From an uncultured Caulobacterales bacterium (GTDB lineage: Bacteria > Pseudomonadota > Alphaproteobacteria > Caulobacterales > Maricaulaceae), in assembly GCA_947503715.1 (NCBI GenBank), contig CANNER010000001.1, positions 372,001-436,000 on the forward strand: DNA of 64,000 nt. Reading direction: 5' to 3'. Position numbers and translations under genes: made by a program. Below are positions 1 to 64,000 of this stretch, piece by piece. Under the pieces are notes generated by a model. The model ran no database searches. It was not told the origin of the DNA and saw only the letters and a list, made by a program, of their open reading frames with translations. Numbering within the stretch: the first letter of the stretch is position 1; the number at the start of each line of letters is the position of its first letter.

Positions 1-10
1 AGGCGATTTC

Positions 11-1465
11 ATGAAAGTCACATTTTCCAGTCCCGGCGCTGCAAATTCAGGCGCGGCCCTTGTTATTTCTGCCAGCGGGGAAGGACACGCCTATGACAGT
101 GCAGCCCTTAGTGCGGCGGCCAAAGCGGCTGACTTTCACGGCAAAAAGGGTGATGGGTTTGAGACTTATGCGGTCACAGGCGGCGGCACAGTCAAGCTCT
201 TCATGCGCGGCCGCGGGGATCAAGACCATTTCGATTACGAAATGGCCACCGCACGGGTTGCGAAATCCTTACGCGGAACGGGCGAGACGGAGCTGACAGT
301 TCATTTGGACGGCACAGATGCCACACCTGTTGACGCGGCACGGGCGGCCCTTGGCGCGCGCCTAGCGGCCTATGTCTGGGAAAAGCACAAGTCGAAAGCC
401 ACGAAGGCGAAGAAGCCGCATCTGGAATCGATCACAATCGTCTCTGACGACGCAGAAGCTTCGCAGGCGGCCTATGATAATTATTTCGGCCCTGTCGGTG
501 ACGGCGTCGTATTTGCCCGCGATCTCGTCAATGCGCCGCCCAATGAGATTTATCCGAAAGCCTATGCGGACCGGATTGAGACACTCTCCGAATTTGGCAT
601 TGAGGTGGAAGTTCTCGGCGAAAAGAAAATGGAAAAGCTGGGCATGCATTCTCTCTTGGGTGTCGGTCTCGGCTCTGAGCGGGAAAGCCAGCTCGTCATC
701 ATGAAATATATGGGCGGTGAAAAAGGCGAGGCCCCAACCGCGCTCGTCGGCAAAGGTGTCACATTTGATACGGGCGGCATCAGCCTCAAACCCGGCGCGA
801 ATATGTGGGACATGAAGGGCGATATGGGCGGGTCCGCCGCCGTTGTCGGTGCGATGATTGGTCTCGCGAAACGCAAAGCCAAAGCGAACGTTGTTGGGCT
901 TGTTGGTCTCGTTGAGAATATGCCTGACGGCAAAGCGCAACTGCCCGGTGATATCGTCGTGTCCATGTCCGGTCAGACAATTGAAGTTCAGAATACGGAT
1001 GCGGAAGGCCGCCTCGTGCTCGCGGACGCGCTCCACTACGCACAGGAAGAATATAAGCCGAAAGCGATGGTCAATCTTGCGACCCTAACCGGCGCGATTA
1101 TCGTGTCTCTCGGTCATGAATATGCGGGCGTGTTCTCGCGCAATGACGAAATTGCAAAAGAACTCGTCGCCGCAGGGGAAACATCGACGGATCTGACATG
1201 GCGCCTGCCCATGGCCGACGCCTATGACAAGATGCTCAACAGCCCGAATGCGGATATGAAAAATATTGGCGGGCGTGCTGCGGGGTCCATCACGGCGGCA
1301 CAATTCCTCGGTCGTTTTGTCAAAAAAGACCTGCCTTGGGCGCATATCGATATTGCCGGAACGGGTATGAAAAACGGCTCCAAAGATCCGCGCGAACCCA
1401 CATTTGGGACAGGCTTTGGCGTGCGTCTGCTTAATCGTTGGATTGCGGATAATTACGAAGGCTAA
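11..1465 (+). CDS. pepA: Leucyl aminopeptidase (M17, PepA)
   Basis: Cytosolic metallo-exopeptidase that removes N-terminal residues, mainly leucine, from peptides. The 484-residue length is normal for the family. The M17 signature NTDAEGRLVLADAL lies around residues 328-341, and the metal-binding stretch GVTFDTGGISLKPG around 249-262; both carry the Asp, Glu and Lys residues that bind the two metal ions. The N-terminal third (Ala/Gly-rich) is the usual variable domain. The start has an AGGCG ribosome-binding sequence just upstream at the window edge. The stop is one base before the GTG of holC, so the two are co-transcribed, an arrangement common in proteobacteria. Confidence 0.96.
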   Translation: MKVTFSSPGAANSGAALVISASGEGHAYDSAALSAAAKAADFHGKKGDGFETYAVTGGGTVKLFMRGRGDQDHFDYEMATARVAKSLRGTGETELTVHLDGTDATPVDAARAALGARLAAYVWEKHKSKATKAKKPHLESITIVSDDAEASQAAYDNYFGPVGDGVVFARDLVNAPPNEIYPKAYADRIETLSEFGIEVEVLGEKKMEKLGMHSLLGVGLGSERESQLVIMKYMGGEKGEAPTALVGKGVTFDTGGISLKPGANMWDMKGDMGGSAAVVGAMIGLAKRKAKANVVGLVGLVENMPDGKAQLPGDIVVSMSGQTIEVQNTDAEGRLVLADALHYAQEEYKPKAMVNLATLTGAIIVSLGHEYAGVFSRNDEIAKELVAAGETSTDLTWRLPMADAYDKMLNSPNADMKNIGGRAAGSITAAQFLGRFVKKDLPWAHIDIAGTGMKNGSKDPREPTFGTGFGVRLLNRWIADNYEG

Positions 1466-1466
1466 C

Positions 1467-1913
1467 GTGGCCGATTATTGGTTCTACCATCTCGAAGCTT
1501 CGACGCTGGAAGGTGTCTTGCCGGGCTTGCTTGAGAAGACATTGGAAAAGGGCTGGCGGGCGCTTGTGAAAATGCCCGCAGAGAAACTCGCCCAGATGGA
1601 TGAGTTTCTCTGGACCTTTCGCGATGATGCTTTTCTGCCCCATGGCCGGGATGACGAACCGATGGAGTCATTGCAGCCCATTCTCCTGAGTGCCGGGAAG
1701 GACAGCGCCGAGGGCTTTGATGCTGTCTTTCTGATCGACGGGGCGTCAGTTACGGATATGGCCGGGGCCAGCCGCGCCATGGTCATGATTAACGGCCGTT
1801 CGCAAGAGGATATTCAGCGCGAGCGGGGCCGATGGAAAACCCTAAAGGATGCGGGTGAAAGCCTTGCCTATTACCAACAGGATGAACGTGGACGTTGGAC
1901 GAAAAAGGCTTAA
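1467..1913 (+). CDS. holC: DNA polymerase III chi subunit (HolC)
   Basis: Accessory subunit of the replicative clamp-loader complex; in the family it links polymerase III to single-strand-binding protein. The 148-residue protein starts VADYWFYHLE and has the family pattern of an N-terminal alpha/beta core, the FLWTFRDDAFLPHG segment near residue 48 and the VFLIDGA segment near 87. I chose GTG 1467, one base after the pepA stop, because the reading frame upstream of it only overlaps pepA and does not look like HolC. The next gene starts within five bases of the stop, so pepA-holC-helicase is probably one transcript. Confidence 0.9.
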   Translation: MADYWFYHLEASTLEGVLPGLLEKTLEKGWRALVKMPAEKLAQMDEFLWTFRDDAFLPHGRDDEPMESLQPILLSAGKDSAEGFDAVFLIDGASVTDMAGASRAMVMINGRSQEDIQRERGRWKTLKDAGESLAYYQQDERGRWTKKA

Positions 1914-1915
1914 GC

Positions 1916-3187
1916 GTGATTTCCAATCAATTCCCTGAAAACTATGCCGCCGACCCTACCGTTGCGCACATCTTAGAGCAACTCACCTCATCCGACACGT
2001 CGCCCATCCTTGTGACGGGAGAGGCGGGGACCGGGAAGTCAACCCTTGTCAATTACATTAAACGTGTCTGTGATTTCCCAAATACAGTCGTCCTCGCACC
2101 AACCGGTGTGGCGGCGTTAAATGTCGGCGGGCAGACCATTCATTCTTTTTTCCGCTTTCCATTTAATATCATCGATGCGGCGGCGTTGGCGGATCAGAAA
2201 AAGAACCGCCTTTGGAAAAAGGTCGAACTCGTCATCATTGACGAAGTCTCTATGCTCCGCGCGGATATTCTAGATGGCATAGATTTGACATTGCGGAAAG
2301 CGCGGGATGCGTCCCAACCCTTTGGCGGTGTGCGGCTGCTGCTCGTTGGGGATTTCTACCAGCTCCCGCCCGTCATCCCGCAGGCCGAACATCAGGTTCT
2401 CGCGCAGCGCGGTTATTCGGGCCCTTATGCCTATAATTCCAGTGTGTTGGAAAATTACCCACCCGTTCATTTTGAACTGAATACGGTCTACCGCCAGCGT
2501 AATGCGGAATTTGTGCGCCTGCTCTCCAACCTGCGCGTCGCCCGTCACGTTGAGGAGACGGTGCAGGCCATTAATGGCGCCTGCGTCCAGCCCCATCGCG
2601 ACGGCCATACGCCCGTCCTCCTGACCTCAACCAATGCGATTGCGGACCGCTATAATAAGCGGGGGCTGCAAGACCTCACGACTGAAAGCGTGGAATATGA
2701 GTGCGAAACGAAAGGACGGTTTAGCGCCAACCGTCTCCCCGCGCCGGAAAAACTCGCCCTGAAAAAAGGCGCGCGTGTCATGGCCGTCCGCAATGACCCG
2801 CTCAAACGCTGGGTCAATGGATCGCTCGGAACGGTCGTCGACCTCTCACCGGAAGAGGTCTTCGTGAAGTTTGACGGCAATCCTTCGACGCGAAAAATCG
2901 AGCCCGAAAAATGGGATATGATTAATTACAAATGGGATGAAGCTGCGCAGAAAATGGTCGAAACCACAACGGCCAGTTTCCAACAAATGCCGCTGATTTT
3001 GGCATGGGCCGTGACGATACACAAAGCGCAAGGCCTGACGCTTGACGATGTGCGGATTGATTTGGGACGCGGGGCTTTTGCCATGGGGCAGGCTTATGTG
3101 GCACTCTCACGAGCTCGGACATTGGCGGGGTTATCGCTGACCGTGCCATTGCGGGTTGGGGATGTGAATGTTGGGATGCGAGGGTAG
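1916..3187 (+). CDS. Pif1/Dda-like superfamily 1 DNA helicase
   Basis: ATP-dependent DNA helicase of the AAA_30/PIF1-RecD2-like group, 423 residues. Walker A GEAGTGKST is near residue 36, the Walker B/motif II VIIDEVSM near 106, and the C-terminal helicase motif VTIHKAQGLTLD near 366, followed by the YVALSRAR motif. GTG 1916, directly after the holC stop, is preferred; a TTG at 1895 would add seven residues inside holC. Single-domain Pif1-like proteins unwind 5'-3' and act on forks, D-loops or G-quadruplexes in characterised relatives; the role here is unknown. Sitting directly behind a clamp-loader subunit gene suggests a replication-linked job (inference). Confidence 0.85.
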   Translation: MISNQFPENYAADPTVAHILEQLTSSDTSPILVTGEAGTGKSTLVNYIKRVCDFPNTVVLAPTGVAALNVGGQTIHSFFRFPFNIIDAAALADQKKNRLWKKVELVIIDEVSMLRADILDGIDLTLRKARDASQPFGGVRLLLVGDFYQLPPVIPQAEHQVLAQRGYSGPYAYNSSVLENYPPVHFELNTVYRQRNAEFVRLLSNLRVARHVEETVQAINGACVQPHRDGHTPVLLTSTNAIADRYNKRGLQDLTTESVEYECETKGRFSANRLPAPEKLALKKGARVMAVRNDPLKRWVNGSLGTVVDLSPEEVFVKFDGNPSTRKIEPEKWDMINYKWDEAAQKMVETTTASFQQMPLILAWAVTIHKAQGLTLDDVRIDLGRGAFAMGQAYVALSRARTLAGLSLTVPLRVGDVNVGMRG

Positions 3188-3196
3188 TTGAAGACC

Positions 3197-3748
3197 TTAT
3201 ACAGACATAGCACGCCTCCAAAAGGTTGATCTTATCGGCTTAAGTTTCATCGTGTGCACGGAGTGTAATTTATTGGATTTATACCCACATTTATTTTCAG
3301 GTGAGATTTTTAGTTCAGCAATAAAATCGCGTGCGCCTAATCCTTTTCCTGAAATTCCTTTGAATACTAACTTATCGATTTTATTCTCAAAGAAATGAGA
3401 TTTTTCGACTTGGCCAGTCAGTGTTGAAGTTGAAAATAAGAGAGTGTTGTCGCTTTCCCGTCGAAGGCCCCAGTTAAAGTGATCTAGATTACATGTTTCA
3501 TAGAATTCAGATGTTGGTTTGACTGTAACTCTAAAAAAATAATTATCGCTACCATTCTCGGGATTATCATTCACTAGATAAATCCGAATACTGCCGTTTT
3601 CATAATCTATATTTTTTTCTTCATATTGAAAGTACACTTCTGTTCCAATTGGATGAATGAAAATAAAATATACAGTTGAAAAGATGAGCGTTGTGAAAGC
3701 TAAAAATATTAGAAAATGGTTTCTATGTTTTTTCGCCAAAAATTCCAT
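3197..3748 (-). CDS. Hypothetical single-pass membrane protein
   Basis: Unrecognised 183-residue protein. A basic start (MEFLAKKHRNH) is followed by one hydrophobic helix at about residues 13-32 ending in FIHPIG, then a soluble domain that would face the periplasm. The soluble part contains Cys at CNLDHF and KCGYK, possibly disulfide-forming. It is visibly AT-rich compared with the GC-rich genes on both sides, and stands alone between the convergent end of the helicase gene and the fadB terminator. These features fit a recently acquired or fast-evolving gene. No function is proposed. Confidence 0.7.
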   Translation of the reverse strand: MEFLAKKHRNHFLIFLAFTTLIFSTVYFIFIHPIGTEVYFQYEEKNIDYENGSIRIYLVNDNPENGSDNYFFRVTVKPTSEFYETCNLDHFNWGLRRESDNTLLFSTSTLTGQVEKSHFFENKIDKLVFKGISGKGLGARDFIAELKISPENKCGYKSNKLHSVHTMKLKPIRSTFWRRAMSV

Positions 3749-3802
3749 GTCCTTGCGGTAGTTGAATTAGATTTAAAAATCTAGAATTCGATAGTTTTAC
3801 AA

Positions 3803-3830
3803 ATAAAAAAAGCCCCGCCGAAGCGAGGCT
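3803..3830 (-). terminator. Intrinsic terminator downstream of fadB
   Basis: On the minus strand, AGCCTCGC-TTCG-GCGGGGCT forms an 8-bp stem (one G-T wobble) with a UUCG tetraloop at 3811-3830, followed directly by seven T residues. It lies 25 bases past the fadB stop and is a textbook rho-independent terminator for the fadA-fadB transcript. Confidence 0.9.
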
Positions 3831-3854
3831 CTCTAGTCTCAATTTAGTCGCAGG

Positions 3855-6230
3855 TTACGCCGCTTTTTTCCCGGCCTGTGCCGTCAAAATCTTACTCACC
3901 GTATCGGCTTTCAGATCATCGACACTGGCCGCGATGCCCATGGCATTTGCGATCTTCACGACTTCGACTTCCAGCATGCGGTTTAGGCCGCTGCGTGTGT
4001 AGACGCGTTTGGAGGACGGTGTGCTGTCGGCGTAGAAGGTTTGACCCTTCTTGGCCATGTCGCGCACCATTTGCGGCGGGGTGAACCGCGCGCCATGGCG
4101 TTGGGCGAGCATGTCGGCTGTCGCGACATAGGCGTCGAGGCCGATTGTATCGATATAGGAGAGCGGTCCACCCGTGTAAGGCGGAAAGCCCAATCCGAAG
4201 ATCGCACCGAGGTCTGCGCTTTGTGGGTCCGGCACGACACCTTCCGCAAATGTGCGGGCCGATGGCGCGACGAGGGAGTAGAGCAGGCGTTGGCTGACTT
4301 CTTCGGGGGACGGTTGTTCTTCTGCGAGCGGATAATGCTCCGTCATGCCTTCCCAGAGGCCGAGACGTTTGCCGTCCTTGTCATAATTATAGAAACCAGC
4401 GCCGAGACGACGTCCGCCACGATCCCATTTCGTGACCATGTTCTCGATGAACTCTTCCGCACCTGTTGGCACATATTTGTCGCCCATTTCTTCTTGGGTC
4501 GATTTCATAATGTCATAGCCCAGCTTCAGCGTTGTATCATCAGACACGGCGAGAGGGCCGATGGGCAGGCCGAGATTGGCGGCGCAGTTCTCGATCAAGG
4601 CCATGCTGACACCTTCGGTAACCATCAGGGCGGCTTCATTGATGTAAGGCGGGAAGACTTGGTTGGTGAAGAAGCCACGCACGTCTTTAACAACAATCGG
4701 TGTCTTGCGGATTTTCTTGTTGTAATCCATCGCGACGGCAAGGGCGAGATCGCCTGTGCCCTCATGCGGGATGATTTCCAGCAATGGCATTTTGTCGACG
4801 GGCGAGAAGAAATGCATGCCGATATACTGCTCCGGACGGGAGGAGTGTTTCGCCAGTCCACCGATTGGGAGTGTGGAGGTATTCGTTGCGAATATAACGT
4901 CTTTGCCGATGACGGCTTCCGTCTTCTTGATGACGTCCGCTTTCACATCGGGACGTTCGAACACGGCCTCGATGATGAGGTCGACATCTTTGAGCATATC
5001 ATAGTCATCTGTGGGTGTTATGCGAGCAAGGAAAGCGTCGGCTTTCTCCTGCGTCATGCGACCGCGTTTGACTTTCTTGTCGAGGATTTTCTGCGAATAG
5101 GCGATGGCCTTTTGCGCTTCTTCCATATTCCGGTCGAGGGAAATGACCTCCATGCCAGCCTTGGCCGTGACATGCGCGATACCCGCACCCATCAGGCCGC
5201 AACCCAAGACGCCAACTTTTTTGATGTCTTGCTGCGGAATACCTTCTGGACGGCCTGCGCCTTTTTCCGCCGCGTTCTTGTTCAGGAAGAGTGTGCGGAT
5301 CATGTTCTTGGATGTCGGGCCAGACATTAGCTTCATGATATATTTGACTTCAATCGCCAGCGCTGTGTCGATGGGGACGATGGAGCCCTCATAGAGGCAG
5401 GACAAGATCGCTTCGACGGCGGGGTAGTTCCGCTTGGTCTGTTGCAGTGCCATTGCGCCGGACGCCATGAAAAACTGCACCGATTTCGGGTTCATGGCAC
5501 CGCCACCCCCCGGAATTTTGAAACCTTTGACATCCCATGGCGCGAGCACGCCCTTGGCGTTTTCCTTGACCCAGGCTTTGGCGGCTTCGACCGTTTTGCC
5601 GGGTTCGACCACTTCGTGGACGAGACCTTGCGCTTTGGCTTTATTTGGATCGAGCGGTTTGCCCTGCGTGCAGAGCATAGCCGACGCTTGCAGACCCATC
5701 AGGCGCATGGAGCGCTGTGTGCCCCCCGCACCGGGGAGGAGGCCGACCATGACTTCCGGCAGGCCGAGTTTGATCTTTGGATTGTCGGCGACAACACGGT
5801 GATGCGTCGCGAGGCAGACTTCCAGACCGCCACCGAGGGCGAGGCCTTCAATTGCCGCGGCGCAAGGCTTGGCTTTCTTACCTTCGCGTTGCATCTGACG
5901 CACCGTGTGGCCGCCATTTTCCATTTTGCGGAACGCGCGTTGCAGGACCATCGCGTCTTCGAAATCTTGCTTGGTGATTTCGCCGTCGGTTAGCGTAGAG
6001 TTCTTGCTCATCATCTCCAGATCTGCCCCCGCGAGAAACGCGTTGGATTTGCCGGAGGTGATGACGAGGCCCTTCATGTCATCATTGGAATTGAAATCAT
6101 CGATGAATGTATCGAACTCGGAGATAAATTCCGGCGTCCAAACGTTCATTGTTTGGTTCGGGACATCCACGGTCAGCAGGACGATTCCATCCGCATCTGT
6201 GTCGAGTGTGAAGTTGTTATATTTTGCCAT
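3855..6230 (-). CDS. fadB: Fatty-acid oxidation multifunctional enzyme (enoyl-CoA hydratase/3-hydroxyacyl-CoA dehydrogenase)
   Basis: Alpha subunit of the beta-oxidation complex, 791 residues. The N-terminal crotonase domain (about 1-200) has the oxyanion-hole and catalytic region AAIEGLALGGGLEVCLA and GLPEVMVGLLPGAGGTQR. The dehydrogenase domain starts near residue 338 with the Rossmann motif VGVLGCGLMGAGIA; the catalytic His lies in IGMHFFSP, and two C-terminal 3HCDH domains follow. It hydrates 2-enoyl-CoA and oxidises the product with NAD+. It is longer than E. coli FadJ (about 714), mostly at the C-terminus. fadA lies 23 bases upstream on the same strand, so the two form an operon that ends at the terminator at 3803. 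Confidence 0.93.
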   Translation of the reverse strand: MAKYNNFTLDTDADGIVLLTVDVPNQTMNVWTPEFISEFDTFIDDFNSNDDMKGLVITSGKSNAFLAGADLEMMSKNSTLTDGEITKQDFEDAMVLQRAFRKMENGGHTVRQMQREGKKAKPCAAAIEGLALGGGLEVCLATHHRVVADNPKIKLGLPEVMVGLLPGAGGTQRSMRLMGLQASAMLCTQGKPLDPNKAKAQGLVHEVVEPGKTVEAAKAWVKENAKGVLAPWDVKGFKIPGGGGAMNPKSVQFFMASGAMALQQTKRNYPAVEAILSCLYEGSIVPIDTALAIEVKYIMKLMSGPTSKNMIRTLFLNKNAAEKGAGRPEGIPQQDIKKVGVLGCGLMGAGIAHVTAKAGMEVISLDRNMEEAQKAIAYSQKILDKKVKRGRMTQEKADAFLARITPTDDYDMLKDVDLIIEAVFERPDVKADVIKKTEAVIGKDVIFATNTSTLPIGGLAKHSSRPEQYIGMHFFSPVDKMPLLEIIPHEGTGDLALAVAMDYNKKIRKTPIVVKDVRGFFTNQVFPPYINEAALMVTEGVSMALIENCAANLGLPIGPLAVSDDTTLKLGYDIMKSTQEEMGDKYVPTGAEEFIENMVTKWDRGGRRLGAGFYNYDKDGKRLGLWEGMTEHYPLAEEQPSPEEVSQRLLYSLVAPSARTFAEGVVPDPQSADLGAIFGLGFPPYTGGPLSYIDTIGLDAYVATADMLAQRHGARFTPPQMVRDMAKKGQTFYADSTPSSKRVYTRSGLNRMLEVEVVKIANAMGIAASVDDLKADTVSKILTAQAGKKAA

Positions 6231-6253
6231 TGTCTTGTTCTCTTTCGTAACTT

Positions 6254-7462
6254 TTAGACGCGTTCGATGATTGTGGCTGTGCCCATGCCGCCACCAATGC
6301 AGAGCGTGACGAGGGATGTTTCCTTGTCCGCGCGTTCCAGCTCGTCCACCATCGTGCCGAGGATCATTGCACCTGTCGCGCCGAGCGGGTGACCCATCGC
6401 AATGGCGCCGCCATTCACATTGATGTCGGTATGGTCGATGTCGAGCGCTTGCATGAAGCGCAGTACGACGGCTGCAAAGGCTTCGTTCAGCTCGTAGATA
6501 TCGATGTCACCCACGTTCATGCCCGCGCGTTTCAGCGCTTTCTGTGCCGCAAATTCCGGCCCCGTCAGCATGATGGTCGGCTCTGACCCAATAGAGGCCA
6601 TGGAGCGAATGCGAGCGCGAGGCTTGAGGCCTAAACGCTCGCCCGTTTCCTTGTTCCCGATGAGAATCGCAGCGGCTCCGTCCACGATGCCGGAGGAGTT
6701 GCCCGCATGATGGACGTGTTTGATCTTTTCGACTTCCGGATAACGTTGGTTCGCAACATTATCGAAACCAAAGTTTTCACCCATCATTTTAAAGGATGGA
6801 TTCAGTGCGCCCAGCGACTGCATATTTGTCTCAGGACGGATTGTTTCGTCATGATCAAGGATTGTCATGCCGAGAATGTCTTTCACGGGAACGATGGATT
6901 TGGCAAAGCGGCCTTCATCCCAAGCGCGTTTCGCACGTTTGTGGGACTCAACCGCATAGGCATCAACATCATCGCGGGAGAAACCGTGCTTCGTCGCGAT
7001 CAGGTCAGCAGACACACCCTGCGGCACGAAATAATTCGCAATCGCGACAGCTGGGTCGGTTGCCATCGCGCCGCCATCTGATCCCATCGGTACGCGGGAC
7101 ATATGCTCGACACCGCCGCCAATGGCGAGGTCGCATTCTCCCGCCATAACTTTTGCTGCCGCAATGTTGGAGGCTTCGAGACCGGAGCCACAGAACCGGT
7201 TGACTTGAATGCCAGACGTTGTTTGCGCGTAACCCGCTTGCAAAATAGCGGAGCGCGTGATGACCGCGCCTTGCTCGCCCACTGGGGAAACGCAGCCCAT
7301 CGCCACATCTTCGATTTCCGCAGAATCGATCCCGTTGCGATCCCGTACAGCTTCGAGGACTTGCGCCGCGAGGTTGACCGGAGTCACCTCATGCAAGCTA
7401 CCGTCGGATTTTCCTTTGCCGCGCGGTGTGCGCACGGCGTCATAAATATAGGCTTCGGTCAT
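6254..7462 (-). CDS. fadA: Acetyl-CoA C-acyltransferase (3-ketoacyl-CoA thiolase)
   Basis: Thiolase that cleaves 3-ketoacyl-CoA with CoA to give acetyl-CoA and a shortened acyl-CoA, the last step of beta-oxidation. The 402-residue protein has the acylation cysteine in [10 protein letters not shown] near residue 93, the [10 protein letters not shown] motif near 352 containing the catalytic His, and the second cysteine in [11 protein letters not shown] near the C-terminus. It is first in the fadA-fadB operon. Upstream lies a 330-base leader with a LiuR-like palindrome. An acetoacetyl-CoA thiolase is less likely because fadB is directly downstream. Confidence 0.93.
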
Positions 7463-7793
7463 GGTGTTTCCTCTTGCGATGGTCGCCGACTTGTTTGCGT
7501 TGGCTTAAATACGTTTTCTGCGGGCAGGGGGAGGCAAAAGGCCGAACACCCTGTATTCAGATATAGGGTGCAGTTAACGTTCACGTTAACGTAACGCAAG
7601 GGCCGATGCGTCAATTTGGTGTGATTGAAACCAATAAATTGTCGAAGATTATATGGGCCGGTGAGACTGCCGCCCATAAACCTTGACACTCCGCACCCAT
7701 CGTCTATCTCGCGCGACACGTTAACCCGATGGCTGCGGACCGTTTCTCCGCCGGCATCCCAAGGGCCCTGATAGACGGGCCAGGAGTCATAAA
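7463..7793. other. Divergent intergenic region between fadA and aspS
   Basis: 331 bases with no convincing gene. It must hold the promoters for fadA (leftward) and aspS (rightward). It contains an imperfect hairpin, CACCCTGTAT-TCAG-ATATAGGGTG at 7547-7570, and next to it the GTTAAC-rich palindromes at 7573-7595. Short open frames crossing it (for example minus strand 7459-7851) run into the aspS coding sequence and have no family features. No clear -35/-10 pair could be fixed by eye. Confidence 0.6.
7573..7595. promoter_or_regulatory. Overlapping palindromes, LiuR-like operator for fadA-fadB
   Basis: Two overlapping palindromes are seen. GTTAACGT-TC-ACGTTAAC at 7573-7590 has perfect 8-base arms. 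TTCACGTTAACGTAAC at 7580-7595 is centred on the perfect ACGTTAACGT. The second resembles, from memory, the MerR-family LiuR site (TTTACGTTAACGTAAA type) that controls branched-chain amino acid and fatty-acid degradation genes in proteobacteria. Its position 111-133 bases upstream of the thiolase start fits that role. No regulator gene lies nearby, so the identity of the binding protein is inference. Confidence 0.55.
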
Positions 7794-9629
7794 ATGCACG
7801 CTTTCCGTTCCCACACTTGCGGTGAACTCCGCGCTTCCGACGTTGGATCAACCGCCAAACTCTCCGGCTGGGTCCACCGCAAACGCGAACATGCCAATGC
7901 GCTGTTCATCGATTTGCGCGACCATTACGGCATTTCCCAAGTTGTCGTTTATCCGAATGAAGATTTCTACGAGACAGCCAAACGCTGCCCGTCCGAGTCT
8001 GTCATTACCGTTACAGGCGAAATTCTCGCCCGCGACGCGGAAGCCGTGAATGCTGAACTCGCTACAGGTGAAGTCGAGCTCCGCGCTCAGACATTCCTGA
8101 TTGAGAGCCAAGCGGATCCGCTGCCATTGCCGGTCTTTGGCGAGCAGGATTATCCCGAAGAGATTCGCCTTAAACATCGCTATCTCGATCTGCGTCGTGA
8201 GACATTGCACAACAATATTATCCTGCGCGGCCGCGTCATTAACTCGCTGCGTAGTCGCATGATCGCCCAGGGGTTCACAGAATTCCAAACGCCTATCCTG
8301 ACAGCGTCATCCCCTGAAGGCGCACGCGATTTCCTCGTGCCGTCCCGCCTCAACCCCGGTAAGTTCTACGCCCTTCCGCAAGCGCCGCAACAGTTCAAAC
8401 AACTCCTCATGGTCGCGGGTTTTGACCGTTATTTTCAGATTGCCCCCTGTTTCCGGGACGAAGATGCGCGCGCGGACCGGTCCCCGGGTGAGTTCTACCA
8501 GCTCGATGTAGAGATGAGTTTTGTGACGCAGGAAGATGTCTTCCAAGCGATTGAACCCGTCATGGCAGGTGTGTTTGAGGAATTCGCCGAGGGCCGTAAA
8601 GTCCAGACACCTTTCCCGCGCATCCCGTACAAGGAATCGATGGAAAAATACGGCTCCGACAAACCGGACCTGCGTATTCCGTTTGAACTCACAGACGTCT
8701 CCGAATTCTTCACGGATGAGAGCAAGACGGGCTTTGGAATCTTTGCCAAGATCACAAATGGTGGCGGAAAGGTCATCGCTGTGCCGGCTCCCGGAGCGAC
8801 GGACAGCCAGTCCCGCAAATTCTTCGACTCCATGGATAAATGGGCGAAGAAAGAAATGCAGGCCCCCGGTCTCGGCTATGCGCGTTTGCGCGAGGAAGAC
8901 GGTGCCGTTGTTTCGCAAGACCCTGCGCTCAAGAATTTTGAGCCGAAATTGCTCGCCGCGCTTCTCGACAAGATGGGCTTGAAAGCTGGCGACGGTGTGT
9001 TCTTCTCGGCGGGTAAAAAATCCGCAGCTTACAAACTTGCAGGTGCTGCGCGTAATAAAGTCGCCGCAGACCTCGGTCTAATCGACGAAGACGCCGGGTT
9101 TAAATTCTGCTGGGTCGTGGATTACCCGATGTATGAGTGGGACGAAGATAATAAGAAAGTCGATTTCTCGCATAACCCGTTCTCGATGCCGCAAGCCCCC
9201 GAGGGCAAAACGGCTATGGACGTGTTATTGGAAGCGGATACGGATGAGAAGAAACTCGACATCCTCGCCTATCAATATGACATCGTCTGTAACGGGATTG
9301 AGCTGTCTTCCGGCGCAATCCGGAACCACAAAGCCGACGTCATGTATAAAGCCTTTGAAATCGCGGGTTACGGCCCTGAAGTCGTGGACGATAAGTTCGC
9401 GGGCATGATCAATGCGTTCAAATTCGGCGCACCTCCGCATGGTGGGATCGCACCGGGTGTGGACCGCATGGTCATGCTCCTCGCGGGCACGGACACCATC
9501 CGCGACGTTATCCTCTTTCCGATGAACGGCAATGCACAAGACCTGATGATGAACGCCCCAGCGGAAGTTGATCAATCTGCGTTGAAGGAATTGAACATCA
9601 AGACGGTCGCGCCTGCGCCGAAAGATTAG
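7794..9629 (+). CDS. aspS: Aspartyl-tRNA synthetase
   Basis: Class IIb synthetase that charges tRNA with aspartate, 611 residues, of the long bacterial type. The N-terminal OB-fold anticodon-binding domain (about 1-110) includes [19 protein letters not shown]. Class II motif 2 is in [19 protein letters not shown] near residue 222, the bacterial GAD insertion domain occupies about 290-420, and motif 3 is [11 protein letters not shown] near 553. Alphaproteobacterial members are often non-discriminating, also making Asp-tRNA(Asn), which cannot be decided from this window. It is monocistronic, with its own leader, and is followed by a weak AT-stem terminator and a palindromic repeat. Confidence 0.96.
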
Positions 9630-9647
9630 ATAAAATTTATCTTTTTT
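9628..9647 (+). terminator. Weak AT-stem terminator candidate after aspS
   Basis: AGATAAA-A-TTTATCT (9628-9642) is a perfect 7-base palindrome overlapping the aspS stop and followed by five more T residues. The stem is AT-rich apart from one pair, so it would be a weak hairpin. It is reported because of position and T-tract only. Confidence 0.3.
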
Positions 9648-9650
9648 GGG

Positions 9651-9813
9651 TTCCCGGGCTTTACCCGGGATCCATGCGAGGGCTTTACGTTTATCTTGAT
9701 GCTTGATGGGGACATCGATGTTACGTTTACAACCTAATAATTTAATTCAATTTTGAGAGTTTATGCGAATGGGTCCCGCCCCCAATCAAGTTGAGGGTAA
9801 AGTAGCCCGGGAA
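9651..9813. repeat. Intergenic inverted repeat with CCCGGG-rich arms
   Basis: TTCCCGGGCT at 9651-9660 is repeated as its exact reverse complement AGCCCGGGAA at 9804-9813. The inward-adjacent sequences, TTACCC and GGGTAA, also pair. The left arm is followed by its own small palindrome, CCCGGGCTTTACCCGGG. The region fills the gap between the convergent genes aspS and the pentapeptide-repeat gene. It looks like a dispersed intergenic palindromic element like those at 33.3-34.2 kb. Confidence 0.5.
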
Positions 9814-9816
9814 TAT

Positions 9817-10608
9817 CTACCGTTCCAGTGCCATCTTACTCTGCACCAAATCACTATGAATACGCTGCAACCGTGTCCGCAGCACCCGGTCATTTGCGCC
9901 AGTCGCTGCGAGTAAATTCTCAACATCGCTAATCGCGCGGTCGATCCGCCGTGCGGCGATGTCCAATTCCGCGCTCATTCCGCTATGGTCATGCTCTGCG
10001 GTTTCGCTTTTCGCGCCTTCGCAATAGGGGACGGACATGCCGACGGGCAAACGCGTTCGCATGTCGCCGCAAGCCGTGTCCAACTGTGCCTGTTTCAAAC
10101 CCTGTGAGGTGAAGAGGTCCGCACCCGACAAATCTGCACCATCAAGAACGGCATCGGATAATATCGTTTGGTCAAACCTCGCGCCCTTAAAATCTGTATT
10201 TGTAAAAACCGCACGGGAAAGATCGGCGCGGCTGAAATTGGCCTCTGCGAATTTCGCATCCGGGAGGTTGGCTTCGGTCAGGGTCGCATCTTCTAAAATC
10301 GCGCGGGGCATTTTCACGCCTGCGCCTTGGACGCGGTACATCAGGGCACTGCGGAAATGCGCGCCGGACAGGTCGGAGTTATCAAGCCGCCCGCCGGACA
10401 AATTAGAATTATTGAACGAACTGCCCGCCATATTGGCATTGTTCAGGTGAACGCCGTTCATGGACTTGTTGGACAGGTCGCAGCTTGCGCAGGACCCGCT
10501 GCTCATCTGGATGCGGGCATCCACGCGAATCTGCGCAGTGGCCGGTGTGGCGAGAAAGGCCAGCGGTAAACTGCAAAGAAGGATTTGTCTGAGCTTTGTC
10601 ATCGACAT
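9817..10608 (-). CDS. Secreted pentapeptide-repeat protein
   Basis: 263-residue protein with a cleavable signal peptide (hydrophobic core ILLCSLPLAFLATPATA, cleavage near residue 25). Residues about 40-175 are built from pentapeptide repeats of the A(N/D)Lxx type (for example LSNKSMNGVHLNNANMAGSS and ANFSRADLSRAVFTNTDFKG), which fold as a square right-handed beta-helix. Cys pairs at SCASCD near the start of the mature protein and at TACGD/PYCEG may form disulfides. The C-terminal 60 residues look helical. Its role is unknown; unlike Qnr-type gyrase-binding pentapeptide proteins it is exported, so gyrase protection is unlikely. It is a single gene with about 90 bases to the next. Confidence 0.75.
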   Translation of the reverse strand: MSMTKLRQILLCSLPLAFLATPATAQIRVDARIQMSSGSCASCDLSNKSMNGVHLNNANMAGSSFNNSNLSGGRLDNSDLSGAHFRSALMYRVQGAGVKMPRAILEDATLTEANLPDAKFAEANFSRADLSRAVFTNTDFKGARFDQTILSDAVLDGADLSGADLFTSQGLKQAQLDTACGDMRTRLPVGMSVPYCEGAKSETAEHDHSGMSAELDIAARRIDRAISDVENLLAATGANDRVLRTRLQRIHSDLVQSKMALER

Positions 10609-10701
10609 GTTTTACCGCTTGCAAGTCGCGTACCCCAATTAAAATAGCTGTAACCTTTCGATTCAATGCAGTTGTGTGACCGCGAAGCCACAATACGGGG
10701 C

Positions 10702-11643
10702 TCAATATCCGCGCTTTGGCGAAACCACATCCGGCATTTCATCCGTGTCCAGAAAGGCGCGGATATTTGCTGCGGCAATCGGCGCAGCGGTTTCGGGGCG
10801 TGTGGTGGCTGCGACATGGGGTGTGACCGTGACATTGGGATGCTGCCAGAAAGGATGAGCCAAGGGCAGAGGCTCTTCGCGGAAGACATCCAGCACGGCG
10901 TGACCTACCCCTCCGCCATCCAGTGCCGAGAGGAGGGCGGCATCATCAATTAGCCCGCCACGCGCGACATTGATGAGACTGGCCCCCTGTTTCATTTTCG
11001 ACAGAAAAGATGCATCGACCAGATTTTCGGTCGCGTCCGTCAGGGGCAGGAGCAGCACCACCATATCCGCGTGGGAGAGAAGGCGGGTCAATCCATCCTC
11101 GCCGGATAGACACGTCACGTCCGCAATGTCTTTTTGCGAACGTGCCCAACCCCAGACCTCAAACCCATTCATGGCGAGTTGCTTTGCCGTGACTGTTCCG
11201 ATTTCACCCAGTCCCAATACACCAATGGTACGGCTTTCCGGCAGTGGCACAGTGTGTTGAACCCATTCTGCATGGGCTTGCTGTTTTGTATATGTCGGGA
11301 AATCACGATGCAGGGTGAGCGCAGCGGTTGACACATATTCCGACAGGGTCCGCGCCATATCCGGATCAACCATTCGCGTCAGGCCGATATTCCGCGCAGC
11401 GCATTGGTCGACAATGCCGTTTACGCCCGCCCAAAGATTTTGCGCCCAGACGAGGTTTGGAAGGGCGTCCAAATCGTCAGACTTCGCATCGCCCAATACG
11501 GCAAGTGTCGCCGTGGCCTTTTCCCTTTCAGATAGGTCGCGCAGAGGACGCAGCGTCAACTCGGGTGCAGCCAATGTAAAAGCGTCAATCCAGACGGCCT
11601 CGCGCGCTTGCGAGAGTTGGTGGAGAAATGGAATAAGGGTCAT
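10702..11643 (-). CDS. NAD(P)-dependent D-2-hydroxyacid dehydrogenase (glyoxylate/hydroxypyruvate reductase type)
   Basis: 313-residue cytosolic oxidoreductase that reduces a 2-keto acid to the D-2-hydroxy acid. The cofactor motif GVLGLGEIGTVTA is near residue 140. The catalytic triad is visible: Arg in NVARGGLID near 225, Glu in DVFREEPLP near 255, and His in VTPHVAATT near 276. The short N-terminal catalytic domain and the shape of these motifs match the GhrA-like group. The exact substrate cannot be read from sequence; glyoxylate or hydroxypyruvate is most likely. It is divergent from NDUFA12. Confidence 0.85.
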   Translation of the reverse strand: MTLIPFLHQLSQAREAVWIDAFTLAAPELTLRPLRDLSEREKATATLAVLGDAKSDDLDALPNLVWAQNLWAGVNGIVDQCAARNIGLTRMVDPDMARTLSEYVSTAALTLHRDFPTYTKQQAHAEWVQHTVPLPESRTIGVLGLGEIGTVTAKQLAMNGFEVWGWARSQKDIADVTCLSGEDGLTRLLSHADMVVLLLPLTDATENLVDASFLSKMKQGASLINVARGGLIDDAALLSALDGGGVGHAVLDVFREEPLPLAHPFWQHPNVTVTPHVAATTRPETAAPIAAANIRAFLDTDEMPDVVSPKRGY

Positions 11644-11777
11644 GTTGGGCTCTTAAAAAATCGGTTGCGCTTCGTATACTCTGACAGTTCCGGCCATAAT
11701 GCACCCACATTCGCGCTTTACCGAGGGGAGTGCGGGGCTTACTACGCCCTTAGATATTTTGCTTCCGGAGTCGGGTT

Positions 11778-12176
11778 TTGGCCTTTTTCAAACGTCTATT
11801 CACATGGTGGAACGGATCCACACTCGGTACGCAGCTGCAAATCCGCACCAAAGCCGTGAAGGTCGGTGAGGATGAGTATGGCAACCAGTATTTCGAGAGC
11901 ACAAAGCTGGCCTATGACGGGCGGACCCGTCGCTATGTGACCTATTCGAATTATGCCGAAGCGTCGAAAGTCCCACCCGTCTGGAGTGGCTGGTTGCACC
12001 ACACTTATGACGAACTCCCCGAAGATATCGATATCAAAGTGCATGGTTGGCAGGAAAGCCACATCCCGAATCTGACCGGAACGCTGCTTGCCTATAAGCC
12101 CAAGGGCAGTCTGGATCGCGGCGGTGTTCGCGATAAAGTTGCGGCGGATTATGAAGCCTGGACACCGGGCGATTAG
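11778..12176 (+). CDS. NADH:ubiquinone oxidoreductase subunit NDUFA12 (B17.2-like)
   Basis: Supernumerary subunit of respiratory complex I, found in mitochondria and in alphaproteobacteria. The 132-residue sequence carries the family blocks GTQLQIRTKAVKVGEDEYGN, RYVTY and PPVWSGWLHHTYDELP. The start is an unusual TTG at 11778 with GGAG seven bases upstream; no ATG in frame fits. It lies apart from any nuo operon in this window, as usual for this gene. The DUF2155 gene starts three bases after its stop, so the two are co-expressed. Confidence 0.93.
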   Translation: MAFFKRLFTWWNGSTLGTQLQIRTKAVKVGEDEYGNQYFESTKLAYDGRTRRYVTYSNYAEASKVPPVWSGWLHHTYDELPEDIDIKVHGWQESHIPNLTGTLLAYKPKGSLDRGGVRDKVAADYEAWTPGD

Positions 12177-12179
12177 ATC

Positions 12180-12587
12180 ATGCGCGTCGCTCTCGCTATT
12201 TCCCTAACCCTTATGTCCGGCGTTGCCGCGCAAGCTGCCAATATCAAAGGCACGGCGGTCGTCCTCCGCGCGCTTGATAAAGTCACGGCGACCACGGAAG
12301 ATTTCACGGTCGAGATTGGCGACAGTCTCAGATATGGCAGCCTGACCGTTGACGCTGTGCATTGCGAAAAACGCCCACCCGAAGAATTACCCGAAACCTT
12401 CGCCTTCCTGAAAATCCACGAGGCGAAACTTGACGGCAAGGGCGATCAGTCCGAACCGGAAACTGTCTTCTCCGGTTGGATGTTCGCGACTCGCCCTGCG
12501 CTCTCCGCACTGGATCACGGGGTCTATGATGTCTGGGTCATCGGTTGCAAAACGCCGGAGATTAAGCTGCCGGATTTTGATCAGTAG
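12180..12587 (+). CDS. DUF2155 domain-containing periplasmic protein
   Basis: 135-residue secreted protein with a signal peptide (MRVALAISLTLMSGVAAQAA). The mature part matches the alphaproteobacterial DUF2155 pattern: a start on conversion of a 'RALDKVTATTEDF' block, then GSLTVDAVHCEKRPPEE, the FSGWMFATRPALSALDH block, and VYDVWVIGCK near the end, with two conserved cysteines probably in a disulfide. The function of the family is unknown; it is regularly found beside NDUFA12 in alphaproteobacteria, as here. The 3' end overlaps the convergent DoxX gene by 26 bases. Confidence 0.85.
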   Translation: MRVALAISLTLMSGVAAQAANIKGTAVVLRALDKVTATTEDFTVEIGDSLRYGSLTVDAVHCEKRPPEELPETFAFLKIHEAKLDGKGDQSEPETVFSGWMFATRPALSALDHGVYDVWVIGCKTPEIKLPDFDQ

Positions 12588-12966
12588 CTTTCTGCGCTTT
12601 TAATCCCGCAAATGTCACCAGTGCGGCGGCAATCACTAAGTTCTTGAAAAACAGGCTGAGTTCCAATACGCGCATCGGGCCTTCCAATTCCCAGAACCGG
12701 TGGAAATACGCATTCGTCGCCAAGGTGAAGACCGCCAAAGCGCAGCAGGATGCGATAAATGCCCGATTCCCTTTTCCGACGAGCAGAATAAGCCCGCCGC
12801 CGAGTTCGAGAGCAATAACAAGCGGGAGTAGTAGGCCGCTAAGACTCGCGCTTTCCATCTGCGTCACGGTCGCGCCATAGGACGTTAGCTTGTTCACGCC
12901 CGCCAAAATAAAAAAGGCCCCCGCCACGACCCGACCGGTCGCGACGGAGAGTTTGGGGAGGGTCAT
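12562..12966 (-). CDS. DoxX family membrane protein
   Basis: 134-residue four-helix membrane protein. The DoxX pattern is clear: GRVVAGAFFILAGVNKL at residues 10-26, a second helix in LSGLLLPLVIALELGGGLIL, a third in FIASCCALAVFTLATNAYFH and a C-terminal helix in LSLFFKNLVIAAALVTFAG. Family members have been linked to quinone or redox stress, but most are uncharacterised. Its start overlaps the end of the SRPBCC lipoprotein gene by four bases (ATGA), showing translational coupling. Confidence 0.85.
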   Translation of the reverse strand: MTLPKLSVATGRVVAGAFFILAGVNKLTSYGATVTQMESASLSGLLLPLVIALELGGGLILLVGKGNRAFIASCCALAVFTLATNAYFHRFWELEGPMRVLELSLFFKNLVIAAALVTFAGLKAQKATDQNPAA

Positions 12967-13580
12967 TGTTGCTCGGCCGCGTAGGTTTCGTTGGCTAAAG
13001 CCACGACACGTTCGGTCGCACCGTCCAAGAATGGCGCAATGTCAGATTTTACAAACCTGCTCACAAAGGGCTTTTTAAAGCTCGCATCCGGTTTCAGGGA
13101 ATAACTCCACTGCAACCGGGTCTGTTCGTCTCCTACAATTGAAAAGTTTTGCGTGCCGAGGATGTAGTCCACATTTTGTCCAGCGGCCGACGTCATATTC
13201 CAGATTTGATACTGAAAAGTCTCGGGTTTGTTCTCAATAACGCGCTCCAGAACGAAATGCCCATCCGCCGTTTTGACGCGTCGAACCGCCCCGATTTTTG
13301 GCCAATTATCATCCAGATAAACCGTCTCAATGGGCTTTTTGATATTCTCCGTCTCCTCCATCGCATTGACGAAATGCGTATCCGAATTCAACCAGTCGCG
13401 CAGCCAGTCTCTGGGCACATCAAAGACAACATCGACTTCATGCGTGGCGTAACCCTTATTCGTAATTTCGGGATAAGACGCGACATCGGATGGCGGGATC
13501 GCTGGTGGCTCAACGGTACCGCACGCGGCCAGTGACATGAAAGCGGCGAGGAGGCAGGCTTTTTGTAAGACTTTACGCAT
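12963..13580 (-). CDS. Lipoprotein with SRPBCC/START-like domain
   Basis: 205-residue protein with a lipoprotein signal: MRKVLQKACLLAAFMSLAAC, Cys-20 being the likely lipidated residue. The mature part has the alpha/beta helix-grip pattern: VDVVFDVPRDWLRDWL at the front, central beta strands (IGAVRRVKTADGHFVLERVIE and TRLQWSYSLKPDA), and a long C-terminal amphipathic helix IAPFLDGATERVVALANE. SRPBCC proteins hold hydrophobic ligands; none can be named here. It forms a two-gene operon with doxX and is divergent from a MarR regulator across a palindromic operator. Confidence 0.75.
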   Translation of the reverse strand: MRKVLQKACLLAAFMSLAACGTVEPPAIPPSDVASYPEITNKGYATHEVDVVFDVPRDWLRDWLNSDTHFVNAMEETENIKKPIETVYLDDNWPKIGAVRRVKTADGHFVLERVIENKPETFQYQIWNMTSAAGQNVDYILGTQNFSIVGDEQTRLQWSYSLKPDASFKKPFVSRFVKSDIAPFLDGATERVVALANETYAAEQQ

Positions 13581-13600
13581 GGGATCGAACTCTCTACAGT

Positions 13601-13640
13601 TACTACGAATATCATAGTATATAATACGAAATTCGTATTA
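13601..13640. promoter_or_regulatory. MarR-type operator between lipoprotein and marR genes
   Basis: TAATACGAA-A-TTCGTATTA at 13622-13640 is a perfect palindrome with 9-base arms, the usual form of a MarR-family operator. A weaker related site, TACTACGAATATCATAGTA, lies at 13601-13619. Both are in the 78-base gap between divergent starts at 13580 and 13659, so one dimer per site could repress the regulator and the lipoprotein-doxX operon together. Confidence 0.75.
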
Positions 13641-13658
13641 AGTAAAAGCATAGGCTCC

Positions 13659-14114
13659 ATGCAGAAATTGAATAGATCCGATGAGGAACGTCTGCTGGAC
13701 TCCGTGAACACACTGCTCAATCTCTTCCTCGTGGATGAGACGCAATTCGCGCCTGCGGAAGGGCGGGTGAAATATAATCCCGTCGATTTCCAATGCCTGC
13801 GTTATATCGATGATCATCCCGGTACGAAGGCGATTGATATTGCGCAATCCCTCCATATCGCCCCAACGACTTTACAAAGCGCGTTGGACCGGATGGTGAA
13901 ACAGGGATTGATGGAAAGGAGTCGCCATGCGGAAGATGGCCGCGCACGTGCCTATCACTTGACCGAAGCCGGACAGGACTTACGCGATGCTATTCACCGA
14001 CAGGATATTGCGAATATGGGCGCGATGCTTTCGGCTGTGGAAGCGGATAAACGCAATGTGGTTCTGGAACAACTGGAGCGCGTTGCGACGGTGCTGAAGG
14101 CGGGCGGGGATTAA
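13659..14114 (+). CDS. MarR family transcriptional regulator
   Basis: 151-residue winged-helix repressor. The DNA-binding core is PVDFQCLRYIDDHPGTKAID, then IAQSLHIAPTTLQSALDRMV (recognition helix), with the wing in GLMERSRHAEDGRARAYHLTE. The ends are helical, for dimerisation. MarR proteins typically respond to phenolic or oxidative signals and control a divergent neighbour; here that neighbour is the SRPBCC lipoprotein-DoxX pair. The 3' end overlaps the convergent phosphorylase gene by four bases. Confidence 0.9.
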   Translation: MQKLNRSDEERLLDSVNTLLNLFLVDETQFAPAEGRVKYNPVDFQCLRYIDDHPGTKAIDIAQSLHIAPTTLQSALDRMVKQGLMERSRHAEDGRARAYHLTEAGQDLRDAIHRQDIANMGAMLSAVEADKRNVVLEQLERVATVLKAGGD

Positions 14115-14929
14115 TACAATTCTGTCAAAATATGATCCAGAAGTTTCGCAAATCTGGGCTGTGCATCTTCCACAACTTTCCAGATTTCCGCTTCGTCAAC
14201 GAGATCCTGTGTCTCCAAATCCGTCACAACGGGATTGACGATGAGACTCAGTCCCAAGACTTTCATATCCAGATATCGCGCCATGACCGCTTCATGGACC
14301 GTGGACATCCCGACCATGTCTGCACCAAGCATCTGCAGCATGCGGCCTTCCGCCGGTGTCTCGAAATGCGGCCCGGCGAGGCAGGCATAGATGCCGCGCT
14401 TGAGTGGCCCTTCCGGTCCGCTATTGGCGGAGTTTAGCAAGTCCGCGTCATAGGTCTTTGTGAGATTGACGAAAGGAGAGCGGTCTGCATCTCGCCGCCC
14501 GACCAAGACGCCCTGACCTGACAGACCGGGGAGATAGATATGATCGGATATCGCGATGATGTCTCCCGGACTATACTCTGGACTCAAACTGCCGGAGACA
14601 TTGGTGAGAATGATTGTTTTTGCGCCGAGGGCATTTGCAACCTCGACGGGGAAGGCGGCGTCCTGCGGACTGTGCCCTTCATAGAGATGGAGACGGCCCT
14701 GAAGGATGACGACTTTCTGTCCGCGGTGTTCGCCAATGTGTAACACGCCTTTATGGGCCGGTGCTGTTGATTGGGGGAACCCGTCAATTTCCGCATATGG
14801 GATGGAAACGCCGTCGAGACCCTCCGCATAATCGCCAAGACCGGAGCCGAGAATAACCGCGATATCCGCAGTGAGGTCTGTTCGCTGACGAATACTTGCC
14901 AGCGCGCGGTCCAGCCGCGATTTAAACAT
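14111..14929 (-). CDS. Purine-nucleoside phosphorylase (trimeric, NP-I family)
   Basis: 272-residue enzyme that splits purine nucleosides with phosphate in purine salvage. Family blocks are visible: ILGSGLGDYAEGL (phosphate-binding), QGRLHLYEGHS, and the purine-site segment GPHFETPAEGRML with MLGADMVGMSTVHEA. The SLIVNPVV segment holds the Asn that in mammalian enzymes contacts the purine N7. It differs from the common TNAAGGL form by TNVSGSL, so the substrate range may be altered. Its start lies within the end of parE (8-base overlap), so it is translated with parE. Confidence 0.9.
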   Translation of the reverse strand: MFKSRLDRALASIRQRTDLTADIAVILGSGLGDYAEGLDGVSIPYAEIDGFPQSTAPAHKGVLHIGEHRGQKVVILQGRLHLYEGHSPQDAAFPVEVANALGAKTIILTNVSGSLSPEYSPGDIIAISDHIYLPGLSGQGVLVGRRDADRSPFVNLTKTYDADLLNSANSGPEGPLKRGIYACLAGPHFETPAEGRMLQMLGADMVGMSTVHEAVMARYLDMKVLGLSLIVNPVVTDLETQDLVDEAEIWKVVEDAQPRFAKLLDHILTELY

Positions 14930-16922
14930 CCACAGCCTCTACGAATTGGGCGTGTTCCTGAATATACTCATAACGCAATTCAGAGCGTTTCCCCATCAAT
15001 GTCCCGACGAGGCTCTCTGTCGTTGCCATTTCATCCGCGTCCAGCGTGATGCGGGCGAGGGTGCGGGTGGCGGGGTCCATCGTGGTGACTTTGAGCTGGG
15101 CGGGGTTCATCTCGCCGAGGCCCTTGAACCGTCCAATTTCGACTTTGCCCTTACCCGTGAATTCAGTCTGCATGAGCTCTTCGCGGTGCAGGTCATCGAC
15201 AGCATAAATCGTCTTATTGCCCTGCGTCATTTTATAGAGCGGCGGCATCGCCATGTAGAGACGGCCCGCCTCGATCAAACCGGGCGTGTAGCGGTAGAAG
15301 AAGGTGATCAGCAGCGCCGCAATATGCGCCCCATCCACATCCGCATCGGTCATAATCACAACGCGTTCATAGCGGAGATCATCAAGATCGAATTTCTTAC
15401 CGAGACCCACGCCCAGCGCGACGGTCAGGTCACCGATTTCGGCATTGGCCTGAATTTTCGCCATGGTCGCAGACTCAACGTTCAGGATTTTACCCTTGAG
15501 CGGCAGGATCGCCTGCGTTTTCCGGTCGCGCGCTTGTTTAGCCGAACCACCCGCGGAGTCGCCCTCGACGATGAAAATTTCCGTATCCTCGGATCCCTTT
15601 TGCGAACAATCGGCGAGCTTGCCGGGCAGGCGGAGTTTTTTGGTTGCGGACTTCCGTTTGACGTCGCGGGCCTTCCGGCGTTTGACGCGTTCATCCGCGC
15701 GTTCAATCGCCCATTCAAGGAGCTTGGTGGCGTCCTTCGGAGAGCTGGCCAGCCAATGATCGAACGGATCGCGCATGGCGGTCTCTACGAGGCGGGAGGC
15801 CTCGGAATTAGATAATCTGTCTTTGGTCTGGCCCTGAAATTCCGGCGACTTGATGAAGACGGAGACGAGGGCGCCTGCGCCAAACATCACATCATCCGGC
15901 GTCACATGGCTGACCTTCTTGCCCATGCCCGTCAGATCGGCATAGGCGCGAAGGCCCTTCGTGATGGCTGCGCGTAAGCCCGCCTCATGCGTTCCGCCGC
16001 CGGGGGTTGGGACGGTGTTACAATAGGACCGCACAAAACTATCCGCTTCGCCATAGCCTTCCGGTGACCAACTGATCGCCCATTCGACGCGGCCGTGACC
16101 GCTATCTTTTTTCGATTTGCCAGAGAAGATTGTATCCGTGATCGTGGCCTTCTTGCCGAGGGTCTCGGAGAGATAATCCGCCAACCCGCCGGGGAAATGG
16201 AAGACGGCCTGTTCCGGAATATCCGGTGAGTTCTTCAATTTCTCCGGTGCGCATTTCCAGCGGATTTCTACGCCAGGTTGGAGATAGGCTTTGGCGCGCG
16301 ACATATTGAACAATTTTGCTGCGCGGAATTTCAACTGCTTGCCGAAAATCTCTGCATCTGGATGGAAGCGGAGTTTGGTCCCGCGACGATTATTGATCGC
16401 GCCCATATTCTTGATCTTGCCGATAGGCTTGCCGCGTTCAAATCGCATGGCGTGGAGCGTCTTGTCCCGTGCGACTTCGACTTCCAACACGTCTGACAAT
16501 GCGTTGACGACCGATACACCAACCCCGTGAAGGCCGCCTGATGTCTCGTAAGCCTTGTTCGAAAATTTACCACCGGAATGAAGCTCTGTCAGGATGACTT
16601 CCAGTGCGGACTTCTTCGGGAATTTCGGATGCGGCCCGATCGGAATACCGCGTCCATTATCAGAGACGGAGAGATAACCATCAGCGTCTAACTCGACTTC
16701 TATTCGCGTCGCATGTCCCGCGACGGCTTCATCCATGGAGTTGTCGATGACTTCAGCAAAGAGATGATGCAAAGCGCGGTCATCTGTGCCGCCAATATAC
16801 ATGCCGGGGCGTAGGCGGACGGGCTCGAGGCCTTCCAGAACTTCAATGGAACTGGCGTTATAGCTCTCAGAGGCGGCATCTTTCTTACCACCGAACAGGT
16901 CTTTTTTCTTTGCTGTAGCCAT
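14922..16922 (-). CDS. parE: DNA topoisomerase IV subunit B
   Basis: ATPase subunit of the type IIA topoisomerase that decatenates daughter chromosomes. It has a GHKL ATPase domain (EVIDNSMDEAVAG and GRGIPIG), a transducer domain, and a TOPRIM domain with EGDSAGGSAKQ and MTDADVDGAHIA. The C-terminus ELRYEYIQEHAQFVEAVDV and the short GyrB-type tail identify ParE rather than GyrB. I chose ATG 16922 (MATAKKKDLFGG, 666 residues) over an upstream start at 16997, which would add a 25-residue extension without family similarity. Confidence 0.94.
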   Translation of the reverse strand: MATAKKKDLFGGKKDAASESYNASSIEVLEGLEPVRLRPGMYIGGTDDRALHHLFAEVIDNSMDEAVAGHATRIEVELDADGYLSVSDNGRGIPIGPHPKFPKKSALEVILTELHSGGKFSNKAYETSGGLHGVGVSVVNALSDVLEVEVARDKTLHAMRFERGKPIGKIKNMGAINNRRGTKLRFHPDAEIFGKQLKFRAAKLFNMSRAKAYLQPGVEIRWKCAPEKLKNSPDIPEQAVFHFPGGLADYLSETLGKKATITDTIFSGKSKKDSGHGRVEWAISWSPEGYGEADSFVRSYCNTVPTPGGGTHEAGLRAAITKGLRAYADLTGMGKKVSHVTPDDVMFGAGALVSVFIKSPEFQGQTKDRLSNSEASRLVETAMRDPFDHWLASSPKDATKLLEWAIERADERVKRRKARDVKRKSATKKLRLPGKLADCSQKGSEDTEIFIVEGDSAGGSAKQARDRKTQAILPLKGKILNVESATMAKIQANAEIGDLTVALGVGLGKKFDLDDLRYERVVIMTDADVDGAHIAALLITFFYRYTPGLIEAGRLYMAMPPLYKMTQGNKTIYAVDDLHREELMQTEFTGKGKVEIGRFKGLGEMNPAQLKVTTMDPATRTLARITLDADEMATTESLVGTLMGKRSELRYEYIQEHAQFVEAVDV

Positions 16923-17003
16923 GTCGCGCAGGTCGTTCCTAAAGAAGTTCAAGTGGCAATATGCGGGGTTTGAGTCGCCCTGCAAGGCGATTCGCATCCG
17001 CTT

Positions 17004-19544
17004 TTACAGCTTATCCCAGATTATTGGCGCCGGGTCAGGATGTTCACCCTGTTGAATATCGGTAAAGAGGATGTCTGCCGCAGATTGGACGCTGTTTTGA
17101 AGCTGTTTGATGAGCTTGGGTTGAACCCGGTCAGTTATAAGGCTCTCGAACCGGTTCGGTGTTTCGGCCAGCGTTCGACCTTTTAGACCCAGTAACCGTT
17201 CCCAAATCTGCAAATCGCGCCATGCGTCCGCAGCTGGCGCCAAATCGTTAGGGGGGAGTTCGCCTAAGACGGCATAACTGGACAGGAGGAAGTCCGCTTG
17301 CATCAATCCGCCTTCGCGTAATTTGCTGCGCCAGACGTCCGGCGGTGTGTCGGTGATGCGTTCCGCGCGGATGCGTTGATACATGGACCATGCGTCAGAT
17401 AGAAATGCGTCGCGGTTTCTGGGACGGGTCAGGATTTCGGATTTTATCGCTATAACCTGCTGACCTAAATCTGTGTCACCTGCCACAATGCGAGCGGGGG
17501 CGAGGGCAATATGTTCCCATGTGTGGGCGCGGTTCACGTGGTGGTCGTAAAAGGCGGAGAGTTTGACCGCGGGCGGCCCGGACCGACCCGATGGGCGCAA
17601 GCGCATATCGAGTTCGTAGGCGATGCCCTCGCGCAACTTCGTCATTAGTGTCGTTCGCAACCGCCTGACGACCTGTGCGGACAGGTCCGGATCACAATCA
17701 TCTGCAAAAAGAAAAACGAGGTCCAGATCGGATTCTGGCGCCATTGTCGAGGTCCCCATTTTTCCGAGGCCCAGAACTGTCAGGGGAATATGCTCGACTT
17801 CCAAGTCATCCGCGACGATACGAATAGAAAGAGTAAGCGTCAGTTCCGCGATGGCTGTCAGTTTGGCTTGTAAAGCAGCGGCATCACTCTCGCCGTTCAG
17901 GAAACGCGTATAGGCGCGGAAAAGTTGTTCATTCACGAAACGGCGGAGGGATTCCAGCCGACGCTCATAATCCGGTGAGGAGAGAACAAAGGCGGATTGT
18001 GCCTCCAGCGTTGCAGCTGCAGGCGATAGGAAGATATCTATAATGTGTGGCGATTGCCGCAGAATTTCTGTCATATGCGGACTGTGCAGAAGCGGCGTCA
18101 CGAGCGTATCAAGGAGATTGGGGTGTCGTGCTAAGAGTGTAAAATATTGCTCGCTCCGTCCCAATTGTTTCAGAAACGCATCAACCGTTTGAAACGCATC
18201 AGGGCTGTTCTGGCGTTGAACACGCGTCACCAATTTGCGCCCCAGCTCCTGAAAATTCCGGCTGATGGCGGGGGCTATTCCGTGGTTGGAAAACCCCTTG
18301 CTCCAACTTCGCGCAATCTCTTTGGACGTGCCTTCCAGTTCGGCAAGATCGACGGAGGTGGATTCCGTTTTTGCCGTCTCGAATAATTTGGAGAAAACCG
18401 CATGTGTGCTTTGGCGACGCTTATAGATATCAGCATCGAAATTTTCGGGATAGTTCAGGAGGCCGAGTAGATTTTCCTGATCCTGTTCCGCGGGAACAAT
18501 GTGTGTCTGTTCATTATTAAGCATTTGCACAGAATTTTCGAGATCGCGGAAATGCGCATACCGCTCCAATAAATCCGCCACAATTTTCGAAGGTAGCAGA
18601 CCTTCTTCGCGCAATTGTCGCAAAGCTTCGCGCGTATTTGTCGTGCGGAGTGCGGGGTGTTTGCCGCCATGCACCAATTGCTGCGCATTGGCGATGAATT
18701 CGATTTCGCGGATGCCACCGCGTCCAAGCTTGATATTAAATCCGGCCGCTTTTGGTGTGATCGGGGCGGGCGCTTTTCGCTCGCTCTCCAAGCCGGGATG
18801 TTCATCATTAATGCGCGATTTCAGCGCCGCCAATTCGTCCAGCATGGTAAAGTCCAGGTTGCGCCGCCAGATAAACGGCTCCAGGGCAGCGAGGAAGTCT
18901 TCTCCTGCGTTCTTATCTCCGCCGACGACCCGCGCCTTCATTAAGGCGAGGCGATGCCACGGTAAGGCGCGGAAGAAATAGAACGTCTCCGCCTTGGTCG
19001 TACTCATCGCCAGTCCCGTGCCGGAACTTTCGGGACGAAGTCGCCAATCCACCCGCCAGACAAAATCCGGCGCGTGGCGAGGCTGCAGGATTTGCGTCAG
19101 GTTCTTGCAAACTTCAGACGCAATATAGGCCTGACCTTTTGTGGCCGGTACGGGCAGCGTTTCGGGATCGTAAAAGGCGAGGAGGTCGACATCGGAGGAA
19201 AAGTTCAGATCTAGCCCGCCCAGTTTGCCCAGACCCAGAATGAAAAACCCTGATGGTGTGCCCTTGGTTAGACTTAGGCGATGTCGTTTTGAGGCGATCT
19301 GCCAGGCCAGAACGGATGCCCGGTCAATCGTGGCATCGGCAAAGCCGCTCCAGATGCGACCTGCCTCATCGAAACCCTCAAATTTAGTCTTTGCAAAAGC
19401 CAGTGCAAATCGGGCTTTTAACTCGGTTAGGTCATCAGCAGAAGCCTGCGCGACTTCAGCTAAAATATCCGCGCAAGTTCCGGGCCTCGCGAAACGGGTT
19501 GCGAGACCGGAGAGGTAGTCGCTGTGGCGCAGATGCGCCGACAC
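17004..19544 (-). CDS. glnE: Bifunctional glutamine synthetase adenylyltransferase/adenylyl-removing enzyme
   Basis: Controls glutamine synthetase by adding or removing AMP. There are two nucleotidyltransferase domains: the N-terminal removase has GLGKLGGLDLNFSSDVDLL near residue 108, and the C-terminal transferase has GLGKMGTSTMAPESDLDLVF near residue 586, each with the paired catalytic Asp. PII-binding helical domains lie between and after them. GTG 19544 is one base past the stop of the autotransporter gene and gives 846 residues. That is about 100 shorter than E. coli GlnE; the missing part is at the N-terminus, before HSDYLSGLATRF. An upstream extension would lie wholly inside the autotransporter barrel sequence. 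Confidence 0.9.
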   Translation of the reverse strand: MSAHLRHSDYLSGLATRFARPGTCADILAEVAQASADDLTELKARFALAFAKTKFEGFDEAGRIWSGFADATIDRASVLAWQIASKRHRLSLTKGTPSGFFILGLGKLGGLDLNFSSDVDLLAFYDPETLPVPATKGQAYIASEVCKNLTQILQPRHAPDFVWRVDWRLRPESSGTGLAMSTTKAETFYFFRALPWHRLALMKARVVGGDKNAGEDFLAALEPFIWRRNLDFTMLDELAALKSRINDEHPGLESERKAPAPITPKAAGFNIKLGRGGIREIEFIANAQQLVHGGKHPALRTTNTREALRQLREEGLLPSKIVADLLERYAHFRDLENSVQMLNNEQTHIVPAEQDQENLLGLLNYPENFDADIYKRRQSTHAVFSKLFETAKTESTSVDLAELEGTSKEIARSWSKGFSNHGIAPAISRNFQELGRKLVTRVQRQNSPDAFQTVDAFLKQLGRSEQYFTLLARHPNLLDTLVTPLLHSPHMTEILRQSPHIIDIFLSPAAATLEAQSAFVLSSPDYERRLESLRRFVNEQLFRAYTRFLNGESDAAALQAKLTAIAELTLTLSIRIVADDLEVEHIPLTVLGLGKMGTSTMAPESDLDLVFLFADDCDPDLSAQVVRRLRTTLMTKLREGIAYELDMRLRPSGRSGPPAVKLSAFYDHHVNRAHTWEHIALAPARIVAGDTDLGQQVIAIKSEILTRPRNRDAFLSDAWSMYQRIRAERITDTPPDVWRSKLREGGLMQADFLLSSYAVLGELPPNDLAPAADAWRDLQIWERLLGLKGRTLAETPNRFESLITDRVQPKLIKQLQNSVQSAADILFTDIQQGEHPDPAPIIWDKL

Positions 19545-19545
19545 G

Positions 19546-22500
19546 CTAGAACAGCAGACGGATAACGATGCGGCCCGTATGACGAATAAATCCGTCCCGA
19601 ATGTCGCTGTCGAAATCGAACCCGATAGATGAGTATTCGGACCCTGCCGCAACTGTGAAGCCGAGGAGAATCCCTTCATCCGGGAAGGCAAGACTGCGCA
19701 AACGTGCAAGCTCAGAGTCAAACACTTCGCCATCTACGTTTTGCAAACCCTGGAAACGGAATGCCGTTTCTACCGGATCAGAGATGAACTCGTTACGGTA
19801 GCCGACGCGCACAGATGGACGAATCCATGTTCGCTTACCCTGGAAGTTGGCCCCGAAATCAATCATCGCCGTTGCCGACGCCGTATCTGTTCTGCGGCCA
19901 TCAACACGAGTCCGGAAACCCTGTGTTCCTGTTTCTGTATGACCATATTCATTGAGATATAGGTAATCGAGCGAGGCACGGGGTCTGACCCAATATTTCT
20001 CTGAAAGAGGGATCATATAACCCGCCCTCAGACTGGCATTGGCGAGGAACCCGTCCCAGTCGCCCTGTGCAACACCCAAGAAATCTCCGACGGAAATCCG
20101 GCGGTTTTGTTCGAACTGGTTATAACCGATACCGCCATAGGCATCGATGCTTAAGCCACCGCTTTCGAACCCGGCATAGGTGCCGAGCGTGTAGGTGCGG
20201 ACGTCCAATGGATCATCAATGCCAACGACATCTTCAACTTCCGTGCTGGAAAAACCTGCACTCACACCCACGGCGTGGAAGGGCCCAAGGGCGGTATCCA
20301 GACCTGCGGTAAAGCCGAAACCTTCCCCGCGATATTGCTCTGACAAGCCGGCAAGTTCACGGTCCGCGAAATAGAAGAACTCCTCCAGCCAAGCGCCACC
20401 AGATTTATCAGGGGAGCGACGGGTGGTGTCCAAGTGAGAGCCGACGGCCCCCACAGCGCCGTCAACATTGGCGAGAACGAATTGTTTTGACGCGCCCGAA
20501 AACTCAGGAAGTACTTGATTGATCGCGGCGTAGAACTCTGCGGATTCTGTAATATTGGCAAAAGCATTACCCAGCTCAGGCGTTGCAGCGAGAGCTTGGA
20601 AGGCGGCGCCGGCCTCAAAACTACGATTAGCTCCTTCACCAACAAATTGACCAAAGGCCGCAGCTTGGACCGAATCTAAGCCAAGGCCACCATTTTCGAG
20701 AGACGCATTCGGATCGCGCAAATCCAAGGTGATGACCAATGTATCTGTGCCATCCAAACTCAATTGAGAGTCAAAAAGGAACGGCGAGACACCACCGCTC
20801 AAGCCAGCCAAATCACCAATCGTGATGTTGCCTCCTGTTGCGAGCTCAAAACGCTGGGTGTCGCCACCCGCATCATTGTTCAAAATGGAGCTCAGGATCG
20901 GATTAATGGTCGCGCCCGACTCGAACGTAATCTCGCCATCGGAGATCAGCGTAGAAGCCCGGCCTAATGCACCGTCGACCACGGGCCGATAGGTTGACCC
21001 ATCGCCGAATGTCGCGCTTTCAATATTGATGTCTTCCGCAGATCCGAGCGCAAGCGTCGCCGTGTCTGTGACCGATAGTGTCAGGCTGTCCGTGTTCGTC
21101 ACCTCGCCGGAGAAAAAGGCATTGCCCGACAGTGTCAGCGTATCATTACCACCGCCAAAGTCGAGATTACCTTCAATGATTCCCGCATCGGCGATCAGCG
21201 AGTCATTCCCGGAGCCGAGATAAATATCCCCGGCCACGCGGGATGTGACGCCTTCAATGTCAGAGGCCGTCTGCGTAAAAGTAAAATCCTCGGTTAGGGC
21301 ACTGACATCTAAGGCGATGAGGTCGAAATTTGTTTCTTCCAAGTCAGCTTGATCAGAGGAGGATCCTAAAGACGCGATAATACCATTATTTGTGACAGAT
21401 CGTAGCGTACCTGACGCATCGCGGATGGCAACGGCTTGTCCGTCCCGTCCAACCACAACAGCCGTAATTGTCCCGCTATTGACTAAATCTGTAACGGACG
21501 CATTTTCACCGATATCAATGCCGACAGCTAAAAGTTCGCGCGGGGCGAGAATATTGTCACGATCAAAAAAGACTTCATCGATTGCTTCAGAGGCGGTTGC
21601 GACAATGACGCCGCTATTATTGATCCGTTCAACAATTGCGTTGTCTCCAAGAACGAGGACACGTGCCGTACCATCACCCTCTGTGCCCTCGCGTTCAGTT
21701 GCGGCCCGGAAGGACGAAGCTGTCAGGCTTCCGGAGTTGCTGAGCCCACCCGTCAGAGTCGCATTCGAAATAGAAACAGCCGAGGCGTCAATATCATCGA
21801 AAAGTCCATTCGCCGCGATGGTGCCTTGATTGATGAAGGCGAATTGTAAGTCTTCGTCAAAATCCGCATCTTCCGGATTGGTGATCTCTGCGATCAATCC
21901 AACACCTATTGGATCACCATCGCGTCCGATAATAACAGCGGGTGCGCCGCCAAATTGTGAAATGGAGCTGCTGGACGTCGTTGTAAAAAGCTGGTTTCCA
22001 TCATCATCAAGGACGGGGTCACCTGCGGCATCGACGACTGCTGACTGACGCTGACGCAGGAAGATACCTTCGGAGACGTCGCCGCTAATGCTGAGGGCGG
22101 AACCAGCTTGTGTGAGATCTTCTGCGCCCAGGTCTTCGCGGCCGGATGTTGTATCGCTGCCGCTAAATCCGGGGCGCGTGTTGAAGCGGAAGCCCGTTGC
22201 CGAAATGCTGCCTGCATTGACAAAGCCGCCCTGAATATCTGCATTCACCGCATAACCTTGCGCATCTTCACCGCGCGCTGTGATTACCGCGTCATTGATA
22301 AGGTCGCCTGTCACGCCGGACCCGATATTCACACCGACAGAGCGATCACCCACGATATTAATGGATCCGTTTGTCGCAAGATTGCCCGTCAGGCCCTGCA
22401 TCATCATCGGCGTGTTTTCGAGATTGATGGCGTAGCTGTCATTCCCTTCGACAAGAATACTAGACGTTCCCGTGAATTCTATATTGCCCTGAAAAGGTGA

Positions 22501-22989
22501 CGCGCCCGAGATCAAAATACCCGTGCGACCAGAGCCTTCGGCGACACCGCCATCCGTAAACGGGTCATCATCCGTGTCCGTGGGGGTAAAATCCTCCGTC
22601 AAAGAGACAGACCCCGTTTGGATATAGCTGCGATCTTCACCGCCCTGTAATTCGACCCCAACGGAACCTGCCGCACCCTCTTCGATAACGACATCGCCGC
22701 CATTGCGCAGGGCGTTGGAGGAATCAAGAACGACAGCGGGATTGCGGTTATCAGCATCCACGGCACCTGTGCCCGTGATTGTAGGTCTGCCTTCAGTCAC
22801 ATCTTCGGTGGCGGGGTCATCACCAAGAATGACGTCAGACGGTCCGCCGTCAGGCCCGGCGGTCGAAGTGCGGATTTGCTGGTCCGTATCGTCTTCGATA
22901 ACGACCTGCGCGTGGGCAGTTGTGGACAGCGCCCCGATCAGGGCGAGTGTCGCTGTACCCTGCAGGGCGAGGAGCTTAAAATGGCGCAT
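19546..22989 (-). CDS. Autotransporter (type Va secretion) with beta-helix passenger
   Basis: 1147-residue outer-membrane autotransporter. It has a signal peptide (MRHFKLLALQGTATLALIGA, cut near AHAQ at 28). The passenger is long and low-complexity, rich in Asn-Ser-Gly-Thr repeats of the 'NSGTITA/NNGVIVA' type that form a beta-helix. Two adjacent GxGNDxL units (GSGNDSL and GGGNDTLTLSG, near residue 600-625) resemble RTX-like calcium turns. The last ~280 residues form the beta-barrel domain, starting near SGGAWLEEFFY and ending in the C-terminal Phe of IVIRLLF, the BAM recognition signal. Adhesion or surface display is likely; no protease motif was seen. Confidence 0.88.
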   Translation of the reverse strand: MRHFKLLALQGTATLALIGALSTTAHAQVVIEDDTDQQIRTSTAGPDGGPSDVILGDDPATEDVTEGRPTITGTGAVDADNRNPAVVLDSSNALRNGGDVVIEEGAAGSVGVELQGGEDRSYIQTGSVSLTEDFTPTDTDDDPFTDGGVAEGSGRTGILISGASPFQGNIEFTGTSSILVEGNDSYAINLENTPMMMQGLTGNLATNGSINIVGDRSVGVNIGSGVTGDLINDAVITARGEDAQGYAVNADIQGGFVNAGSISATGFRFNTRPGFSGSDTTSGREDLGAEDLTQAGSALSISGDVSEGIFLRQRQSAVVDAAGDPVLDDDGNQLFTTTSSSSISQFGGAPAVIIGRDGDPIGVGLIAEITNPEDADFDEDLQFAFINQGTIAANGLFDDIDASAVSISNATLTGGLSNSGSLTASSFRAATEREGTEGDGTARVLVLGDNAIVERINNSGVIVATASEAIDEVFFDRDNILAPRELLAVGIDIGENASVTDLVNSGTITAVVVGRDGQAVAIRDASGTLRSVTNNGIIASLGSSSDQADLEETNFDLIALDVSALTEDFTFTQTASDIEGVTSRVAGDIYLGSGNDSLIADAGIIEGNLDFGGGNDTLTLSGNAFFSGEVTNTDSLTLSVTDTATLALGSAEDINIESATFGDGSTYRPVVDGALGRASTLISDGEITFESGATINPILSSILNNDAGGDTQRFELATGGNITIGDLAGLSGGVSPFLFDSQLSLDGTDTLVITLDLRDPNASLENGGLGLDSVQAAAFGQFVGEGANRSFEAGAAFQALAATPELGNAFANITESAEFYAAINQVLPEFSGASKQFVLANVDGAVGAVGSHLDTTRRSPDKSGGAWLEEFFYFADRELAGLSEQYRGEGFGFTAGLDTALGPFHAVGVSAGFSSTEVEDVVGIDDPLDVRTYTLGTYAGFESGGLSIDAYGGIGYNQFEQNRRISVGDFLGVAQGDWDGFLANASLRAGYMIPLSEKYWVRPRASLDYLYLNEYGHTETGTQGFRTRVDGRRTDTASATAMIDFGANFQGKRTWIRPSVRVGYRNEFISDPVETAFRFQGLQNVDGEVFDSELARLRSLAFPDEGILLGFTVAAGSEYSSIGFDFDSDIRDGFIRHTGRIVIRLLF

Positions 22990-23152
22990 GCGTGTCGTTT
23001 CCCGCGAATCTATAGGCCTCGCACAGCTGTCGCGGCACGAAGTTTCAGATTGGGTTTAACGAAAAGGGGCGTGGGGGCCAATGAAAACATGGCAATTTTA
23101 CAGTCAGACACATGGATTGCCTTCAACGGGTGAAACTGGCACAGGCGCGATC

Positions 23153-23710
23153 ATGACTGATGCTGATAAAAATGCGCCCAAAAAGGCTATTCCGGCCAAA
23201 ACATTTGCCATTTTCGGCGGAGTTTTACCCGCCATTATGGTGGCGCTTGATCAGCTCTCTAAATGGGCGACGACGCGCTTTTTCGATCAACCGTTAAATG
23301 TATGTGAGATTTCAAACCCCAATTTCACGCATGAACTCTCTCCGGTCATGGATTTATCACTACTTTGCAATCGCGGCATCAGTTGGGGGCTGATGCAGGG
23401 TGATTCCTCAATTAAGCGCTGGGGCCTTACAATTTTCGCTTTCGTGATGGTTATTCTCCTTTTGAGCATTCTGCGACAAACTCATGACCGTATCGGGCGT
23501 TTGGCGCTCTCATTCTTTGTGGGCGGCGCAATTGGTAATGCGATTGATCGTCTGTTTTTCGGGGCCGTCACGGATATGATCGATTTCAGCGATATCGGCT
23601 TCAATTATGTTTTCAATGTCGCGGATAGTTTCATCACGATCGGGGTGATGATGCTGTTCCTCAGCATGTTTCTCGAATGGCAGGCAGAGAAAGCCGCCGC
23701 GAAAGACTAG
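23153..23710 (+). CDS. lspA: Lipoprotein signal peptidase II
   Basis: Inner-membrane aspartyl protease that cleaves prolipoprotein signal peptides after lipidation. The 185-residue protein has four membrane helices. The family motifs are present: D-Q-L-S-K near residue 32, NRGISWG near 73, and the catalytic Asp pair in GNAIDRLFFGAVTDMIDF and FNVADSFITIG. ATG 23153 was chosen because it gives the usual length; the frame is open for 24 codons further upstream. It precedes the BamF-like lipoprotein gene, and such proteins are LspA substrates. Confidence 0.93.
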   Translation: MTDADKNAPKKAIPAKTFAIFGGVLPAIMVALDQLSKWATTRFFDQPLNVCEISNPNFTHELSPVMDLSLLCNRGISWGLMQGDSSIKRWGLTIFAFVMVILLLSILRQTHDRIGRLALSFFVGGAIGNAIDRLFFGAVTDMIDFSDIGFNYVFNVADSFITIGVMMLFLSMFLEWQAEKAAAKD

Positions 23711-23814
23711 GCTGGCGCCAGCCTAAAGATTTGGTCACATCCTGTTTTGGTGACTTGGCGTCAGGGATTTTGCGGGCTAGACCGCTTGAAAGTTTAAATA
23801 CGGGATTTGTTGCT

Positions 23815-24354
23815 ATGCGCACTACCACAGTTCTGACATCGCTTGCTGCGACCGCTCTTATCGCGACGGGTTGTACTTCCACCTCCCGCGCGTTGGGTCT
23901 CCAGAAATCCGCGCCGAACGAGTTTAACATCCTGACCAAAGCGCCGCTCGTCGTGCCGCCGGAATTTAACCTCCGCCCGCCCGCAGTTGGGGCATCTTCG
24001 GCTGAGAATAATTACAGCCAACGGTCTGCACGTGAAGCATTGCTGGGTGATATTGATGACGCGGAACCCAGCCGGGGTGAAATTGCGCTCATGGCGAAAG
24101 CTGGTGTGAACCGCGCAAACCCTGAAATTCGCCTTGAAATTGACGGAGCGAATTCCGTTGAACGTAAGAGCGGCGGATTCGCGAACCGCATTCTCTTCTG
24201 GCAGAATGGTCAGGTCGTGGACGCGCAGGGCAATCCCGCACCGCTGGACCCTGAACAGGAAGCGCGTCGTCTCGAGTCGGTCAATTCCGCGACAGGCGGC
24301 GGTCAGGCTGAAATCACACGCCGTCCGGGCGGGGCGAAATTGCCGGGTCTCTAA
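23815..24354 (+). CDS. BamF-like outer-membrane lipoprotein (DUF3035)
   Basis: 179-residue lipoprotein: signal MRTTTVLTSLAATALIATGC, with Cys-20 lipidated. The mature N-terminus has the DUF3035 signature APNEFNILTKAPLVVPPEFNLRPP. In alphaproteobacteria this family is BamF, a lipoprotein of the outer-membrane protein assembly (BAM) machine. The rest is charged and probably disordered or helical. ATG 23815 was selected because it starts the signal peptide; the frame upstream overlaps lspA. The gene is closed by an intrinsic terminator. Confidence 0.85.
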   Translation: MRTTTVLTSLAATALIATGCTSTSRALGLQKSAPNEFNILTKAPLVVPPEFNLRPPAVGASSAENNYSQRSAREALLGDIDDAEPSRGEIALMAKAGVNRANPEIRLEIDGANSVERKSGGFANRILFWQNGQVVDAQGNPAPLDPEQEARRLESVNSATGGGQAEITRRPGGAKLPGL

Positions 24355-24382
24355 GCCCTCAACAAATCGCAGTTGCTCCACT

Positions 24383-24406
24383 AGCCCGCTGAGAAGCGGG
24401 CTTTTA
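24383..24406 (+). terminator. Intrinsic terminator after bamF-like gene
   Basis: AGCCCGCT-GAGA-AGCGGGCT (24383-24402) is a perfect 8-bp stem with a GAGA tetraloop, followed by a T-run. It lies 29 bases after the lipoprotein stop and just before mutL, so it separates lspA-bamF from mutL. Confidence 0.9.
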
Positions 24407-24418
24407 CATTTATAGGCC

Positions 24419-26263
24419 ATGACAGCCGTCCCCCACATGATTCGCCGCCTGCCGGCGCAGACCGTCAACCGCATCGCGGCGGGCGAAGTCATTGAGCGTC
24501 CGGCTTCTGTCATCAAAGAACTCGTTGAGAACGCGCTCGACGCAGGCGCGACGCAAATCGATATTCGTTATGAAGACGGGGGCCGCACGGTCATCACCGT
24601 GACCGATGACGGGAAGGGGATGGATACGGCCAATCTCTCCCTCGCGGTAGAACGCCATGCGACGTCGAAATTGCCCGATGATGCAGACCTCCTGAATATT
24701 GCGACCATGGGATTTCGGGGCGAGGCCTTACCCTCGATCGGCTCTGTCGCGCGGCTCTCCCTGACCTCGCAGACTGAAGCGGATGACAGCGCGTGGGAGT
24801 TGCGGGTCGAAGGTGGCGCAAAAGCGGAGCCACGTCCCGCGCCAAGGTTCGGCCTGCACGGCACGCGGGTCGATGTGCGGGACCTTTTCTACGCCACGCC
24901 CGCTCGCTTGAAATTTTTGAAATCCGAACGGTCCGAGTCGATGGCAATTTCCGATGTCGTGAAACGCCTCGCTATGGCCAATCCCCATGCAGGCTTCACC
25001 CTGTCCAATGGCAACAGGACGAGCCTCCGGATGACAGGTACGCCGCTGTCAGAGGATGGCCGATTAGTCCGTCTGTCCAAAATACTCGGCGATGACTTCG
25101 GTGCAAATGCGGTCTCTGTCGATGCGGAACGCGAAGGAGTCATCCTGTCGGGTTTTGCCGGCCTGCCAACATTTTCGCGCGGGAATAGTGCGCATCAATA
25201 TCTCTTTGTGAATGGCCGTCCTGTGAGGGATAAACTCCTCCACGGCGCCGTGCGGGGCGCTTATCAGGATTTTCTCGCGCGAGACCGTCACCCCGTCGTC
25301 GCGCTCTATCTCGACCTCCCGCATGAGCAGGTCGATGTGAACGTCCATCCGGCAAAATCCGAAGTCCGTTTCCGCAATCCCGGCCTTGTGCGCGGGATGA
25401 TTGTCAGCGCCCTGCGCAATGCCCTCTCGGATGCCGGTCACCGCGCTAGCACAACGGTGAGCGATTACGCGCTGGGCCGCATCCAAACGGAGCAGCAGAA
25501 TTACGCCTATCAAGGGCGATATGGAGGTCCGCCCAGAGGAATAGGGAGAGGATATACTCCGCCGCCCTTCACAAATGATCCGTCGCTCCAGCCGCTTGTC
25601 GATGGCATGTCAGGCCGCGTCGAAGAGGCGCCCGATCCCTTCGCGCCAGCCCCCTATGGCGACCCGTCAACACCGCCACCCAATTACCCGCTCGGCACGG
25701 CGAGAGCACAACTCCACGAAACTTATGTTGTCGCGCAGACGCAGGACGGCATCGTCATCGTCGATCAACACGCCGCCCATGAACGGCTCGTCTATGAAGA
25801 GATGAAGAAAAAAATGGAGGGGCAGGGCGTCCCGCGTCAGGCGCTCCTCATCCCCGATATCGTGGAACTCGGCGAAACAGACTCCGCGCGAATTTTGGCG
25901 CGCAAAGACGAACTCGCCGAAATGGGATTAATCATCGAACCCTTCGGGCACGGCGCGATTTGCGTCCGCGAAACCCCGGCACTGCTCGGCGAAGTCAATG
26001 TCCAGGGATTACTGCGCGACATGGCCGACGACCTCGCCGAATATGACGAAGCGCTCAGTCTGAAAGAACGGTTCGAACATGTCTGCGGCACGATGGCCTG
26101 TCATGGCAGCGTGCGGGCAGGGCGGAGACTAAACGGCGACGAAATGAACGCACTCCTCCGCCAGATGGAAGCGACCCCGCATAGCGGGCAATGCAATCAC
26201 GGGCGTCCGACTTATGTGGAACTGAAACTGGCCGATATTGAGCGGTTATTCGGGCGGCGGTAA
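24419..26263 (+). CDS. mutL: DNA mismatch repair protein MutL
   Basis: Mismatch-repair ATPase that couples MutS to strand incision. N-terminal GHKL motifs: [15 protein letters not shown] near residue 37, DDGKGMD near 63 and [14 protein letters not shown] near 100. A Pro/Gly-rich linker spans about 350-440. The C-terminal domain has the endonuclease motif [13 protein letters not shown] (DQHA-x2-E-x4-E) near 450, the ACHGSVRAG segment and CNHGRPTY near the end. The intact endonuclease motif shows this is the nicking type of MutL used in organisms without MutH. An in-frame Met at codon 7 is an alternative start. Confidence 0.96.
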
Positions 26264-26267
26264 GATT

Positions 26268-27047
26268 ATGGGGCTGTTTTCAAGAAAGAATTTGAAACTC
26301 GCCATCACTGATTATGGGCCGATGCTGTTCGGCCTCCGCATTCCCGGATTTATCCGCATTCACATCCGTTACATTTTCGGAAATCCTTTCGTCTGGGCGG
26401 TCCTGTTTCTCGCGCCTTTCGTCATCGGATTATTCACAGTTTCCAGTTTCGCGCGGAATGTCCTGAAGTTCGAGATGAATGGCTGGCAGGTTTTCCTGAC
26501 GGTCCTTTTTCTTATCGCGCTGGCTTTTTATTTCGCGGAACGAAACCGAACCTTCCGAAAAATCTATGTCCGGGCCATTCCGGCGATGATCCTGATAAAC
26601 GGCGTTTTTATCTATATTTTTGATATCGAGTCACTCTTTGGCGGATTAGTCGTGTTTGCGATTCTGGCTATGCTCCCCGCATGGCTCCTCGGCAAACTCT
26701 CCATGGGGATGGGTTACCGCATGTTGAGCAATGGCGCGGATCGGCACTACCGCCCCGGTCGTGATCTCTACATGGCGGGTCAGTATGAGCAGGCGTTTCT
26801 GCATCTCGAACACTCCGCAAAACGCGGCCACATGAAAAGTCTCTACCTCATCGGCCACGCCCATGAACACGGGAACGGTCGAGACTTAGACCGCGTAAAG
26901 GCCGCGAGATTTTATGACAAGGCCGCGAAAAAAGGCTACCGAAAAGCCCAACCCGCCTATGAAAGATTATTCGAAGACTTCACGCCGGAAGAGGTGGCGG
27001 CGTTTGAGACTGATTTGAATATGTCCGGGGTGAATGATTTGTTTTGA
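26268..27047 (+). CDS. Membrane protein with C-terminal Sel1-like repeats
   Basis: Unrecognised 259-residue protein. It has four hydrophobic helices between about residues 40 and 150 (for example WAVLFLAPFVIGLFTVS, VFLTVLFLIALAFYF and LVVFAILAMLPAWLLG). These are followed by a cytosolic C-terminal region with Sel1/TPR-like helix pairs: AGQYEQAFLHLEHSAKRGHM, SLYLIGHAHEHGNG and AARFYDKAAKKGYRKAQPAY. Such repeats mediate protein contacts. ATG 26268 is four bases after the mutL stop, so the two are probably co-transcribed, though a role in mismatch repair is not implied. Confidence 0.7.
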   Translation: MGLFSRKNLKLAITDYGPMLFGLRIPGFIRIHIRYIFGNPFVWAVLFLAPFVIGLFTVSSFARNVLKFEMNGWQVFLTVLFLIALAFYFAERNRTFRKIYVRAIPAMILINGVFIYIFDIESLFGGLVVFAILAMLPAWLLGKLSMGMGYRMLSNGADRHYRPGRDLYMAGQYEQAFLHLEHSAKRGHMKSLYLIGHAHEHGNGRDLDRVKAARFYDKAAKKGYRKAQPAYERLFEDFTPEEVAAFETDLNMSGVNDLF

Positions 27048-27079
27048 GGGTTGTGGTTTTGTTGACCATGAAATCGTGC

Positions 27080-27141
27080 TAAGTTGTTTGAATGTAAACT
27101 AGAGACCAAATAAGTTGTTTGAATGTAAACTAGAGACCAAA
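27080..27141 (+). repeat. Perfect 31-bp tandem duplication
   Basis: The 31-base unit at 27080-27110 is repeated without a mismatch at 27111-27141. The second copy contains the last three codons and stop of the minus-strand lipoprotein gene; the first copy therefore holds a spare copy of that gene's tail downstream of it. Exact identity indicates a recent event. Confidence 0.95.
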
Positions 27142-27483
27142 AACGTAATTTTTTCCACTACATGTCAACTCTCGCGTTAATCGTATAGGTTCACTATCGA
27201 CAATCAATCCTTTAGGACTCAACTTCTTCTCAATGGTCATCTTACCTTTGGCCGTACATATTGATCCAACCGCTGGGAGTGGCTCTTTGATAACTTCAAC
27301 GCAGGGAAGGCGAATTACTATGCTTTGATTGCGCTCATCTCTTAATTCCATGTCCACATAAGTGTAGAGAACACCACAAGGCGGTAAAGTTGGAGTCATT
27401 GATATGACCTCTGATTGTTTCAGCGCCCACGCATCTCCTTCGGAAACTTGTGAGCATCCAGCCAAGGCTATAGCGGCCATCAA
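27130..27483 (-). CDS. Small hypothetical lipoprotein
   Basis: 117-residue protein of unknown function. The N-terminus MMAAIALAGCSQVSEGD has a lipobox (LAGC) with the lipidated Cys at residue 10; the signal peptide is short, so the true start may be further upstream. The mature part is mostly beta-strand with four more Cys (PPCGVLY, LPCVEV, GSICTAKG and LTCSGK), consistent with two disulfides in the periplasm. It is AT-rich relative to mutL and rsmD, and its stop codon sits in a 31-bp tandem duplication. It adjoins hicAB and may belong to the same acquired segment. Confidence 0.6.
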   Translation of the reverse strand: MMAAIALAGCSQVSEGDAWALKQSEVISMTPTLPPCGVLYTYVDMELRDERNQSIVIRLPCVEVIKEPLPAVGSICTAKGKMTIEKKLSPKGLIVDSEPIRLTRELTCSGKNYVFGL

Positions 27484-27577
27484 TAAATGAGCTGCGTTAA
27501 TCGGAGATCTCCTTTTATCTATGATTTTGGCCTATCCTAATTCGGCAAAATAAGTGTGTTCGCCCTAAAGCTTAGCG

Positions 27578-27970
27578 TCAGGGTCGCTGCTCAATTTCTT
27601 TACGTACAGCTTGCGCGATAAAGGCGGACCGCGTCAGTTTCCTCTGCTTTGCCGCGTCATCCAAGCTCTCCAATAATCCTGCATCCATAGTCACGTTCGC
27701 TCGGACCGTACGGCCCAAGATTGACACGAGTGGAACAGCCAAAATGAAAGCGCCTTCGGAAATATCTTCTTCCGCAAGGTCGCGAATAGATTCTATTTTT
27801 GAAGGTTCGGGCAGGGCTTCATATTCGGCGGAAATGGCGAGGGCTTCCATTGCATTGGGAAGCAAGTCTTCCAGTTCATCCGCCGCGCTAAAGCAGAGCG
27901 GCACATCCGGAAAATGAATGCCGTAGGCGCTATCCGTGTCTTTATGAACGATGCCGTAATAAATGCTCAT
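27578..27970 (-). CDS. hicB: HicB family antitoxin
   Basis: 130-residue antitoxin of a type II HicAB module. The N-terminal degenerate RNase-H-like HicB domain is visible in YYGIVHKDTDSAYGIHFPDV and EDLLPNAMEALAIS. The C-terminal ribbon-helix-helix DNA-binding segment is VRANVTMDAGLLESLDDAAKQ followed by LTRSAFIAQAVRKEI. In the family, HicB neutralises HicA and represses its own promoter. It starts four bases inside the end of hicA (overlapping stop/start), with the toxin gene first, the usual HicAB order. Confidence 0.9.
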   Translation of the reverse strand: MSIYYGIVHKDTDSAYGIHFPDVPLCFSAADELEDLLPNAMEALAISAEYEALPEPSKIESIRDLAEEDISEGAFILAVPLVSILGRTVRANVTMDAGLLESLDDAAKQRKLTRSAFIAQAVRKEIEQRP

Positions 27971-28155
27971 TTTAATTTGGCTTGGCGAAGAATGGCTCTG
28001 ACCGTGCCGGTCGGTAAATCCTTTTTGGGATGAGGTACCGGAATCGGGCGGTCAAAATCGGGATGCGTAAAAATATGATGCGATCCTGAAATCCTATCTA
28101 ATGTCCAACCGTTCTCCTTGAGACGTTTGATTAGTTTTCTGCTATTCGTTTCCAT
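27967..28155 (-). CDS. hicA: HicA family mRNA interferase toxin
   Basis: 62-residue dsRBD-like ribonuclease toxin that cleaves mRNA independently of translation. The family pattern is complete: NSRKLIKRLKENGWTLDRIS, then the catalytic His in GSHHIFTHP, then VPHPKKDLPTGTVRAILRQA. It is upstream of and overlaps hicB. The gap of about 96 bases to rsmD contains a TATATATGTGTGTAT stretch that could hold the promoter, although no operator could be assigned. It appears functional, with no frameshift. Confidence 0.9.
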   Translation of the reverse strand: METNSRKLIKRLKENGWTLDRISGSHHIFTHPDFDRPIPVPHPKKDLPTGTVRAILRQAKLK

Positions 28156-28251
28156 GAGTGATCTCGATGTGAAGCTTTAAGTTTGGCGACATCGAATCAC
28201 CGGGGGACGAACCGTTTCGATAACTCTTAGTGTGTATATATGTGTGTATTA

Positions 28252-28815
28252 TTAATTCGTCAATGCCAAAAACAAAACCCGCGCGGCGCCCCAGGTCTTG
28301 TCGTCCAGCACCTCATAGCCGCGTGGGTCAATCTCGGCTTCCGCGCCTTCTTCCAGAATCACGACGCCGCCCTCGGCCAGTAAGGCTTGCGTTCTGATCC
28401 GTTCCAATACTGGGCGCCAGAGGCCTTTATTATAGGGCGGGTCCATGAAGATGTGGGTGAATTTCCCGCGCAGGTTTCCAGGGGCGATTTTCAGGCGAGT
28501 GGCGTCATAGCGGTGGAGGCGGGCGATCTCTGACAGACCCATTTTGTCAATATTCTTGCGAATGGCAGCGCGGGCTTTGGGCTCCGTTTCCGCGAAGAGG
28601 CAGAAGTCTGCCCCGCGTGAAATGGCCTCCAGTCCGAGTGCGCCTGACCCTGCGAAAATATCGGCGACAATCGCACCGTCGAGGGAGGGCGACCATGTCG
28701 CGTGTTTGAGGATGTTAAAGATCGACTCGCGCGTTTGATCGCTGGTCGGGCGGGTGGTTTTTGTGGGCGGGGACTCGATATTTCGTCCGCGTAAAGAGCC
28801 GGAGACAATTCTCAC
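28252..28815 (-). CDS. rsmD: 16S rRNA (guanine-966-N2)-methyltransferase
   Basis: 187-residue SAM-dependent methyltransferase that modifies G966 of 16S rRNA in the 30S subunit. The N-terminal MRIVSGSLRGRNIESP and RPTSDQTRESIFNIL blocks are typical of RsmD. The SAM-binding motif is VADIFAGSGALGLEA near residue 49, and the amino-methylation motif IV is MDPPYNKGL near 123. It overlaps the end of the upstream rluB gene by four bases, so rluB-rsmD are coupled; both act on rRNA. Confidence 0.94.
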   Translation of the reverse strand: MRIVSGSLRGRNIESPPTKTTRPTSDQTRESIFNILKHATWSPSLDGAIVADIFAGSGALGLEAISRGADFCLFAETEPKARAAIRKNIDKMGLSEIARLHRYDATRLKIAPGNLRGKFTHIFMDPPYNKGLWRPVLERIRTQALLAEGGVVILEEGAEAEIDPRGYEVLDDKTWGAARVLFLALTN

Positions 28816-29783
28816 TTCTTCCCCCGTCCCTGACCGCGTGGCGCGTATTTGCCTTGGAACTTTCCGCCCGGTTTACCGGTCGCTTTGACGCGCGGCTTGC
28901 CTTTGGATTTCGCGAATTTCCCGCGTACTTTGGGTTCGGCCTTTTTCGCGCCGGAAGTTTTTTTCTCGCCCGGTTTTTTCTGGAACCGTTTCGCACTCGC
29001 ATGGCTGCCGCGTTTCGGGGCGCGGGTCTTTGGTTCGGGTAGGTCCGGGAAGTCCATCAGGTGACCGAGCTGTGTTTGGATGACGCTATATTTCACCTCA
29101 TCCACCTCGCCCGGATTTAACTCGCCGAGCATAAACGGCCCATAGCTCACACGGATGAGGCGGTTCACTTTCAGGCCGAGATGTTCCATCGCACGGCGCA
29201 CTTCGCGGTTTTTACCCTCGCGCAGGGTGACCGTGATCCAGCTGTTATCGCCACTCGTGCTGTCGAGAACCGCTTCAATCGGGCCGGTCATGATGCCGTC
29301 AATCTTGATGCCGTTAATCAGGGAACTGAGCTCCGCCTGCGTGACCTTGCCGTAGGCGCGGGCGCGGTAGCGGCGTGAAAACCCGGTGGAGGGATGTTCC
29401 AAATGCCGCGCGAGCTCGCCGTCATTTGTCAGCAGCAGCAAGCCTTCGGATGTGATGTCCAAACGCCCGACCGAGATGACACGGCCCAGTTCTTTCGGCA
29501 GACTGTCAAAGACGGTCGTCCGGCCTTTCTCATCCTTGTGCGATGTCACTAATCCGTCGGGTTTGTGATAGCGCCAGAGTTTCGTGTGGACCTTGCCGCC
29601 AACCTCTGCGTCGTCAAATTCGATCCTGTCCTTCGGGCCGACTTTTGTGGCGGGCGTGTCGATGACCTTGCCGTTCACTTTGATACGGCCTTCCGCGACG
29701 AGTTTTTCCGAATCCCGGCGTGAGGCGACCCCGGCGCGGGAGAGGAATTTTGCGATACGTTCTGTTTGAACCGTGTCAGTCAT
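28812..29783 (-). CDS. rluB: rRNA pseudouridine synthase (RsuA/RluB family)
   Basis: Pseudouridine synthase, 323 residues, of the RsuA/RluB/RluE/RluF family; RluB modifies 23S rRNA U2605. An S4 RNA-binding domain covers residues about 5-60 (AKFLSRAGVASRRDSEKLVA). The catalytic motif GRLDITSEGLLLLTNDGE is near residue 105, with the nucleophilic Asp in GRLD. The C-terminal 80 residues are Lys/Arg/Gly-rich (for example GKFQGKYAPRGQGRGKK) and probably disordered and RNA-binding. ATG 29783 (MTDTVQTERIAKF) was preferred to 29825. It is divergent from tadA with only 46 bases between. Confidence 0.9.
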   Translation of the reverse strand: MTDTVQTERIAKFLSRAGVASRRDSEKLVAEGRIKVNGKVIDTPATKVGPKDRIEFDDAEVGGKVHTKLWRYHKPDGLVTSHKDEKGRTTVFDSLPKELGRVISVGRLDITSEGLLLLTNDGELARHLEHPSTGFSRRYRARAYGKVTQAELSSLINGIKIDGIMTGPIEAVLDSTSGDNSWITVTLREGKNREVRRAMEHLGLKVNRLIRVSYGPFMLGELNPGEVDEVKYSVIQTQLGHLMDFPDLPEPKTRAPKRGSHASAKRFQKKPGEKKTSGAKKAEPKVRGKFAKSKGKPRVKATGKPGGKFQGKYAPRGQGRGKK

Positions 29784-29829
29784 AAGGGCTTTCTTGACGG
29801 CGAGGTCGGGTCGGTCGATAGGCAAAATT

Positions 29830-30288
29830 ATGACCGATGATATCCACTATATGCGGCTTGCGCTGGCGGAAGCCAAGGGCGCAGCCCGTCGCGGCGAAGT
29901 GCCCGTCGGCGCGGTGCTTGTCAACGCGGAAGGCGCGGTCGTGGCGCGGACAGGAAATGCGCCGATTTCGATTTGTGATCCGACAGCTCATGCGGAAGTG
30001 CTGGCACTGCGTGACGGGGCCTTTCAGACCGGAAATTACCGTCTCGGCGGGATGACGCTCTATGTGACGCTGGAACCCTGCACGATGTGCGCAGGTGCGA
30101 TTTCCAATGCGCGGATTGCGCGGGTGGTCTACGGTGCGCGTGACGTGAAAGGTGGCGCGGTGGAAAATGGTGTGCAGTTCTTTGAACAGCCAACCTGTCA
30201 CCACAGGCCGGACGTAACGGGCGGGGTTTTGGCGGAGGACTGTTCTGATCTGTTGAAATCCTTCTTCCGCGAAAGACGGCGAACATGA
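29830..30288 (+). CDS. tadA: tRNA-specific adenosine deaminase
   Basis: 152-residue zinc enzyme that converts A34 to inosine in tRNA(Arg). The deaminase motifs are both visible: HAEVLALRDGA near residue 54 (zinc His and catalytic Glu) and PCTMCAGAI near 84 (two zinc Cys). The N-terminus DDIHYMRLALAEAKGAARRG and the PVGAVLV strand match TadA. ATG 29830 gives the standard length, while the upstream frame overlaps the rluB start. The 3' end overlaps the DMT transporter start by four bases. Confidence 0.93.
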   Translation: MTDDIHYMRLALAEAKGAARRGEVPVGAVLVNAEGAVVARTGNAPISICDPTAHAEVLALRDGAFQTGNYRLGGMTLYVTLEPCTMCAGAISNARIARVVYGARDVKGGAVENGVQFFEQPTCHHRPDVTGGVLAEDCSDLLKSFFRERRRT

Positions 30289-31277
30289 AAACGAACCTTC
30301 GGGAAACGATGTCCGCGCCTGTGCTCTCTGACCCAGAGCAGGGCGAGGGCACAGTCTGGGTTGGCATAGTCCTCGGGACGATTGCGGCTGTGCTCTACTC
30401 GCTGAAAGCCGTCTTTGTGAAACTCGCCTATCTGCCGACGGAGGGTGTCGAACAGGTTCCGCCGATTACCTTGATGATGTTGCGCCTCGGATTTTCCTTT
30501 CCCGTTTACCTCGCGATACTCTGGTGGGTCTGGCGACGCACAGAGAACAAACCGACCGGCAAGCAGATCGCCTTAGCCATGCTTGCGGGCGTGTTGGCTT
30601 ACTACATTTGCACCTTCCTCGATTTCTCCGGATTGCAATACATCACCGCACAGTTGGAACGGTTGCTGCTCTTCACCTATCCCGCTTTTGTCATCCTGTT
30701 CGGCGCACTGTTCTTTGGCGGGCGGTTGACGGGGGCGGGCATTGCCGCCGTGGCGCTGGCCTATAGCGGATTGGCCGTCGTGTTTCTCGGCGGAGATATT
30801 ACCGAAAGTTCGAACCTTTGGTTGGGTAGCGGTTTGGTGCTGGCGTGCGCCATGTTGTTTGCGTTGTTCCAACTCATCGCGAAGTCCTTCATCGACCGGA
30901 TTGGCTCCTCTCTTTTTACCTGCCTCGCCATGCCGGGTGCGGCGACGGCGATTTTCTTGCATTTCACGATCGCGGCCCTGACGACGGATGGCATTGTCGC
31001 GGCCTTCGACCTGCCGCCGCGTATTTACGCCTTGGGCCTGACGATTGCCGTCTTCTCGACGCTCCTGCCCAGTTTCTTTATGAACATCGCGATTGGCAGG
31101 ATTGGGGCGCAGAAAGTTGCCATGCTCGGCATGTTCGGACCGCTGGCGACGATTATTGCGGCGATCATAATTCTGGATGAACCTTTCGGAATTTGGGACG
31201 GTGTCGGGACGCTCGTCACGATTGCGGGGATTGCGCTCTACATGCGCGTCAGTAAATCAAAGCCGCGCCAGACATAA
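30285..31277 (+). CDS. DMT superfamily (EamA) transporter
   Basis: 330-residue inner-membrane protein with about ten helices in two EamA halves. The first half runs from VGIVLGTIAAVLYSLKAVFV to AYSGLAVVFLGGD; the second from LWLGSGLVLACAMLFALFQ to VTIAGIALYMRV, with the DEPFGIWDGVGTLV block near the end typical of EamA proteins. The substrate, probably a metabolite or amino acid, cannot be deduced. A second ATG at codon 9 is a possible start. It is translationally coupled to tadA and overlaps the convergent TSUP gene by 40 bases. Confidence 0.85.
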   Translation: MKTNLRETMSAPVLSDPEQGEGTVWVGIVLGTIAAVLYSLKAVFVKLAYLPTEGVEQVPPITLMMLRLGFSFPVYLAILWWVWRRTENKPTGKQIALAMLAGVLAYYICTFLDFSGLQYITAQLERLLLFTYPAFVILFGALFFGGRLTGAGIAAVALAYSGLAVVFLGGDITESSNLWLGSGLVLACAMLFALFQLIAKSFIDRIGSSLFTCLAMPGAATAIFLHFTIAALTTDGIVAAFDLPPRIYALGLTIAVFSTLLPSFFMNIAIGRIGAQKVAMLGMFGPLATIIAAIIILDEPFGIWDGVGTLVTIAGIALYMRVSKSKPRQT

Positions 31278-31987
31278 ATCGCCCCGACCACAGTCACGAG
31301 GATTCGCGTGTATTTTCGGAAGCCGACATCCGAGAAATGCTCCAGCAATGACGTCCCGATCTTCGTGCCGAGGATGACCGCAGGCACAGCCGCTGCGAAA
31401 ACCCACCACGGCGGAAGGCCCGCGAAATCTCCGAGGAGGAAAAGCGGAATCCCGAAATATCCGATCTTGACCAGATGGCTTGCAAACATCGTAACGGCTT
31501 TCGTTGCGACAATCGCCTTACGGGTGAGGGCGGTTTTGACGTAGAAGACATCCAGCGCCGGACCGGCCACGCCCGCACTCAAATTCAATCCCATGACCAT
31601 GGCCCCGCAGAGTATCGCATGGGACGGTTTCTCCGCATCCCCGGCCAGCCAGCCACGCGGCAGCCAGAGCAGGAGCGGGAGAAAGCCCAGCGCGAGAAAG
31701 AGCTGCGCCTTGTCCGGTTTAAAGGCCAGCATCAGCATAATCCCGACCGCGGGCACAGCACCGACCAATTGCCAGCCCAGAATATCCCAGCGGATATGTT
31801 CACGCAAAATGGCGGAGCGTGACCCGTTCGAGACCGACTGCACGACGCCGTGGACCACCATCGCCGCCGACACACTCATCAGGCTGGCGATGACGCCCAT
31901 AAAGACGAGCCCGCCAGCCATACCGAACAAGCCGGAAATCACGGCACACAACCCTGCCGTGACTATTATCAAAATTCCCGAATTCAT
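31238..31987 (-). CDS. TSUP family (TauE/SafE) membrane transporter
   Basis: 249-residue protein with about eight membrane helices. Repeated TSUP features are seen: GLFGMAGGLVFMGVIASL near residue 20, the paired GAVPAVGIMLML helix, and a second-half GLNLSAGVAGPALDVFY. Relatives export or import sulfite, sulfonates or other anions, but this cannot be assigned here. It is divergent from the coiled-coil gene, with a CtrA-type box in the 108-base gap, and converges on the DMT transporter with a 40-base overlap. Confidence 0.85.
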   Translation of the reverse strand: MNSGILIIVTAGLCAVISGLFGMAGGLVFMGVIASLMSVSAAMVVHGVVQSVSNGSRSAILREHIRWDILGWQLVGAVPAVGIMLMLAFKPDKAQLFLALGFLPLLLWLPRGWLAGDAEKPSHAILCGAMVMGLNLSAGVAGPALDVFYVKTALTRKAIVATKAVTMFASHLVKIGYFGIPLFLLGDFAGLPPWWVFAAAVPAVILGTKIGTSLLEHFSDVGFRKYTRILVTVVGAIYVWRGFDLLTRM

Positions 31988-32006
31988 TAACGTTTTGCCT
32001 GCTTTG

Positions 32007-32022
32007 TTAAGACCCGCTTAAC
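32007..32022 (+). promoter_or_regulatory. CtrA-type binding box
   Basis: TTAAGACCCGCTTAAC is a perfect TTAA-N7-TTAA(C) site, the consensus for the alphaproteobacterial cell-cycle regulator CtrA. It lies 74 bases upstream of the coiled-coil gene start (32096) and on the other side faces the TSUP gene. A GATTC site (CcrM GANTC methylation type) is present at 32069-32073 in the same leader. Confidence 0.7.
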
Positions 32023-32095
32023 CACGTCATGGTTACCAAAACCTTATGTGGGATCACCCGGGCTGGGCGATTCGAAGATTATGCTGAGGGTTGAT

Positions 32096-33316
32096 ATGCG
32101 TCTGTTCAAGAAAGAAACTGTGGCACCGAAAACGGATGTTCGCCGCACGAGCTCGCCTTTGGTCGCCAAAGTCACAAAGGGCACAGCCGGCGCGGAAGAC
32201 ATCAAGGCCGCACAAGACACGGTCCAAGCGATTGCCGCCGCCTTGAAATCCGGCGCGGATGCACAGGACCAAGCTGCAAAACGTCTCTCCGGCCTGACAA
32301 AAGCTATGACGAAAATGGATGCCAGCGTCCGCCATGCAACACGACTGGAAGCCGAGACGGAACGCCTGAACACGGAATTGGTCAAGGTCCGGGCCGACCT
32401 TGATAAGAAACGCGCTTGGGCGCAGGAGCAGGGGGCGAAACTCGCGACCGTTCAGAAAGATCGCGACGCCCTTCGCCGCGAAGTCGAAACAAATAAAGCT
32501 GAAATCACACAGGCCAAAGACCGCGCCGCCGCCGCCCGTGAAACGGAAATCGGATTGCGTCGCGAGACGGATTCCCTGACGCGGGAACTGACACAACGCA
32601 CCGAACGGCTCGAAGATCTCGCGCTCACACAGCAACGTTTGCAGGACGAATTGGCGCAAGCGAATACGGCAGTTTCCGCGAAAACACATAAATTGCGGGA
32701 AGTGGAAAATGCGGTTGAGGAACTGACTGTTCGCTTGGACGAGAAAACAAAATCCGCCGACGCCGCGATTGCGGCCCTCCGCGATTTGCGCCTCGATCAT
32801 CACGCCGCGAAGGAACAACTCGTCGCCGCGACCTCGCGTTTGCAATCTATTGAATATGAGCAGACGAGCCAAAAGTCCCTCCATGAAGATACATTAAAAC
32901 GCCGCGCGGATGAAATTCTCGCGCTGAAAACCCAGATCGAACAATTGACAACTCAACTCCGCATCAAGGACACGATGGGCGCGCATTTTGACGAGGAGAC
33001 CTCAGGTCTGCGTCAAGCGCTGGAAACCGAGCGTGAGCGCAATGCCGTCAATGAGCAACGCATCCGCAATCAGGCCGAGACTGAAAGCCGCCAATCGCGG
33101 GCGCTCTCGCAAAGCAAAGCCGAGTTTGATGCGCTCAATGCGAAATTCGTCGACGCCATGAAAGACCTCGATGCCCTGCGTCAGGTCAATCGCGTGCAGG
33201 CGCAAAAGCTGGAACGCTATGCGGACCTGAACAAAGCCCCCGCGCCGAAGCGCGAACGCGATTACGCGCCGCTGGTCCGCAATGAGGATCAAGTGATTTT
33301 GAAGGCTGTTAAATAG
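32096..33316 (+). CDS. Long coiled-coil protein, crescentin-like candidate
   Basis: 406-residue protein that is almost all heptad-repeat helix from about residue 50 to 380, rich in Glu, Lys, Arg, Gln and Ala, with no signal peptide and no membrane helix. A short basic start (MRLFKKETVAPKTDVRR) precedes the rod, and a short non-helical tail follows (KAPAPKRERDYAPLVRNE). Size, rod architecture and a basic MRL start resemble the intermediate-filament-like protein crescentin, but rods are easy to mimic, so this is only a candidate. SMC-like or polar scaffold proteins are alternatives. ATG 32096 has GAGGG six bases upstream. A CtrA box lies in its promoter. Confidence 0.6.
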   Translation: MRLFKKETVAPKTDVRRTSSPLVAKVTKGTAGAEDIKAAQDTVQAIAAALKSGADAQDQAAKRLSGLTKAMTKMDASVRHATRLEAETERLNTELVKVRADLDKKRAWAQEQGAKLATVQKDRDALRREVETNKAEITQAKDRAAAARETEIGLRRETDSLTRELTQRTERLEDLALTQQRLQDELAQANTAVSAKTHKLREVENAVEELTVRLDEKTKSADAAIAALRDLRLDHHAAKEQLVAATSRLQSIEYEQTSQKSLHEDTLKRRADEILALKTQIEQLTTQLRIKDTMGAHFDEETSGLRQALETERERNAVNEQRIRNQAETESRQSRALSQSKAEFDALNAKFVDAMKDLDALRQVNRVQAQKLERYADLNKAPAPKRERDYAPLVRNEDQVILKAVK

Positions 33317-33341
33317 GTAGCTTTCAACGCAAGATCACATT

Positions 33342-33443
33342 GTCACCCCGCACGGAGGCGTAGCCGAAGATGCGGGGCCTAACGTTTACAAACGCAGGTT
33401 TGAGACCGCAGCCGATAGGTCCCGCATCAAGTGCGGGATGACA
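33342..33443 (+). repeat. Dispersed palindromic element, copy A
   Basis: Begins GTCACCCCGCAC and ends GCGGGATGACA, so the two ends are inverted repeats. Inside is the block AAACGCAGGTTTGAGA followed by CGATAGGTCCCGC. The same order of blocks occurs in copy B at 34129. It is of the 'GTCATCCCGCACTTGATGCGGGA' type seen widely between genes in alphaproteobacteria (recalled, not checked). Confidence 0.65.
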
Positions 33444-33860
33444 GCGGAGTGAAACCGTTGGTTTTGTTATCCTCGGAAGCCTCTGCTTCCTGTATCTTTT
33501 AGTTGTTTCCGTTTCACTTCTAATAAAACGGGATGTTCGCGTGGGTGGTCAGGCTCGGGTCGGAAACCCAAATTAATATATAGTTTTCGAGCCCTCCCGA
33601 CGCTTATTGTCAGAAAGCCCCACGCGACGGCGCCTTTTTCCGCTACCGGCCGAACCATTCAGTCTGGGAACGATCAGCTCTCGATAGGCCACCCAGCTCC
33701 ACCGACGTTACCCGGTTTCACCCAATGACAAGCACCGCTCCTTTCCAGAAAAGCCAACGTACGCTTGACTGCCCTTTGAAAGAAGACACTGTAAAGATTG
33801 CACAACTCTCAGGGGGTGTGGACGCAGTTTTTGAAATAAATCTCAATCCCCGTTTATCCC

Positions 33861-33896
33861 GTCCAACCCAGCGAAAGCTGGGGTCCAGAGCGTTAA
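33861..33896 (+). repeat. Short hairpin repeat (CCAGCGAAAGCTGG), left copy
   Basis: CCCAGC-GAAA-GCTGGG forms a tight hairpin followed by GTCCAGAGCGTTAAT. The reverse complement of the right-hand element (33930-33964) has the same hairpin followed by ATCCAGAGTTAAT, so the two form an inverted pair about 35 bases apart. Confidence 0.65.
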
Positions 33897-33929
33897 TCGC
33901 ATAACGGCAACTAACTCACTGAAATCATG

Positions 33930-33964
33930 ATTAACTCTGGATTCCAGCTTTCGCTGGAATGTAC
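33930..33964 (-). repeat. Short hairpin repeat (CCAGCGAAAGCTGG), right copy
   Basis: ATTCCAGC-TTTC-GCTGGAAT forms an 8-bp stem. Read on the minus strand it gives the same order as the left copy: hairpin, then ATCCAGAGTTAAT. Together they could fold as one larger cruciform. Confidence 0.65.
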
Positions 33965-34128
33965 GGAAATTGAGGAGAAAGTTCTTTGCCAATCCACGCT
34001 TTCAAAATTGGCATAAGCGAGGATTATCTTTTTCGATGAAGATATTTTATCTCACCGTAGAGAGGTTCTCGCGCCGAACCGTTACACGGTTCGGTTCCTT
34101 GTCATTTGATTGTCAATCAAATGCCTAC

Positions 34129-34226
34129 GTCATCCCGCACTTGATGCGGTGTCTATCGTAACAAAACGCAAGTTTGAGAAAACAGTCGACAGGTCCCACA
34201 CCTCCACTTGGTAGCCTACGGGATGA
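34129..34226 (+). repeat. Dispersed palindromic element, copy B
   Basis: Starts GTCATCCCGCACTTGATGCGG, contains AAACGCAAGTTTGAGA and CGACAGGTCCCAC, and ends GGGATGA. It shares the block order and spacing of copy A, with scattered differences, and abuts the 3' end of the 2OG-oxygenase gene. Confidence 0.65.
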
Positions 34227-34252
34227 TAAATTGGATTATGTCGTGGCCCCGT

Positions 34253-35260
34253 CTAAGCGCTTTGCGGCGGCGGACCGGTGCGAATCCACTGCGAGAAGAG
34301 CCATTTTTCGCCGGAGATTGGTGGCAACCCGGCATGGAGCGTATTTGGATCAGGCTGACCCTGATGATCCACATTCGCAAAGAGGAGCGCTCCTCCTTTC
34401 TGGCACCGGAATTTCTGGCTGATCTTGGGAAATGCCGTTTCGGCACCTTCAAAGTCGTCATTCAGATAGACGAGACAGGTTGCCAAACGTTGGCCAAATC
34501 GGCGTATATCCGCAGCATGGGCGGGTTTATTGGGATCAAGATAATCGTGGTGCGGTCGAAATTGCTGTCCGACTTTGTAGTGAAGGACACTCGAATTTTC
34601 CATGAGGAACACGGGCATGTCCGTGAGTTTCGAAATCCGCGTTTGGATTAAAAGCAAAATGAGGTCGAGTTCCAAGAGACCGAAACTCACGGATGAATTC
34701 GTGCGACTCTCACTCTCTCGTCCGTCCGCCACGGTCGCGTCATAGGTGCGCGCGCGGACAAGATTAGGACGGGCTCTCGCGATCATCCAGTCGCAAAACC
34801 GGGGCGGCAAAAAGTTTTCACATTTTCGAATACGGGGGTTTTGACTGAGGATTTGTTTTTCGGGCAGGCGCAATAAAGCCTCAATATCGATTTGTTTTCG
34901 TAACGCGATCAGGTCGGCTTGGCTCGCATTCCAAGTGCCATCTTTATCCATTTGGTCAGCAAAAACTGCAAGCTGTTGAGAGGCCGGCTCCCAACCCAGA
35001 AGCGCCGCTTCCGCCAAATAATCTAGCGCTTTGGGCCAGTCTTGCTGGCCGCGCAGGCCTGCGGCATGGATAATCGCGATGAATTGGGCGGCCTCACCAC
35101 TCCCCGCCTCATGCGCTTGTTTTAAGAATATTTGACCGTCCTCAAATGCTTTGCGCGATGTGGGTTTGGCGACCATTTGTTGTCCCAGCGTGGTCATCGC
35201 GGCTATATTTCCGCGCGAGGCTGCCGCTTTTAAATGTTCCGGGCTTTCATATTGGCTCAC
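34253..35260 (-). CDS. 2-oxoglutarate/Fe(II) oxygenase (prolyl 4-hydroxylase-like) with N-terminal Sel1-like repeats
   Basis: 335 residues in two parts. Residues about 1-125 are Sel1/TPR-like helix pairs (AAASRGNIAAMTTLGQQMVA, AGSGEAAQFIAIIHAAGLRG and ALDYLAEAALLGWEPASQQL). Residues 140-330 are a P4Hc dioxygenase domain: YKVGQQFRPHHDYLD supplies the HxD iron ligands near 243, and NTLHAGLPPISGEKWLFSQW supplies the distal His and the basic residue for 2-oxoglutarate. The family hydroxylates proline or other side chains in proteins, using Fe(II), oxygen and 2-oxoglutarate. The target is unknown; the repeats may recruit it. It is a single gene. Confidence 0.85.
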   Translation of the reverse strand: MSQYESPEHLKAAASRGNIAAMTTLGQQMVAKPTSRKAFEDGQIFLKQAHEAGSGEAAQFIAIIHAAGLRGQQDWPKALDYLAEAALLGWEPASQQLAVFADQMDKDGTWNASQADLIALRKQIDIEALLRLPEKQILSQNPRIRKCENFLPPRFCDWMIARARPNLVRARTYDATVADGRESESRTNSSVSFGLLELDLILLLIQTRISKLTDMPVFLMENSSVLHYKVGQQFRPHHDYLDPNKPAHAADIRRFGQRLATCLVYLNDDFEGAETAFPKISQKFRCQKGGALLFANVDHQGQPDPNTLHAGLPPISGEKWLFSQWIRTGPPPQSA

Positions 35261-35397
35261 GTCAATTCCTCGATACGCATTGCAAGATGCGACTAACTCT
35301 AGTCTCTATTTAACGAAATGGCTTTCATATTTGAGGGCAGTCAATGAGAGTCTCAGGGGGCGAGAGTCGTATTTTGGCGTTAAACTCAAAATGCGCT

Positions 35398-36051
35398 CTA
35401 AGCCGGACAAACCGCCCCGGTATCAATCCACGCCTGCGTTAATGCCCCGAACTCCGCCTGCGTGCCCGGTGCGGGTTCACGGCCTTCGCCGGGGTTCCAT
35501 CCCCAGCCGACCAGGCCGTCTTCGGCATTATGTTCGTGCAAATCTTCAAGTGTACGACCACCATTGCGGTCTTCATCTTTTAATTGCTCGCAAATTTCGC
35601 GGACGCTGAGGCCCTGCCAGCCCATTTCAAGTGGGGCGACGTGCCAGGGCGCGTGACCGGGGATGGAGCCTTCCATGCCGACATAGCTGACATTTTCCGA
35701 GCCGTGACAGGTCGAGCATTCCATGGCGGGCGCGCCGAATGTGTCTTCGCCGCGCACGATCATTGGCTGATGCGGGGTCATGTCATCGCCTTGCGTGATC
35801 GAGCCTTCGCGCGGATGACAATTCATACAGCGCGGGTGGCCGATGACTTTGAACATCTCGTCGAATAATGCGGCGGACCGCTCACTCTCATTCGTGATCG
35901 AATTAAATGAAGCAGGGGCGGCGAGAGTTTCACCGGAAACTTGCACGCGTGGGGCAGGGGTTGAAACTGTTTCTAACGTCCCTGTTGAGGCTGTGTCGCC
36001 ACAAGCGGTCAAGAGAGCGGCGGCTGCCGTGAAGATAAATAAATGTCGCAT
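35398..36051 (-). CDS. Dihaem c-type cytochrome lipoprotein
   Basis: 217-residue periplasmic electron carrier. The signal is MRHLFIFTAAAALLTAC with Cys-17 as the lipid-anchored residue. Two haem c motifs, CMNCH near residue 75 and CSTCH near 111, show a dihaem protein. The stop-to-start gap from the molybdenum subunit gene upstream is two bases, so this cytochrome is the third gene of the operon and probably takes electrons from the hydroxylase to the respiratory chain, in place of a FAD subunit (inference). Confidence 0.85.
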   Translation of the reverse strand: MRHLFIFTAAAALLTACGDTASTGTLETVSTPAPRVQVSGETLAAPASFNSITNESERSAALFDEMFKVIGHPRCMNCHPREGSITQGDDMTPHQPMIVRGEDTFGAPAMECSTCHGSENVSYVGMEGSIPGHAPWHVAPLEMGWQGLSVREICEQLKDEDRNGGRTLEDLHEHNAEDGLVGWGWNPGEGREPAPGTQAEFGALTQAWIDTGAVCPA

Positions 36052-36053
36052 GA

Positions 36054-38216
36054 TTACACACCTACCGGATCGTTCAGGCCAATAATGGGCAGATTGTGAT
36101 GACGTGTACCGTCCAAGCGACGCAGAGCATTGGCAATGGCGGGGCCGATGGGCGGCGTGCCGGGTTCGCCGATCCCTGTCGGGTTTTCGTCACTGTCGAT
36201 AATCGCAACCTCAATCTGCGGCATTTCGTGAATGCGCAGTGAGCGATAATCGTGGAAATTGGATTGGTCGACTTTGCCGCCTTGGCCCAGCGTGATCTCG
36301 TCAAAGAGAACCGCGCCGAGGCCGTAACCAATGCCCCCTTCAATCTGCGCGCGGATGACGTTCGGATTAATCGGTTGCCCGCAATCTACGGCACACCAGA
36401 CTTTATGCACTTTCGGCTTCCCGTTTTTCATAGAGACCTCTGCGACCTGTGCGCAATATGTGCCAAAGCTCTTATGCACGGCGACGCCCAGTTTGCGCTC
36501 CGGGTTCATTTTGCGATTGAAATTTGCCATTTCCGCGACACGCGCCAGAACGGCTTTCTCACGTGGATCTTTGAGCAGACGCATCCGGCCCGATACAGGA
36601 TGAAGGCCCTGTTTCTCCAACATCTCGTCAATCATTGTTTCCATGACATAGGCCGTATGGGTGTGCCCGACAGAGCGCCACCAGAGCGGCGGGACGCCGA
36701 TATCGACCATATGCGCGGTCAGGCGATGATCCGGCATCTCGTAATAGGGCTCCTTAATGCCTTCGATCATGGTCGCATCGACCTCTGCGCCCGTGTCGAA
36801 AGGTGTGCCTTTGGTCAGGGATTGTGAGGCGACTGTCTGTTCCCAGCCGAGGATGTCCCCGGATCTGTCCATGGCCGCGCGAACCTTGTGGGTTGCGATG
36901 GGGCGGTAATAGCCGCCTTTAATATCATTGGTCCGCGTCCACATGAATTTCACAGGGCGGTCCATGCCGGACGCTTTGAATATAGCGGCGGCTTCGGCGG
37001 CGAAATGTGCTGTCGGCGTCGCGAGCCGGCCAAAGCTTCCGCCTGCCAGCATCGTGTTAAGCCGGATATTTGATTGATCCATGCCCAGCACAGCCGCGAG
37101 CGTGCCGTGGTCAATCGTCTGTATCTGTGAGCCCATCCAGACATCGACGGACCCGTCTTCCGCGCGTTCCAAGACGGCATCGAGCGGTTCCATCGTGGCA
37201 TGGGCGAGGAAGGGGAAGTAAAACTCCGCCTCGTGGATAAATGTGCCGTCTTCTTCTGCAGCGGCGAGGGCGACGGCGGCATCACCCGTTTTTGCGGCCT
37301 CAATCCCGTCCGTGCGGGCCGCGTCGACGAAGAGTTGACGCAGGGCGGCAGAGTCGCGCGTCTCCGCACCGTCATCCGACCAATTCAGGACAAGCTTGTC
37401 GCGGGCCTTAAGTGCAGCAAACGTGTTCTCAGCCAGGACGGCGACGCCCTGTGGGACGGTGACGATATCGACGACACCTTTGACGTTTCGGGCTTCCCTA
37501 TCGTCCATAGAGGCGAGTGTGCCGCCAAAAGCGGGCGGATGCGCGGCAACGGCCACCAACATATTCGGGCGGTAGAGATCGATTGTGAATTCCGCCGTTC
37601 CGGTGGACTTCCTGAGACTGTCAATTTTCGGCCTATCCGTGCCGATAAATTTGAAGTCCTTTTTGGCTTTGAGCGTTGGCTCGACGGGCGGTTCAATTTT
37701 GGATGCCGCTTCGGCGAGTTCGCCGAATGTCGCCGAGTTGCTACTGCCGCGAACGATCCCGTCGGATACCGTAATGGCGGAAGGCTTCATGCCCCATTTT
37801 TCCGCCGCCGCTTGGACGAGCATGGCGCGGGCCGTCGCGCCCGCTTGACGCATTTGGGTGTAACTGCTGGCCATAGCGGTGGATCCGCCCGTGCCTTGGA
37901 CTCCGAACAGGACGTTGGCATATTTCGTGACATCGGCGGGCGCATGTTCGACGCGCATTTGATCCCAATCCGCATCCAACTCTTCGGCAACAAGTGTGGC
38001 GAGTCCGGTCCAGGGCCCTTGGCCGAATTCGATATGTTTCGACAGAATGGTCACGGTATTGTCCGGCGCGATGCGGATGAAAGCATTGGGCGCGAAAGGA
38101 TTGCTGGAGGTTTGCGCGAGGACTTTCTTGCCCTTTAGGGGAAGGGCGAGACCGAGCACAAGAGCGCCACTGCCTGCAAGAACGCCGCGACGGGAGGGAT
38201 TAAATACGGTTCCCAT
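36054..38216 (-). CDS. Molybdenum hydroxylase large subunit (xanthine dehydrogenase family, isoquinoline 1-oxidoreductase beta-like)
   Basis: 720-residue molybdopterin-cytosine-dinucleotide subunit. The start carries a Tat signal (SRRGVLAGSGALVLGLALP), so the folded enzyme is exported. Mo-cofactor segments include FGQGPWTGLATLVAEELD, GGSFGRLATPTAHFAAEA, and the region with the catalytic Glu near the C-terminus, GEPGTPPIGPAIANAL. It has the split, duplicated architecture of IorB-type proteins rather than XdhB. The substrate could be an aldehyde or N-heterocycle; it is not deducible. ATG 38216 was chosen over 38291 because the Tat motif follows it directly. It is one base after the 2Fe-2S subunit stop. 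Confidence 0.88.
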   Translation of the reverse strand: MGTVFNPSRRGVLAGSGALVLGLALPLKGKKVLAQTSSNPFAPNAFIRIAPDNTVTILSKHIEFGQGPWTGLATLVAEELDADWDQMRVEHAPADVTKYANVLFGVQGTGGSTAMASSYTQMRQAGATARAMLVQAAAEKWGMKPSAITVSDGIVRGSSNSATFGELAEAASKIEPPVEPTLKAKKDFKFIGTDRPKIDSLRKSTGTAEFTIDLYRPNMLVAVAAHPPAFGGTLASMDDREARNVKGVVDIVTVPQGVAVLAENTFAALKARDKLVLNWSDDGAETRDSAALRQLFVDAARTDGIEAAKTGDAAVALAAAEEDGTFIHEAEFYFPFLAHATMEPLDAVLERAEDGSVDVWMGSQIQTIDHGTLAAVLGMDQSNIRLNTMLAGGSFGRLATPTAHFAAEAAAIFKASGMDRPVKFMWTRTNDIKGGYYRPIATHKVRAAMDRSGDILGWEQTVASQSLTKGTPFDTGAEVDATMIEGIKEPYYEMPDHRLTAHMVDIGVPPLWWRSVGHTHTAYVMETMIDEMLEKQGLHPVSGRMRLLKDPREKAVLARVAEMANFNRKMNPERKLGVAVHKSFGTYCAQVAEVSMKNGKPKVHKVWCAVDCGQPINPNVIRAQIEGGIGYGLGAVLFDEITLGQGGKVDQSNFHDYRSLRIHEMPQIEVAIIDSDENPTGIGEPGTPPIGPAIANALRRLDGTRHHNLPIIGLNDPVGV

Positions 38217-38217
38217 C

Positions 38218-38673
38218 TTAAACCTCCTTCGCCGCGTTTTTGATCGCTTGGCGAATACGGACATAGGTCGCGCAGCGGCAAATATTGCCATTCATCGCGG
38301 TGTCGATATCCTCATCAGATGGGTTCGGGACTTTCTTGAGCAGGGCGACGGCGCTCATGACCTGACCGGATTGGCAATAGCCGCATTGCGGGACATCTAT
38401 GCCGGTCCAGGCCTTTTGCACGGCGCTGGCTTCCTTGCCCTCAAGTCCTTCAATCGTTGTAACCTCGCTGCCTTCCATGAATTTTACGGGAGTCACGCAG
38501 GAGCGGCGGGTCTCGCCGTTTACATGCACAGTACAGGCCCCGCATTGCGCCATGCCGCAACCGAATTTCGTGCCTGTGAGTTTCATCTCATCACGGATGA
38601 CCCAGAGTAGGGGCGTGTCAGGGTCGACATCAGTTTTGACGCTCTTCCCATTTACAGTCAGTTCAATCGCCAT
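38218..38673 (-). CDS. 2Fe-2S subunit of molybdenum hydroxylase (IorA-like)
   Basis: 151-residue small subunit with two [2Fe-2S] clusters. The N-terminal plant-type ferredoxin domain has [18 protein letters not shown] plus RRSCVTP. The C-terminal all-helical domain has [11 protein letters not shown] and [17 protein letters not shown]. It passes electrons from the Mo centre onward. ATG 38673 ([13 protein letters not shown]) fits the family start; the extra 36 codons upstream are not family-like. It is first in the operon 2Fe-2S subunit, Mo subunit, cytochrome. It has no signal of its own, so it is probably exported in complex with the Tat-bearing large subunit. Confidence 0.92.
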
Positions 38674-38876
38674 AAGTCTCTCTCCAAATCCGTCGTCCCG
38701 CAATTCCAATAGCACATTTACCAGGCAAGCTCCAATCGCTGACTTTATATCAATCATATCTTGCGGTTCACTGGGTAACACCCGGCTTTAGTTGCGAATG
38801 ATTATTATAAGCGTTTAGGATTGACCTGCGTCTTCCGCTTTGGCAGAGAGACGGCATATAAAAAGGACCTGTCAAA

Positions 38877-39428
38877 ATGTCTCCGAAACTTCGCAAATAT
38901 CTCATTCTGGCTCACCTCTGGGCGGCTGGCTTCATGGCCCCCGCCTTTGCGCTTCATGCGATTTCCGGCGGGCTTTATCTCATGAATATAAAGGGTGACT
39001 TTGCCAAACAGGAGCTGGTCCTTCCGGCAGGGGCGACTTTAGATTTTAAATCCGAGACGCTGGAAACGGAGGTCCGTGATCTTCTTGTCCGCGCGGATGT
39101 TGATTATAATTTTGAATATATTCGCAATCGCGGCTCAGTCATCCAACTCCGGCCAACCTCGCGGGAATATATCGAATTTCGTCAGACGCCCGAAGGTCTG
39201 GCTGCGTCGACAGTGACGCCGGATACGGTAGCCGCCTTTATGGAACTCCATAAAGGGCACGGGCCGACCGCGTTTAAGACATATCAAAAAATCGTAGCGG
39301 TCATGCTCTTACTTGTGGTGTTGGGTGGTATCTTGGTTGGACTGCTAGCCAAAGCCTATCGCCGTCAAACGATCATCGCGACGATTGCAGGTACGGCTAT
39401 TTTCATACTCGTAGGGTTCCTACTCTAG
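38877..39428 (+). CDS. PepSY-like two-helix membrane protein
   Basis: 183-residue protein. The first hydrophobic segment (LILAHLWAAGFMAPAFALHAISGGLYLM, residues about 9-36) resembles the PepSY-associated helix of iron-reductase-like proteins, with a Lys/Arg start. A periplasmic domain of about 100 residues follows. The C-terminal third has two further hydrophobic stretches (VAVMLLLVVLGGILVGLLA and TIIATIAGTAIFILVGFLL). The periplasmic segment has no Cys. It is transcribed with the racemase gene four bases downstream. The function is not known. Confidence 0.6.
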   Translation: MSPKLRKYLILAHLWAAGFMAPAFALHAISGGLYLMNIKGDFAKQELVLPAGATLDFKSETLETEVRDLLVRADVDYNFEYIRNRGSVIQLRPTSREYIEFRQTPEGLAASTVTPDTVAAFMELHKGHGPTAFKTYQKIVAVMLLLVVLGGILVGLLAKAYRRQTIIATIAGTAIFILVGFLL

Positions 39429-39431
39429 CCG

Positions 39432-40127
39432 ATGAAAACGATCGGCCTGATTGGCGGCATGAGCTGGGAAAGCTCTGCCGAATATTATCGTATCTGCAAC
39501 GAAACAGTTCAATCGCGTTTGGACGGGTCGCACTCTGCAAAGATCATCATGTGGTCGGTCGATTTCGCGCCGATAGCTGACCTTCAACATGAGGGGCACT
39601 GGGACGAGCTCTCGTCAATCCTGTCTCATGCCGCCTTATCACTTGAAAAGGCAGGCGCGGATATGATCGTCATTTGCACGAATACGATGCATTGTTTGGC
39701 CGATGAGATTGCAGAGACGGTCAATATTCCACTTATTCACATTGCGGATGCCGCGGCCGCGGCCGTCAAGTCAGATGGCCTTAAGACAGTGGGATTGCTC
39801 GGTACATCTTTCACAATGGAACAGGGATTTTATCGGGACCGTATCGAGGAGAATTACGACCTCGATGTTATCATCCCGAACGCAGCGGATAGAGACAGTG
39901 TTCACACTATTATTTATGAAGAGCTGGTCAGAGGGACAATTTCTGAAACCTCCCGTCAAAACTATCAAGAGAGTGTTGCGCGATTGGTTGCGCGCGGCGC
40001 GCAGGGCGTCATTCTTGGCTGTACAGAGATAGGCTTATTATTGCGGCCTGAGGATTGTGATGTCCCGCTTTATGATACGGCCAAAATACATGCCCTAGCG
40101 GCGGTTGAGGCCGCGCTGAAAACCTAA
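39432..40127 (+). CDS. Aspartate/glutamate racemase family protein
   Basis: 231-residue cofactor-independent racemase of the Asp/Glu (YgeA-like) group. The N-terminus IGLIGGMSWESSAEYYR is a hallmark. The two catalytic cysteines are in MIVICTNTMH near residue 83 and VILGCTEIGLL near 193. It interconverts D- and L-aspartate or a related amino acid in the cytosol; YgeA itself acts on several amino acids. It follows the PepSY-like gene by four bases and overlaps the convergent phoU by four bases, with no terminator visible between them. Confidence 0.9.
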   Translation: MKTIGLIGGMSWESSAEYYRICNETVQSRLDGSHSAKIIMWSVDFAPIADLQHEGHWDELSSILSHAALSLEKAGADMIVICTNTMHCLADEIAETVNIPLIHIADAAAAAVKSDGLKTVGLLGTSFTMEQGFYRDRIEENYDLDVIIPNAADRDSVHTIIYEELVRGTISETSRQNYQESVARLVARGAQGVILGCTEIGLLLRPEDCDVPLYDTAKIHALAAVEAALKT

Positions 40128-40843
40128 AGCGTTTTCCGTACGCCGGGGTCCTGCATCATCGGGGCGAGGCTGGGGTCGTTTATGAGTTGGTCGGCTTTAG
40201 CGGTGAAATAAATCGCTTCGCAAATATTCGTAGCGTGATCGCCAATTCGTTCCAGATTTTTCGCGACGAAAAGCAATTCCGCACAGGCGGGTATGGTGCG
40301 CGGATCGCCCATCATCACGGTGACGAGTTCGCGGAAAATCGAGTTATAGAGATCGTCAATATCGCTATCGGCTTGCCAATAATGCAGCGCAGAAATCGCG
40401 TCTTCTTTCAACAGCGTGTCGAGCGCACCGGAAAGTTGTTTGCGCACCTGTTTTCCCATCCGGTAGACCGATTTCGACATATCAATGCGCGGTTCCTCAT
40501 TCAGGAGCAGGGCGCGTTTGGCGATGCCTTCCGCGAGGTCACCGACACGTTCAAGGTCGGCGGCAATCCGTGTCGCCCCGATAATCCGGCGCAGGTCTTG
40601 CGCGACGGGATTGCGCAGCGCGATGATACGTTGGACGTCTTCATCGATTTTGTGCTGGCGCTTATTGGCATCACTGTCGCGGGCAATAATTTTTTCTGCA
40701 AGGACACTGTCGCGTTTTTTAAACGCCCGCATCGCGCCGTCTACCATTTCGGAGACGAGGGTGCCAAGTTCGGTCAAGGCGTGGGTCAGGCTTTTCAGGT
40801 CATTGTCATAGCCGGATACGATATGGGTGCTCTGGTCTCTCAT
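40124..40843 (-). CDS. phoU: Phosphate signalling complex protein PhoU
   Basis: 239-residue helical protein that silences PhoR signalling when the Pst transporter is phosphate-replete. It has two PhoU three-helix bundles: residues about 15-105 (LGTLVSEMVDGAMRAFKKRD and RDLRRIIGATRIAADLERVGD) and about 120-215 (LFVAKNLERIGDHATNICEA). The (E/D)RxGD motif occurs in both (LERVGD and LERIGD). It is last in the pst operon, eight bases after pstB, and its 3' end overlaps the convergent racemase gene. Confidence 0.95.
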   Translation of the reverse strand: MRDQSTHIVSGYDNDLKSLTHALTELGTLVSEMVDGAMRAFKKRDSVLAEKIIARDSDANKRQHKIDEDVQRIIALRNPVAQDLRRIIGATRIAADLERVGDLAEGIAKRALLLNEEPRIDMSKSVYRMGKQVRKQLSGALDTLLKEDAISALHYWQADSDIDDLYNSIFRELVTVMMGDPRTIPACAELLFVAKNLERIGDHATNICEAIYFTAKADQLINDPSLAPMMQDPGVRKTL

Positions 40844-40851
40844 ACTGTCTC

Positions 40852-41616
40852 CTACCCCGTCCGTCCGGTAATGTAATCCTGTGTCCGCTGATTATCAGGA
40901 TTCGTAAAAATCTTCTCCGTATCATCATATTCGATCAGATCACCTTCATAGAAGAAGGCCGTCTTGTCGGAGACCCGCGCGGCCTGTGCCATGGAATGGG
41001 TGACAATAATGATGCAGTAGCGGGTTTTTAATTCCTCAATCAGGGCTTCCAATCGCGCGGTCGCAATGGGGTCTAGGGCGGAAGCCGGTTCGTCCATCAG
41101 GATAACCTCTGGCGAAATAGCAATGGCTCGCGCGATGACGAGGCGCTGTTGCTGCCCGCCCGATAGGTCCGTCCCCTGTTCCGTGAGGCGGTCCTTGACC
41201 TCTTCCCATAATCCGGCGCGGCGGAGGGATTTTTCGACGAGGGAATCCAGCTCCGCCTGTGTTTCCGTGAGGCCGTGAATGCGCGGGCCATAGGCGACAT
41301 TGTCATAGATGGATTTCGGAAAGGGATTGGGTTTTTGAAAGACCATCCCGACCCGTGCGCGCAGCAGGACAGGGTCAAGTGATGGGTCGTAAATATCCTC
41401 ACCATCCATCAAAATCTGACCCGAAAATTTAGCGCCGCCAATCGTCTCATTCATCCGGTTAAATGCGCGGAGAAAAGTCGATTTTCCGCAGCCGGACGGA
41501 CCGATAAAGGCCGTGACGCCGCGATCTGCAATGTCGATATCAATCCCGTGCAGGGCTTCCAGGTCGCCATATTGGACGCGCACATTGCGGCATTTGAATT
41601 TGATCTTATCCGTCAT
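40852..41616 (-). CDS. pstB: Phosphate ABC transporter ATP-binding protein
   Basis: ATPase of the high-affinity PstSCAB phosphate importer, 254 residues. Walker A is GPSGCGKST near residue 38, the Q-loop [11 protein letters not shown] is the PstB-specific form, the signature is LSGGQQQR near 147, and Walker B is [16 protein letters not shown] 41616 (MTDKIKFKC) gives the usual length; the open frame reaching further upstream overlaps pstA and is not coding. It is third from last in pstS-C-A-B-phoU. Confidence 0.96.
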
Positions 41617-41624
41617 CTCACATC

Positions 41625-42914
41625 CTAACGTCGTTTTCCAAGGCGTGAACGCAACCAAATCGCCAAGGCATTCATCGTCATAAGAATGGCGAGGAGAATT
41701 AGGATAGCCGCAGCCGTCCGCTCTGACCATGCGCGTTCCGGGCTTTCCGACCAAAGAAAAATTTGCACGGGCAGGGCGGTTGCAGGGTCGGTCACCGTTG
41801 TTGGAATTTCCGTCACAAAGGCGACCATCCCGATCATCAGCAGCGGCGCCGTCTCGCCAAGGACGAGGGCCATAGACACGATCGACCCCGTCAGAATGCC
41901 TGGCATGGCTTGCGGGACTTTCTGCTGAAAGACCGCCTGCACATGCGATGCGCCGAGGGAGAGCGCTCCGTCCACCATGGCAGGCGAGACACTGCGTAGG
42001 GCGGCGCGGGTGGCGATGACGATGGTCGGGAAAGCGCGTAAGGCGAGGACCATACCACCCACGAGTGGGATGGAGCGCTGGAAGCCGAAAATATTGATAA
42101 AGACGGCGAGGCCGAGAAGCCCGAAGATGATAGACGGTACTGCTGCCAAATTATTGATATTGATTTCGACCCAATCGCGGAGTCGATTGCGCGGCGCAAA
42201 TTCATCCAGATAAATCGCGGCCCCGACACCGATGGGCAGGGCGAGGATAAAGGCGATGATGACGATCATCACCGACCCCACAGCGGCAGACGCGATGCCC
42301 GCCAGTTCTGGATCGCGACTGTCGGGGTTGAAAAACAGGATGGAGTTAAATTTCTTTTTTATCGCGCCGCGGGCTCTCAAATCATCCAGCCAGAGGATTT
42401 GTTGATCGCTGATTTGGCGGCGGGCTTCGGGGACATTCCGGTCAATATGACCTTTCAGGAGTTGGTCCACTTGATCGGAGGTCGGCACAGTCATCACTAT
42501 TTTTGAGCCGATAATATCAGGATTTCGTACAACGCGTTTCCGGAGATGGTCGGTCGCACCGGATTCGGAAATCAGCGCAAAGAGGAGGTCTTTTTCGCCT
42601 GCTGTCCTCACGTCTGGAAACTTTGCTTCAATGGCATTTTCAACGATGGACTTGTAGTCCGCGATACGAAGGGTCTCGACACTGCGTTGGTCGGGCGGCG
42701 CAAAAGCACTCACGGTCATCTCGGCTTCCAGCGTGACGTAATGTTCCTGAAAGGCCGTCAGGCCCGTCGCGAAGAGAGACAGAAGCAGCCACCCTAATGA
42801 GGCAATGGCGAACAGGACTGCGGACAATCCGTAAAAGCGGAACCGTCTTTCCTTCGCATAACGCGACTTGAGGTGCTTGCGGGCCTTGTCCGACATGTGC
42901 TGCGACACGTTCAT
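41625..42914 (-). CDS. pstA: Phosphate ABC transporter permease PstA
   Basis: 429-residue inner-membrane permease. The C-terminal ~270 residues have the six-helix BPD_transp_1 fold with the EAA-type loop near residue 330 ([20 protein letters not shown]). The N-terminal ~190 residues after the first helix form a large periplasmic domain (DUF3333 type), which makes this longer than E. coli PstA (296). The basic cytosolic start is [19 protein letters not shown]. It overlaps pstC by four bases (ATGA). In the operon it precedes pstB by eight bases. Confidence 0.94.
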
Positions 42915-44143
42915 GCGAGGGAGACCTCACGATATTTTCGCACGGTGCGCAGCGCGATAATATTCAGGATGAGCGTGATGGCAAAGAGGACGAGACCGAG
43001 TGCGAAAGCGGCGAGTGTCTTCGTGCTATCAAATTCCGGACCTCCCGTCAGCAGGGCCACGATTTGCACGGTCACAGTCGTCACAGATTCAAACGGATTG
43101 CCCGTTAGGTTCGCGGCCCGTCCTGCCGCCATGACGACAATCATAGTTTCACCAATCGCACGGGATATGGCCAGCAGAAAGGCCGCCATGATACCGGGGA
43201 GGGCGCTGGGAAAAATGACCTGTTTCATTGTCTCCGATTTCGTCGCGCCCAGCGCATAAGCGCCGTCGCGTAGGGATCGAGGTACAGCATTAATAACATC
43301 GTCCGATAGCGACGAGATCAACGGAATGATCATCACGCCCATCACGACGCCTGCGGAAAGCGCGGATTGTGTTGGCACGGCAATGCCCAGCGCATCGGTC
43401 AGATTGCGAATGGCAGGGCCGACTGTCAACAACGCGAAAAAGCCGAAGACCACCGTTGGAATTCCGGCCAATATTTCGATGATCGGTTTCACAATTGCCC
43501 GCATGCGCCGTGACGCATATTCGGAGAGATAGATCGCGATCATAAGGCCGACGGGTCCGGCAACACCTATTGCAATCGCCATAATTATGAAGGTTCCCAG
43601 CAGGACGGGCACGGCTCCGAATGCGCCTGAACTGCCGATTTGATCAGACCGAACAGCCGTCTGCGGTGACCATTTCAAACCTGTCAGGAAGTCAAAAAGC
43701 GGCACATCGGCGAAAAAGCGAAGCGATTCAAATATCAGGGAAAAGACGATTCCGAATGTCGTCAATATGGCTAGCCCGGAGAGCGCCAAGAGTGTGGTTT
43801 TGATGAACCGTTCCGTGTAAATCCGCGCCGGGAAGGCGGGTGCAATTTTCTTAAAAACAAGCAAGCCGGCCAAGCTCGTTCCCAGCAAAATCGAAACAGT
43901 TTGCAGCGCAACTTGGTTTGGGAAAACCAAATTAAAGATTATGAACAAGCCGAAGCCGACCAGTGCCACTGACCAACCCGTCAGATATCCGTGATAATTG
44001 GGATGGGAATGCCACCGTGTTTCTGCTGGCCCGCTCTGTCGCAACGCTCTTACACTGGCACGCGCGACATTGCGATTATAAGCAAAACCGCCAATGCTCA
44101 AAACACCGATCAGCAGGAGGGTATAGAGTTGGATAATTTCCAC
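42911..44143 (-). CDS. pstC: Phosphate ABC transporter permease PstC
   Basis: 410-residue inner-membrane permease. It has an N-terminal extra helix region (LYTLLLIGVLSIGGFAYN and a second pair near residues 60-100) before the standard six-helix core. The conserved EAA-like loop is AYALGATKSETMKQVIFPSA near residue 300. It is longer than E. coli PstC (319). GTG 44143 with AGGGGAAG upstream is preferred over the TTG at 44170. It forms the channel with PstA. It lies 67 bases after pstS. Confidence 0.92.
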   Translation of the reverse strand: MEIIQLYTLLLIGVLSIGGFAYNRNVARASVRALRQSGPAETRWHSHPNYHGYLTGWSVALVGFGLFIIFNLVFPNQVALQTVSILLGTSLAGLLVFKKIAPAFPARIYTERFIKTTLLALSGLAILTTFGIVFSLIFESLRFFADVPLFDFLTGLKWSPQTAVRSDQIGSSGAFGAVPVLLGTFIIMAIAIGVAGPVGLMIAIYLSEYASRRMRAIVKPIIEILAGIPTVVFGFFALLTVGPAIRNLTDALGIAVPTQSALSAGVVMGVMIIPLISSLSDDVINAVPRSLRDGAYALGATKSETMKQVIFPSALPGIMAAFLLAISRAIGETMIVVMAAGRAANLTGNPFESVTTVTVQIVALLTGGPEFDSTKTLAAFALGLVLFAITLILNIIALRTVRKYREVSLA

Positions 44144-44210
44144 GATGTGTTCACTTCCCCTTCGCCTCAACCGTGTAGGTTAAAGCCAGGTGCGCCTCAA
44201 GAGTCTCACG

Positions 44211-45251
44211 TCAAAGATTGGACGCCGAAAGGTGTGCGACGGCCTCGCGCATATCCAGGCGTTCACTCGGCATGAGAGGAACAAGACCAATCTTTTCGAG
44301 ATAGCCGCCGGGTGCGGACGCTTCATCAGAGACGAATTCCATCGCAAAATCATGCAGGCCGGGCACGCTGCCCATCTTGTCGCCTTTGACATAGACGTAG
44401 AGCGACCGCGCGACGGGATAATGGCCCGTGGCGATATTTTCGAATGTCGGCTCCGCCCCGTTAATCCGCGCGCCTTTCACCTTGTCCGTGTTCTGGTCGA
44501 GGAAGGAGTAGCCGAAGACGCCAATCGCGGTGGGCGTATTTATGAGGGTCTGAACGAGGGCGTTGTCATTTTCACCGGAGTCGATCCAGTGACCGTCTTC
44601 GCGCAATGTGTGCGCGGCGACGCGGAAATCGTCAGAGCCTAAATTGGCGAGGCAATCCAACGTTTTGGCACCGCCTTCCATGGAAATCTCGACAAAGGCG
44701 TCGCGTGTGCCGGAGGTCGGGGACGGGCCGTAAACTTCGATTTTCGTATCGGGAAGGGACGGATCGATCTCGTTCCAAGTCTCGTATGGGTTCTCTACCA
44801 TCTCGCAATTCGCATTGGGAACAAGTTTCGCGAGGCCGAGATAGAGCGTCGACAAATTCATATCCATTGAGGGTGAATCAATCGCATTGGCGACGACAAT
44901 CCCGTCATAGCCGATTTTAATTTCAACCACATTCTCAATGCCGTTACTTTGGCAGAGTTTGGACTCGGAGGGTTTTTGCGGACGGGACGAGCTGGTGACA
45001 TCCGGTGTGTTGGGGCCGATACCTTCACAAAAGGCACGATGTCCGCCGCCAGAGCCGGTCGACTCCACGACGACATTCCATCCGGTTTTGTTTCGAAATT
45101 CCTGCGCGACTTTGGTGGAGAACGGATAAACGGTGGATGAGCCGACGACGCGGATGCTGTTTTCCGTCTCGACGCTTTCCGGTCCGCCATCCGCGCAGGC
45201 GGATAGCGCAAGCGCCGCTCCCACTGCAAATGTCCAAACCCGACCCGACAT
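44211..45251 (-). CDS. pstS: Phosphate-binding lipoprotein PstS
   Basis: 346-residue periplasmic phosphate-binding component. The signal MSGRVWTFAVGAALALSAC has a lipobox with the lipid-anchored Cys near residue 19. Phosphate-site segments are GSSTVYPFSTKVAQEF near 36 and VYGPSPTSGTRDAFVEISM (SGT-R pattern) near 176. ATG 45251 is preferred to the ATG three codons upstream because AGAGG is correctly spaced ten bases from it. It heads the operon and follows a perfect-form PHO box at 45352-45369. Confidence 0.93.
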   Translation of the reverse strand: MSGRVWTFAVGAALALSACADGGPESVETENSIRVVGSSTVYPFSTKVAQEFRNKTGWNVVVESTGSGGGHRAFCEGIGPNTPDVTSSSRPQKPSESKLCQSNGIENVVEIKIGYDGIVVANAIDSPSMDMNLSTLYLGLAKLVPNANCEMVENPYETWNEIDPSLPDTKIEVYGPSPTSGTRDAFVEISMEGGAKTLDCLANLGSDDFRVAAHTLREDGHWIDSGENDNALVQTLINTPTAIGVFGYSFLDQNTDKVKGARINGAEPTFENIATGHYPVARSLYVYVKGDKMGSVPGLHDFAMEFVSDEASAPGGYLEKIGLVPLMPSERLDMREAVAHLSASNL

Positions 45252-45302
45252 CCGAATCATCCTCTTCTATCATCAGAAAATAAGGACCCGGCTATGGAAG
45301 TC

Positions 45303-45327
45303 GAGTCGGGCGTCCTATGCCCGACTC
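45303..45327. repeat. Nine-bp hairpin between xylA and pstS
   Basis: GAGTCGGGC-GTCCTAT-GCCCGACTC is a perfect 9-bp stem with a 7-base loop. It is downstream of xylA and in the 5' leader of pstS, between the PHO box and the gene. No T-run follows on the minus strand, so it is not a standard terminator; it may be a rho-assisted end for xylA or an RNA-stability hairpin. Confidence 0.6.
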
Positions 45328-45351
45328 CTGTGACGCTTTAAGAGCGGTTTT

Positions 45352-45369
45352 CTGACAGTTCCGTGACAG
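45352..45369 (-). promoter_or_regulatory. PHO box (PhoB site) for the pst operon
   Basis: On the minus strand the sequence is CTGTCAC-GGAA-CTGTCAG, two 7-base direct repeats at an 11-base period, matching the PhoB consensus. It is 101 bases upstream of the pstS start and points toward it. The operon is therefore expected to be induced in phosphate starvation. Confidence 0.9.
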
Positions 45370-45375
45370 TTTCGC

Positions 45376-46692
45376 CTATTTCACGGCATTGGTGATATAG
45401 TTCTCCAACATCTCCTGACGACCTGAAACAGGGGCCGGGGAGGTGTTTTCCGAGAGCGCATGATCTGCGACCTCATCCAGCGACGCTTCGCCAGAGAGCA
45501 TTTTTGCACCGAGGCCGGATCTCCATCCGGCATAACGCTCATCTTTAAACGCTTGCAGACGGTCTTTTTCGATCATTGCCGCCGCGTTCATCAGCGCGCG
45601 GGCGAGGAGGTCCATCCCGCCAATATGACCGTGGAACAGATCGGCGGCGTCATTGGATTGACGCCGGACTTTCGCATCGAAATTTGACCCGCCATTTTTA
45701 AATCCACCTCCCTTGAGGATGTAATACATTGCCGTGGTCGTCTCGCGCAGGTCATTCGGGAATTGGTCGGTATCCCATCCATTTTGCGGGTCGCCACGGT
45801 TAAAATCGATGGAGCCGAAAATACCAAAAGCGTTGGCCATTTCAACTTCATGTTCGAAACTGTTTCCGGCGAGGGTCGCATGGTTGGGCTCTATATTGAC
45901 GCCAACTTCGTTCTCCAGACCATATTGTTTCAGAAAGCCGTAAACGGTCCCGACATCGCGGTCATATTGGTGTTTTGTCGGCTCATGCGGTTTGGGTTCG
46001 ATCCAGATATCGCCCTTAAAGCCGATCTTGTGCTTATGCTCGACGGCCATGGTCAGGAAGCGACCGAGTTGTTCCATTTCCTGCCCGACATTGGTGTTCA
46101 GAATGGTGTCATAACCTTCACGACCACCCCAGAGCACATAGCCCGACCCGCCGAGGCGGTGCGTCGCATTCATACATTCGCGGACCTGCAGCGCGGCAAA
46201 GGCGGCGACATCCGGATTGGGGTTGGTCGCGGCACCCGCCATATAGCGAGGATGAGAGAAATTATTCGCCGTGCCCCAGAGGAGTTTCGTGCCGTGTTTC
46301 TCAATCTTGGCTTCGACCTTATCGATAATCTTGGCGAGGCTCTCGACATGCTCTTTCGGCGTTTCCGCAGCAGCCATGATATCAACATCGTGGAAGCAGA
46401 AAAAAGGCTGACCCAAACGGTCAAAGAAGTCGAAGGCGGCGTCGAGTTTGGCTTCGGCTGCGGCTTGGTCATTCTGCCCGCCATGCCACGGACGGTTAAA
46501 CGTCCCGCCGCCAAACACGTCAAACCCGTCCCAACAAAAAGTGTGCCAGTAACAAGCGGCGACACGGAGATGGTCTTCCATCGTCTTGCCCATGACCTTT
46601 TTCTTGGCGTCGTAATATTTAAAAGCGAGGTCGTTTTCACTCTCCGCGCCCTCAAATTTAATCGGATCAATATGGTCGAAATAGCCGCTCAT
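45376..46692 (-). CDS. xylA: Xylose isomerase
   Basis: 438-residue metal-dependent enzyme converting D-xylose to D-xylulose. The catalytic His is in YWHTFCWDGFDVFGG near residue 50. Metal-binding signatures are LWGGREGYDT near 186, WIEPKPHEPTKHQYD near 231, and NIEPNHATLAG. The length is standard for class II. It is last in the operon GH3-xylB-xylA and overlaps xylB by four bases. An isomerase route in an alphaproteobacterium contrasts with the oxidative Weimberg pathway of Caulobacter; no xylose dehydrogenase gene is in this window. Confidence 0.97.
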   Translation of the reverse strand: MSGYFDHIDPIKFEGAESENDLAFKYYDAKKKVMGKTMEDHLRVAACYWHTFCWDGFDVFGGGTFNRPWHGGQNDQAAAEAKLDAAFDFFDRLGQPFFCFHDVDIMAAAETPKEHVESLAKIIDKVEAKIEKHGTKLLWGTANNFSHPRYMAGAATNPNPDVAAFAALQVRECMNATHRLGGSGYVLWGGREGYDTILNTNVGQEMEQLGRFLTMAVEHKHKIGFKGDIWIEPKPHEPTKHQYDRDVGTVYGFLKQYGLENEVGVNIEPNHATLAGNSFEHEVEMANAFGIFGSIDFNRGDPQNGWDTDQFPNDLRETTTAMYYILKGGGFKNGGSNFDAKVRRQSNDAADLFHGHIGGMDLLARALMNAAAMIEKDRLQAFKDERYAGWRSGLGAKMLSGEASLDEVADHALSENTSPAPVSGRQEMLENYITNAVK

Positions 46693-48137
46693 GAGGTCAG
46701 GTCCTTGGTAACGTTATAAAGTTTGGAAAATGTCTCCCGACGCTCTGCATAGAGGTCAACGAGATTGGAATTGGGTTGAATAATGTGGTCAATTGGCGGT
46801 GGTGTGCAGATATCGCCAAGACTGTGCTCATTCAGACAGAGTCGTGCCAAACGCGCCGCGCCAAAAGCCGGGCCCACGGCTGATGCGGTTCGGTAGGTGA
46901 GGGGCAGGTTCATCGCCGAGGCGATGACTTCGCCCCACCATTTGGACCGTGATCCGCCGCCAATGACGGAGAGGCTGTCAATTTTCGCACCCGTCTCTTT
47001 CAACACGTCCACACCGTCGGCCAGCGCGAAAGCGACGCCTTCCAACGCTGCCTGCGCCATGGAAAGCGGCGTGTCGTCATGGCCCAGACCAAAGAACGCG
47101 CCTTTGGCATGGGGGTCATTATGGGGTGTGCGTTCACCGGAGAGATAGGGGAGGAAGATCGCGCCCTTTCCGGGCGTCCGTGCATCCGCCGTTTGGTCAT
47201 AGAGGTCGCCTTCGGTCTCAAAACCCGCAATGCGCGCAACGAAATCGACGGCACTTGCGGCGGAGAGAATGACGCTCATTTGGTGCCAGAGTTTGGGTAG
47301 GGCGTGGCAGAATGTATGGACGGCCCCGTCCGTATTCGGGCGGTATTGGTCATCCGCGAGGAAGACGACGCCTGACGTGCCGAGCGAGACAAAGCCTTCG
47401 CCCGCCTTGACCACGCCGGATCCGACCGCGCCTGCCGCATTATCACCGCCACCCGCTGCGATAGGAACGCAGGACATGCCCCAATCATCCGCGACGGATT
47501 GGCTAAGCGTGCCTGTCGCCTCGGACCCTTCATAGAGTTTTGGCATGTGGTCGCGGGTCAGTCCCGTCAGCGCCAAAACCTCATCCGACCAATCGCGCCC
47601 GGCCACATCCATCCAGAGCGTGCCCGCACTGTCGGACATGTCAGACGCGAAATCGCCGCTCATCAGGAAGCGGACGTAGTCTTTTGGCAGGAGGACTTTG
47701 GCAACGCGCCCGAAATTCTCCGGCTCATTCTCGCGCATCCATTGCAGTTTTGGCGCAGTGAAGCCCGGCATGGCAAGGTTGCCCGTAATGCTGGTCAGGG
47801 ACGGCATATCCCCCATCATTTGCTGGCAAACATCACCAGCGCGGCCGTCATTCCAGAGAATGGCGGGGCGGATAATTTGATTGTCTTCATCCAGACACGT
47901 CGCGCCGTGCATTTGACCGGACAAGCCTATGGCTCTCACGGCACGGCGAGCACGGGTGTCTAATTTGCGCACAGCCGCATCCGTGGCCGTCCACCAGGAG
48001 GCGGGATCCTGTTCGGACCAGAGGGGTTGCGGGCGCGAGACGGAGAGCGGCGCGGAGGCTTGGTCCACGACGGTCTGCGCATCATCCACGATGACGGCTT
48101 TTACGCCGGACGTCCCGATATCAATGCCTAGATACAT
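46689..48137 (-). CDS. xylB: Xylulokinase
   Basis: 482-residue FGGY-family kinase that phosphorylates D-xylulose to xylulose 5-phosphate, feeding the pentose phosphate pathway. The N-terminal ATPase-fold signature is MYLGIDIGTSGVKAVIVDD; the sugar-specific loop is GLSGQMHGATCLD near residue 78; and the C-terminal FGGY block is SVIGGGSRSKWWGEVIASAM near 390. It starts two bases past the GH3 gene and overlaps xylA by four, so the three are one operon. Confidence 0.95.
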   Translation of the reverse strand: MYLGIDIGTSGVKAVIVDDAQTVVDQASAPLSVSRPQPLWSEQDPASWWTATDAAVRKLDTRARRAVRAIGLSGQMHGATCLDEDNQIIRPAILWNDGRAGDVCQQMMGDMPSLTSITGNLAMPGFTAPKLQWMRENEPENFGRVAKVLLPKDYVRFLMSGDFASDMSDSAGTLWMDVAGRDWSDEVLALTGLTRDHMPKLYEGSEATGTLSQSVADDWGMSCVPIAAGGGDNAAGAVGSGVVKAGEGFVSLGTSGVVFLADDQYRPNTDGAVHTFCHALPKLWHQMSVILSAASAVDFVARIAGFETEGDLYDQTADARTPGKGAIFLPYLSGERTPHNDPHAKGAFFGLGHDDTPLSMAQAALEGVAFALADGVDVLKETGAKIDSLSVIGGGSRSKWWGEVIASAMNLPLTYRTASAVGPAFGAARLARLCLNEHSLGDICTPPPIDHIIQPNSNLVDLYAERRETFSKLYNVTKDLTS

Positions 48138-48139
48138 GA

Positions 48140-50557
48140 CTATTTAACTTCGAGTGTCACGGTCTGCAAATTCTGCGAACTGTTTCCCACCATCACGTCA
48201 AACGCACCAGGCTCCACAACGCGGTTCATATTGATATCGTAGAAACGCAGTGCTTTTGGTCCGATGTCGAAACTCACAGTTTTTGTTTCGCCCGCCTCCA
48301 AGGACACACGTTCAAAGCCTTTCAACTCTTTGACAGGGCGCGTGACGGAAGAAATTTTATCGCGAATATACATCTGCACGATTTCATCTCCTGCGACATC
48401 ACCGGAATTTGTGACATCGATAGAAACGGTCGTTGTGCCATCGGTGCCAATTGTCGCGTTGGAGAGTGTCGGTTCTGACATTTCAAAACTTGTATAGCTC
48501 AACCCATGCCCGAACGCATAAAGCGGGGAGGCATCGCCAAAGGCGTAACCGCGGCGGGCTGTTGGCTTGTGATAATAGAAGGCCGGAATCTGCCCGACTG
48601 TGCGCGGGACCGAGACGGGCATTTTGCCCGACGGGTTCACTTTGCCGAAGAGAATATCCGCGACCGCCGTTCCCGTTTCCTGTCCCAAAATCCAGCCATA
48701 GAGAATGGCGTCGAGGTCTTCTTCGACATTGCTCAGGGCCAAGGGACGCCCCGAAATCACGACTCCGACCGTCGGGATGTCGAGCGCGCCAATCGCATCG
48801 ACGAGGTCTTTCTGTTGCCCGATGAGCGTGATCTCGTTCCGGTCACCGGGATGGGTTTCCGACCAGGCTTCGCGAGACGTCGACTCGTCGCCGCCAATCG
48901 CGAGAATGACGAGGTCGGCCCCTCTGGCGACAGACACAGCAATGCCGATATCGCGCATATTCTGTTCCGGGTCGATCAGGTTGACTTCATCATCCCACCA
49001 CGAGCGGTTATCGGTCAGTGTAACGCCCTGCGCATTGACCACATCAATCTCGTCGCCGACTTCGGCCTCAATTCCGTCAAGGATGGAGATGGTTTGTTTT
49101 GGTTCATCCGAATATCCGCCGAGAACTGTGATGGCCGCATTCGGACCAATCACGGCGATGCGCTTATATTTGGACCGGTCCAGTGGGAGAATGCCATCAT
49201 TTTTGAGGAGGACGGGCGCTTTCTGCGCGGCTTCCAGCGCAACGGCACGGGCTTCTGCGTTGCCTGTAATCTCCGTCGCATAATCCGCATCGGCATAAGG
49301 CGTCTCAAAAACCCGACCGCGTTCTTTCATCGTCAGCACACGGCCGACAGCTTGGTCCACATAATCGACGCTGTAATCGTCCGCCTCAATCCGCTCTTTC
49401 AACTCATAGAATGCCACACCATCAGGCAGTTCCATGTCGACGCCCGAGCGCAGGGATAGCGCCCCCGCATCGCCGATATTGTCGACAATCCCGTGACGGC
49501 CCTGCAATTCATTGATTGCAAAGTAATCGGCGACAACGGCGCCATCAAAGCCCCATTCATCGCGCAGGACATCGTTGAGCAGCCAGCTATTCGCATGGGA
49601 GGGCACGCCATCAATTTCGTTATAAGACGCCATAACAGAGGCGGCTTTGGCTTCTTGGACAGCGGCCTCGAATGGCGGGAAGAACACTTCGTATAGGGTG
49701 CGGTCCGACACATTGGCCGGGCCGACATTCATGCCGGCTTCGGGCTGTCCGTGACCCGTCATATGTTTGAGGGTCGTCAGGACTTTGTCATCCGCAATAG
49801 GGAAATCATCACCTTCGCCCAAACCTTGAAAGCCTTTCACGGCGGCGACGCCCATGCGGCTCACGAGATAGGGGTCTTCGCCAAAGGTTTCCTCGATCCG
49901 ACCCCAGCGCGGGTCCAGCGCGACATCAACAACGGGGGAGAGGACGTGATGCACACCGCGAGCGCGGATTTCGCGGGCGGTGATGGAATAAATCCGCTCG
50001 GCCAGTTCATCATCGAATGTCGCGGCGAGGGCGATGGATTGCGGGAAGCTTGTGGCTTCAAAGGCCTGATAGCCGTGCAGGCCTTCCTCGTGGAACAGCG
50101 TCGGAATGCCGAGACGAGTATTCTCAATATGCCATTTTTGAATATCATTGACGAGCGCCACGGTTCCCGCCGGATTACGACCCGTCATGGAGCGCACGAC
50201 GGTCGCGTCATTCACACCCTTGCGCTCAATCTCGCGCTCCATGCCCTGCGTGTCTTGTGGACGGGCGAAACAGCCAATGCCGTGCGGGTGAATCTTCTCC
50301 ATTTCCTCCGGTTGGAAATTGCCCTGATCGTCAAGAAAGTCGCCCTTTTTGAGCCAGACACAGGAGATTTGCGCGAGTTTCTCGTCCAGCGTCATTTCCG
50401 CGATCATATCTTCAACGCGGGGACTGAAAGTTTGACGTTTGAACGAGTCAGCGGTGGAGACCGGAGCGCTGTTGTCAGACGTCAATTGTGCTGCAGGCTG
50501 ACAGGCCGAAGCCGTGAGCAAGGCCAGCGCGGAAACGCAGAGGGTGAGCTTTTTCAT
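48140..50557 (-). CDS. Glycoside hydrolase family 3 (beta-xylosidase/beta-glucosidase) lipoprotein
   Basis: 805-residue exported enzyme. The signal MKKLTLCVSALALLTASAC ends at a Cys typical of a lipoprotein, so it is probably anchored in the outer membrane or periplasm. The N-terminal TIM-barrel domain has the GH3 pattern (DPRWGRIEETFGEDPYLVSRMG; nucleophile Asp in DGAVVADYFAI near residue 345). An alpha/beta sandwich domain follows, and a fibronectin-III-like C-terminal domain ends the protein. It heads the xylB-xylA operon, so a beta-xylosidase that releases xylose from xylo-oligosaccharides is the best guess; beta-glucosidase activity is possible. An operator lies upstream. Confidence 0.9.
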   Translation of the reverse strand: MKKLTLCVSALALLTASACQPAAQLTSDNSAPVSTADSFKRQTFSPRVEDMIAEMTLDEKLAQISCVWLKKGDFLDDQGNFQPEEMEKIHPHGIGCFARPQDTQGMEREIERKGVNDATVVRSMTGRNPAGTVALVNDIQKWHIENTRLGIPTLFHEEGLHGYQAFEATSFPQSIALAATFDDELAERIYSITAREIRARGVHHVLSPVVDVALDPRWGRIEETFGEDPYLVSRMGVAAVKGFQGLGEGDDFPIADDKVLTTLKHMTGHGQPEAGMNVGPANVSDRTLYEVFFPPFEAAVQEAKAASVMASYNEIDGVPSHANSWLLNDVLRDEWGFDGAVVADYFAINELQGRHGIVDNIGDAGALSLRSGVDMELPDGVAFYELKERIEADDYSVDYVDQAVGRVLTMKERGRVFETPYADADYATEITGNAEARAVALEAAQKAPVLLKNDGILPLDRSKYKRIAVIGPNAAITVLGGYSDEPKQTISILDGIEAEVGDEIDVVNAQGVTLTDNRSWWDDEVNLIDPEQNMRDIGIAVSVARGADLVILAIGGDESTSREAWSETHPGDRNEITLIGQQKDLVDAIGALDIPTVGVVISGRPLALSNVEEDLDAILYGWILGQETGTAVADILFGKVNPSGKMPVSVPRTVGQIPAFYYHKPTARRGYAFGDASPLYAFGHGLSYTSFEMSEPTLSNATIGTDGTTTVSIDVTNSGDVAGDEIVQMYIRDKISSVTRPVKELKGFERVSLEAGETKTVSFDIGPKALRFYDINMNRVVEPGAFDVMVGNSSQNLQTVTLEVK

Positions 50558-50625
50558 GGTAAATGTCCCGAACGATATTTTGTAACCGAGTCTTACCCGG
50601 TTTTTTTGTTGGATTTGTCAAATTA

Positions 50626-50639
50626 TGACAACGTTGTCA
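50626..50639. promoter_or_regulatory. LacI-family operator O1 (GH3 / lacI divergon)
   Basis: TGACAACGTTGTCA is a perfect palindrome with a central CG, the classic LacI-family form. It lies between GH3 (start 50557) and the regulator gene (50715), so it can act on both. An extra half-site, TTGTCA, is 5 bases to the left, giving a TTGTCA-AATTA-TGACAA arrangement. Confidence 0.85.
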
Positions 50640-50714
50640 AATTGAAAATAGGCTGCTAGTCATGGAGTGCAGAATCTCATAGAGAGACGCGAACTTGGCG
50701 TAGGAGGGGTGAGC

Positions 50715-51692
50715 ATGCCGACAATTATCGACGTTGCCCGCGAAGCCGGTGTCTCTTTCAAAACCGTGAGCCGTGTATTCAACGGCGAAGATACTGTGCG
50801 GCCTGTCACACGTGAAAAAGTGCGGGAAGCTGCGCGGCGCATTGGCTATTCGGTCAATCCTGCGGCACGGGCACTTCGCTCCAAAGCCTCTAGGAAGATT
50901 GGCTTGCTCCTGAATAACCCAAGCCTGTCCTACTCGGAGACTGTCCAGATCGGCGCATTGCTCGCGATGCAGTCAGAGGGCTATCAACTCGTCATGCTGG
51001 ACGGCTTGACCGCGTTCCATGCGGAAGAGGGGTTAGCGGGAGTAGTCGCTTGTCCACCGCTCGCGAATGATCCTGATATTCTGGACGCTCTGGGCGAGTC
51101 TCATTTGCCCTTCGTGCGCGTCGGGGCGGAACGTGTGAGTCAGATCGGCGACAAGGTGGGCATTGACGACCGCGCCGCTGCGCGGGAGATGACGGACTAT
51201 CTTATCAAACTTGGACACCGCCGGATTGGTTTTATTGAAGGTGCAGCGATTTATGATGTCTCCCGCCGCAGGCTCGCAGGATTTAATGATGCGATCCATA
51301 GAAGCTCCGGCGCGGTTCAATCCATCACAGCTTCTGGAGATTTCTCATATGCGTCCGGATTGCTGGCAGCGGAAGACCTCCTCTCTAAAGACAATAGGCC
51401 TACCGCCATTTTCGCCGCGAATGACGAGATGGCTTCGGCCTGCCTCGCGGCAGCCTATAAAATGAACCTGCGCGTGCCGGACGAACTCTCCGTCGTCGGG
51501 TTTGACGATTCGCCTGTCTCCCGCGCGGTCTATCCGGCTATTACGACCGTGCGGCAGGGCGTCCGCGATTTGCTCTCCGCTTCCGTCGATATTCTCTCGG
51601 GTCGAATGAGTGGCGATACGCGCCCTGCTCATGATATTATCCATGCGCATGAGGTCATTGTGAGAGATTCTGCGGGTCCGCCGCCGGAATAA
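50715..51692 (+). CDS. LacI family regulator of the xylan/xylose locus
   Basis: 325-residue transcription factor. The N-terminal helix-turn-helix is TIIDVAREAGVSFKTVSRVF with hinge helix NPAARALRSKASRKIG. A periplasmic-binding-protein-like sensor domain follows (FAANDEMASACLAAAYKMN and SVVGFDDSPVSRAVYP). ATG 50715 has AGGAGG eight bases upstream, a strong start; the upstream frame is not coding. It stands between the GH3 operon and the symporter, and the matching palindromes at four promoters suggest it is their repressor, responding to xylose or a xylo-oligosaccharide (inference; XylR-like). Confidence 0.92.
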   Translation: MPTIIDVAREAGVSFKTVSRVFNGEDTVRPVTREKVREAARRIGYSVNPAARALRSKASRKIGLLLNNPSLSYSETVQIGALLAMQSEGYQLVMLDGLTAFHAEEGLAGVVACPPLANDPDILDALGESHLPFVRVGAERVSQIGDKVGIDDRAAAREMTDYLIKLGHRRIGFIEGAAIYDVSRRRLAGFNDAIHRSSGAVQSITASGDFSYASGLLAAEDLLSKDNRPTAIFAANDEMASACLAAAYKMNLRVPDELSVVGFDDSPVSRAVYPAITTVRQGVRDLLSASVDILSGRMSGDTRPAHDIIHAHEVIVRDSAGPPPE

Positions 51693-51707
51693 AATTGAGG
51701 GAGTAAT

Positions 51708-51721
51708 TGACAACGCTGTCA
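51708..51721. promoter_or_regulatory. LacI-family operator O2 (symporter promoter)
   Basis: TGACAACGCTGTCA is a near-perfect palindrome 65 bases upstream of the symporter start. It overlaps a TTGACA -35-like hexamer, so binding would block RNA polymerase. Confidence 0.85.
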
Positions 51722-51785
51722 GTCTCGCGGCAAAGACGACATAACGAGTCTGGGTACACGGACGATATATATAAAGGGGACGGCC

Positions 51786-53216
51786 ATGGCCGACACACAA
51801 ACTGCCGATGGGGCAGCGACGAAAGTCAATTCGAGTTTTATCTTCCTAATCACGATTGTCGCTACGCTTGGTGGCTTCCTGTTCGGTTACGACTCAGGCG
51901 TCATCAACGGAACTGTTGATGGCCTGCAACAAGCGTTTGATTCAGATAGCGTTGGTACGGGTTTTTCTGTCTCCTCCATGCTTCTCGGTTCTGCAGTTGG
52001 CGCATTCACAGCAGGTTGGTTGGCTGACAAATTCGGTCGCCGAAATATGCTTATTGTCGCCGCGGTGCTGTTCATTATCTCAGCTTTCGGGTCAGGTATC
52101 GCAGGTGATCCGACGTCGTTCATCATCTACCGTATCATCGGTGGTCTAGCAGTGGGTGCGGCCTCCGTTATGGCTCCGGCTTACATTTCAGAGATTGCTC
52201 CTGCGGAAACGCGCGGGCGCCTGACATCCATTCAACAGGTTGCAATTATTGCGGGTCTGTTCCTGTCTTTCCTTTCCAACTACTTCCTCGCCAAAACGGC
52301 GGGCGGGTCGACGGCGGAATTCTGGGGCGGTTTCCAGACGTGGCGGTGGATGTTCTGGATGGAACTCATTCCGGCATTCTTGTTCCTTGGACTTTTGTTC
52401 TTCATTCCAAAGTCTCCACGCTTCTCTATGTTTAAAGATGACGAGGCCGGTGCAAAGGCAACTCTTCTGAAACTATTCGGTGACCCAAAAGCGTCCAACA
52501 AGGTCGAAGAAATCCGTGAGTCCCTCGCGAATGACCACAAGCCTGCTCTGAGCGATACGCTTGCTAAGGCTGGCGATAAGGGCTTCGTTTTCCGGACAAT
52601 CGTTTGGGTCGGGATTGGCCTTGCCATGTTCCAACAACTCGTCGGGATTAACGTGGTCTTCTATTACGGAGCGGTTCTTTGGCAGGCTGTTGGCTTTACG
52701 GAAAATGATGCGCTCCTTATCAACGTGTTGTCCGGTGGGCTGTCCATTGCGGCGGTGATGATCACGTTAATGACAATTGATCGCATTGGCCGGAAGCCCT
52801 TCCTCCTCTGGGGCTCCGTCGGTATGGCGATTACATTGGCGGTAGTTGCCTTTGCCTTCTCGAAAGGGACGCTCGTTGACGGAACACTTGTATTGCCCGG
52901 GAATATGGGCCTCGTCGCTCTAATCGCGGCGAATGCTTATGTTGTCTGTTTCAACATGAGTTGGGGTCCCGTCATGTGGGTTATGCTCGGCGAAATGTTC
53001 CCGAACCAGATCCGTGGCTCCGGCCTTGCAATTGCAGGTTTGGCGCAATGGCTAACCAACTTCGCCATCACATTCACATTCCCAATCTTTCTCGCAGGGA
53101 TTGGTCTTGCGGCGGCTTACAGCATCTATGCGGCCTTTGCCCTGATCTCTGTCTTCTTTGTCCTCTGGCTTGTCAAAGAGACAAAAGGGAAAGAACTCGA
53201 AGACATGGTCGGTTAA
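51786..53216 (+). CDS. MFS sugar/proton symporter (XylE-like)
   Basis: 476-residue 12-helix sugar porter (SP family) that imports a monosaccharide with a proton. The motifs are visible: helix-1 GYDSGVINGT, loop 2-3 GWLADKFGRRNML, the RIIGGLAVGAASVMAPAYIS segment with loop ETRGR, central loop PKSPRFSM, and loop 8-9 DRIGRKP. Operon context (xylose operon, LacI site O2) suggests D-xylose as the substrate; glucose or another pentose cannot be excluded. AAGGGGA is properly spaced before ATG 51786. The gene is followed by an intrinsic terminator hairpin that lies inside the start of the next gene. Confidence 0.93.
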   Translation: MADTQTADGAATKVNSSFIFLITIVATLGGFLFGYDSGVINGTVDGLQQAFDSDSVGTGFSVSSMLLGSAVGAFTAGWLADKFGRRNMLIVAAVLFIISAFGSGIAGDPTSFIIYRIIGGLAVGAASVMAPAYISEIAPAETRGRLTSIQQVAIIAGLFLSFLSNYFLAKTAGGSTAEFWGGFQTWRWMFWMELIPAFLFLGLLFFIPKSPRFSMFKDDEAGAKATLLKLFGDPKASNKVEEIRESLANDHKPALSDTLAKAGDKGFVFRTIVWVGIGLAMFQQLVGINVVFYYGAVLWQAVGFTENDALLINVLSGGLSIAAVMITLMTIDRIGRKPFLLWGSVGMAITLAVVAFAFSKGTLVDGTLVLPGNMGLVALIAANAYVVCFNMSWGPVMWVMLGEMFPNQIRGSGLAIAGLAQWLTNFAITFTFPIFLAGIGLAAAYSIYAAFALISVFFVLWLVKETKGKELEDMVG

Positions 53217-53221
53217 ACCCC

Positions 53222-54970
53222 GTGCGATGTTTAAACCTAATCAAGGCCAGCCTCATCGGGCTGGCCTTTTGCGTTTCGGGCTGTGGAAAGGTTTCTTTTG
53301 ATGACAGTGGGACCATAAATGTCCAATGGCTTGGTCGTCATGGACCTGTCGAGAAGAATGAACTCTATAAAAACGATAGCCTTACCTTAACCGTCGACGG
53401 AGAGAGATTAGTGGGGTGGCCCGGAAGCGGTGTCGCCTTCAGTTTTGAAGGAAATTACGCGACGATTGCTGTCACAGATGGTGGTGCGGGGTTAATGGAT
53501 CTTGTTGTGAATGGTGAACATAGCGTCATCAAACTGGAGCCAGGAAAAAACACTGTTCAAGTTGGTGATGGCACATTCGGAACGTATCATGCACGCCTAA
53601 CGAGGCGATCAGAATTCTATGATACTGGATATTTTGGGATTTCCAGCCCCACCCCAATTTCATTCGGAGGTGATGAAGGTAAGGGTTTTCTTTCGACAAA
53701 ATACTCTGAGCGAAAAATACTCTTTCTCGGCGACTCCATCACAGCGGGCTTCGGGGTCGGCGGATTTACTAAATCTTGCGGCAACACGCCCGCACTTCAT
53801 GCGCCATTGGAGAGTTATGCCATGCTCGCGGCAGACGGCCTAAATGCCGAGCCGCAATTGATCGCAATTTCGGGGCGAGGGGTGGTTCATAACTGGGACG
53901 CTAACCCCGCTCCCGTCATGCCTGCGCAACTCGATTTTGCCTTGCCCGACAGTCCCGATACATCTTGGGACCATGCGCAATTTATGCCGGATGTCATCGT
54001 GACACTGCTCGGCACAAATGATTGGTCCGTGATCGACCCGGGGCGGGATAAATTTCGCGCGGGTTACCGCGATATGCTCTCCGGTCTGCGGGAGCGCTTT
54101 CCCAATGCTCATATTGTGACGGTGTCCGGTCCGCTATTGGACGGAGAGCAGGGCGCGGCGATACGCGACGGTATTGACTGGGCGATGTCTGATTTGTCGG
54201 ATGAGAATATCTCGACACTGGACCTTAAACTCGCGGATTTCGGCTATGTCTGGAGCTGTAACAGCCATCCAGGGCAGACCTCCATGAAGGTCATGGCGAA
54301 TGATTTGATGCGTCATATTAAGACTGTGACGGAATGGGACTTCGAGCCAATTGAGACTCAAGTCTTAATAAACCCGCCAGATATTCTTCCCGTAGATGGA
54401 AAAATGCATTTCAACACACGCGTGGCGGAAATCGCCGATTTTCCGCAACAGGACGGCGGAACACTCCTCATCGGGGATAGTATTACAGAAGCTTGGCGCG
54501 ATACGCCTTTTCGGCAATCACTGCTGCCGCAGGACCTGAGTAATCATGGTGTGAGTTGGGACACGTCCAGCGGCGTTATCAGACGCCTTCCGCAAATCCT
54601 CACCAATGAACCTGACCGCGTCTTTCTAAAAATAGGGACGAATGACATCTCATTAGGTCGGACGGTTGAAGAGATTGCTCAAGATGTCAGCGCAGTGGTG
54701 CAGGCGATTAGGGACAGGCATCCCAAAACAGATATCTATTTGCAATCCGTTCTGCCGCGCGAAGCTGATAAGTTGGAACGAGTTGCGGCGGTCAATCAGA
54801 AATATGCTCAGATTGCTGCGGCAACAGGCGCGATATACATCGACCTGACGGATAGGTTTGCCGCACAGGATGGAACATTACGGCCTGATCTCACATATGA
54901 CGGCTTGCATTTGACCAATGAAGGCTACGCTGTTTGGGCTGAGGCGTTAAAACCCTATTTTAACCGCTAG
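53222..54970 (+). CDS. Two-domain SGNH esterase lipoprotein (CE2-like plus second GDSL domain)
   Basis: 582-residue lipoprotein. The signal VRCLNLIKASLIGLAFCVSGC has Cys-21 as the lipid site, starting at GTG 53222, five bases after the symporter stop. Residues about 30-140 form a CE2-type jelly-roll domain (GWPGSGVAFSFEGNYATIAV). The first SGNH catalytic domain (about 170-370) has LFLGDSITAGFG, LLGTNDW and CNSHPG, typical of CE2 acetylxylan esterases. The second (about 400-582) has LIGDSITEAW, KIGTNDIS and DGLHLTNEGY. A dual esterase fusion suggests removal of different acyl groups from xylan or xylo-oligosaccharides (inference). Confidence 0.85.
   Translation: MRCLNLIKASLIGLAFCVSGCGKVSFDDSGTINVQWLGRHGPVEKNELYKNDSLTLTVDGERLVGWPGSGVAFSFEGNYATIAVTDGGAGLMDLVVNGEHSVIKLEPGKNTVQVGDGTFGTYHARLTRRSEFYDTGYFGISSPTPISFGGDEGKGFLSTKYSERKILFLGDSITAGFGVGGFTKSCGNTPALHAPLESYAMLAADGLNAEPQLIAISGRGVVHNWDANPAPVMPAQLDFALPDSPDTSWDHAQFMPDVIVTLLGTNDWSVIDPGRDKFRAGYRDMLSGLRERFPNAHIVTVSGPLLDGEQGAAIRDGIDWAMSDLSDENISTLDLKLADFGYVWSCNSHPGQTSMKVMANDLMRHIKTVTEWDFEPIETQVLINPPDILPVDGKMHFNTRVAEIADFPQQDGGTLLIGDSITEAWRDTPFRQSLLPQDLSNHGVSWDTSSGVIRRLPQILTNEPDRVFLKIGTNDISLGRTVEEIAQDVSAVVQAIRDRHPKTDIYLQSVLPREADKLERVAAVNQKYAQIAAATGAIYIDLTDRFAAQDGTLRPDLTYDGLHLTNEGYAVWAEALKPYFNR
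53243..53270 (+). terminator. Terminator-like hairpin of the symporter gene inside the esterase signal-peptide codons
   Basis: AAGGCCAGCC-TCATCG-GGCTGGCCTT is a perfect 10-bp stem with a 6-base loop, followed by TT then GCG. It lies 27 bases past the symporter stop. The same bases encode residues 8-16 (KASLIGLAF) of the esterase signal peptide. The T-run is short, so termination is likely to be partial. Confidence 0.65.
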
Positions 54971-55037
54971 TCGAGCTTCTCCAAATTGATACAAAATAAG
55001 ACTGGCGAAAATTTCCCTTTACGATTAGGAAAGTAGT

Positions 55038-55106
55038 ATGATCGCTATTGTAAAACAGTTCCTATTGGCGATCGTCATGTTCATGCTGGCACTTCTAGGC
55101 CTTTAA
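55038..55106 (+). CDS. Putative 22-residue hydrophobic peptide
   Basis: A short reading frame with a good ribosome-binding site (AGGAAAG, about 6 bases before ATG 55038) encodes MIAIVKQFLLAIVMFMLALL-GL, a single membrane helix with one Lys near the start. This resembles small membrane peptides that modulate transporters. It lies 67 bases after the esterase and before the convergent binding-protein gene; a hairpin at 55138-55166 separates them. With only 22 codons, chance occurrence cannot be excluded. Confidence 0.45.
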   Translation: MIAIVKQFLLAIVMFMLALLGL

Positions 55107-55175
55107 ACAGACGATCTTTTCTAGTTTACCTGAACAGGTGAAACGCATCCATTCGAGTGCGTTCACATGGTCTGT

Positions 55176-55793
55176 CTATTTCATGTAGGGTGATGCATCC
55201 GCGCCTTCACCCAAATTCATCACATAGAACTGTCCGAATTCAAGTGTCTGTTTGGCCTTTGCGAGGTTGAAGACGATTTGACTTTTTTCCGCAGAATAAT
55301 CACGGCTCGCAGTGCCGGAAATATGATGGAGTTTCCACTCTGTTCCCAGATCAAATCTTTTCTCAAGGATGGAGTCATAGGGTTCAACATTTCGCTGGAT
55401 CGCGACGAGAATATCGCCTGTCTCGCTACCCTTTGGCGGTTTCTCTGTTCTAGCCCAGAATGACATGAGGATAACATCACCTTTTTCGACGTTTTCAGTC
55501 ATCGGGATGCGTGTGGCTGTGTCCCAAGCGTTTCGCTTCGCCTTCTTGACTCTGACTTGATAAGCCATACCACCTGGCGCGCCTTCGGATTTGACAACAG
55601 CATCCTTTTTATCAGACCCATCCGTGCGCCATTGAATATCATAGGGGTTATTGATCAGTTTCCCCGGCAATTGTGCATCAAGGGCGACAAGAGCTTCTTG
55701 GATAGCGGCGTCGTCTTGCGCCATTGCAGAAGGTGTTGTCGCAATGGCGACAAAAGCTGCGCAGGACGTTGTGATAAAGGCGCGTTTAAACAT
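55176..55793 (-). CDS. Secreted carbohydrate-binding-like jelly-roll protein
   Basis: 205-residue secreted protein. Signal peptide MFKRAFITTSCAAFVAIATT, cleaved near SAMAQ at 25. The mature domain has the CBM4/22-like beta-sandwich pattern: AYQVRVKKAKRNAWDTATRI, then VILMSFWARTEKPP, then DLGTEWKLHHISGTA, then TLEFGQFYVMNLGEG. No catalytic domain is present. It has its own LacI-type operator (O3) about 47 bases upstream. It could bind xylan or xylo-oligosaccharides at the cell surface for the TonB receptor (inference). Confidence 0.7.
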   Translation of the reverse strand: MFKRAFITTSCAAFVAIATTPSAMAQDDAAIQEALVALDAQLPGKLINNPYDIQWRTDGSDKKDAVVKSEGAPGGMAYQVRVKKAKRNAWDTATRIPMTENVEKGDVILMSFWARTEKPPKGSETGDILVAIQRNVEPYDSILEKRFDLGTEWKLHHISGTASRDYSAEKSQIVFNLAKAKQTLEFGQFYVMNLGEGADASPYMK

Positions 55794-55839
55794 GATTTAG
55801 ATCCCCAAATTTTATAATTATGGAAATTTAAAACGTAAA

Positions 55840-55853
55840 AGACAGCGTTGTCA
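55840..55853. promoter_or_regulatory. LacI-family operator O3 (binding-protein promoter)
   Basis: AGACAGCGTTGTCA matches the operator consensus in all but its first base. On the minus strand it contains TTGACA, followed 18 bases later by TAAATT, a -35/-10-like pair for the binding-protein gene at 55793. Confidence 0.75.
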
Positions 55854-55884
55854 AATTGGACCAACAGTCAGTTTGAATTATGGC

Positions 55885-56577
55885 CTAATTCGGTTCTCCC
55901 AATAGGTTTGTGAGATAACTGACTTGCCCCTCAATCTCTTTCTTGGCTTCACATCTTCTACAGCGATTTGCGATTTTTGTCAGGGATTTGAACTGTTTCT
56001 TCGCTTCATCGACATTGCCGGCTTGATATTCAAGCAGGCTCAAACGAAAATGGGCGTCATAGAGTGTTCGCTTGATCTTCGTCGCGCGGGAGAAGGCTTT
56101 CTTAGCGTCCTCTGTTTTGCCGAGTTGCAACTGTGACATGCCCATCATGTAGATTTGGTAGCCGCGATCTGCGCAAGTCCGCTTTTTTGTATAATTCTCT
56201 TTTTCAAACCCTGATGTATTTACCGAAAAAGAGGGCGTAATCGCAGGCGTTGTTGAAACCGAAACATTTCCTCCCGCGCCGCCACTGGGTTGTGGCGCCG
56301 TGTTTATATCGCCCGCGACATCGGCCTGAATGGAACTGTCACGGGCAGCTTCCAGACCGGCTTCGAAATTGCGTTCTACACGGTGGGCGCAGACGGCGTT
56401 CTTCTCGAACTCAATTTCCGCTGTCTCAAAATCTCCGGCGAAAAAAGCGGCGAGGGCCGGGTCGACCCTTTTGGTAGCGTTCGCAACGACAGTGTCTTCT
56501 TCAGCTGCATCTTGCGCACCAGCAGGCGCAGATAAGATCAGAATTGATGTTACAAGAGCCTGGAACAAATATTTCAT
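55885..56577 (-). CDS. Secreted TPR-like protein of the halogenase operon
   Basis: 230-residue secreted protein with a signal peptide (MKYLFQALVTSILILSAPAG, cut after AGA near 21). The mature protein has TPR-type helix pairs: ALAAFFAGDFETAEIEFEKN near 42, YMMGMSQLQLGKTEDAKKAF near 145, and FRLSLLEYQAGNVDEAKKQF near 178. A Gly/Ser/Thr-rich low-complexity linker separates the first from the rest. Five Cys (VCAHR, TCADRG, NRCRRC) could pair. It is the last gene after the four flavoproteins, 56 bases from the nearest, so it is probably in the same transcript. The function is unknown; a periplasmic adaptor is possible. Confidence 0.65.
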   Translation of the reverse strand: MKYLFQALVTSILILSAPAGAQDAAEEDTVVANATKRVDPALAAFFAGDFETAEIEFEKNAVCAHRVERNFEAGLEAARDSSIQADVAGDINTAPQPSGGAGGNVSVSTTPAITPSFSVNTSGFEKENYTKKRTCADRGYQIYMMGMSQLQLGKTEDAKKAFSRATKIKRTLYDAHFRLSLLEYQAGNVDEAKKQFKSLTKIANRCRRCEAKKEIEGQVSYLTNLLGEPN

Positions 56578-56633
56578 AGGGTCACCGAGAAACTACGCAC
56601 ACGAACGTACATACAGGATATTTAGAAAATCAC

Positions 56634-58148
56634 CTAATTCATATCCGCTTTACAATTCGCATTGATGAAAGATTGATGCTTGGGCATCTTATCGAGGCAA
56701 GCCTGCGTAACCCGTTCTAACTGATCCATACGATCTAAAAGCGTCGCCTCTGGCAGAGAATTCGCCATAGGGTGGTAACGCTCAGGCATAATGCCTTGAC
56801 CATGCATGACTGCGAACCAGCTCGTTTCTCCGAAAATTTCATTGTCATGACGATAAAGGCGGGCGGTATCCTTATAAATCGCGATCCGCTCTTTCAGCGT
56901 GTCAGGGATGTCCATATTCTTACAATAGCGCCAGAACGGTGTGTCTTCGCGTTCTGTTGCATAATAATGCAGGATGAGGAAATCCCGGACTTGTAGATAT
57001 TCCTGACGGGTCTTTGTATTGAAATAATCAATATTGGACTGTGCGAAATCCTTATCCGGGAAACACTGCATCAGTCGGGCAACTGCCGTTTGGATCAGGT
57101 GAATAGAGGTCGATTCAAGCGGCTCCAAAAAGCCTGCAGCCAGTCCAAGGGAAATAACATTCTTATTCCAAGTCTTCTTTCGAATACCCGTCTTGAACCG
57201 CAAGAAGTTAGGGTCCGAGATCGGCTCTCCGTCTAGACCTGAATTTAGGCTCGCCAGTGCGTCGTCATCACTGATATATTCAGAGCAATAAACGTGGCCG
57301 TTGCCGATGCGAGATTGAAGTGGAATGCGCCATTGCCAGCCTGCGTCTTTGGCTGTGGCGCGTGTATAGGGGGCGGGCTCGCCAACGGACTCGCAGCCGC
57401 GTGCAACGGCGCGGTCACAGGGCAGCATGGCGCTCCAATCCTCATAGCCCGTCTTCAAGGTTTGCTCGATGAGGAGGCCGCGAAAGCCGGAGCAGTCGAT
57501 GAACAGATCACCTTCATAACTCTCGCCATTTTCGAGCGTTACAGACTCAATATGACCGGTTTCAGGATGTTGACCAGCTTTCGTAATTTTGCCCTCAATG
57601 CGTTTAACACCACGGCTTTCCGCAAACTCCCGCATAAATTTGGCGTAGAGCGAGGCATCGAATTGAAACGCATAGACAATTGAATTTAGAGGAGAGTTTT
57701 TGAGGCTCATATCCGGGCGCTGGAATTTCCCCTGTTGCGCGGCGAGGATTTGCAGGCAGTACTCATCAACAGAGGGCGCTTTGCCCAGCGCGTTATAGCG
57801 GTGCCAGAAATGGTGGAAGCGAAGCCCCTCCATATTCACACCGTAATCCCCAAACGGGTGAATGTAGCTCTCGCCCAGTTTTCCCCAATTTACGAATTCA
57901 ATGCCCAGTTTAAATGTCGCATTCGTTTTCTTGACGAAGTCGTTTTCATCCAAACCCAACAGACGATTGAAGTAATTAATATGGGGGATCGTCGCTTCGC
58001 CGACACCCACTGTGCCAATCGCCTCAGACTCAATCAGGCGGATATTCACCGTCTCGTCATTGATAAGCCGTGATAAGCCCGCCGCGACCATCCAGCCCGC
58101 AGTCCCGCCGCCGACAATGACGATATTTTTAATTTTCTGATCGGACAT
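56634..58148 (-). CDS. Tryptophan-halogenase-like flavoprotein (copy 4)
   Basis: 504-residue FAD-dependent halogenase family protein. The FAD-binding motif IVIVGGGTAGWMVAAGLS is at the start, followed by GVGEATIPHI. The catalytic lysine is in TFKLGIEFVNWG near residue 84. The halogenase motif WxWxIP is WQWRIP near 273. A C-terminal substrate domain (FLEPLESTSIHLI) is intact. It therefore looks active; with no flavin reductase in the window, FADH2 must come from elsewhere. Relatives near TonB receptors brominate indole-type compounds in vitro, but their in vivo substrate is unknown. One base before copy 3's stop. Confidence 0.88.
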   Translation of the reverse strand: MSDQKIKNIVIVGGGTAGWMVAAGLSRLINDETVNIRLIESEAIGTVGVGEATIPHINYFNRLLGLDENDFVKKTNATFKLGIEFVNWGKLGESYIHPFGDYGVNMEGLRFHHFWHRYNALGKAPSVDEYCLQILAAQQGKFQRPDMSLKNSPLNSIVYAFQFDASLYAKFMREFAESRGVKRIEGKITKAGQHPETGHIESVTLENGESYEGDLFIDCSGFRGLLIEQTLKTGYEDWSAMLPCDRAVARGCESVGEPAPYTRATAKDAGWQWRIPLQSRIGNGHVYCSEYISDDDALASLNSGLDGEPISDPNFLRFKTGIRKKTWNKNVISLGLAAGFLEPLESTSIHLIQTAVARLMQCFPDKDFAQSNIDYFNTKTRQEYLQVRDFLILHYYATEREDTPFWRYCKNMDIPDTLKERIAIYKDTARLYRHDNEIFGETSWFAVMHGQGIMPERYHPMANSLPEATLLDRMDQLERVTQACLDKMPKHQSFINANCKADMN

Positions 58149-59663
58149 TTAAACCGCCGCGCCATAGCGTTGGAGGAATTCTTCGTGAGTCGGCATATTT
58201 TGCGCGACTTGCTGCATAGCTCCGCTCATGGATTTTAAGCTGTGATCGACTTGCGCTTTTGGCAGTGACGAGACGATGGGGTCTGTGACGTCCGGAATAA
58301 TATTCTGGCCAAGAAAGACTGCGATCCAGCTTTCTTTGGAAAAGAGTTCGTCATCATAGCGGAAGATCCGTCCGGCCTTGTCAAATAAGTCCATTTTGCT
58401 TTTAAGACTTTCCGGGATGTCCATCGTCCGGCAATAATTCCAGAACGGACTGTCGTCACGCTCTGTCGCGACATAATGCAGGATAATGAAATCCCGAACC
58501 TGATGAAACTCTTTACGCATTTGCTTGTTATACTCGGTCCGAACGACGTCAGAGACGTCCGCGCTGGGGAATAGGCTGATAAAGCGACTAATTCCCTGTT
58601 GGATGAGGAAGAGGGAGGTCGATTCCAACGGTTCCAGGAATCCTGCTGAGAGACCCAGCGCGATACAGTTCTTATTCCATAACGTTTCACGACAGCCTGT
58701 TTTAAACGAAATCTTGCGAGGCTCGCTCAGAGGCTGGCTATCCAGCCCTGCCATCAGGATGTCTTTGGCTTCCGCATCATCCATGAATTTACTGGAATAA
58801 ATATGCCCGTTCCCCGTGCGGTGTTGGGTCGGAATACGCCATTGCCAGCCCGCCGTTTTCGCCGTCGCTTTTGTGTAAGGAATAAGGCTGCCAACCCGCT
58901 CTGTCGCGACCGTTTGCGCACTGTCACAGGGTAGCCAATGGCTCCAGTCTTCAAAAGGAACATCCAGTATTTTTTCCGTTAGAAGAGATCGAAAGCCCGT
59001 GCAGTCAAAGAAAAAATCGCCCGTGATTGTTTGGCCATTTTCCAATGTCAGTGTTGTGATATCGCCGGTCTCATTTTGCTGATCGACCCGTGTCACCTTG
59101 CCTTCAACGCGTGTCACGCCCCGCTTTTCCGCATAATTGCGTAAATATCTCGCGTAAGCTGTTGCATCGATGTGATAGGCGTAGCGGAGGTGAGACAGGG
59201 GCGATCTGGGGTTCGGGTCGGGCAGGGTGAACTTTCCGTTTTCCGCTGCAACGGCGCACATGCTGTAATTCTGCAGCGGTGCGGAATTGCCGGAGGACCG
59301 ATTATGCAGCCAATAATGATGGAAATCGATACCCTGCATATCCACGCCGATACTGCCGAACGGATGTATATAGCTGTCGCCTAATTTTCCCCAATCCTTG
59401 AACTCAATACCGAGTTTAAATGTGCCATTCGTCGCTTTCAGGAATTCCGCTTCATTAATGCCCAACATGCGATTGAAATTGATCATGTCAGGAATCGTGG
59501 CCTCGCCCACACCGACTGTGCCGATTTGGTCGGATTCGATTAGAGTAATTCGTGTCACATCGGGGGAGAGCAGACTCGAAAGGGCTGCCGCCGCCATCCA
59601 ACCTGCAGACCCGCCGCCGAGAATGACGATATGTTTGAGAGGCGCATGTTGTGTATCAGACAT
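58149..59663 (-). CDS. Tryptophan-halogenase-like flavoprotein (copy 3)
   Basis: 504-residue paralogue of copy 4 with the same length. FAD motif HIVILGGGSAGWMAAAALS; the catalytic lysine in TFKLGIEFKDWG near residue 84; WQWRIP near 277; and FLEPLESTSLFLI. All catalytic features are kept. It starts inside the end of copy 2 (8-base overlap) and abuts copy 4 without a gap, so the four genes are translated from one mRNA. Divergence from its neighbours suggests an old duplication and separate substrates. Confidence 0.88.
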   Translation of the reverse strand: MSDTQHAPLKHIVILGGGSAGWMAAAALSSLLSPDVTRITLIESDQIGTVGVGEATIPDMINFNRMLGINEAEFLKATNGTFKLGIEFKDWGKLGDSYIHPFGSIGVDMQGIDFHHYWLHNRSSGNSAPLQNYSMCAVAAENGKFTLPDPNPRSPLSHLRYAYHIDATAYARYLRNYAEKRGVTRVEGKVTRVDQQNETGDITTLTLENGQTITGDFFFDCTGFRSLLTEKILDVPFEDWSHWLPCDSAQTVATERVGSLIPYTKATAKTAGWQWRIPTQHRTGNGHIYSSKFMDDAEAKDILMAGLDSQPLSEPRKISFKTGCRETLWNKNCIALGLSAGFLEPLESTSLFLIQQGISRFISLFPSADVSDVVRTEYNKQMRKEFHQVRDFIILHYVATERDDSPFWNYCRTMDIPESLKSKMDLFDKAGRIFRYDDELFSKESWIAVFLGQNIIPDVTDPIVSSLPKAQVDHSLKSMSGAMQQVAQNMPTHEEFLQRYGAAV

Positions 59664-61134
59664 TTTGGTCTTCCAAATATTTTATCAGGCGGGACATATA
59701 GACATCATGAGGGGGTAATTTTTTTGCCATCACATCAATCGCATGGCGCATTTGTTCAAGTTTCTGCGTCAGTCCGGGCAGGGACACGCGGTCGGCCAGC
59801 GGATCATAACGTCTCGGCAAACGTCCCATGCCTATATGGAGCAGGGTCCAGTCTTCGCGGCTGAAAGGCTCATAATCATATTGCACCAGCACACCGCGGC
59901 TTTCGAATTGCTCGACCTTGTCCTGCAAGCGTTTCGTAAGCGGGGTTGAACTTGCAGCGACCCAGTAGGGATGAGCACCTGTTTTCGATGTGCTGAAAAA
60001 CGCGCGTTGGAATAGATCCGCGTGGCTATAATCATCATTGAAACGTCGGTTATATTCGCGACGCTCAACCGTCATATTTTTTGAGACAGGGATGAGTTCG
60101 ATAAGCCTATCAATATCACGTTCGAGCAACCGCATTGGTGCAGAGGTGAGGGGTTCAAGGCTGGCCGCCCCATGACCGAATGTCAGACAATTCCCGATCC
60201 AGGGCGTCTCTGTTCGACCTAATTGCACTTTAAAAGGTGTATGATCAGGTGTGCCATGAGCTTTCAATGCCGCACGCTCTGAGTTTGGATCATAAACCGT
60301 CAATCGATGAACCTGATTTTGAAGTGTCGTTTCCGACTGCCAGCCATAATCGGCTGCCCTTACAGTCCGGTAGGGGTGTCGCTTGCCCGTTTCAATGTTA
60401 TGCGTTTCGGCCGCGCAGATTTCCCGTGTTCCAACCCAGGATGTGTCGCTTGGCGATTTCAATTTCGAGTTTGGGCCTGACGCATCAATAAAGAAATCTG
60501 CCTTAATGATCTGCGCATTATTCAGGGTTAGGCCCGTCACTGTCTCACCGCTGCGCTCAACTTTCGTCACGTCGGATTGAAGGCGGGTCACCCGTTTCGA
60601 TGACAGCTTGCCTGAGAAATACCCTTGCCAGTCTTTGGGTGAAAACTGATATCCATAATCCATATCTGCAAGCGGCGTTTTTCGGTCTTCCGGGGGGTGC
60701 GCAAACCCGCCGGACTTGGCCGCTTGGGTTGATATTACATAGTCTTCGAGAGAGGCTTTTTCCGGCGTGGTTTGGCGAAATCGTGTCAGGTAATGCTGAA
60801 ATTCTACACCATTCAGAACAGGCAGAGGTTTGTAAAAACTCTGTATCCAATTTTGACGTGTGGGCCCCCAATTCTCAAATTTCGTCCCCAATGAGACACC
60901 TGTTTGCGTGTTCAGAAAGAGGTCCGGTTCGGTGAACGCTTTGTCTAAGAGAAAGTCGTAAGTTGTGGGCGAGGTGAGGGTCCCGAAGAAAATATCCGTG
61001 GCTTTGGCAGCATCGGTTTCGATCAGGATAAGTTGAATGTCCCCGGGCAATGTCCGGTCTAAGGCACAGGCACAGACATAGCCTGCCAACCCGCCGCCAT
61101 AGATGACGATAGTTGTGAGGGGCGCCGACGCCAT
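59656..61134 (-). CDS. Degenerate tryptophan-halogenase-like flavoprotein (copy 2)
   Basis: 492-residue family member that has lost the active site. The FAD motif is altered to IVIYGGGLAGYVCACAL. The catalytic Lys position is Ser (TGVSLGTKFENWG instead of TFKLGIEF). The WxWxIP motif is WQSETT, and the LEPLEST segment is LEPLTSA. The frame is intact with no stop or shift, so the protein is made and presumably has a non-halogenating job, such as a partner or FAD-binding scaffold (inference). ATG 61134 (MASAPLTTIVIYGG) was chosen. It lies 4 bases after copy 1 and overlaps copy 3. Confidence 0.82.
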   Translation of the reverse strand: MASAPLTTIVIYGGGLAGYVCACALDRTLPGDIQLILIETDAAKATDIFFGTLTSPTTYDFLLDKAFTEPDLFLNTQTGVSLGTKFENWGPTRQNWIQSFYKPLPVLNGVEFQHYLTRFRQTTPEKASLEDYVISTQAAKSGGFAHPPEDRKTPLADMDYGYQFSPKDWQGYFSGKLSSKRVTRLQSDVTKVERSGETVTGLTLNNAQIIKADFFIDASGPNSKLKSPSDTSWVGTREICAAETHNIETGKRHPYRTVRAADYGWQSETTLQNQVHRLTVYDPNSERAALKAHGTPDHTPFKVQLGRTETPWIGNCLTFGHGAASLEPLTSAPMRLLERDIDRLIELIPVSKNMTVERREYNRRFNDDYSHADLFQRAFFSTSKTGAHPYWVAASSTPLTKRLQDKVEQFESRGVLVQYDYEPFSREDWTLLHIGMGRLPRRYDPLADRVSLPGLTQKLEQMRHAIDVMAKKLPPHDVYMSRLIKYLEDQNV

Positions 61135-61138
61135 GGCC

Positions 61139-62650
61139 CTAGCCCGCTCCCATCTCTGCCGCGGCGCCATATTGCGCGAGGAAGGCCGCGTGGTCGGGTG
61201 TTTGCGTAACCGCAATTTTACTCTGCTGTTTGATTGTGTCGGTTACTGAGATAACCTCGTCCAGTGTTTTGCGATTAACCCGCAGATCATATCCATCGGG
61301 AATGAGGTTCTGTCCCGCCATCACCGCGACCCAGCTCGGTGGCAGGAAGACGCCCTGTTCATAGCGGAGGAGGTACCCGCGGCTTTTCCAAGCCTCCATT
61401 TTTTCCTGCAAACTCTCCGGTAGCGTCATGTTGCGGAAATATCGCCACATCTCACTGTCATCGCGCTGCGTGGCGACATAATGTAGGAGGAGGAAATCCC
61501 GCACGCGGTCAAAGTTTAGGTCCATGCGGCGGTTATACTCCTCCGCGTCTGACGTTTCGAACGACTTTCCGGGAAATAATTCAATCAGGGCCGTTATGCC
61601 CTCTTGGATGAGGTGAATAGACGTTGATTCTAAGGGCTCTAGAAACCCACCGGACAATCCAATCGCGACAACATTCTTATTCCAAAGCTTCCGTCTTTTG
61701 CCCGTTTTAAAGTAAAGCTGTTTGGGCTCTGAGAGGGGCTGGCCTTCTAACGTGCTCAATAATTGCTCTCTGGCCGCGTCATCTGAAATAAACTCGCTGC
61801 AATAGACGTGTCCATTACCAACGCGGTGTTGGAGGGGAATGCGCCATTGCCAGCCAGCCTTTCGGGCTGTTGCTCGTGTAAACGGCACGCTGGGCCCTTT
61901 GGTTTCGCAAGCGACGGCGATGGCCCGGTTACAGGGGAGCCATTCGCTCCAATCGTCATAGCCTGTTTCCAGCTCTTGTTCGATCAGGACGCCCCGAAAG
62001 CCGGAGCAATCAACAAAGAGATCGGCTTCAATCGTCTGTCCGCTTTCCAAAGTAATGGAACTTATGAAGCCACTTTCAGGGTCGCGTGACGCTTTGACGG
62101 CTTTCCCTTCCGTACGCGTGACGCCGTTTTTCTCAGAATATTGGCGAAGCAACACCGCATAGCGGCTGGAGTCAAATTGATAGGCATATCCGAAATTAGA
62201 GCCGATTTTACTGACATCCTTGCCTGGAAGTTGGAACTTCCCGGCTTCTGCGGCGAGAATCGGATAGGAGTAATCATCCAGTCTGGAATTGTGTCCATTC
62301 TGCAACAGTCGCAGCCAAAAATGATGGAAGTCCACACCGTCAATTGGCTCGCCATAATCACCGAACGGGTGGATATAACGATCACCCTGACGGCCCCAAT
62401 CGCAAAACTCGATCCCTAATTTGAAAGTTGCGCGGGTCGCTTTCATAAATTCCCGCTCATCGATTCCGAGGCTTTGATTGAAAAAACGAATATGCGGCAG
62501 GGTGGCCTCGCCGACGCCCACAGTGCCGATTTGCTCTGACTCCACCAACTCTATCTCTATACCCAAGCTTTTGTATTTATTGGATAATCCGGCAGCTGTC
62601 ATCCAGCCGCTCGTCCCGCCGCCGAGTATGCATATTTTTCGAAGTCTCAT
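61139..62650 (-). CDS. Tryptophan-halogenase-like flavoprotein (copy 1)
   Basis: 503-residue first gene of the flavoprotein operon. ICILGGGTSGWMTAAGL binds FAD; the catalytic lysine is in TFKLGIEFCDWG near residue 80; WQWRIP is near 270; and FLEPLESTSIHLI follows. It therefore appears catalytically intact. ATG 62650 with AGGGGAA just upstream is preferred over an ATG six codons further. Upstream on the same strand is operator O4, with TTGACA and, 18 bases on, TAACAT as a -35/-10-like pair. The operon order is copy 1, 2, 3, 4, then the TPR-like gene. Confidence 0.88.
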   Translation of the reverse strand: MRLRKICILGGGTSGWMTAAGLSNKYKSLGIEIELVESEQIGTVGVGEATLPHIRFFNQSLGIDEREFMKATRATFKLGIEFCDWGRQGDRYIHPFGDYGEPIDGVDFHHFWLRLLQNGHNSRLDDYSYPILAAEAGKFQLPGKDVSKIGSNFGYAYQFDSSRYAVLLRQYSEKNGVTRTEGKAVKASRDPESGFISSITLESGQTIEADLFVDCSGFRGVLIEQELETGYDDWSEWLPCNRAIAVACETKGPSVPFTRATARKAGWQWRIPLQHRVGNGHVYCSEFISDDAAREQLLSTLEGQPLSEPKQLYFKTGKRRKLWNKNVVAIGLSGGFLEPLESTSIHLIQEGITALIELFPGKSFETSDAEEYNRRMDLNFDRVRDFLLLHYVATQRDDSEMWRYFRNMTLPESLQEKMEAWKSRGYLLRYEQGVFLPPSWVAVMAGQNLIPDGYDLRVNRKTLDEVISVTDTIKQQSKIAVTQTPDHAAFLAQYGAAAEMGAG

Positions 62651-62817
62651 AAATTCCCCTGAACTCATGCAAAATCATGTGTGTCATATGCTATGTCGAG
62701 ACAAGGCTTCTCTCCATCCTGCGACGTTTAGTGCGGCCTAGGCTTTCGAACATTGTGATTGGGAGGAGCTCAGAAAAACCTGTACTGATAAAAACGTTAT
62801 ATGAATGTTAGATCGTG

Positions 62818-62835
62818 TTTGACAGCGCTGTCAAA
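62818..62835. promoter_or_regulatory. LacI-family operator O4 (halogenase operon / TonB receptor divergon)
   Basis: TTTGACAGCGCTGTCAAA is a perfect 18-base palindrome. Each arm supplies a TTGACA -35 hexamer: rightward followed after 18 bases by TATGAC (receptor), leftward after 18 bases by TAACAT (halogenases). One operator therefore covers both divergent promoters in the 272-base gap. Confidence 0.85.
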
Positions 62836-62922
62836 CTCCGCTTATGACGATTCCGTAACACTACAATAATAGCTCATAATGGGCAGTAACATGCCAAAAT
62901 TGGCAAAAAAGGGGATACGATC

Positions 62923-64000
62923 GTGAAATCACACTCGAGCACAGCTGTAGATCGGCTTAGCAAATTATCACTGTTGGGAACGACAGCATTGATTGCCAGT
63001 TTTGGCTTTGCGCCAATGGCCTTTGCGCAGGACAATACAACATCTGTTGATGACGAAGATGTCGTCGTTTCAACCGGTATTCGTCAGTCTCTCAAGGAGG
63101 CTCGTGATCTGAAGCGCGATGCAGATACGGCTGTTGACTCGATCACGGCATCTGATGTCGGTGCTCTACCGGATCTTTCTGTCGCTGAAGCTCTGTCTCG
63201 CATCCCGGGTGTTGTGGCCCAGCGTTTTGATATCAACAATGATAATGGAGGGGATTTTCCGTCCCCCGAAGGTGGGGGTAACCTGATTCGTGGTCTGACA
63301 TTGGTGAGAACCGAGTTTAATGGTCGAGATGCTTTCTCCGCAAATGGAGGGCGCGCGCTTGATTTTGGCACAATTCCGCCTGAACTTATCGGTGCTGTTG
63401 ATGTTTTCAAAAACACCACGGCGGACATGATTGAAGGTGGTATTGGCGGTACAATCAATCTTCGCACGCTTGAGCCATTTGATCGTCAAGGGTTGGTTGC
63501 TGTCGCATCAATTGATGGCACTTATACAGACCTCAGAAAAGAATGGAGCCCAGATTTCAGTGCTGTCCTCGGCAACCGTTGGGACACAAGTGCGGGCGAG
63601 TTTGGCCTCCTGGGTTCGTTCTCATCCTCAGAGCTTCAATCTGAGTTGCACGGTTTTCAAATCGGTCAGGTCATTCCTTTCAATACAGGCGACCAGATAA
63701 TCGCCTTGCCCAATGGTTTTCAATTGCGGACCAATGAGGTCGACCGTGAGCGTGAAAGTTACTATATAGCCGGTCAGTGGCAGGACCCGTCGGGTGATCT
63801 CAGGTTGACGGCAAAATATTCCCGTATCGACAACGAGACAGAAGGGAATGAGCGAACACTTGAATTCTTTGGGGATGGTGAGAGCTTCGGAGCATACAGT
63901 GTTGATGGCCTCACGACGACGCCATTTTCTTCATCGGGTATTGCGCAATGCAATGGGTCCAACGATCCTTCCCCTACAAACCCGACTTGCGAAATTACTG
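62923..64000 (+). CDS. TonB-dependent outer-membrane receptor (partial, 3' end beyond window)
   Basis: Reading frame open from GTG 62923 to the window end (359 codons), so the C-terminal barrel is missing. The signal peptide ends near FAPMAFAQ at residue 36. A TonB-box-like VVVSTGIRQSL is followed by the plug domain (ALPDLSVAEALSRIPGVV, LIRGLTLVRTEFNGRDAF and the closing GGIGGTINLRT near 185). The beta-barrel then begins. The plug form is that of the Caulobacter/Xanthomonas group of carbohydrate receptors. GGGGAT lies about 10 bases before the start. It is divergent from the halogenase operon and under O4. A xylo-oligosaccharide is the likely ligand (inference from context). Confidence 0.9.
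   Translation, partial: MKSHSSTAVDRLSKLSLLGTTALIASFGFAPMAFAQDNTTSVDDEDVVVSTGIRQSLKEARDLKRDADTAVDSITASDVGALPDLSVAEALSRIPGVVAQRFDINNDNGGDFPSPEGGGNLIRGLTLVRTEFNGRDAFSANGGRALDFGTIPPELIGAVDVFKNTTADMIEGGIGGTINLRTLEPFDRQGLVAVASIDGTYTDLRKEWSPDFSAVLGNRWDTSAGEFGLLGSFSSSELQSELHGFQIGQVIPFNTGDQIIALPNGFQLRTNEVDRERESYYIAGQWQDPSGDLRLTAKYSRIDNETEGNERTLEFFGDGESFGAYSVDGLTTTPFSSSGIAQCNGSNDPSPTNPTCEIT

Follow-up and report, generated by a model that had tools for sequence, protein, structure and literature searches.

The flavin-dependent halogenases PrnA, RebH, PyrH and Thal take free tryptophan as their substrate, in antibiotic pathways; for enzymes of the BrvH/Xcc type, we know of no natural substrate. As described in the available text of its report, BrvH brominates indole and not free tryptophan; this activity is low, its authors doubt that indole is the natural substrate, and a second halogenase gene lies upstream there too (PMC5945002). 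Two papers give the type an open substrate site and report BrvH as inactive on free tryptophan (PMC5945002, PMC7336383), and the same dimer is said to recur in crystals of tryptophan halogenases (PMC7336383). Two further descriptions, again from the text available, concern larger substrates: group C of the flavin-dependent halogenases includes both BrvH and MibH, a tryptophan halogenase of a lanthipeptide (PMC8269204), and the flavoenzyme QhpG acts on peptidyl tryptophan (PMC7876137). The main texts of the BrvH and Xcc4156 papers contain no mention of TonB (PMC5945002, PMC7336383), and our search of the open-licence literature found no paper whose listing describes the quartet presented below, a pseudo-halogenase or this TonB linkage.

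The window, that is, the whole stretch of 64,000 nucleotides that was analysed, comes from a marine bacterium, and in it a quartet of halogenase-family genes adjoins the gene of an outer-membrane sugar importer. We label the four A, B, C and D in the order of transcription, head to tail. Among the PDB matches of A, the closest enzymes that have been characterised are BrvH (6frl, 482 bits) and Xcc4156 (6y1w, 429 bits), of group C; the top PDB match of both A (485 bits) and B (148 bits) is 9luq, a tryptophan halogenase of Pseudoalteromonas sp. L11.

A gene set of fixed order beside a TonB receptor

The features of the region are the following.

45376-46692: xylA, above the NCBIfam cut-off
46689-48137: xylB, above the NCBIfam cut-off
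48140-50557: GH3 enzyme, on the xylose-gene side of the quartet
55176..55793, minus strand: secreted CBM_4_9 carbohydrate-binding protein (PF02018, 31.9 bits)
55885..56577, minus strand: secreted TPR protein, after D (TPR_2, 34.7 bits; TPR_6, 31.9 bits)
56634..58148, minus strand: gene D, halogenase with catalytic residues intact (PF04820, 647 bits)
58149..59663, minus strand: gene C, halogenase with catalytic residues intact (PF04820, 623 bits)
59656..61134, minus strand: gene B, conserved pseudo-halogenase without the catalytic Lys, Glu and WxWxIP (PF04820, 220 bits)
61139..62650, minus strand: gene A, flavin-dependent halogenase of the BrvH/Xcc type, catalytic residues intact (PF04820, 618 bits)
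62820..62833, no strand: perfect palindrome TGACAGCGCTGTCA, a predicted LacI-type operator, between A and the receptor gene
62923..64000 and beyond the window end, plus strand: TonB-dependent receptor, TonB-Xanth-Caul (TIGR01782, 580 bits; curated cut-off 310)

All four proteins pass the Pfam gathering cut-off of PF04820 (Trp_halogenase), 21 bits for the whole protein, with scores taken on the listed open reading frames, which for A and B start slightly further upstream. An alternative start of A is possible at an upstream ATG, at 62668. A gap of four bases separates A from B, B and C overlap by eight bases (ATGTCTGA), and the ATG of D lies immediately 3' of the stop of C, with a gap of 0 bases (TAAATG). 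This agrees with the preliminary description of the locus, which had reported four back-to-back halogenase-family genes with an 8-base overlap or gaps of 0 to 4 bases, followed by a TPR-like secreted protein: the frame at 55885-56577 matches TPR families and has, by eye, a signal-peptide-like N-terminus. A TPR homolog immediately follows D in several relatives, among them L037, L040, L045 and L047, and a CBM_4_9 homolog comes after the TPR gene in several. Open frames near 1000 amino acids are also listed, and an A-B fusion was considered and rejected: A and B are separate genes. Some genomes have the two in one frame with a single stop between, and the loci inspected contain no natural fusion.

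Sugar genes lie on both sides of the quartet. The xylose genes adjoin it together with an acetylxylan-esterase-type gene, and a XylE-like transporter is found on the same side; beyond the receptor, which has Plug and barrel domains and is 1067 amino acids long in L007, come a GH3/ExoP_C enzyme, a LacI regulator at L007:6969-7991, then genes of the zwf, pgl, edd and glk types. The earlier label of "sugar-import operon" needs qualifying: the quartet and the TonB receptor are divergent, with a gap of 272 bases between them. The suggested tie to carbohydrate uptake is, for its part, strongly supported, by the LacI-type operator in that gap and by the 88 of 113 PF04820 genes that lie at most 5 kb from a TIGR01782 receptor, in 21 genomes picked for having PF04820. 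Such TonB-linked enzymes are common in the sampled genomes; PF04820 is above its cut-off in 37 of 60 genomes of the order. Among 78 neighbours scanned, the 25 commonest of 78 Pfam families are mostly sugar-related (GH3, LacI, FGGY kinases).

The operator pattern has six matches in the window, where 1.07 are expected, and of 37 relatives with the divergent arrangement, 18 have a LacI-type palindrome near the gap that separates A from the receptor. TGACAGCGCTGTCA recurs, identical, before the zwf-type gene (L007:8028); the operators at the xylose genes differ from it by one or two bases, so that cross-talk may occur.

These observations bear on the idea, put forward in the preliminary description, that the quartet processes compounds set free together with xylan, whether aromatic, feruloyl or lignin-linked. 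The adjoining xylose and acetylxylan-esterase-type genes speak for it, as do the xylA/xylB homologs close to the quartets of several relatives. However, the operator of the quartet is identical in sequence to that on the glucose side; several relatives have a GH3/ExoP_C homolog and no xylose-gene homolog in the stretch examined; the scanned neighbours include GH31, GH95 and GH1; and relatives of the quartet enzymes also adjoin a receptor accompanied by genes for GH97 and amylase. Moreover, the enzymes look cytosolic: no signal peptide is evident by eye at the N-termini of A, B, C and D, and action in the cytosol is therefore expected. We regard this idea as very doubtful.

The set was followed through 53 named loci of Alpha- and Gammaproteobacteria. 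B comes after A in 52 of them (the 53rd starts at a contig start), and C after B in 51 (one exception is at a contig edge, the other has D in the place of C); 43 loci have the complete A-B-C-D, and a TonB receptor adjoins the quartet in 49, the contig ending too soon in the other four. Since D is absent from four loci with room for it, and C from one, not all parts are obligatory. The second gene is degenerate in 19 of 19 further quartets, chosen from high-scoring matches to A, C or D, and in all nine same-strand runs of at least three genes in a 60-genome survey, one of them keeping only a trace of 301 amino acids.

Across 200 genomes of the order, orthologs of A (above 900 bits, the next best match being at 776) and of B occur in the same 14 genomes. 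Orthologs of C and of the receptor (above 1500 bits) occur in those 14 and in G148, and orthologs of D in 13 of the 14 and in G148. G148 has neither A nor B at its receptor-C-D locus, and its site syntenic with the window carries a diverged A'-B' pair that stands by itself.

Phylogeny and structure prediction had been proposed beforehand as checks. On the tree of the sample, the position-1 genes group together (support 0.97), and so do the position-4 genes (0.82); because of this grouping, the set probably arose once. The recurrence of the A-B-C(-D) order in the named loci shows that the quartet did not arise by recent duplication. Its conservation in dozens of genomes excludes chance, and an identical gene order in many bacteria points to a multi-part enzyme system.

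Active residues and a dead second member

By their residues, A, C and D would be active halogenases: each has the catalytic Lys, the Glu of EPLEST, GxGxxG and WxWxIP. Counting aligned orthologs with a letter at the site, Lys is found in 52/52 sequences of A, 53/53 of C and 49/49 of D, and Glu in 53/53, 52/52 and 48/48, respectively; GxGxxG is kept in every one, and WxWxIP is disturbed by a single X in one C sequence. Distant loci keep both Lys and Glu at position 1 (22/22), position 3 (21/21) and position 4 (22/22). Halogenases of the free amino acid are recognised by a Trp-binding loop (Trp3/Trp4 motifs); in the alignment, A lacks an insertion of PyrH and is like BrvH and Xcc4156 there; its Trp1/Trp2 letters resemble group C as given in the available text of PMC8269204. 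With the NCBIfam model of QhpG, A, C and D reach 31-36 bits against a curated cut-off of 240 bits and are not members; B had no listed match to that model in the NCBIfam search.

The 55 orthologs of B have neither residue: the Lys site holds S (46), C (6), A (2) or T (1), and the Glu site T (48) or S (7). WxWxIP is gone, and without Lys and Glu the protein falls outside the active flavin-dependent halogenases. It had been noticed before that three members keep the catalytic Lys and WxWxIP and that one is without the Lys; its standing as a conserved pseudoenzyme, always in second place, had been missed. Lys and Glu occur together in 0 of 77 position-2 proteins. By alignment, Lys is present in 7 of 22 distant ones, and some B-type proteins might therefore retain chemistry.

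The AlphaFold2 model of B (pLDDT 94.3, pTM 0.92) superposes on 9luq and on BrvH (6frl) with TM scores of 0.87-0.88 (0.88 for BrvH), a predicted halogenase fold. One could nevertheless take B for a decaying pseudogene, and the quartet for merely four loosely related paralogs: B evolves two to three times as fast as A, C and D, and some distant position-2 genes are short, at 301-387 amino acids. However, B reads as a single open frame throughout the 53 named loci, of which contig ends cut two; its dN/dS is 0.17-0.34 in six close pairs; 29 columns are invariant in 52 sequences; the fold is confident and the position fixed. B is under purifying selection, and the pseudogene reading, largely contradicted, is in our judgement highly improbable.

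A candidate module and its substrate

The reading that we favour, with a probability of about one half, is that of a flavin-halogenase module, induced by sugar and coupled to the receptor, in which one subunit is a non-catalytic partner. In it we infer co-regulation, an A-B heteromer, a chemistry in the cell and a substrate, which would fit together as follows. The four genes would form a single functional unit of ancient origin, coupled to a TonB-dependent receptor for sugar, and a LacI-family regulator would repress them jointly with the receptor. A, C and D would act as cytosolic halogenases of the open-pocket BrvH/Xcc type, dependent on FADH2 and O2, and a general reductase would supply their reduced flavin. 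B, as a pseudoenzyme of halogenase fold, would be a non-catalytic subunit with a part in binding or placing the substrate, or in adjusting activity; most likely, it would pair with A and replace the usual homodimer of the family. Together, A to D would halogenate, or perhaps just oxidise, an aromatic group of their substrate, which would be too big for the pocket of the classical tryptophan enzymes, be produced in the presence of the sugar and have a link to the function of the receptor. A large aromatic substrate, possibly a peptidyl tryptophan, suits the open-pocket BrvH class better than a phenolic bound to xylan.

The genome has a single gene of PF01613, the only flavin reductase family tested, on contig C4, which bears out the earlier remark that the window contains no flavin reductase gene. 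As to the pairing of B, AlphaFold2 on the A-stop-B read-through gave a pLDDT of 70.5 and a pTM of 0.62 from an alignment of just the 10 rows containing both genes. The covariation of distances does not favour A as partner of B (partial r 0.27, with 0.36 for C and 0.38 for D); A may form homodimers, with a separate role for B. Since B overlaps C by eight bases, it could also partner C.

Another reading has A, C and D halogenating free indoles or phenols, such as signals, antibiotics, or plant or algal aromatics imported with polysaccharide, with B as an adaptor or as a diverged enzyme of other chemistry. The action of BrvH on indole rather than on free tryptophan is in its favour, as are the seven distant position-2 proteins with Lys; the indole activity is however low and doubted as natural by its authors (PMC5945002), and the commonest neighbour families are mostly those of sugar use. 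We hold this reading to be possible, if tentative.

The substrate could also be a tryptophan of the TonB receptor, or of another exported polypeptide, modified before export, with B docking; this we find rather unlikely. The receptor is the constant neighbour of the quartet, BrvH shares its group with MibH, and the matches to QhpG, although weak, are to an enzyme of peptidyl tryptophan. The tryptophan content of receptors is 9.8, 11.7, 12.8 and 17.4 per 1000 residues with 0, 1, 2 and 4 linked halogenases (n = 40, 14, 11 and 47); tyrosine content does not rise with that number. Four tryptophans, W378, W515, W539 and W546, are present in 89-100% of both quartet-linked sets versus 0-7% of unlinked receptors. 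However, the quartet-linked receptors cluster on the tree, leaving only 6 independent pairs, and therefore too few to decide: W546 differs in the same direction in an average of 1.6 of the 6 pairs and in the opposite one in none, which is not significant, and most other columns barely differ, none significantly. Phenylalanine also differs between the groups, and the group-specificity of tryptophan columns exceeds that of other residues (p 0.014) but not that of Phe, Tyr and His (p 0.41). These tryptophans might simply bind sugar. The signature was accordingly rejected as evidence for protein modification: the raw effect is large, the linked receptors share ancestry, and it is kept as a lead only. 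Distance covariation likewise does not support B as the receptor-recognition subunit, its partial r with the receptor being -0.31 after accounting for the other three; the receptor is followed most closely by C (0.43) and D (0.51). The full scheme, with three active halogenases and a dead, docking B modifying tryptophan of the receptor or of a co-exported partner in the cytosol, upon sugar induction and before export, is to be thought unlikely. If true, tryptophan modification of the receptor would give the BrvH-type halogenases their missing natural substrate, and, were the substrate a receptor or a peptide, bacteria would have a protein modification of a new kind. That these enzymes come as a fixed set, one member of which is catalytically dead, may account for the weak side activities of single purified enzymes.

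Comparison with known systems

In fold and catalytic residues, PrnA, RebH, PyrH and Thal agree with A, C and D; they are further from A, at 282 bits or less, and have the catalytic residues that B is without. QhpG and MibH, both acting on peptidyl tryptophan in the text available, show that enzymes of this class can take polypeptides as substrates, in pathways that differ. BrvH and Xcc4156 share with A the family PF04820, the same Lys, Glu and WxWxIP, and an alignment without insertion at the tryptophan pocket. Unlike either of them, the quartet combines four genes, among which that of a conserved pseudoenzyme, in a fixed order with a TonB receptor.

The gene set and its second member

The preliminary description had reported four consecutive tryptophan-halogenase family genes, joined by 8-base overlaps or gaps of 0 to 4 bases and followed by a TPR-type gene. 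This arrangement is confirmed by profile matches to family PF04820 (Trp_halogenase), with the genes labeled A to D in order of transcription:

61139-62650, minus strand: A, PF04820 gene
59656-61134, minus strand: B, PF04820 gene
58149-59663, minus strand: C, PF04820 gene
56634-58148, minus strand: D, PF04820 gene

The quartet lies head to tail, with a 4-base gap at A/B, an 8-base overlap at B/C and a 0-base gap at C/D. Downstream of D come a secreted TPR protein gene and a CBM_4_9 protein gene; upstream and divergent lies a TonB receptor that scores 580 bits against TIGR01782 (cut-off 310), and thus belongs to the TonB-Xanth-Caul subfamily. The genome has six PF04820 genes: the quartet and one convergent pair elsewhere (L008:11854-14878, on G000:C2). 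The ends of this pair overlap, and it adjoins a TIGR01782 receptor, a GH97, alpha-amylases and an esterase.

Four PF04820 genes in a row are present, but they amount to three halogenases and one conserved pseudo-halogenase, B. None of 55 B orthologs (53 from named loci, plus those of the window and of locus L030) has the catalytic Lys (instead S 46, C 6, A 2, T 1) or the Glu of the EPLEST motif (instead T 48, S 7); we take these columns to be the catalytic ones, Lys79 and Glu346 in PrnA. The WxWxIP motif is absent from the B orthologs, and GxGxxG is eroded in part. Among sequences with a letter at the column, Lys is retained in A (52/52), C (53/53) and D (49/49), and Glu in 53/53, 52/52 and 48/48 respectively.

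By its signs, B is still a functional protein: six closely related pairs give it a dN/dS of 0.17-0.34, against about 0.02-0.19 for the other three genes, 29 columns are invariant in an alignment of 52 sequences, and the structure prediction proposed earlier, run on B with AlphaFold2, gives a confident fold (pLDDT 94.3, pTM 0.92) with TM 0.87-0.88 to BrvH and to 9luq, the tryptophan halogenase of Pseudoalteromonas sp. L11. The PrnA E346D structure is among the matches listed for B.

Conservation of the quartet and of its position 2

A B profile search of the genome collection yields at least 53 loci, a lower bound since the scan relied on two peptide patterns. They come from Maricaulales/Hyphomonadaceae-type taxa, Caulobacterales (Asticcacaulis), Sphingomonadales and Parvularcula on the alphaproteobacterial side, and from the Gammaproteobacteria Paraglaciecola, Alteromonas, Colwellia, Glaciecola and one Lysobacteraceae MAG. 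Gene A precedes B in 52 of the 53, the exception, L072, ending at a contig start; C comes after B in 51, the exceptions being L085, which is contig-cut, and L076, with D in the slot of C. The complete order is found in 43/53: besides these three, L041, L044, L071 and L078 have no D in the stretch examined, L049 and L056 have it on the far side of the receptor, and L068 is contig-cut. The receptor is present in 49/53, and the remaining loci (L038, L068, L072, L079) end early on the receptor side. The quartet is an old, fixed set, a module tied to one receptor family.

Position 2 is also degenerate in all of 19 further quartets (L109-L127), selected on the basis of high-scoring paralogs of A, C or D. 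In a survey of 60 genomes, 40 had a PF04820 match, 37 of them above the cut-off; the 139 clustered rows form 53 one-row clusters, 25 two-row clusters and 9 same-strand runs of at least three genes. The second gene is degenerate in 9/9 of these runs, being in genome G015 a mere 301-aa ORF with an 18-bit PF04820 trace. Among 22 distant position-2 proteins (the 19 quartets, L128, L129 and L138), Lys is aligned in 7, Glu in 2 and both in none, the alignment being poor for L110, L114, L115, L118 and L128. In the same loci and L108, both residues are retained at positions 1 (22/22), 3 (21/21) and 4 (22/22); outside quartets, they are retained in the 12 paired and 2 single halogenases checked. Since both residues are kept at positions 1, 3 and 4 and never at 2, catalytic loss, as read from the alignments, is a property of position 2.

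A standalone ORF of 419 aa (L130:8397-9656, genome G017) shows a very faint PF04820 signal, 45 bits in the survey and 15 bits with the general model; no other halogenase was detected in the 19 kb examined around it.

The proposed phylogeny, on a sampled tree (about a quarter of window-clade loci, 14 of the 19 further quartets and 9 of their second genes), groups three of the positions: position 1 (26/27, support 0.97), position 2 (24/24, support 1.0, with long-branch attraction possible) and position 4 (28/28, one single gene inside, support 0.82); position 3 forms no resolved group (18/28). Positions 1, 2 and 4 each grouping, the quartet is probably of single origin.

Co-occurrence and a possible division into two units

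Among 200 genomes of the order, B is found in 14 (single query sequence, E up to 1e-60), and A orthologs above 900 bits (next best 776) in the identical 14: A and B occur together. The same 14 and genome G148 have C and the receptor (above 1500 bits, next best 829); D is found in 13 of them (G124 lacks it) and in G148. The bit thresholds were chosen after the score gaps were known, and the counts rest on the best 7 candidates or fewer per genome (3 or fewer for the receptor).

No A or B was found at the receptor-C-D locus of G148 (L108). Its site syntenic with the window (L138) carries an A'-B' pair on its own; no C or D accompanies it, and it has diverged from the A-B of the window. This pair lies between GH3, LacI and zwf-type genes on one side and homologs of the esterase, transporter, LacI, beta-xylosidase and xylB on the other. 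Its B' (L138:9431-10804) retains Lys and has Met in place of Glu, a possible intermediate in catalytic loss. These separate sites suggest that A-B form one unit and receptor-C-D another. Gene distances agree with this: across the 39 loci that contain the complete set of five genes, the receptor is followed most closely by C and D (partial r 0.43 and 0.51, respectively) but not by B (-0.31). In these loci, however, B distances fit A no better than C or D.

Sugar uptake, receptor tryptophans and candidate substrates

The family had been described as occurring near TonB receptors, and it does: across 21 PF04820-bearing genomes, 88 of the 113 family members lie within 5 kb of a TIGR01782 receptor, and 51 of the 110 receptors above cut-off have a PF04820 gene within that distance. 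Pattern matches predict these operators:

62820-62833: operator TGACAGCGCTGTCA, a 14-mer between A and the receptor gene
50626-50639: LacI-type palindrome TGACAACGTTGTCA at the xylose genes, 2 bases off the quartet operator
51708-51721: LacI-type palindrome TGACAACGCTGTCA at the xylose genes, 1 base off the quartet operator

The last two, near-identical and on either side of the LacI gene 50667-51692, are likely the xylose regulon of that gene itself. The first recurs identically before a zwf-type gene (L007:8028), and a LacI-type palindrome lies inside the A-receptor gap, or at most 400 bases from it, in 18 of 37 divergent relatives, where about two are expected at a background of 0.08 per kb. 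Given this shared operator and these palindromes, the quartet and the receptor are probably induced together by sugar, the glucose/beta-glucan side being more likely in the window than xylose.

Neighbor families, in 78 of 105 candidate proteins from 20 loci, include GH3 (10), ExoP_C (6), LacI (6), FGGY kinases (3) and, more rarely, GH31 (2), Cupin_8 (2), GH95 (1) and GH1 (1), a list compatible with xylan, beta-glucan or xyloglucan. The JmjC-like Cupin_8 neighbors are possible protein oxygenases, a second kind near such receptors.

Two further observations concern the surroundings of the xylose genes. The esterase ORF 52961-54970 carries a CE2 domain at its N-terminus along with two SGNH/GDSL stretches, all in a single chain; because its listed TTG start falls within the transporter gene, translation probably begins at a site further downstream. 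Region 40124-45260 encodes phosphate uptake: PhoU, PstB and PstC exceed their NCBIfam cut-offs, and the positions of PstA and PstS are taken by a permease and a PBP-like protein.

The boldest version of a substrate would be the tryptophans of the receptor, for which the raw signal is suggestive: receptors with 0, 1, 2 and 4 linked halogenases have 9.8, 11.7, 12.8 and 17.4 Trp per 1000 residues, and W546 is present in all 47 receptors linked to a quartet, in 16 of the 25 otherwise linked ones and in 2 of the 40 without a linked halogenase. However, quartet-linked receptors cluster together on the tree, and in a tree-based test on 6 independent receptor pairs no column is significant, W546 going in the same direction in 1.6 of the 6 on average and never in the opposite one; the signal is thus not yet evidence for the receptor as substrate.

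The nearest characterized relatives are BrvH and Xcc4156. Both have an open substrate site with the Lys exposed, and BrvH is inactive on free Trp and brominates indole weakly (PMC5945002, PMC7336383); MibH, which shares group C with BrvH, is described as acting on a lanthipeptide Trp (PMC8269204), and QhpG as dihydroxylating a peptidyl Trp (PMC7876137). By analogy with these precedents, we favor a large, possibly polypeptide, substrate for the enzymes of the quartet.
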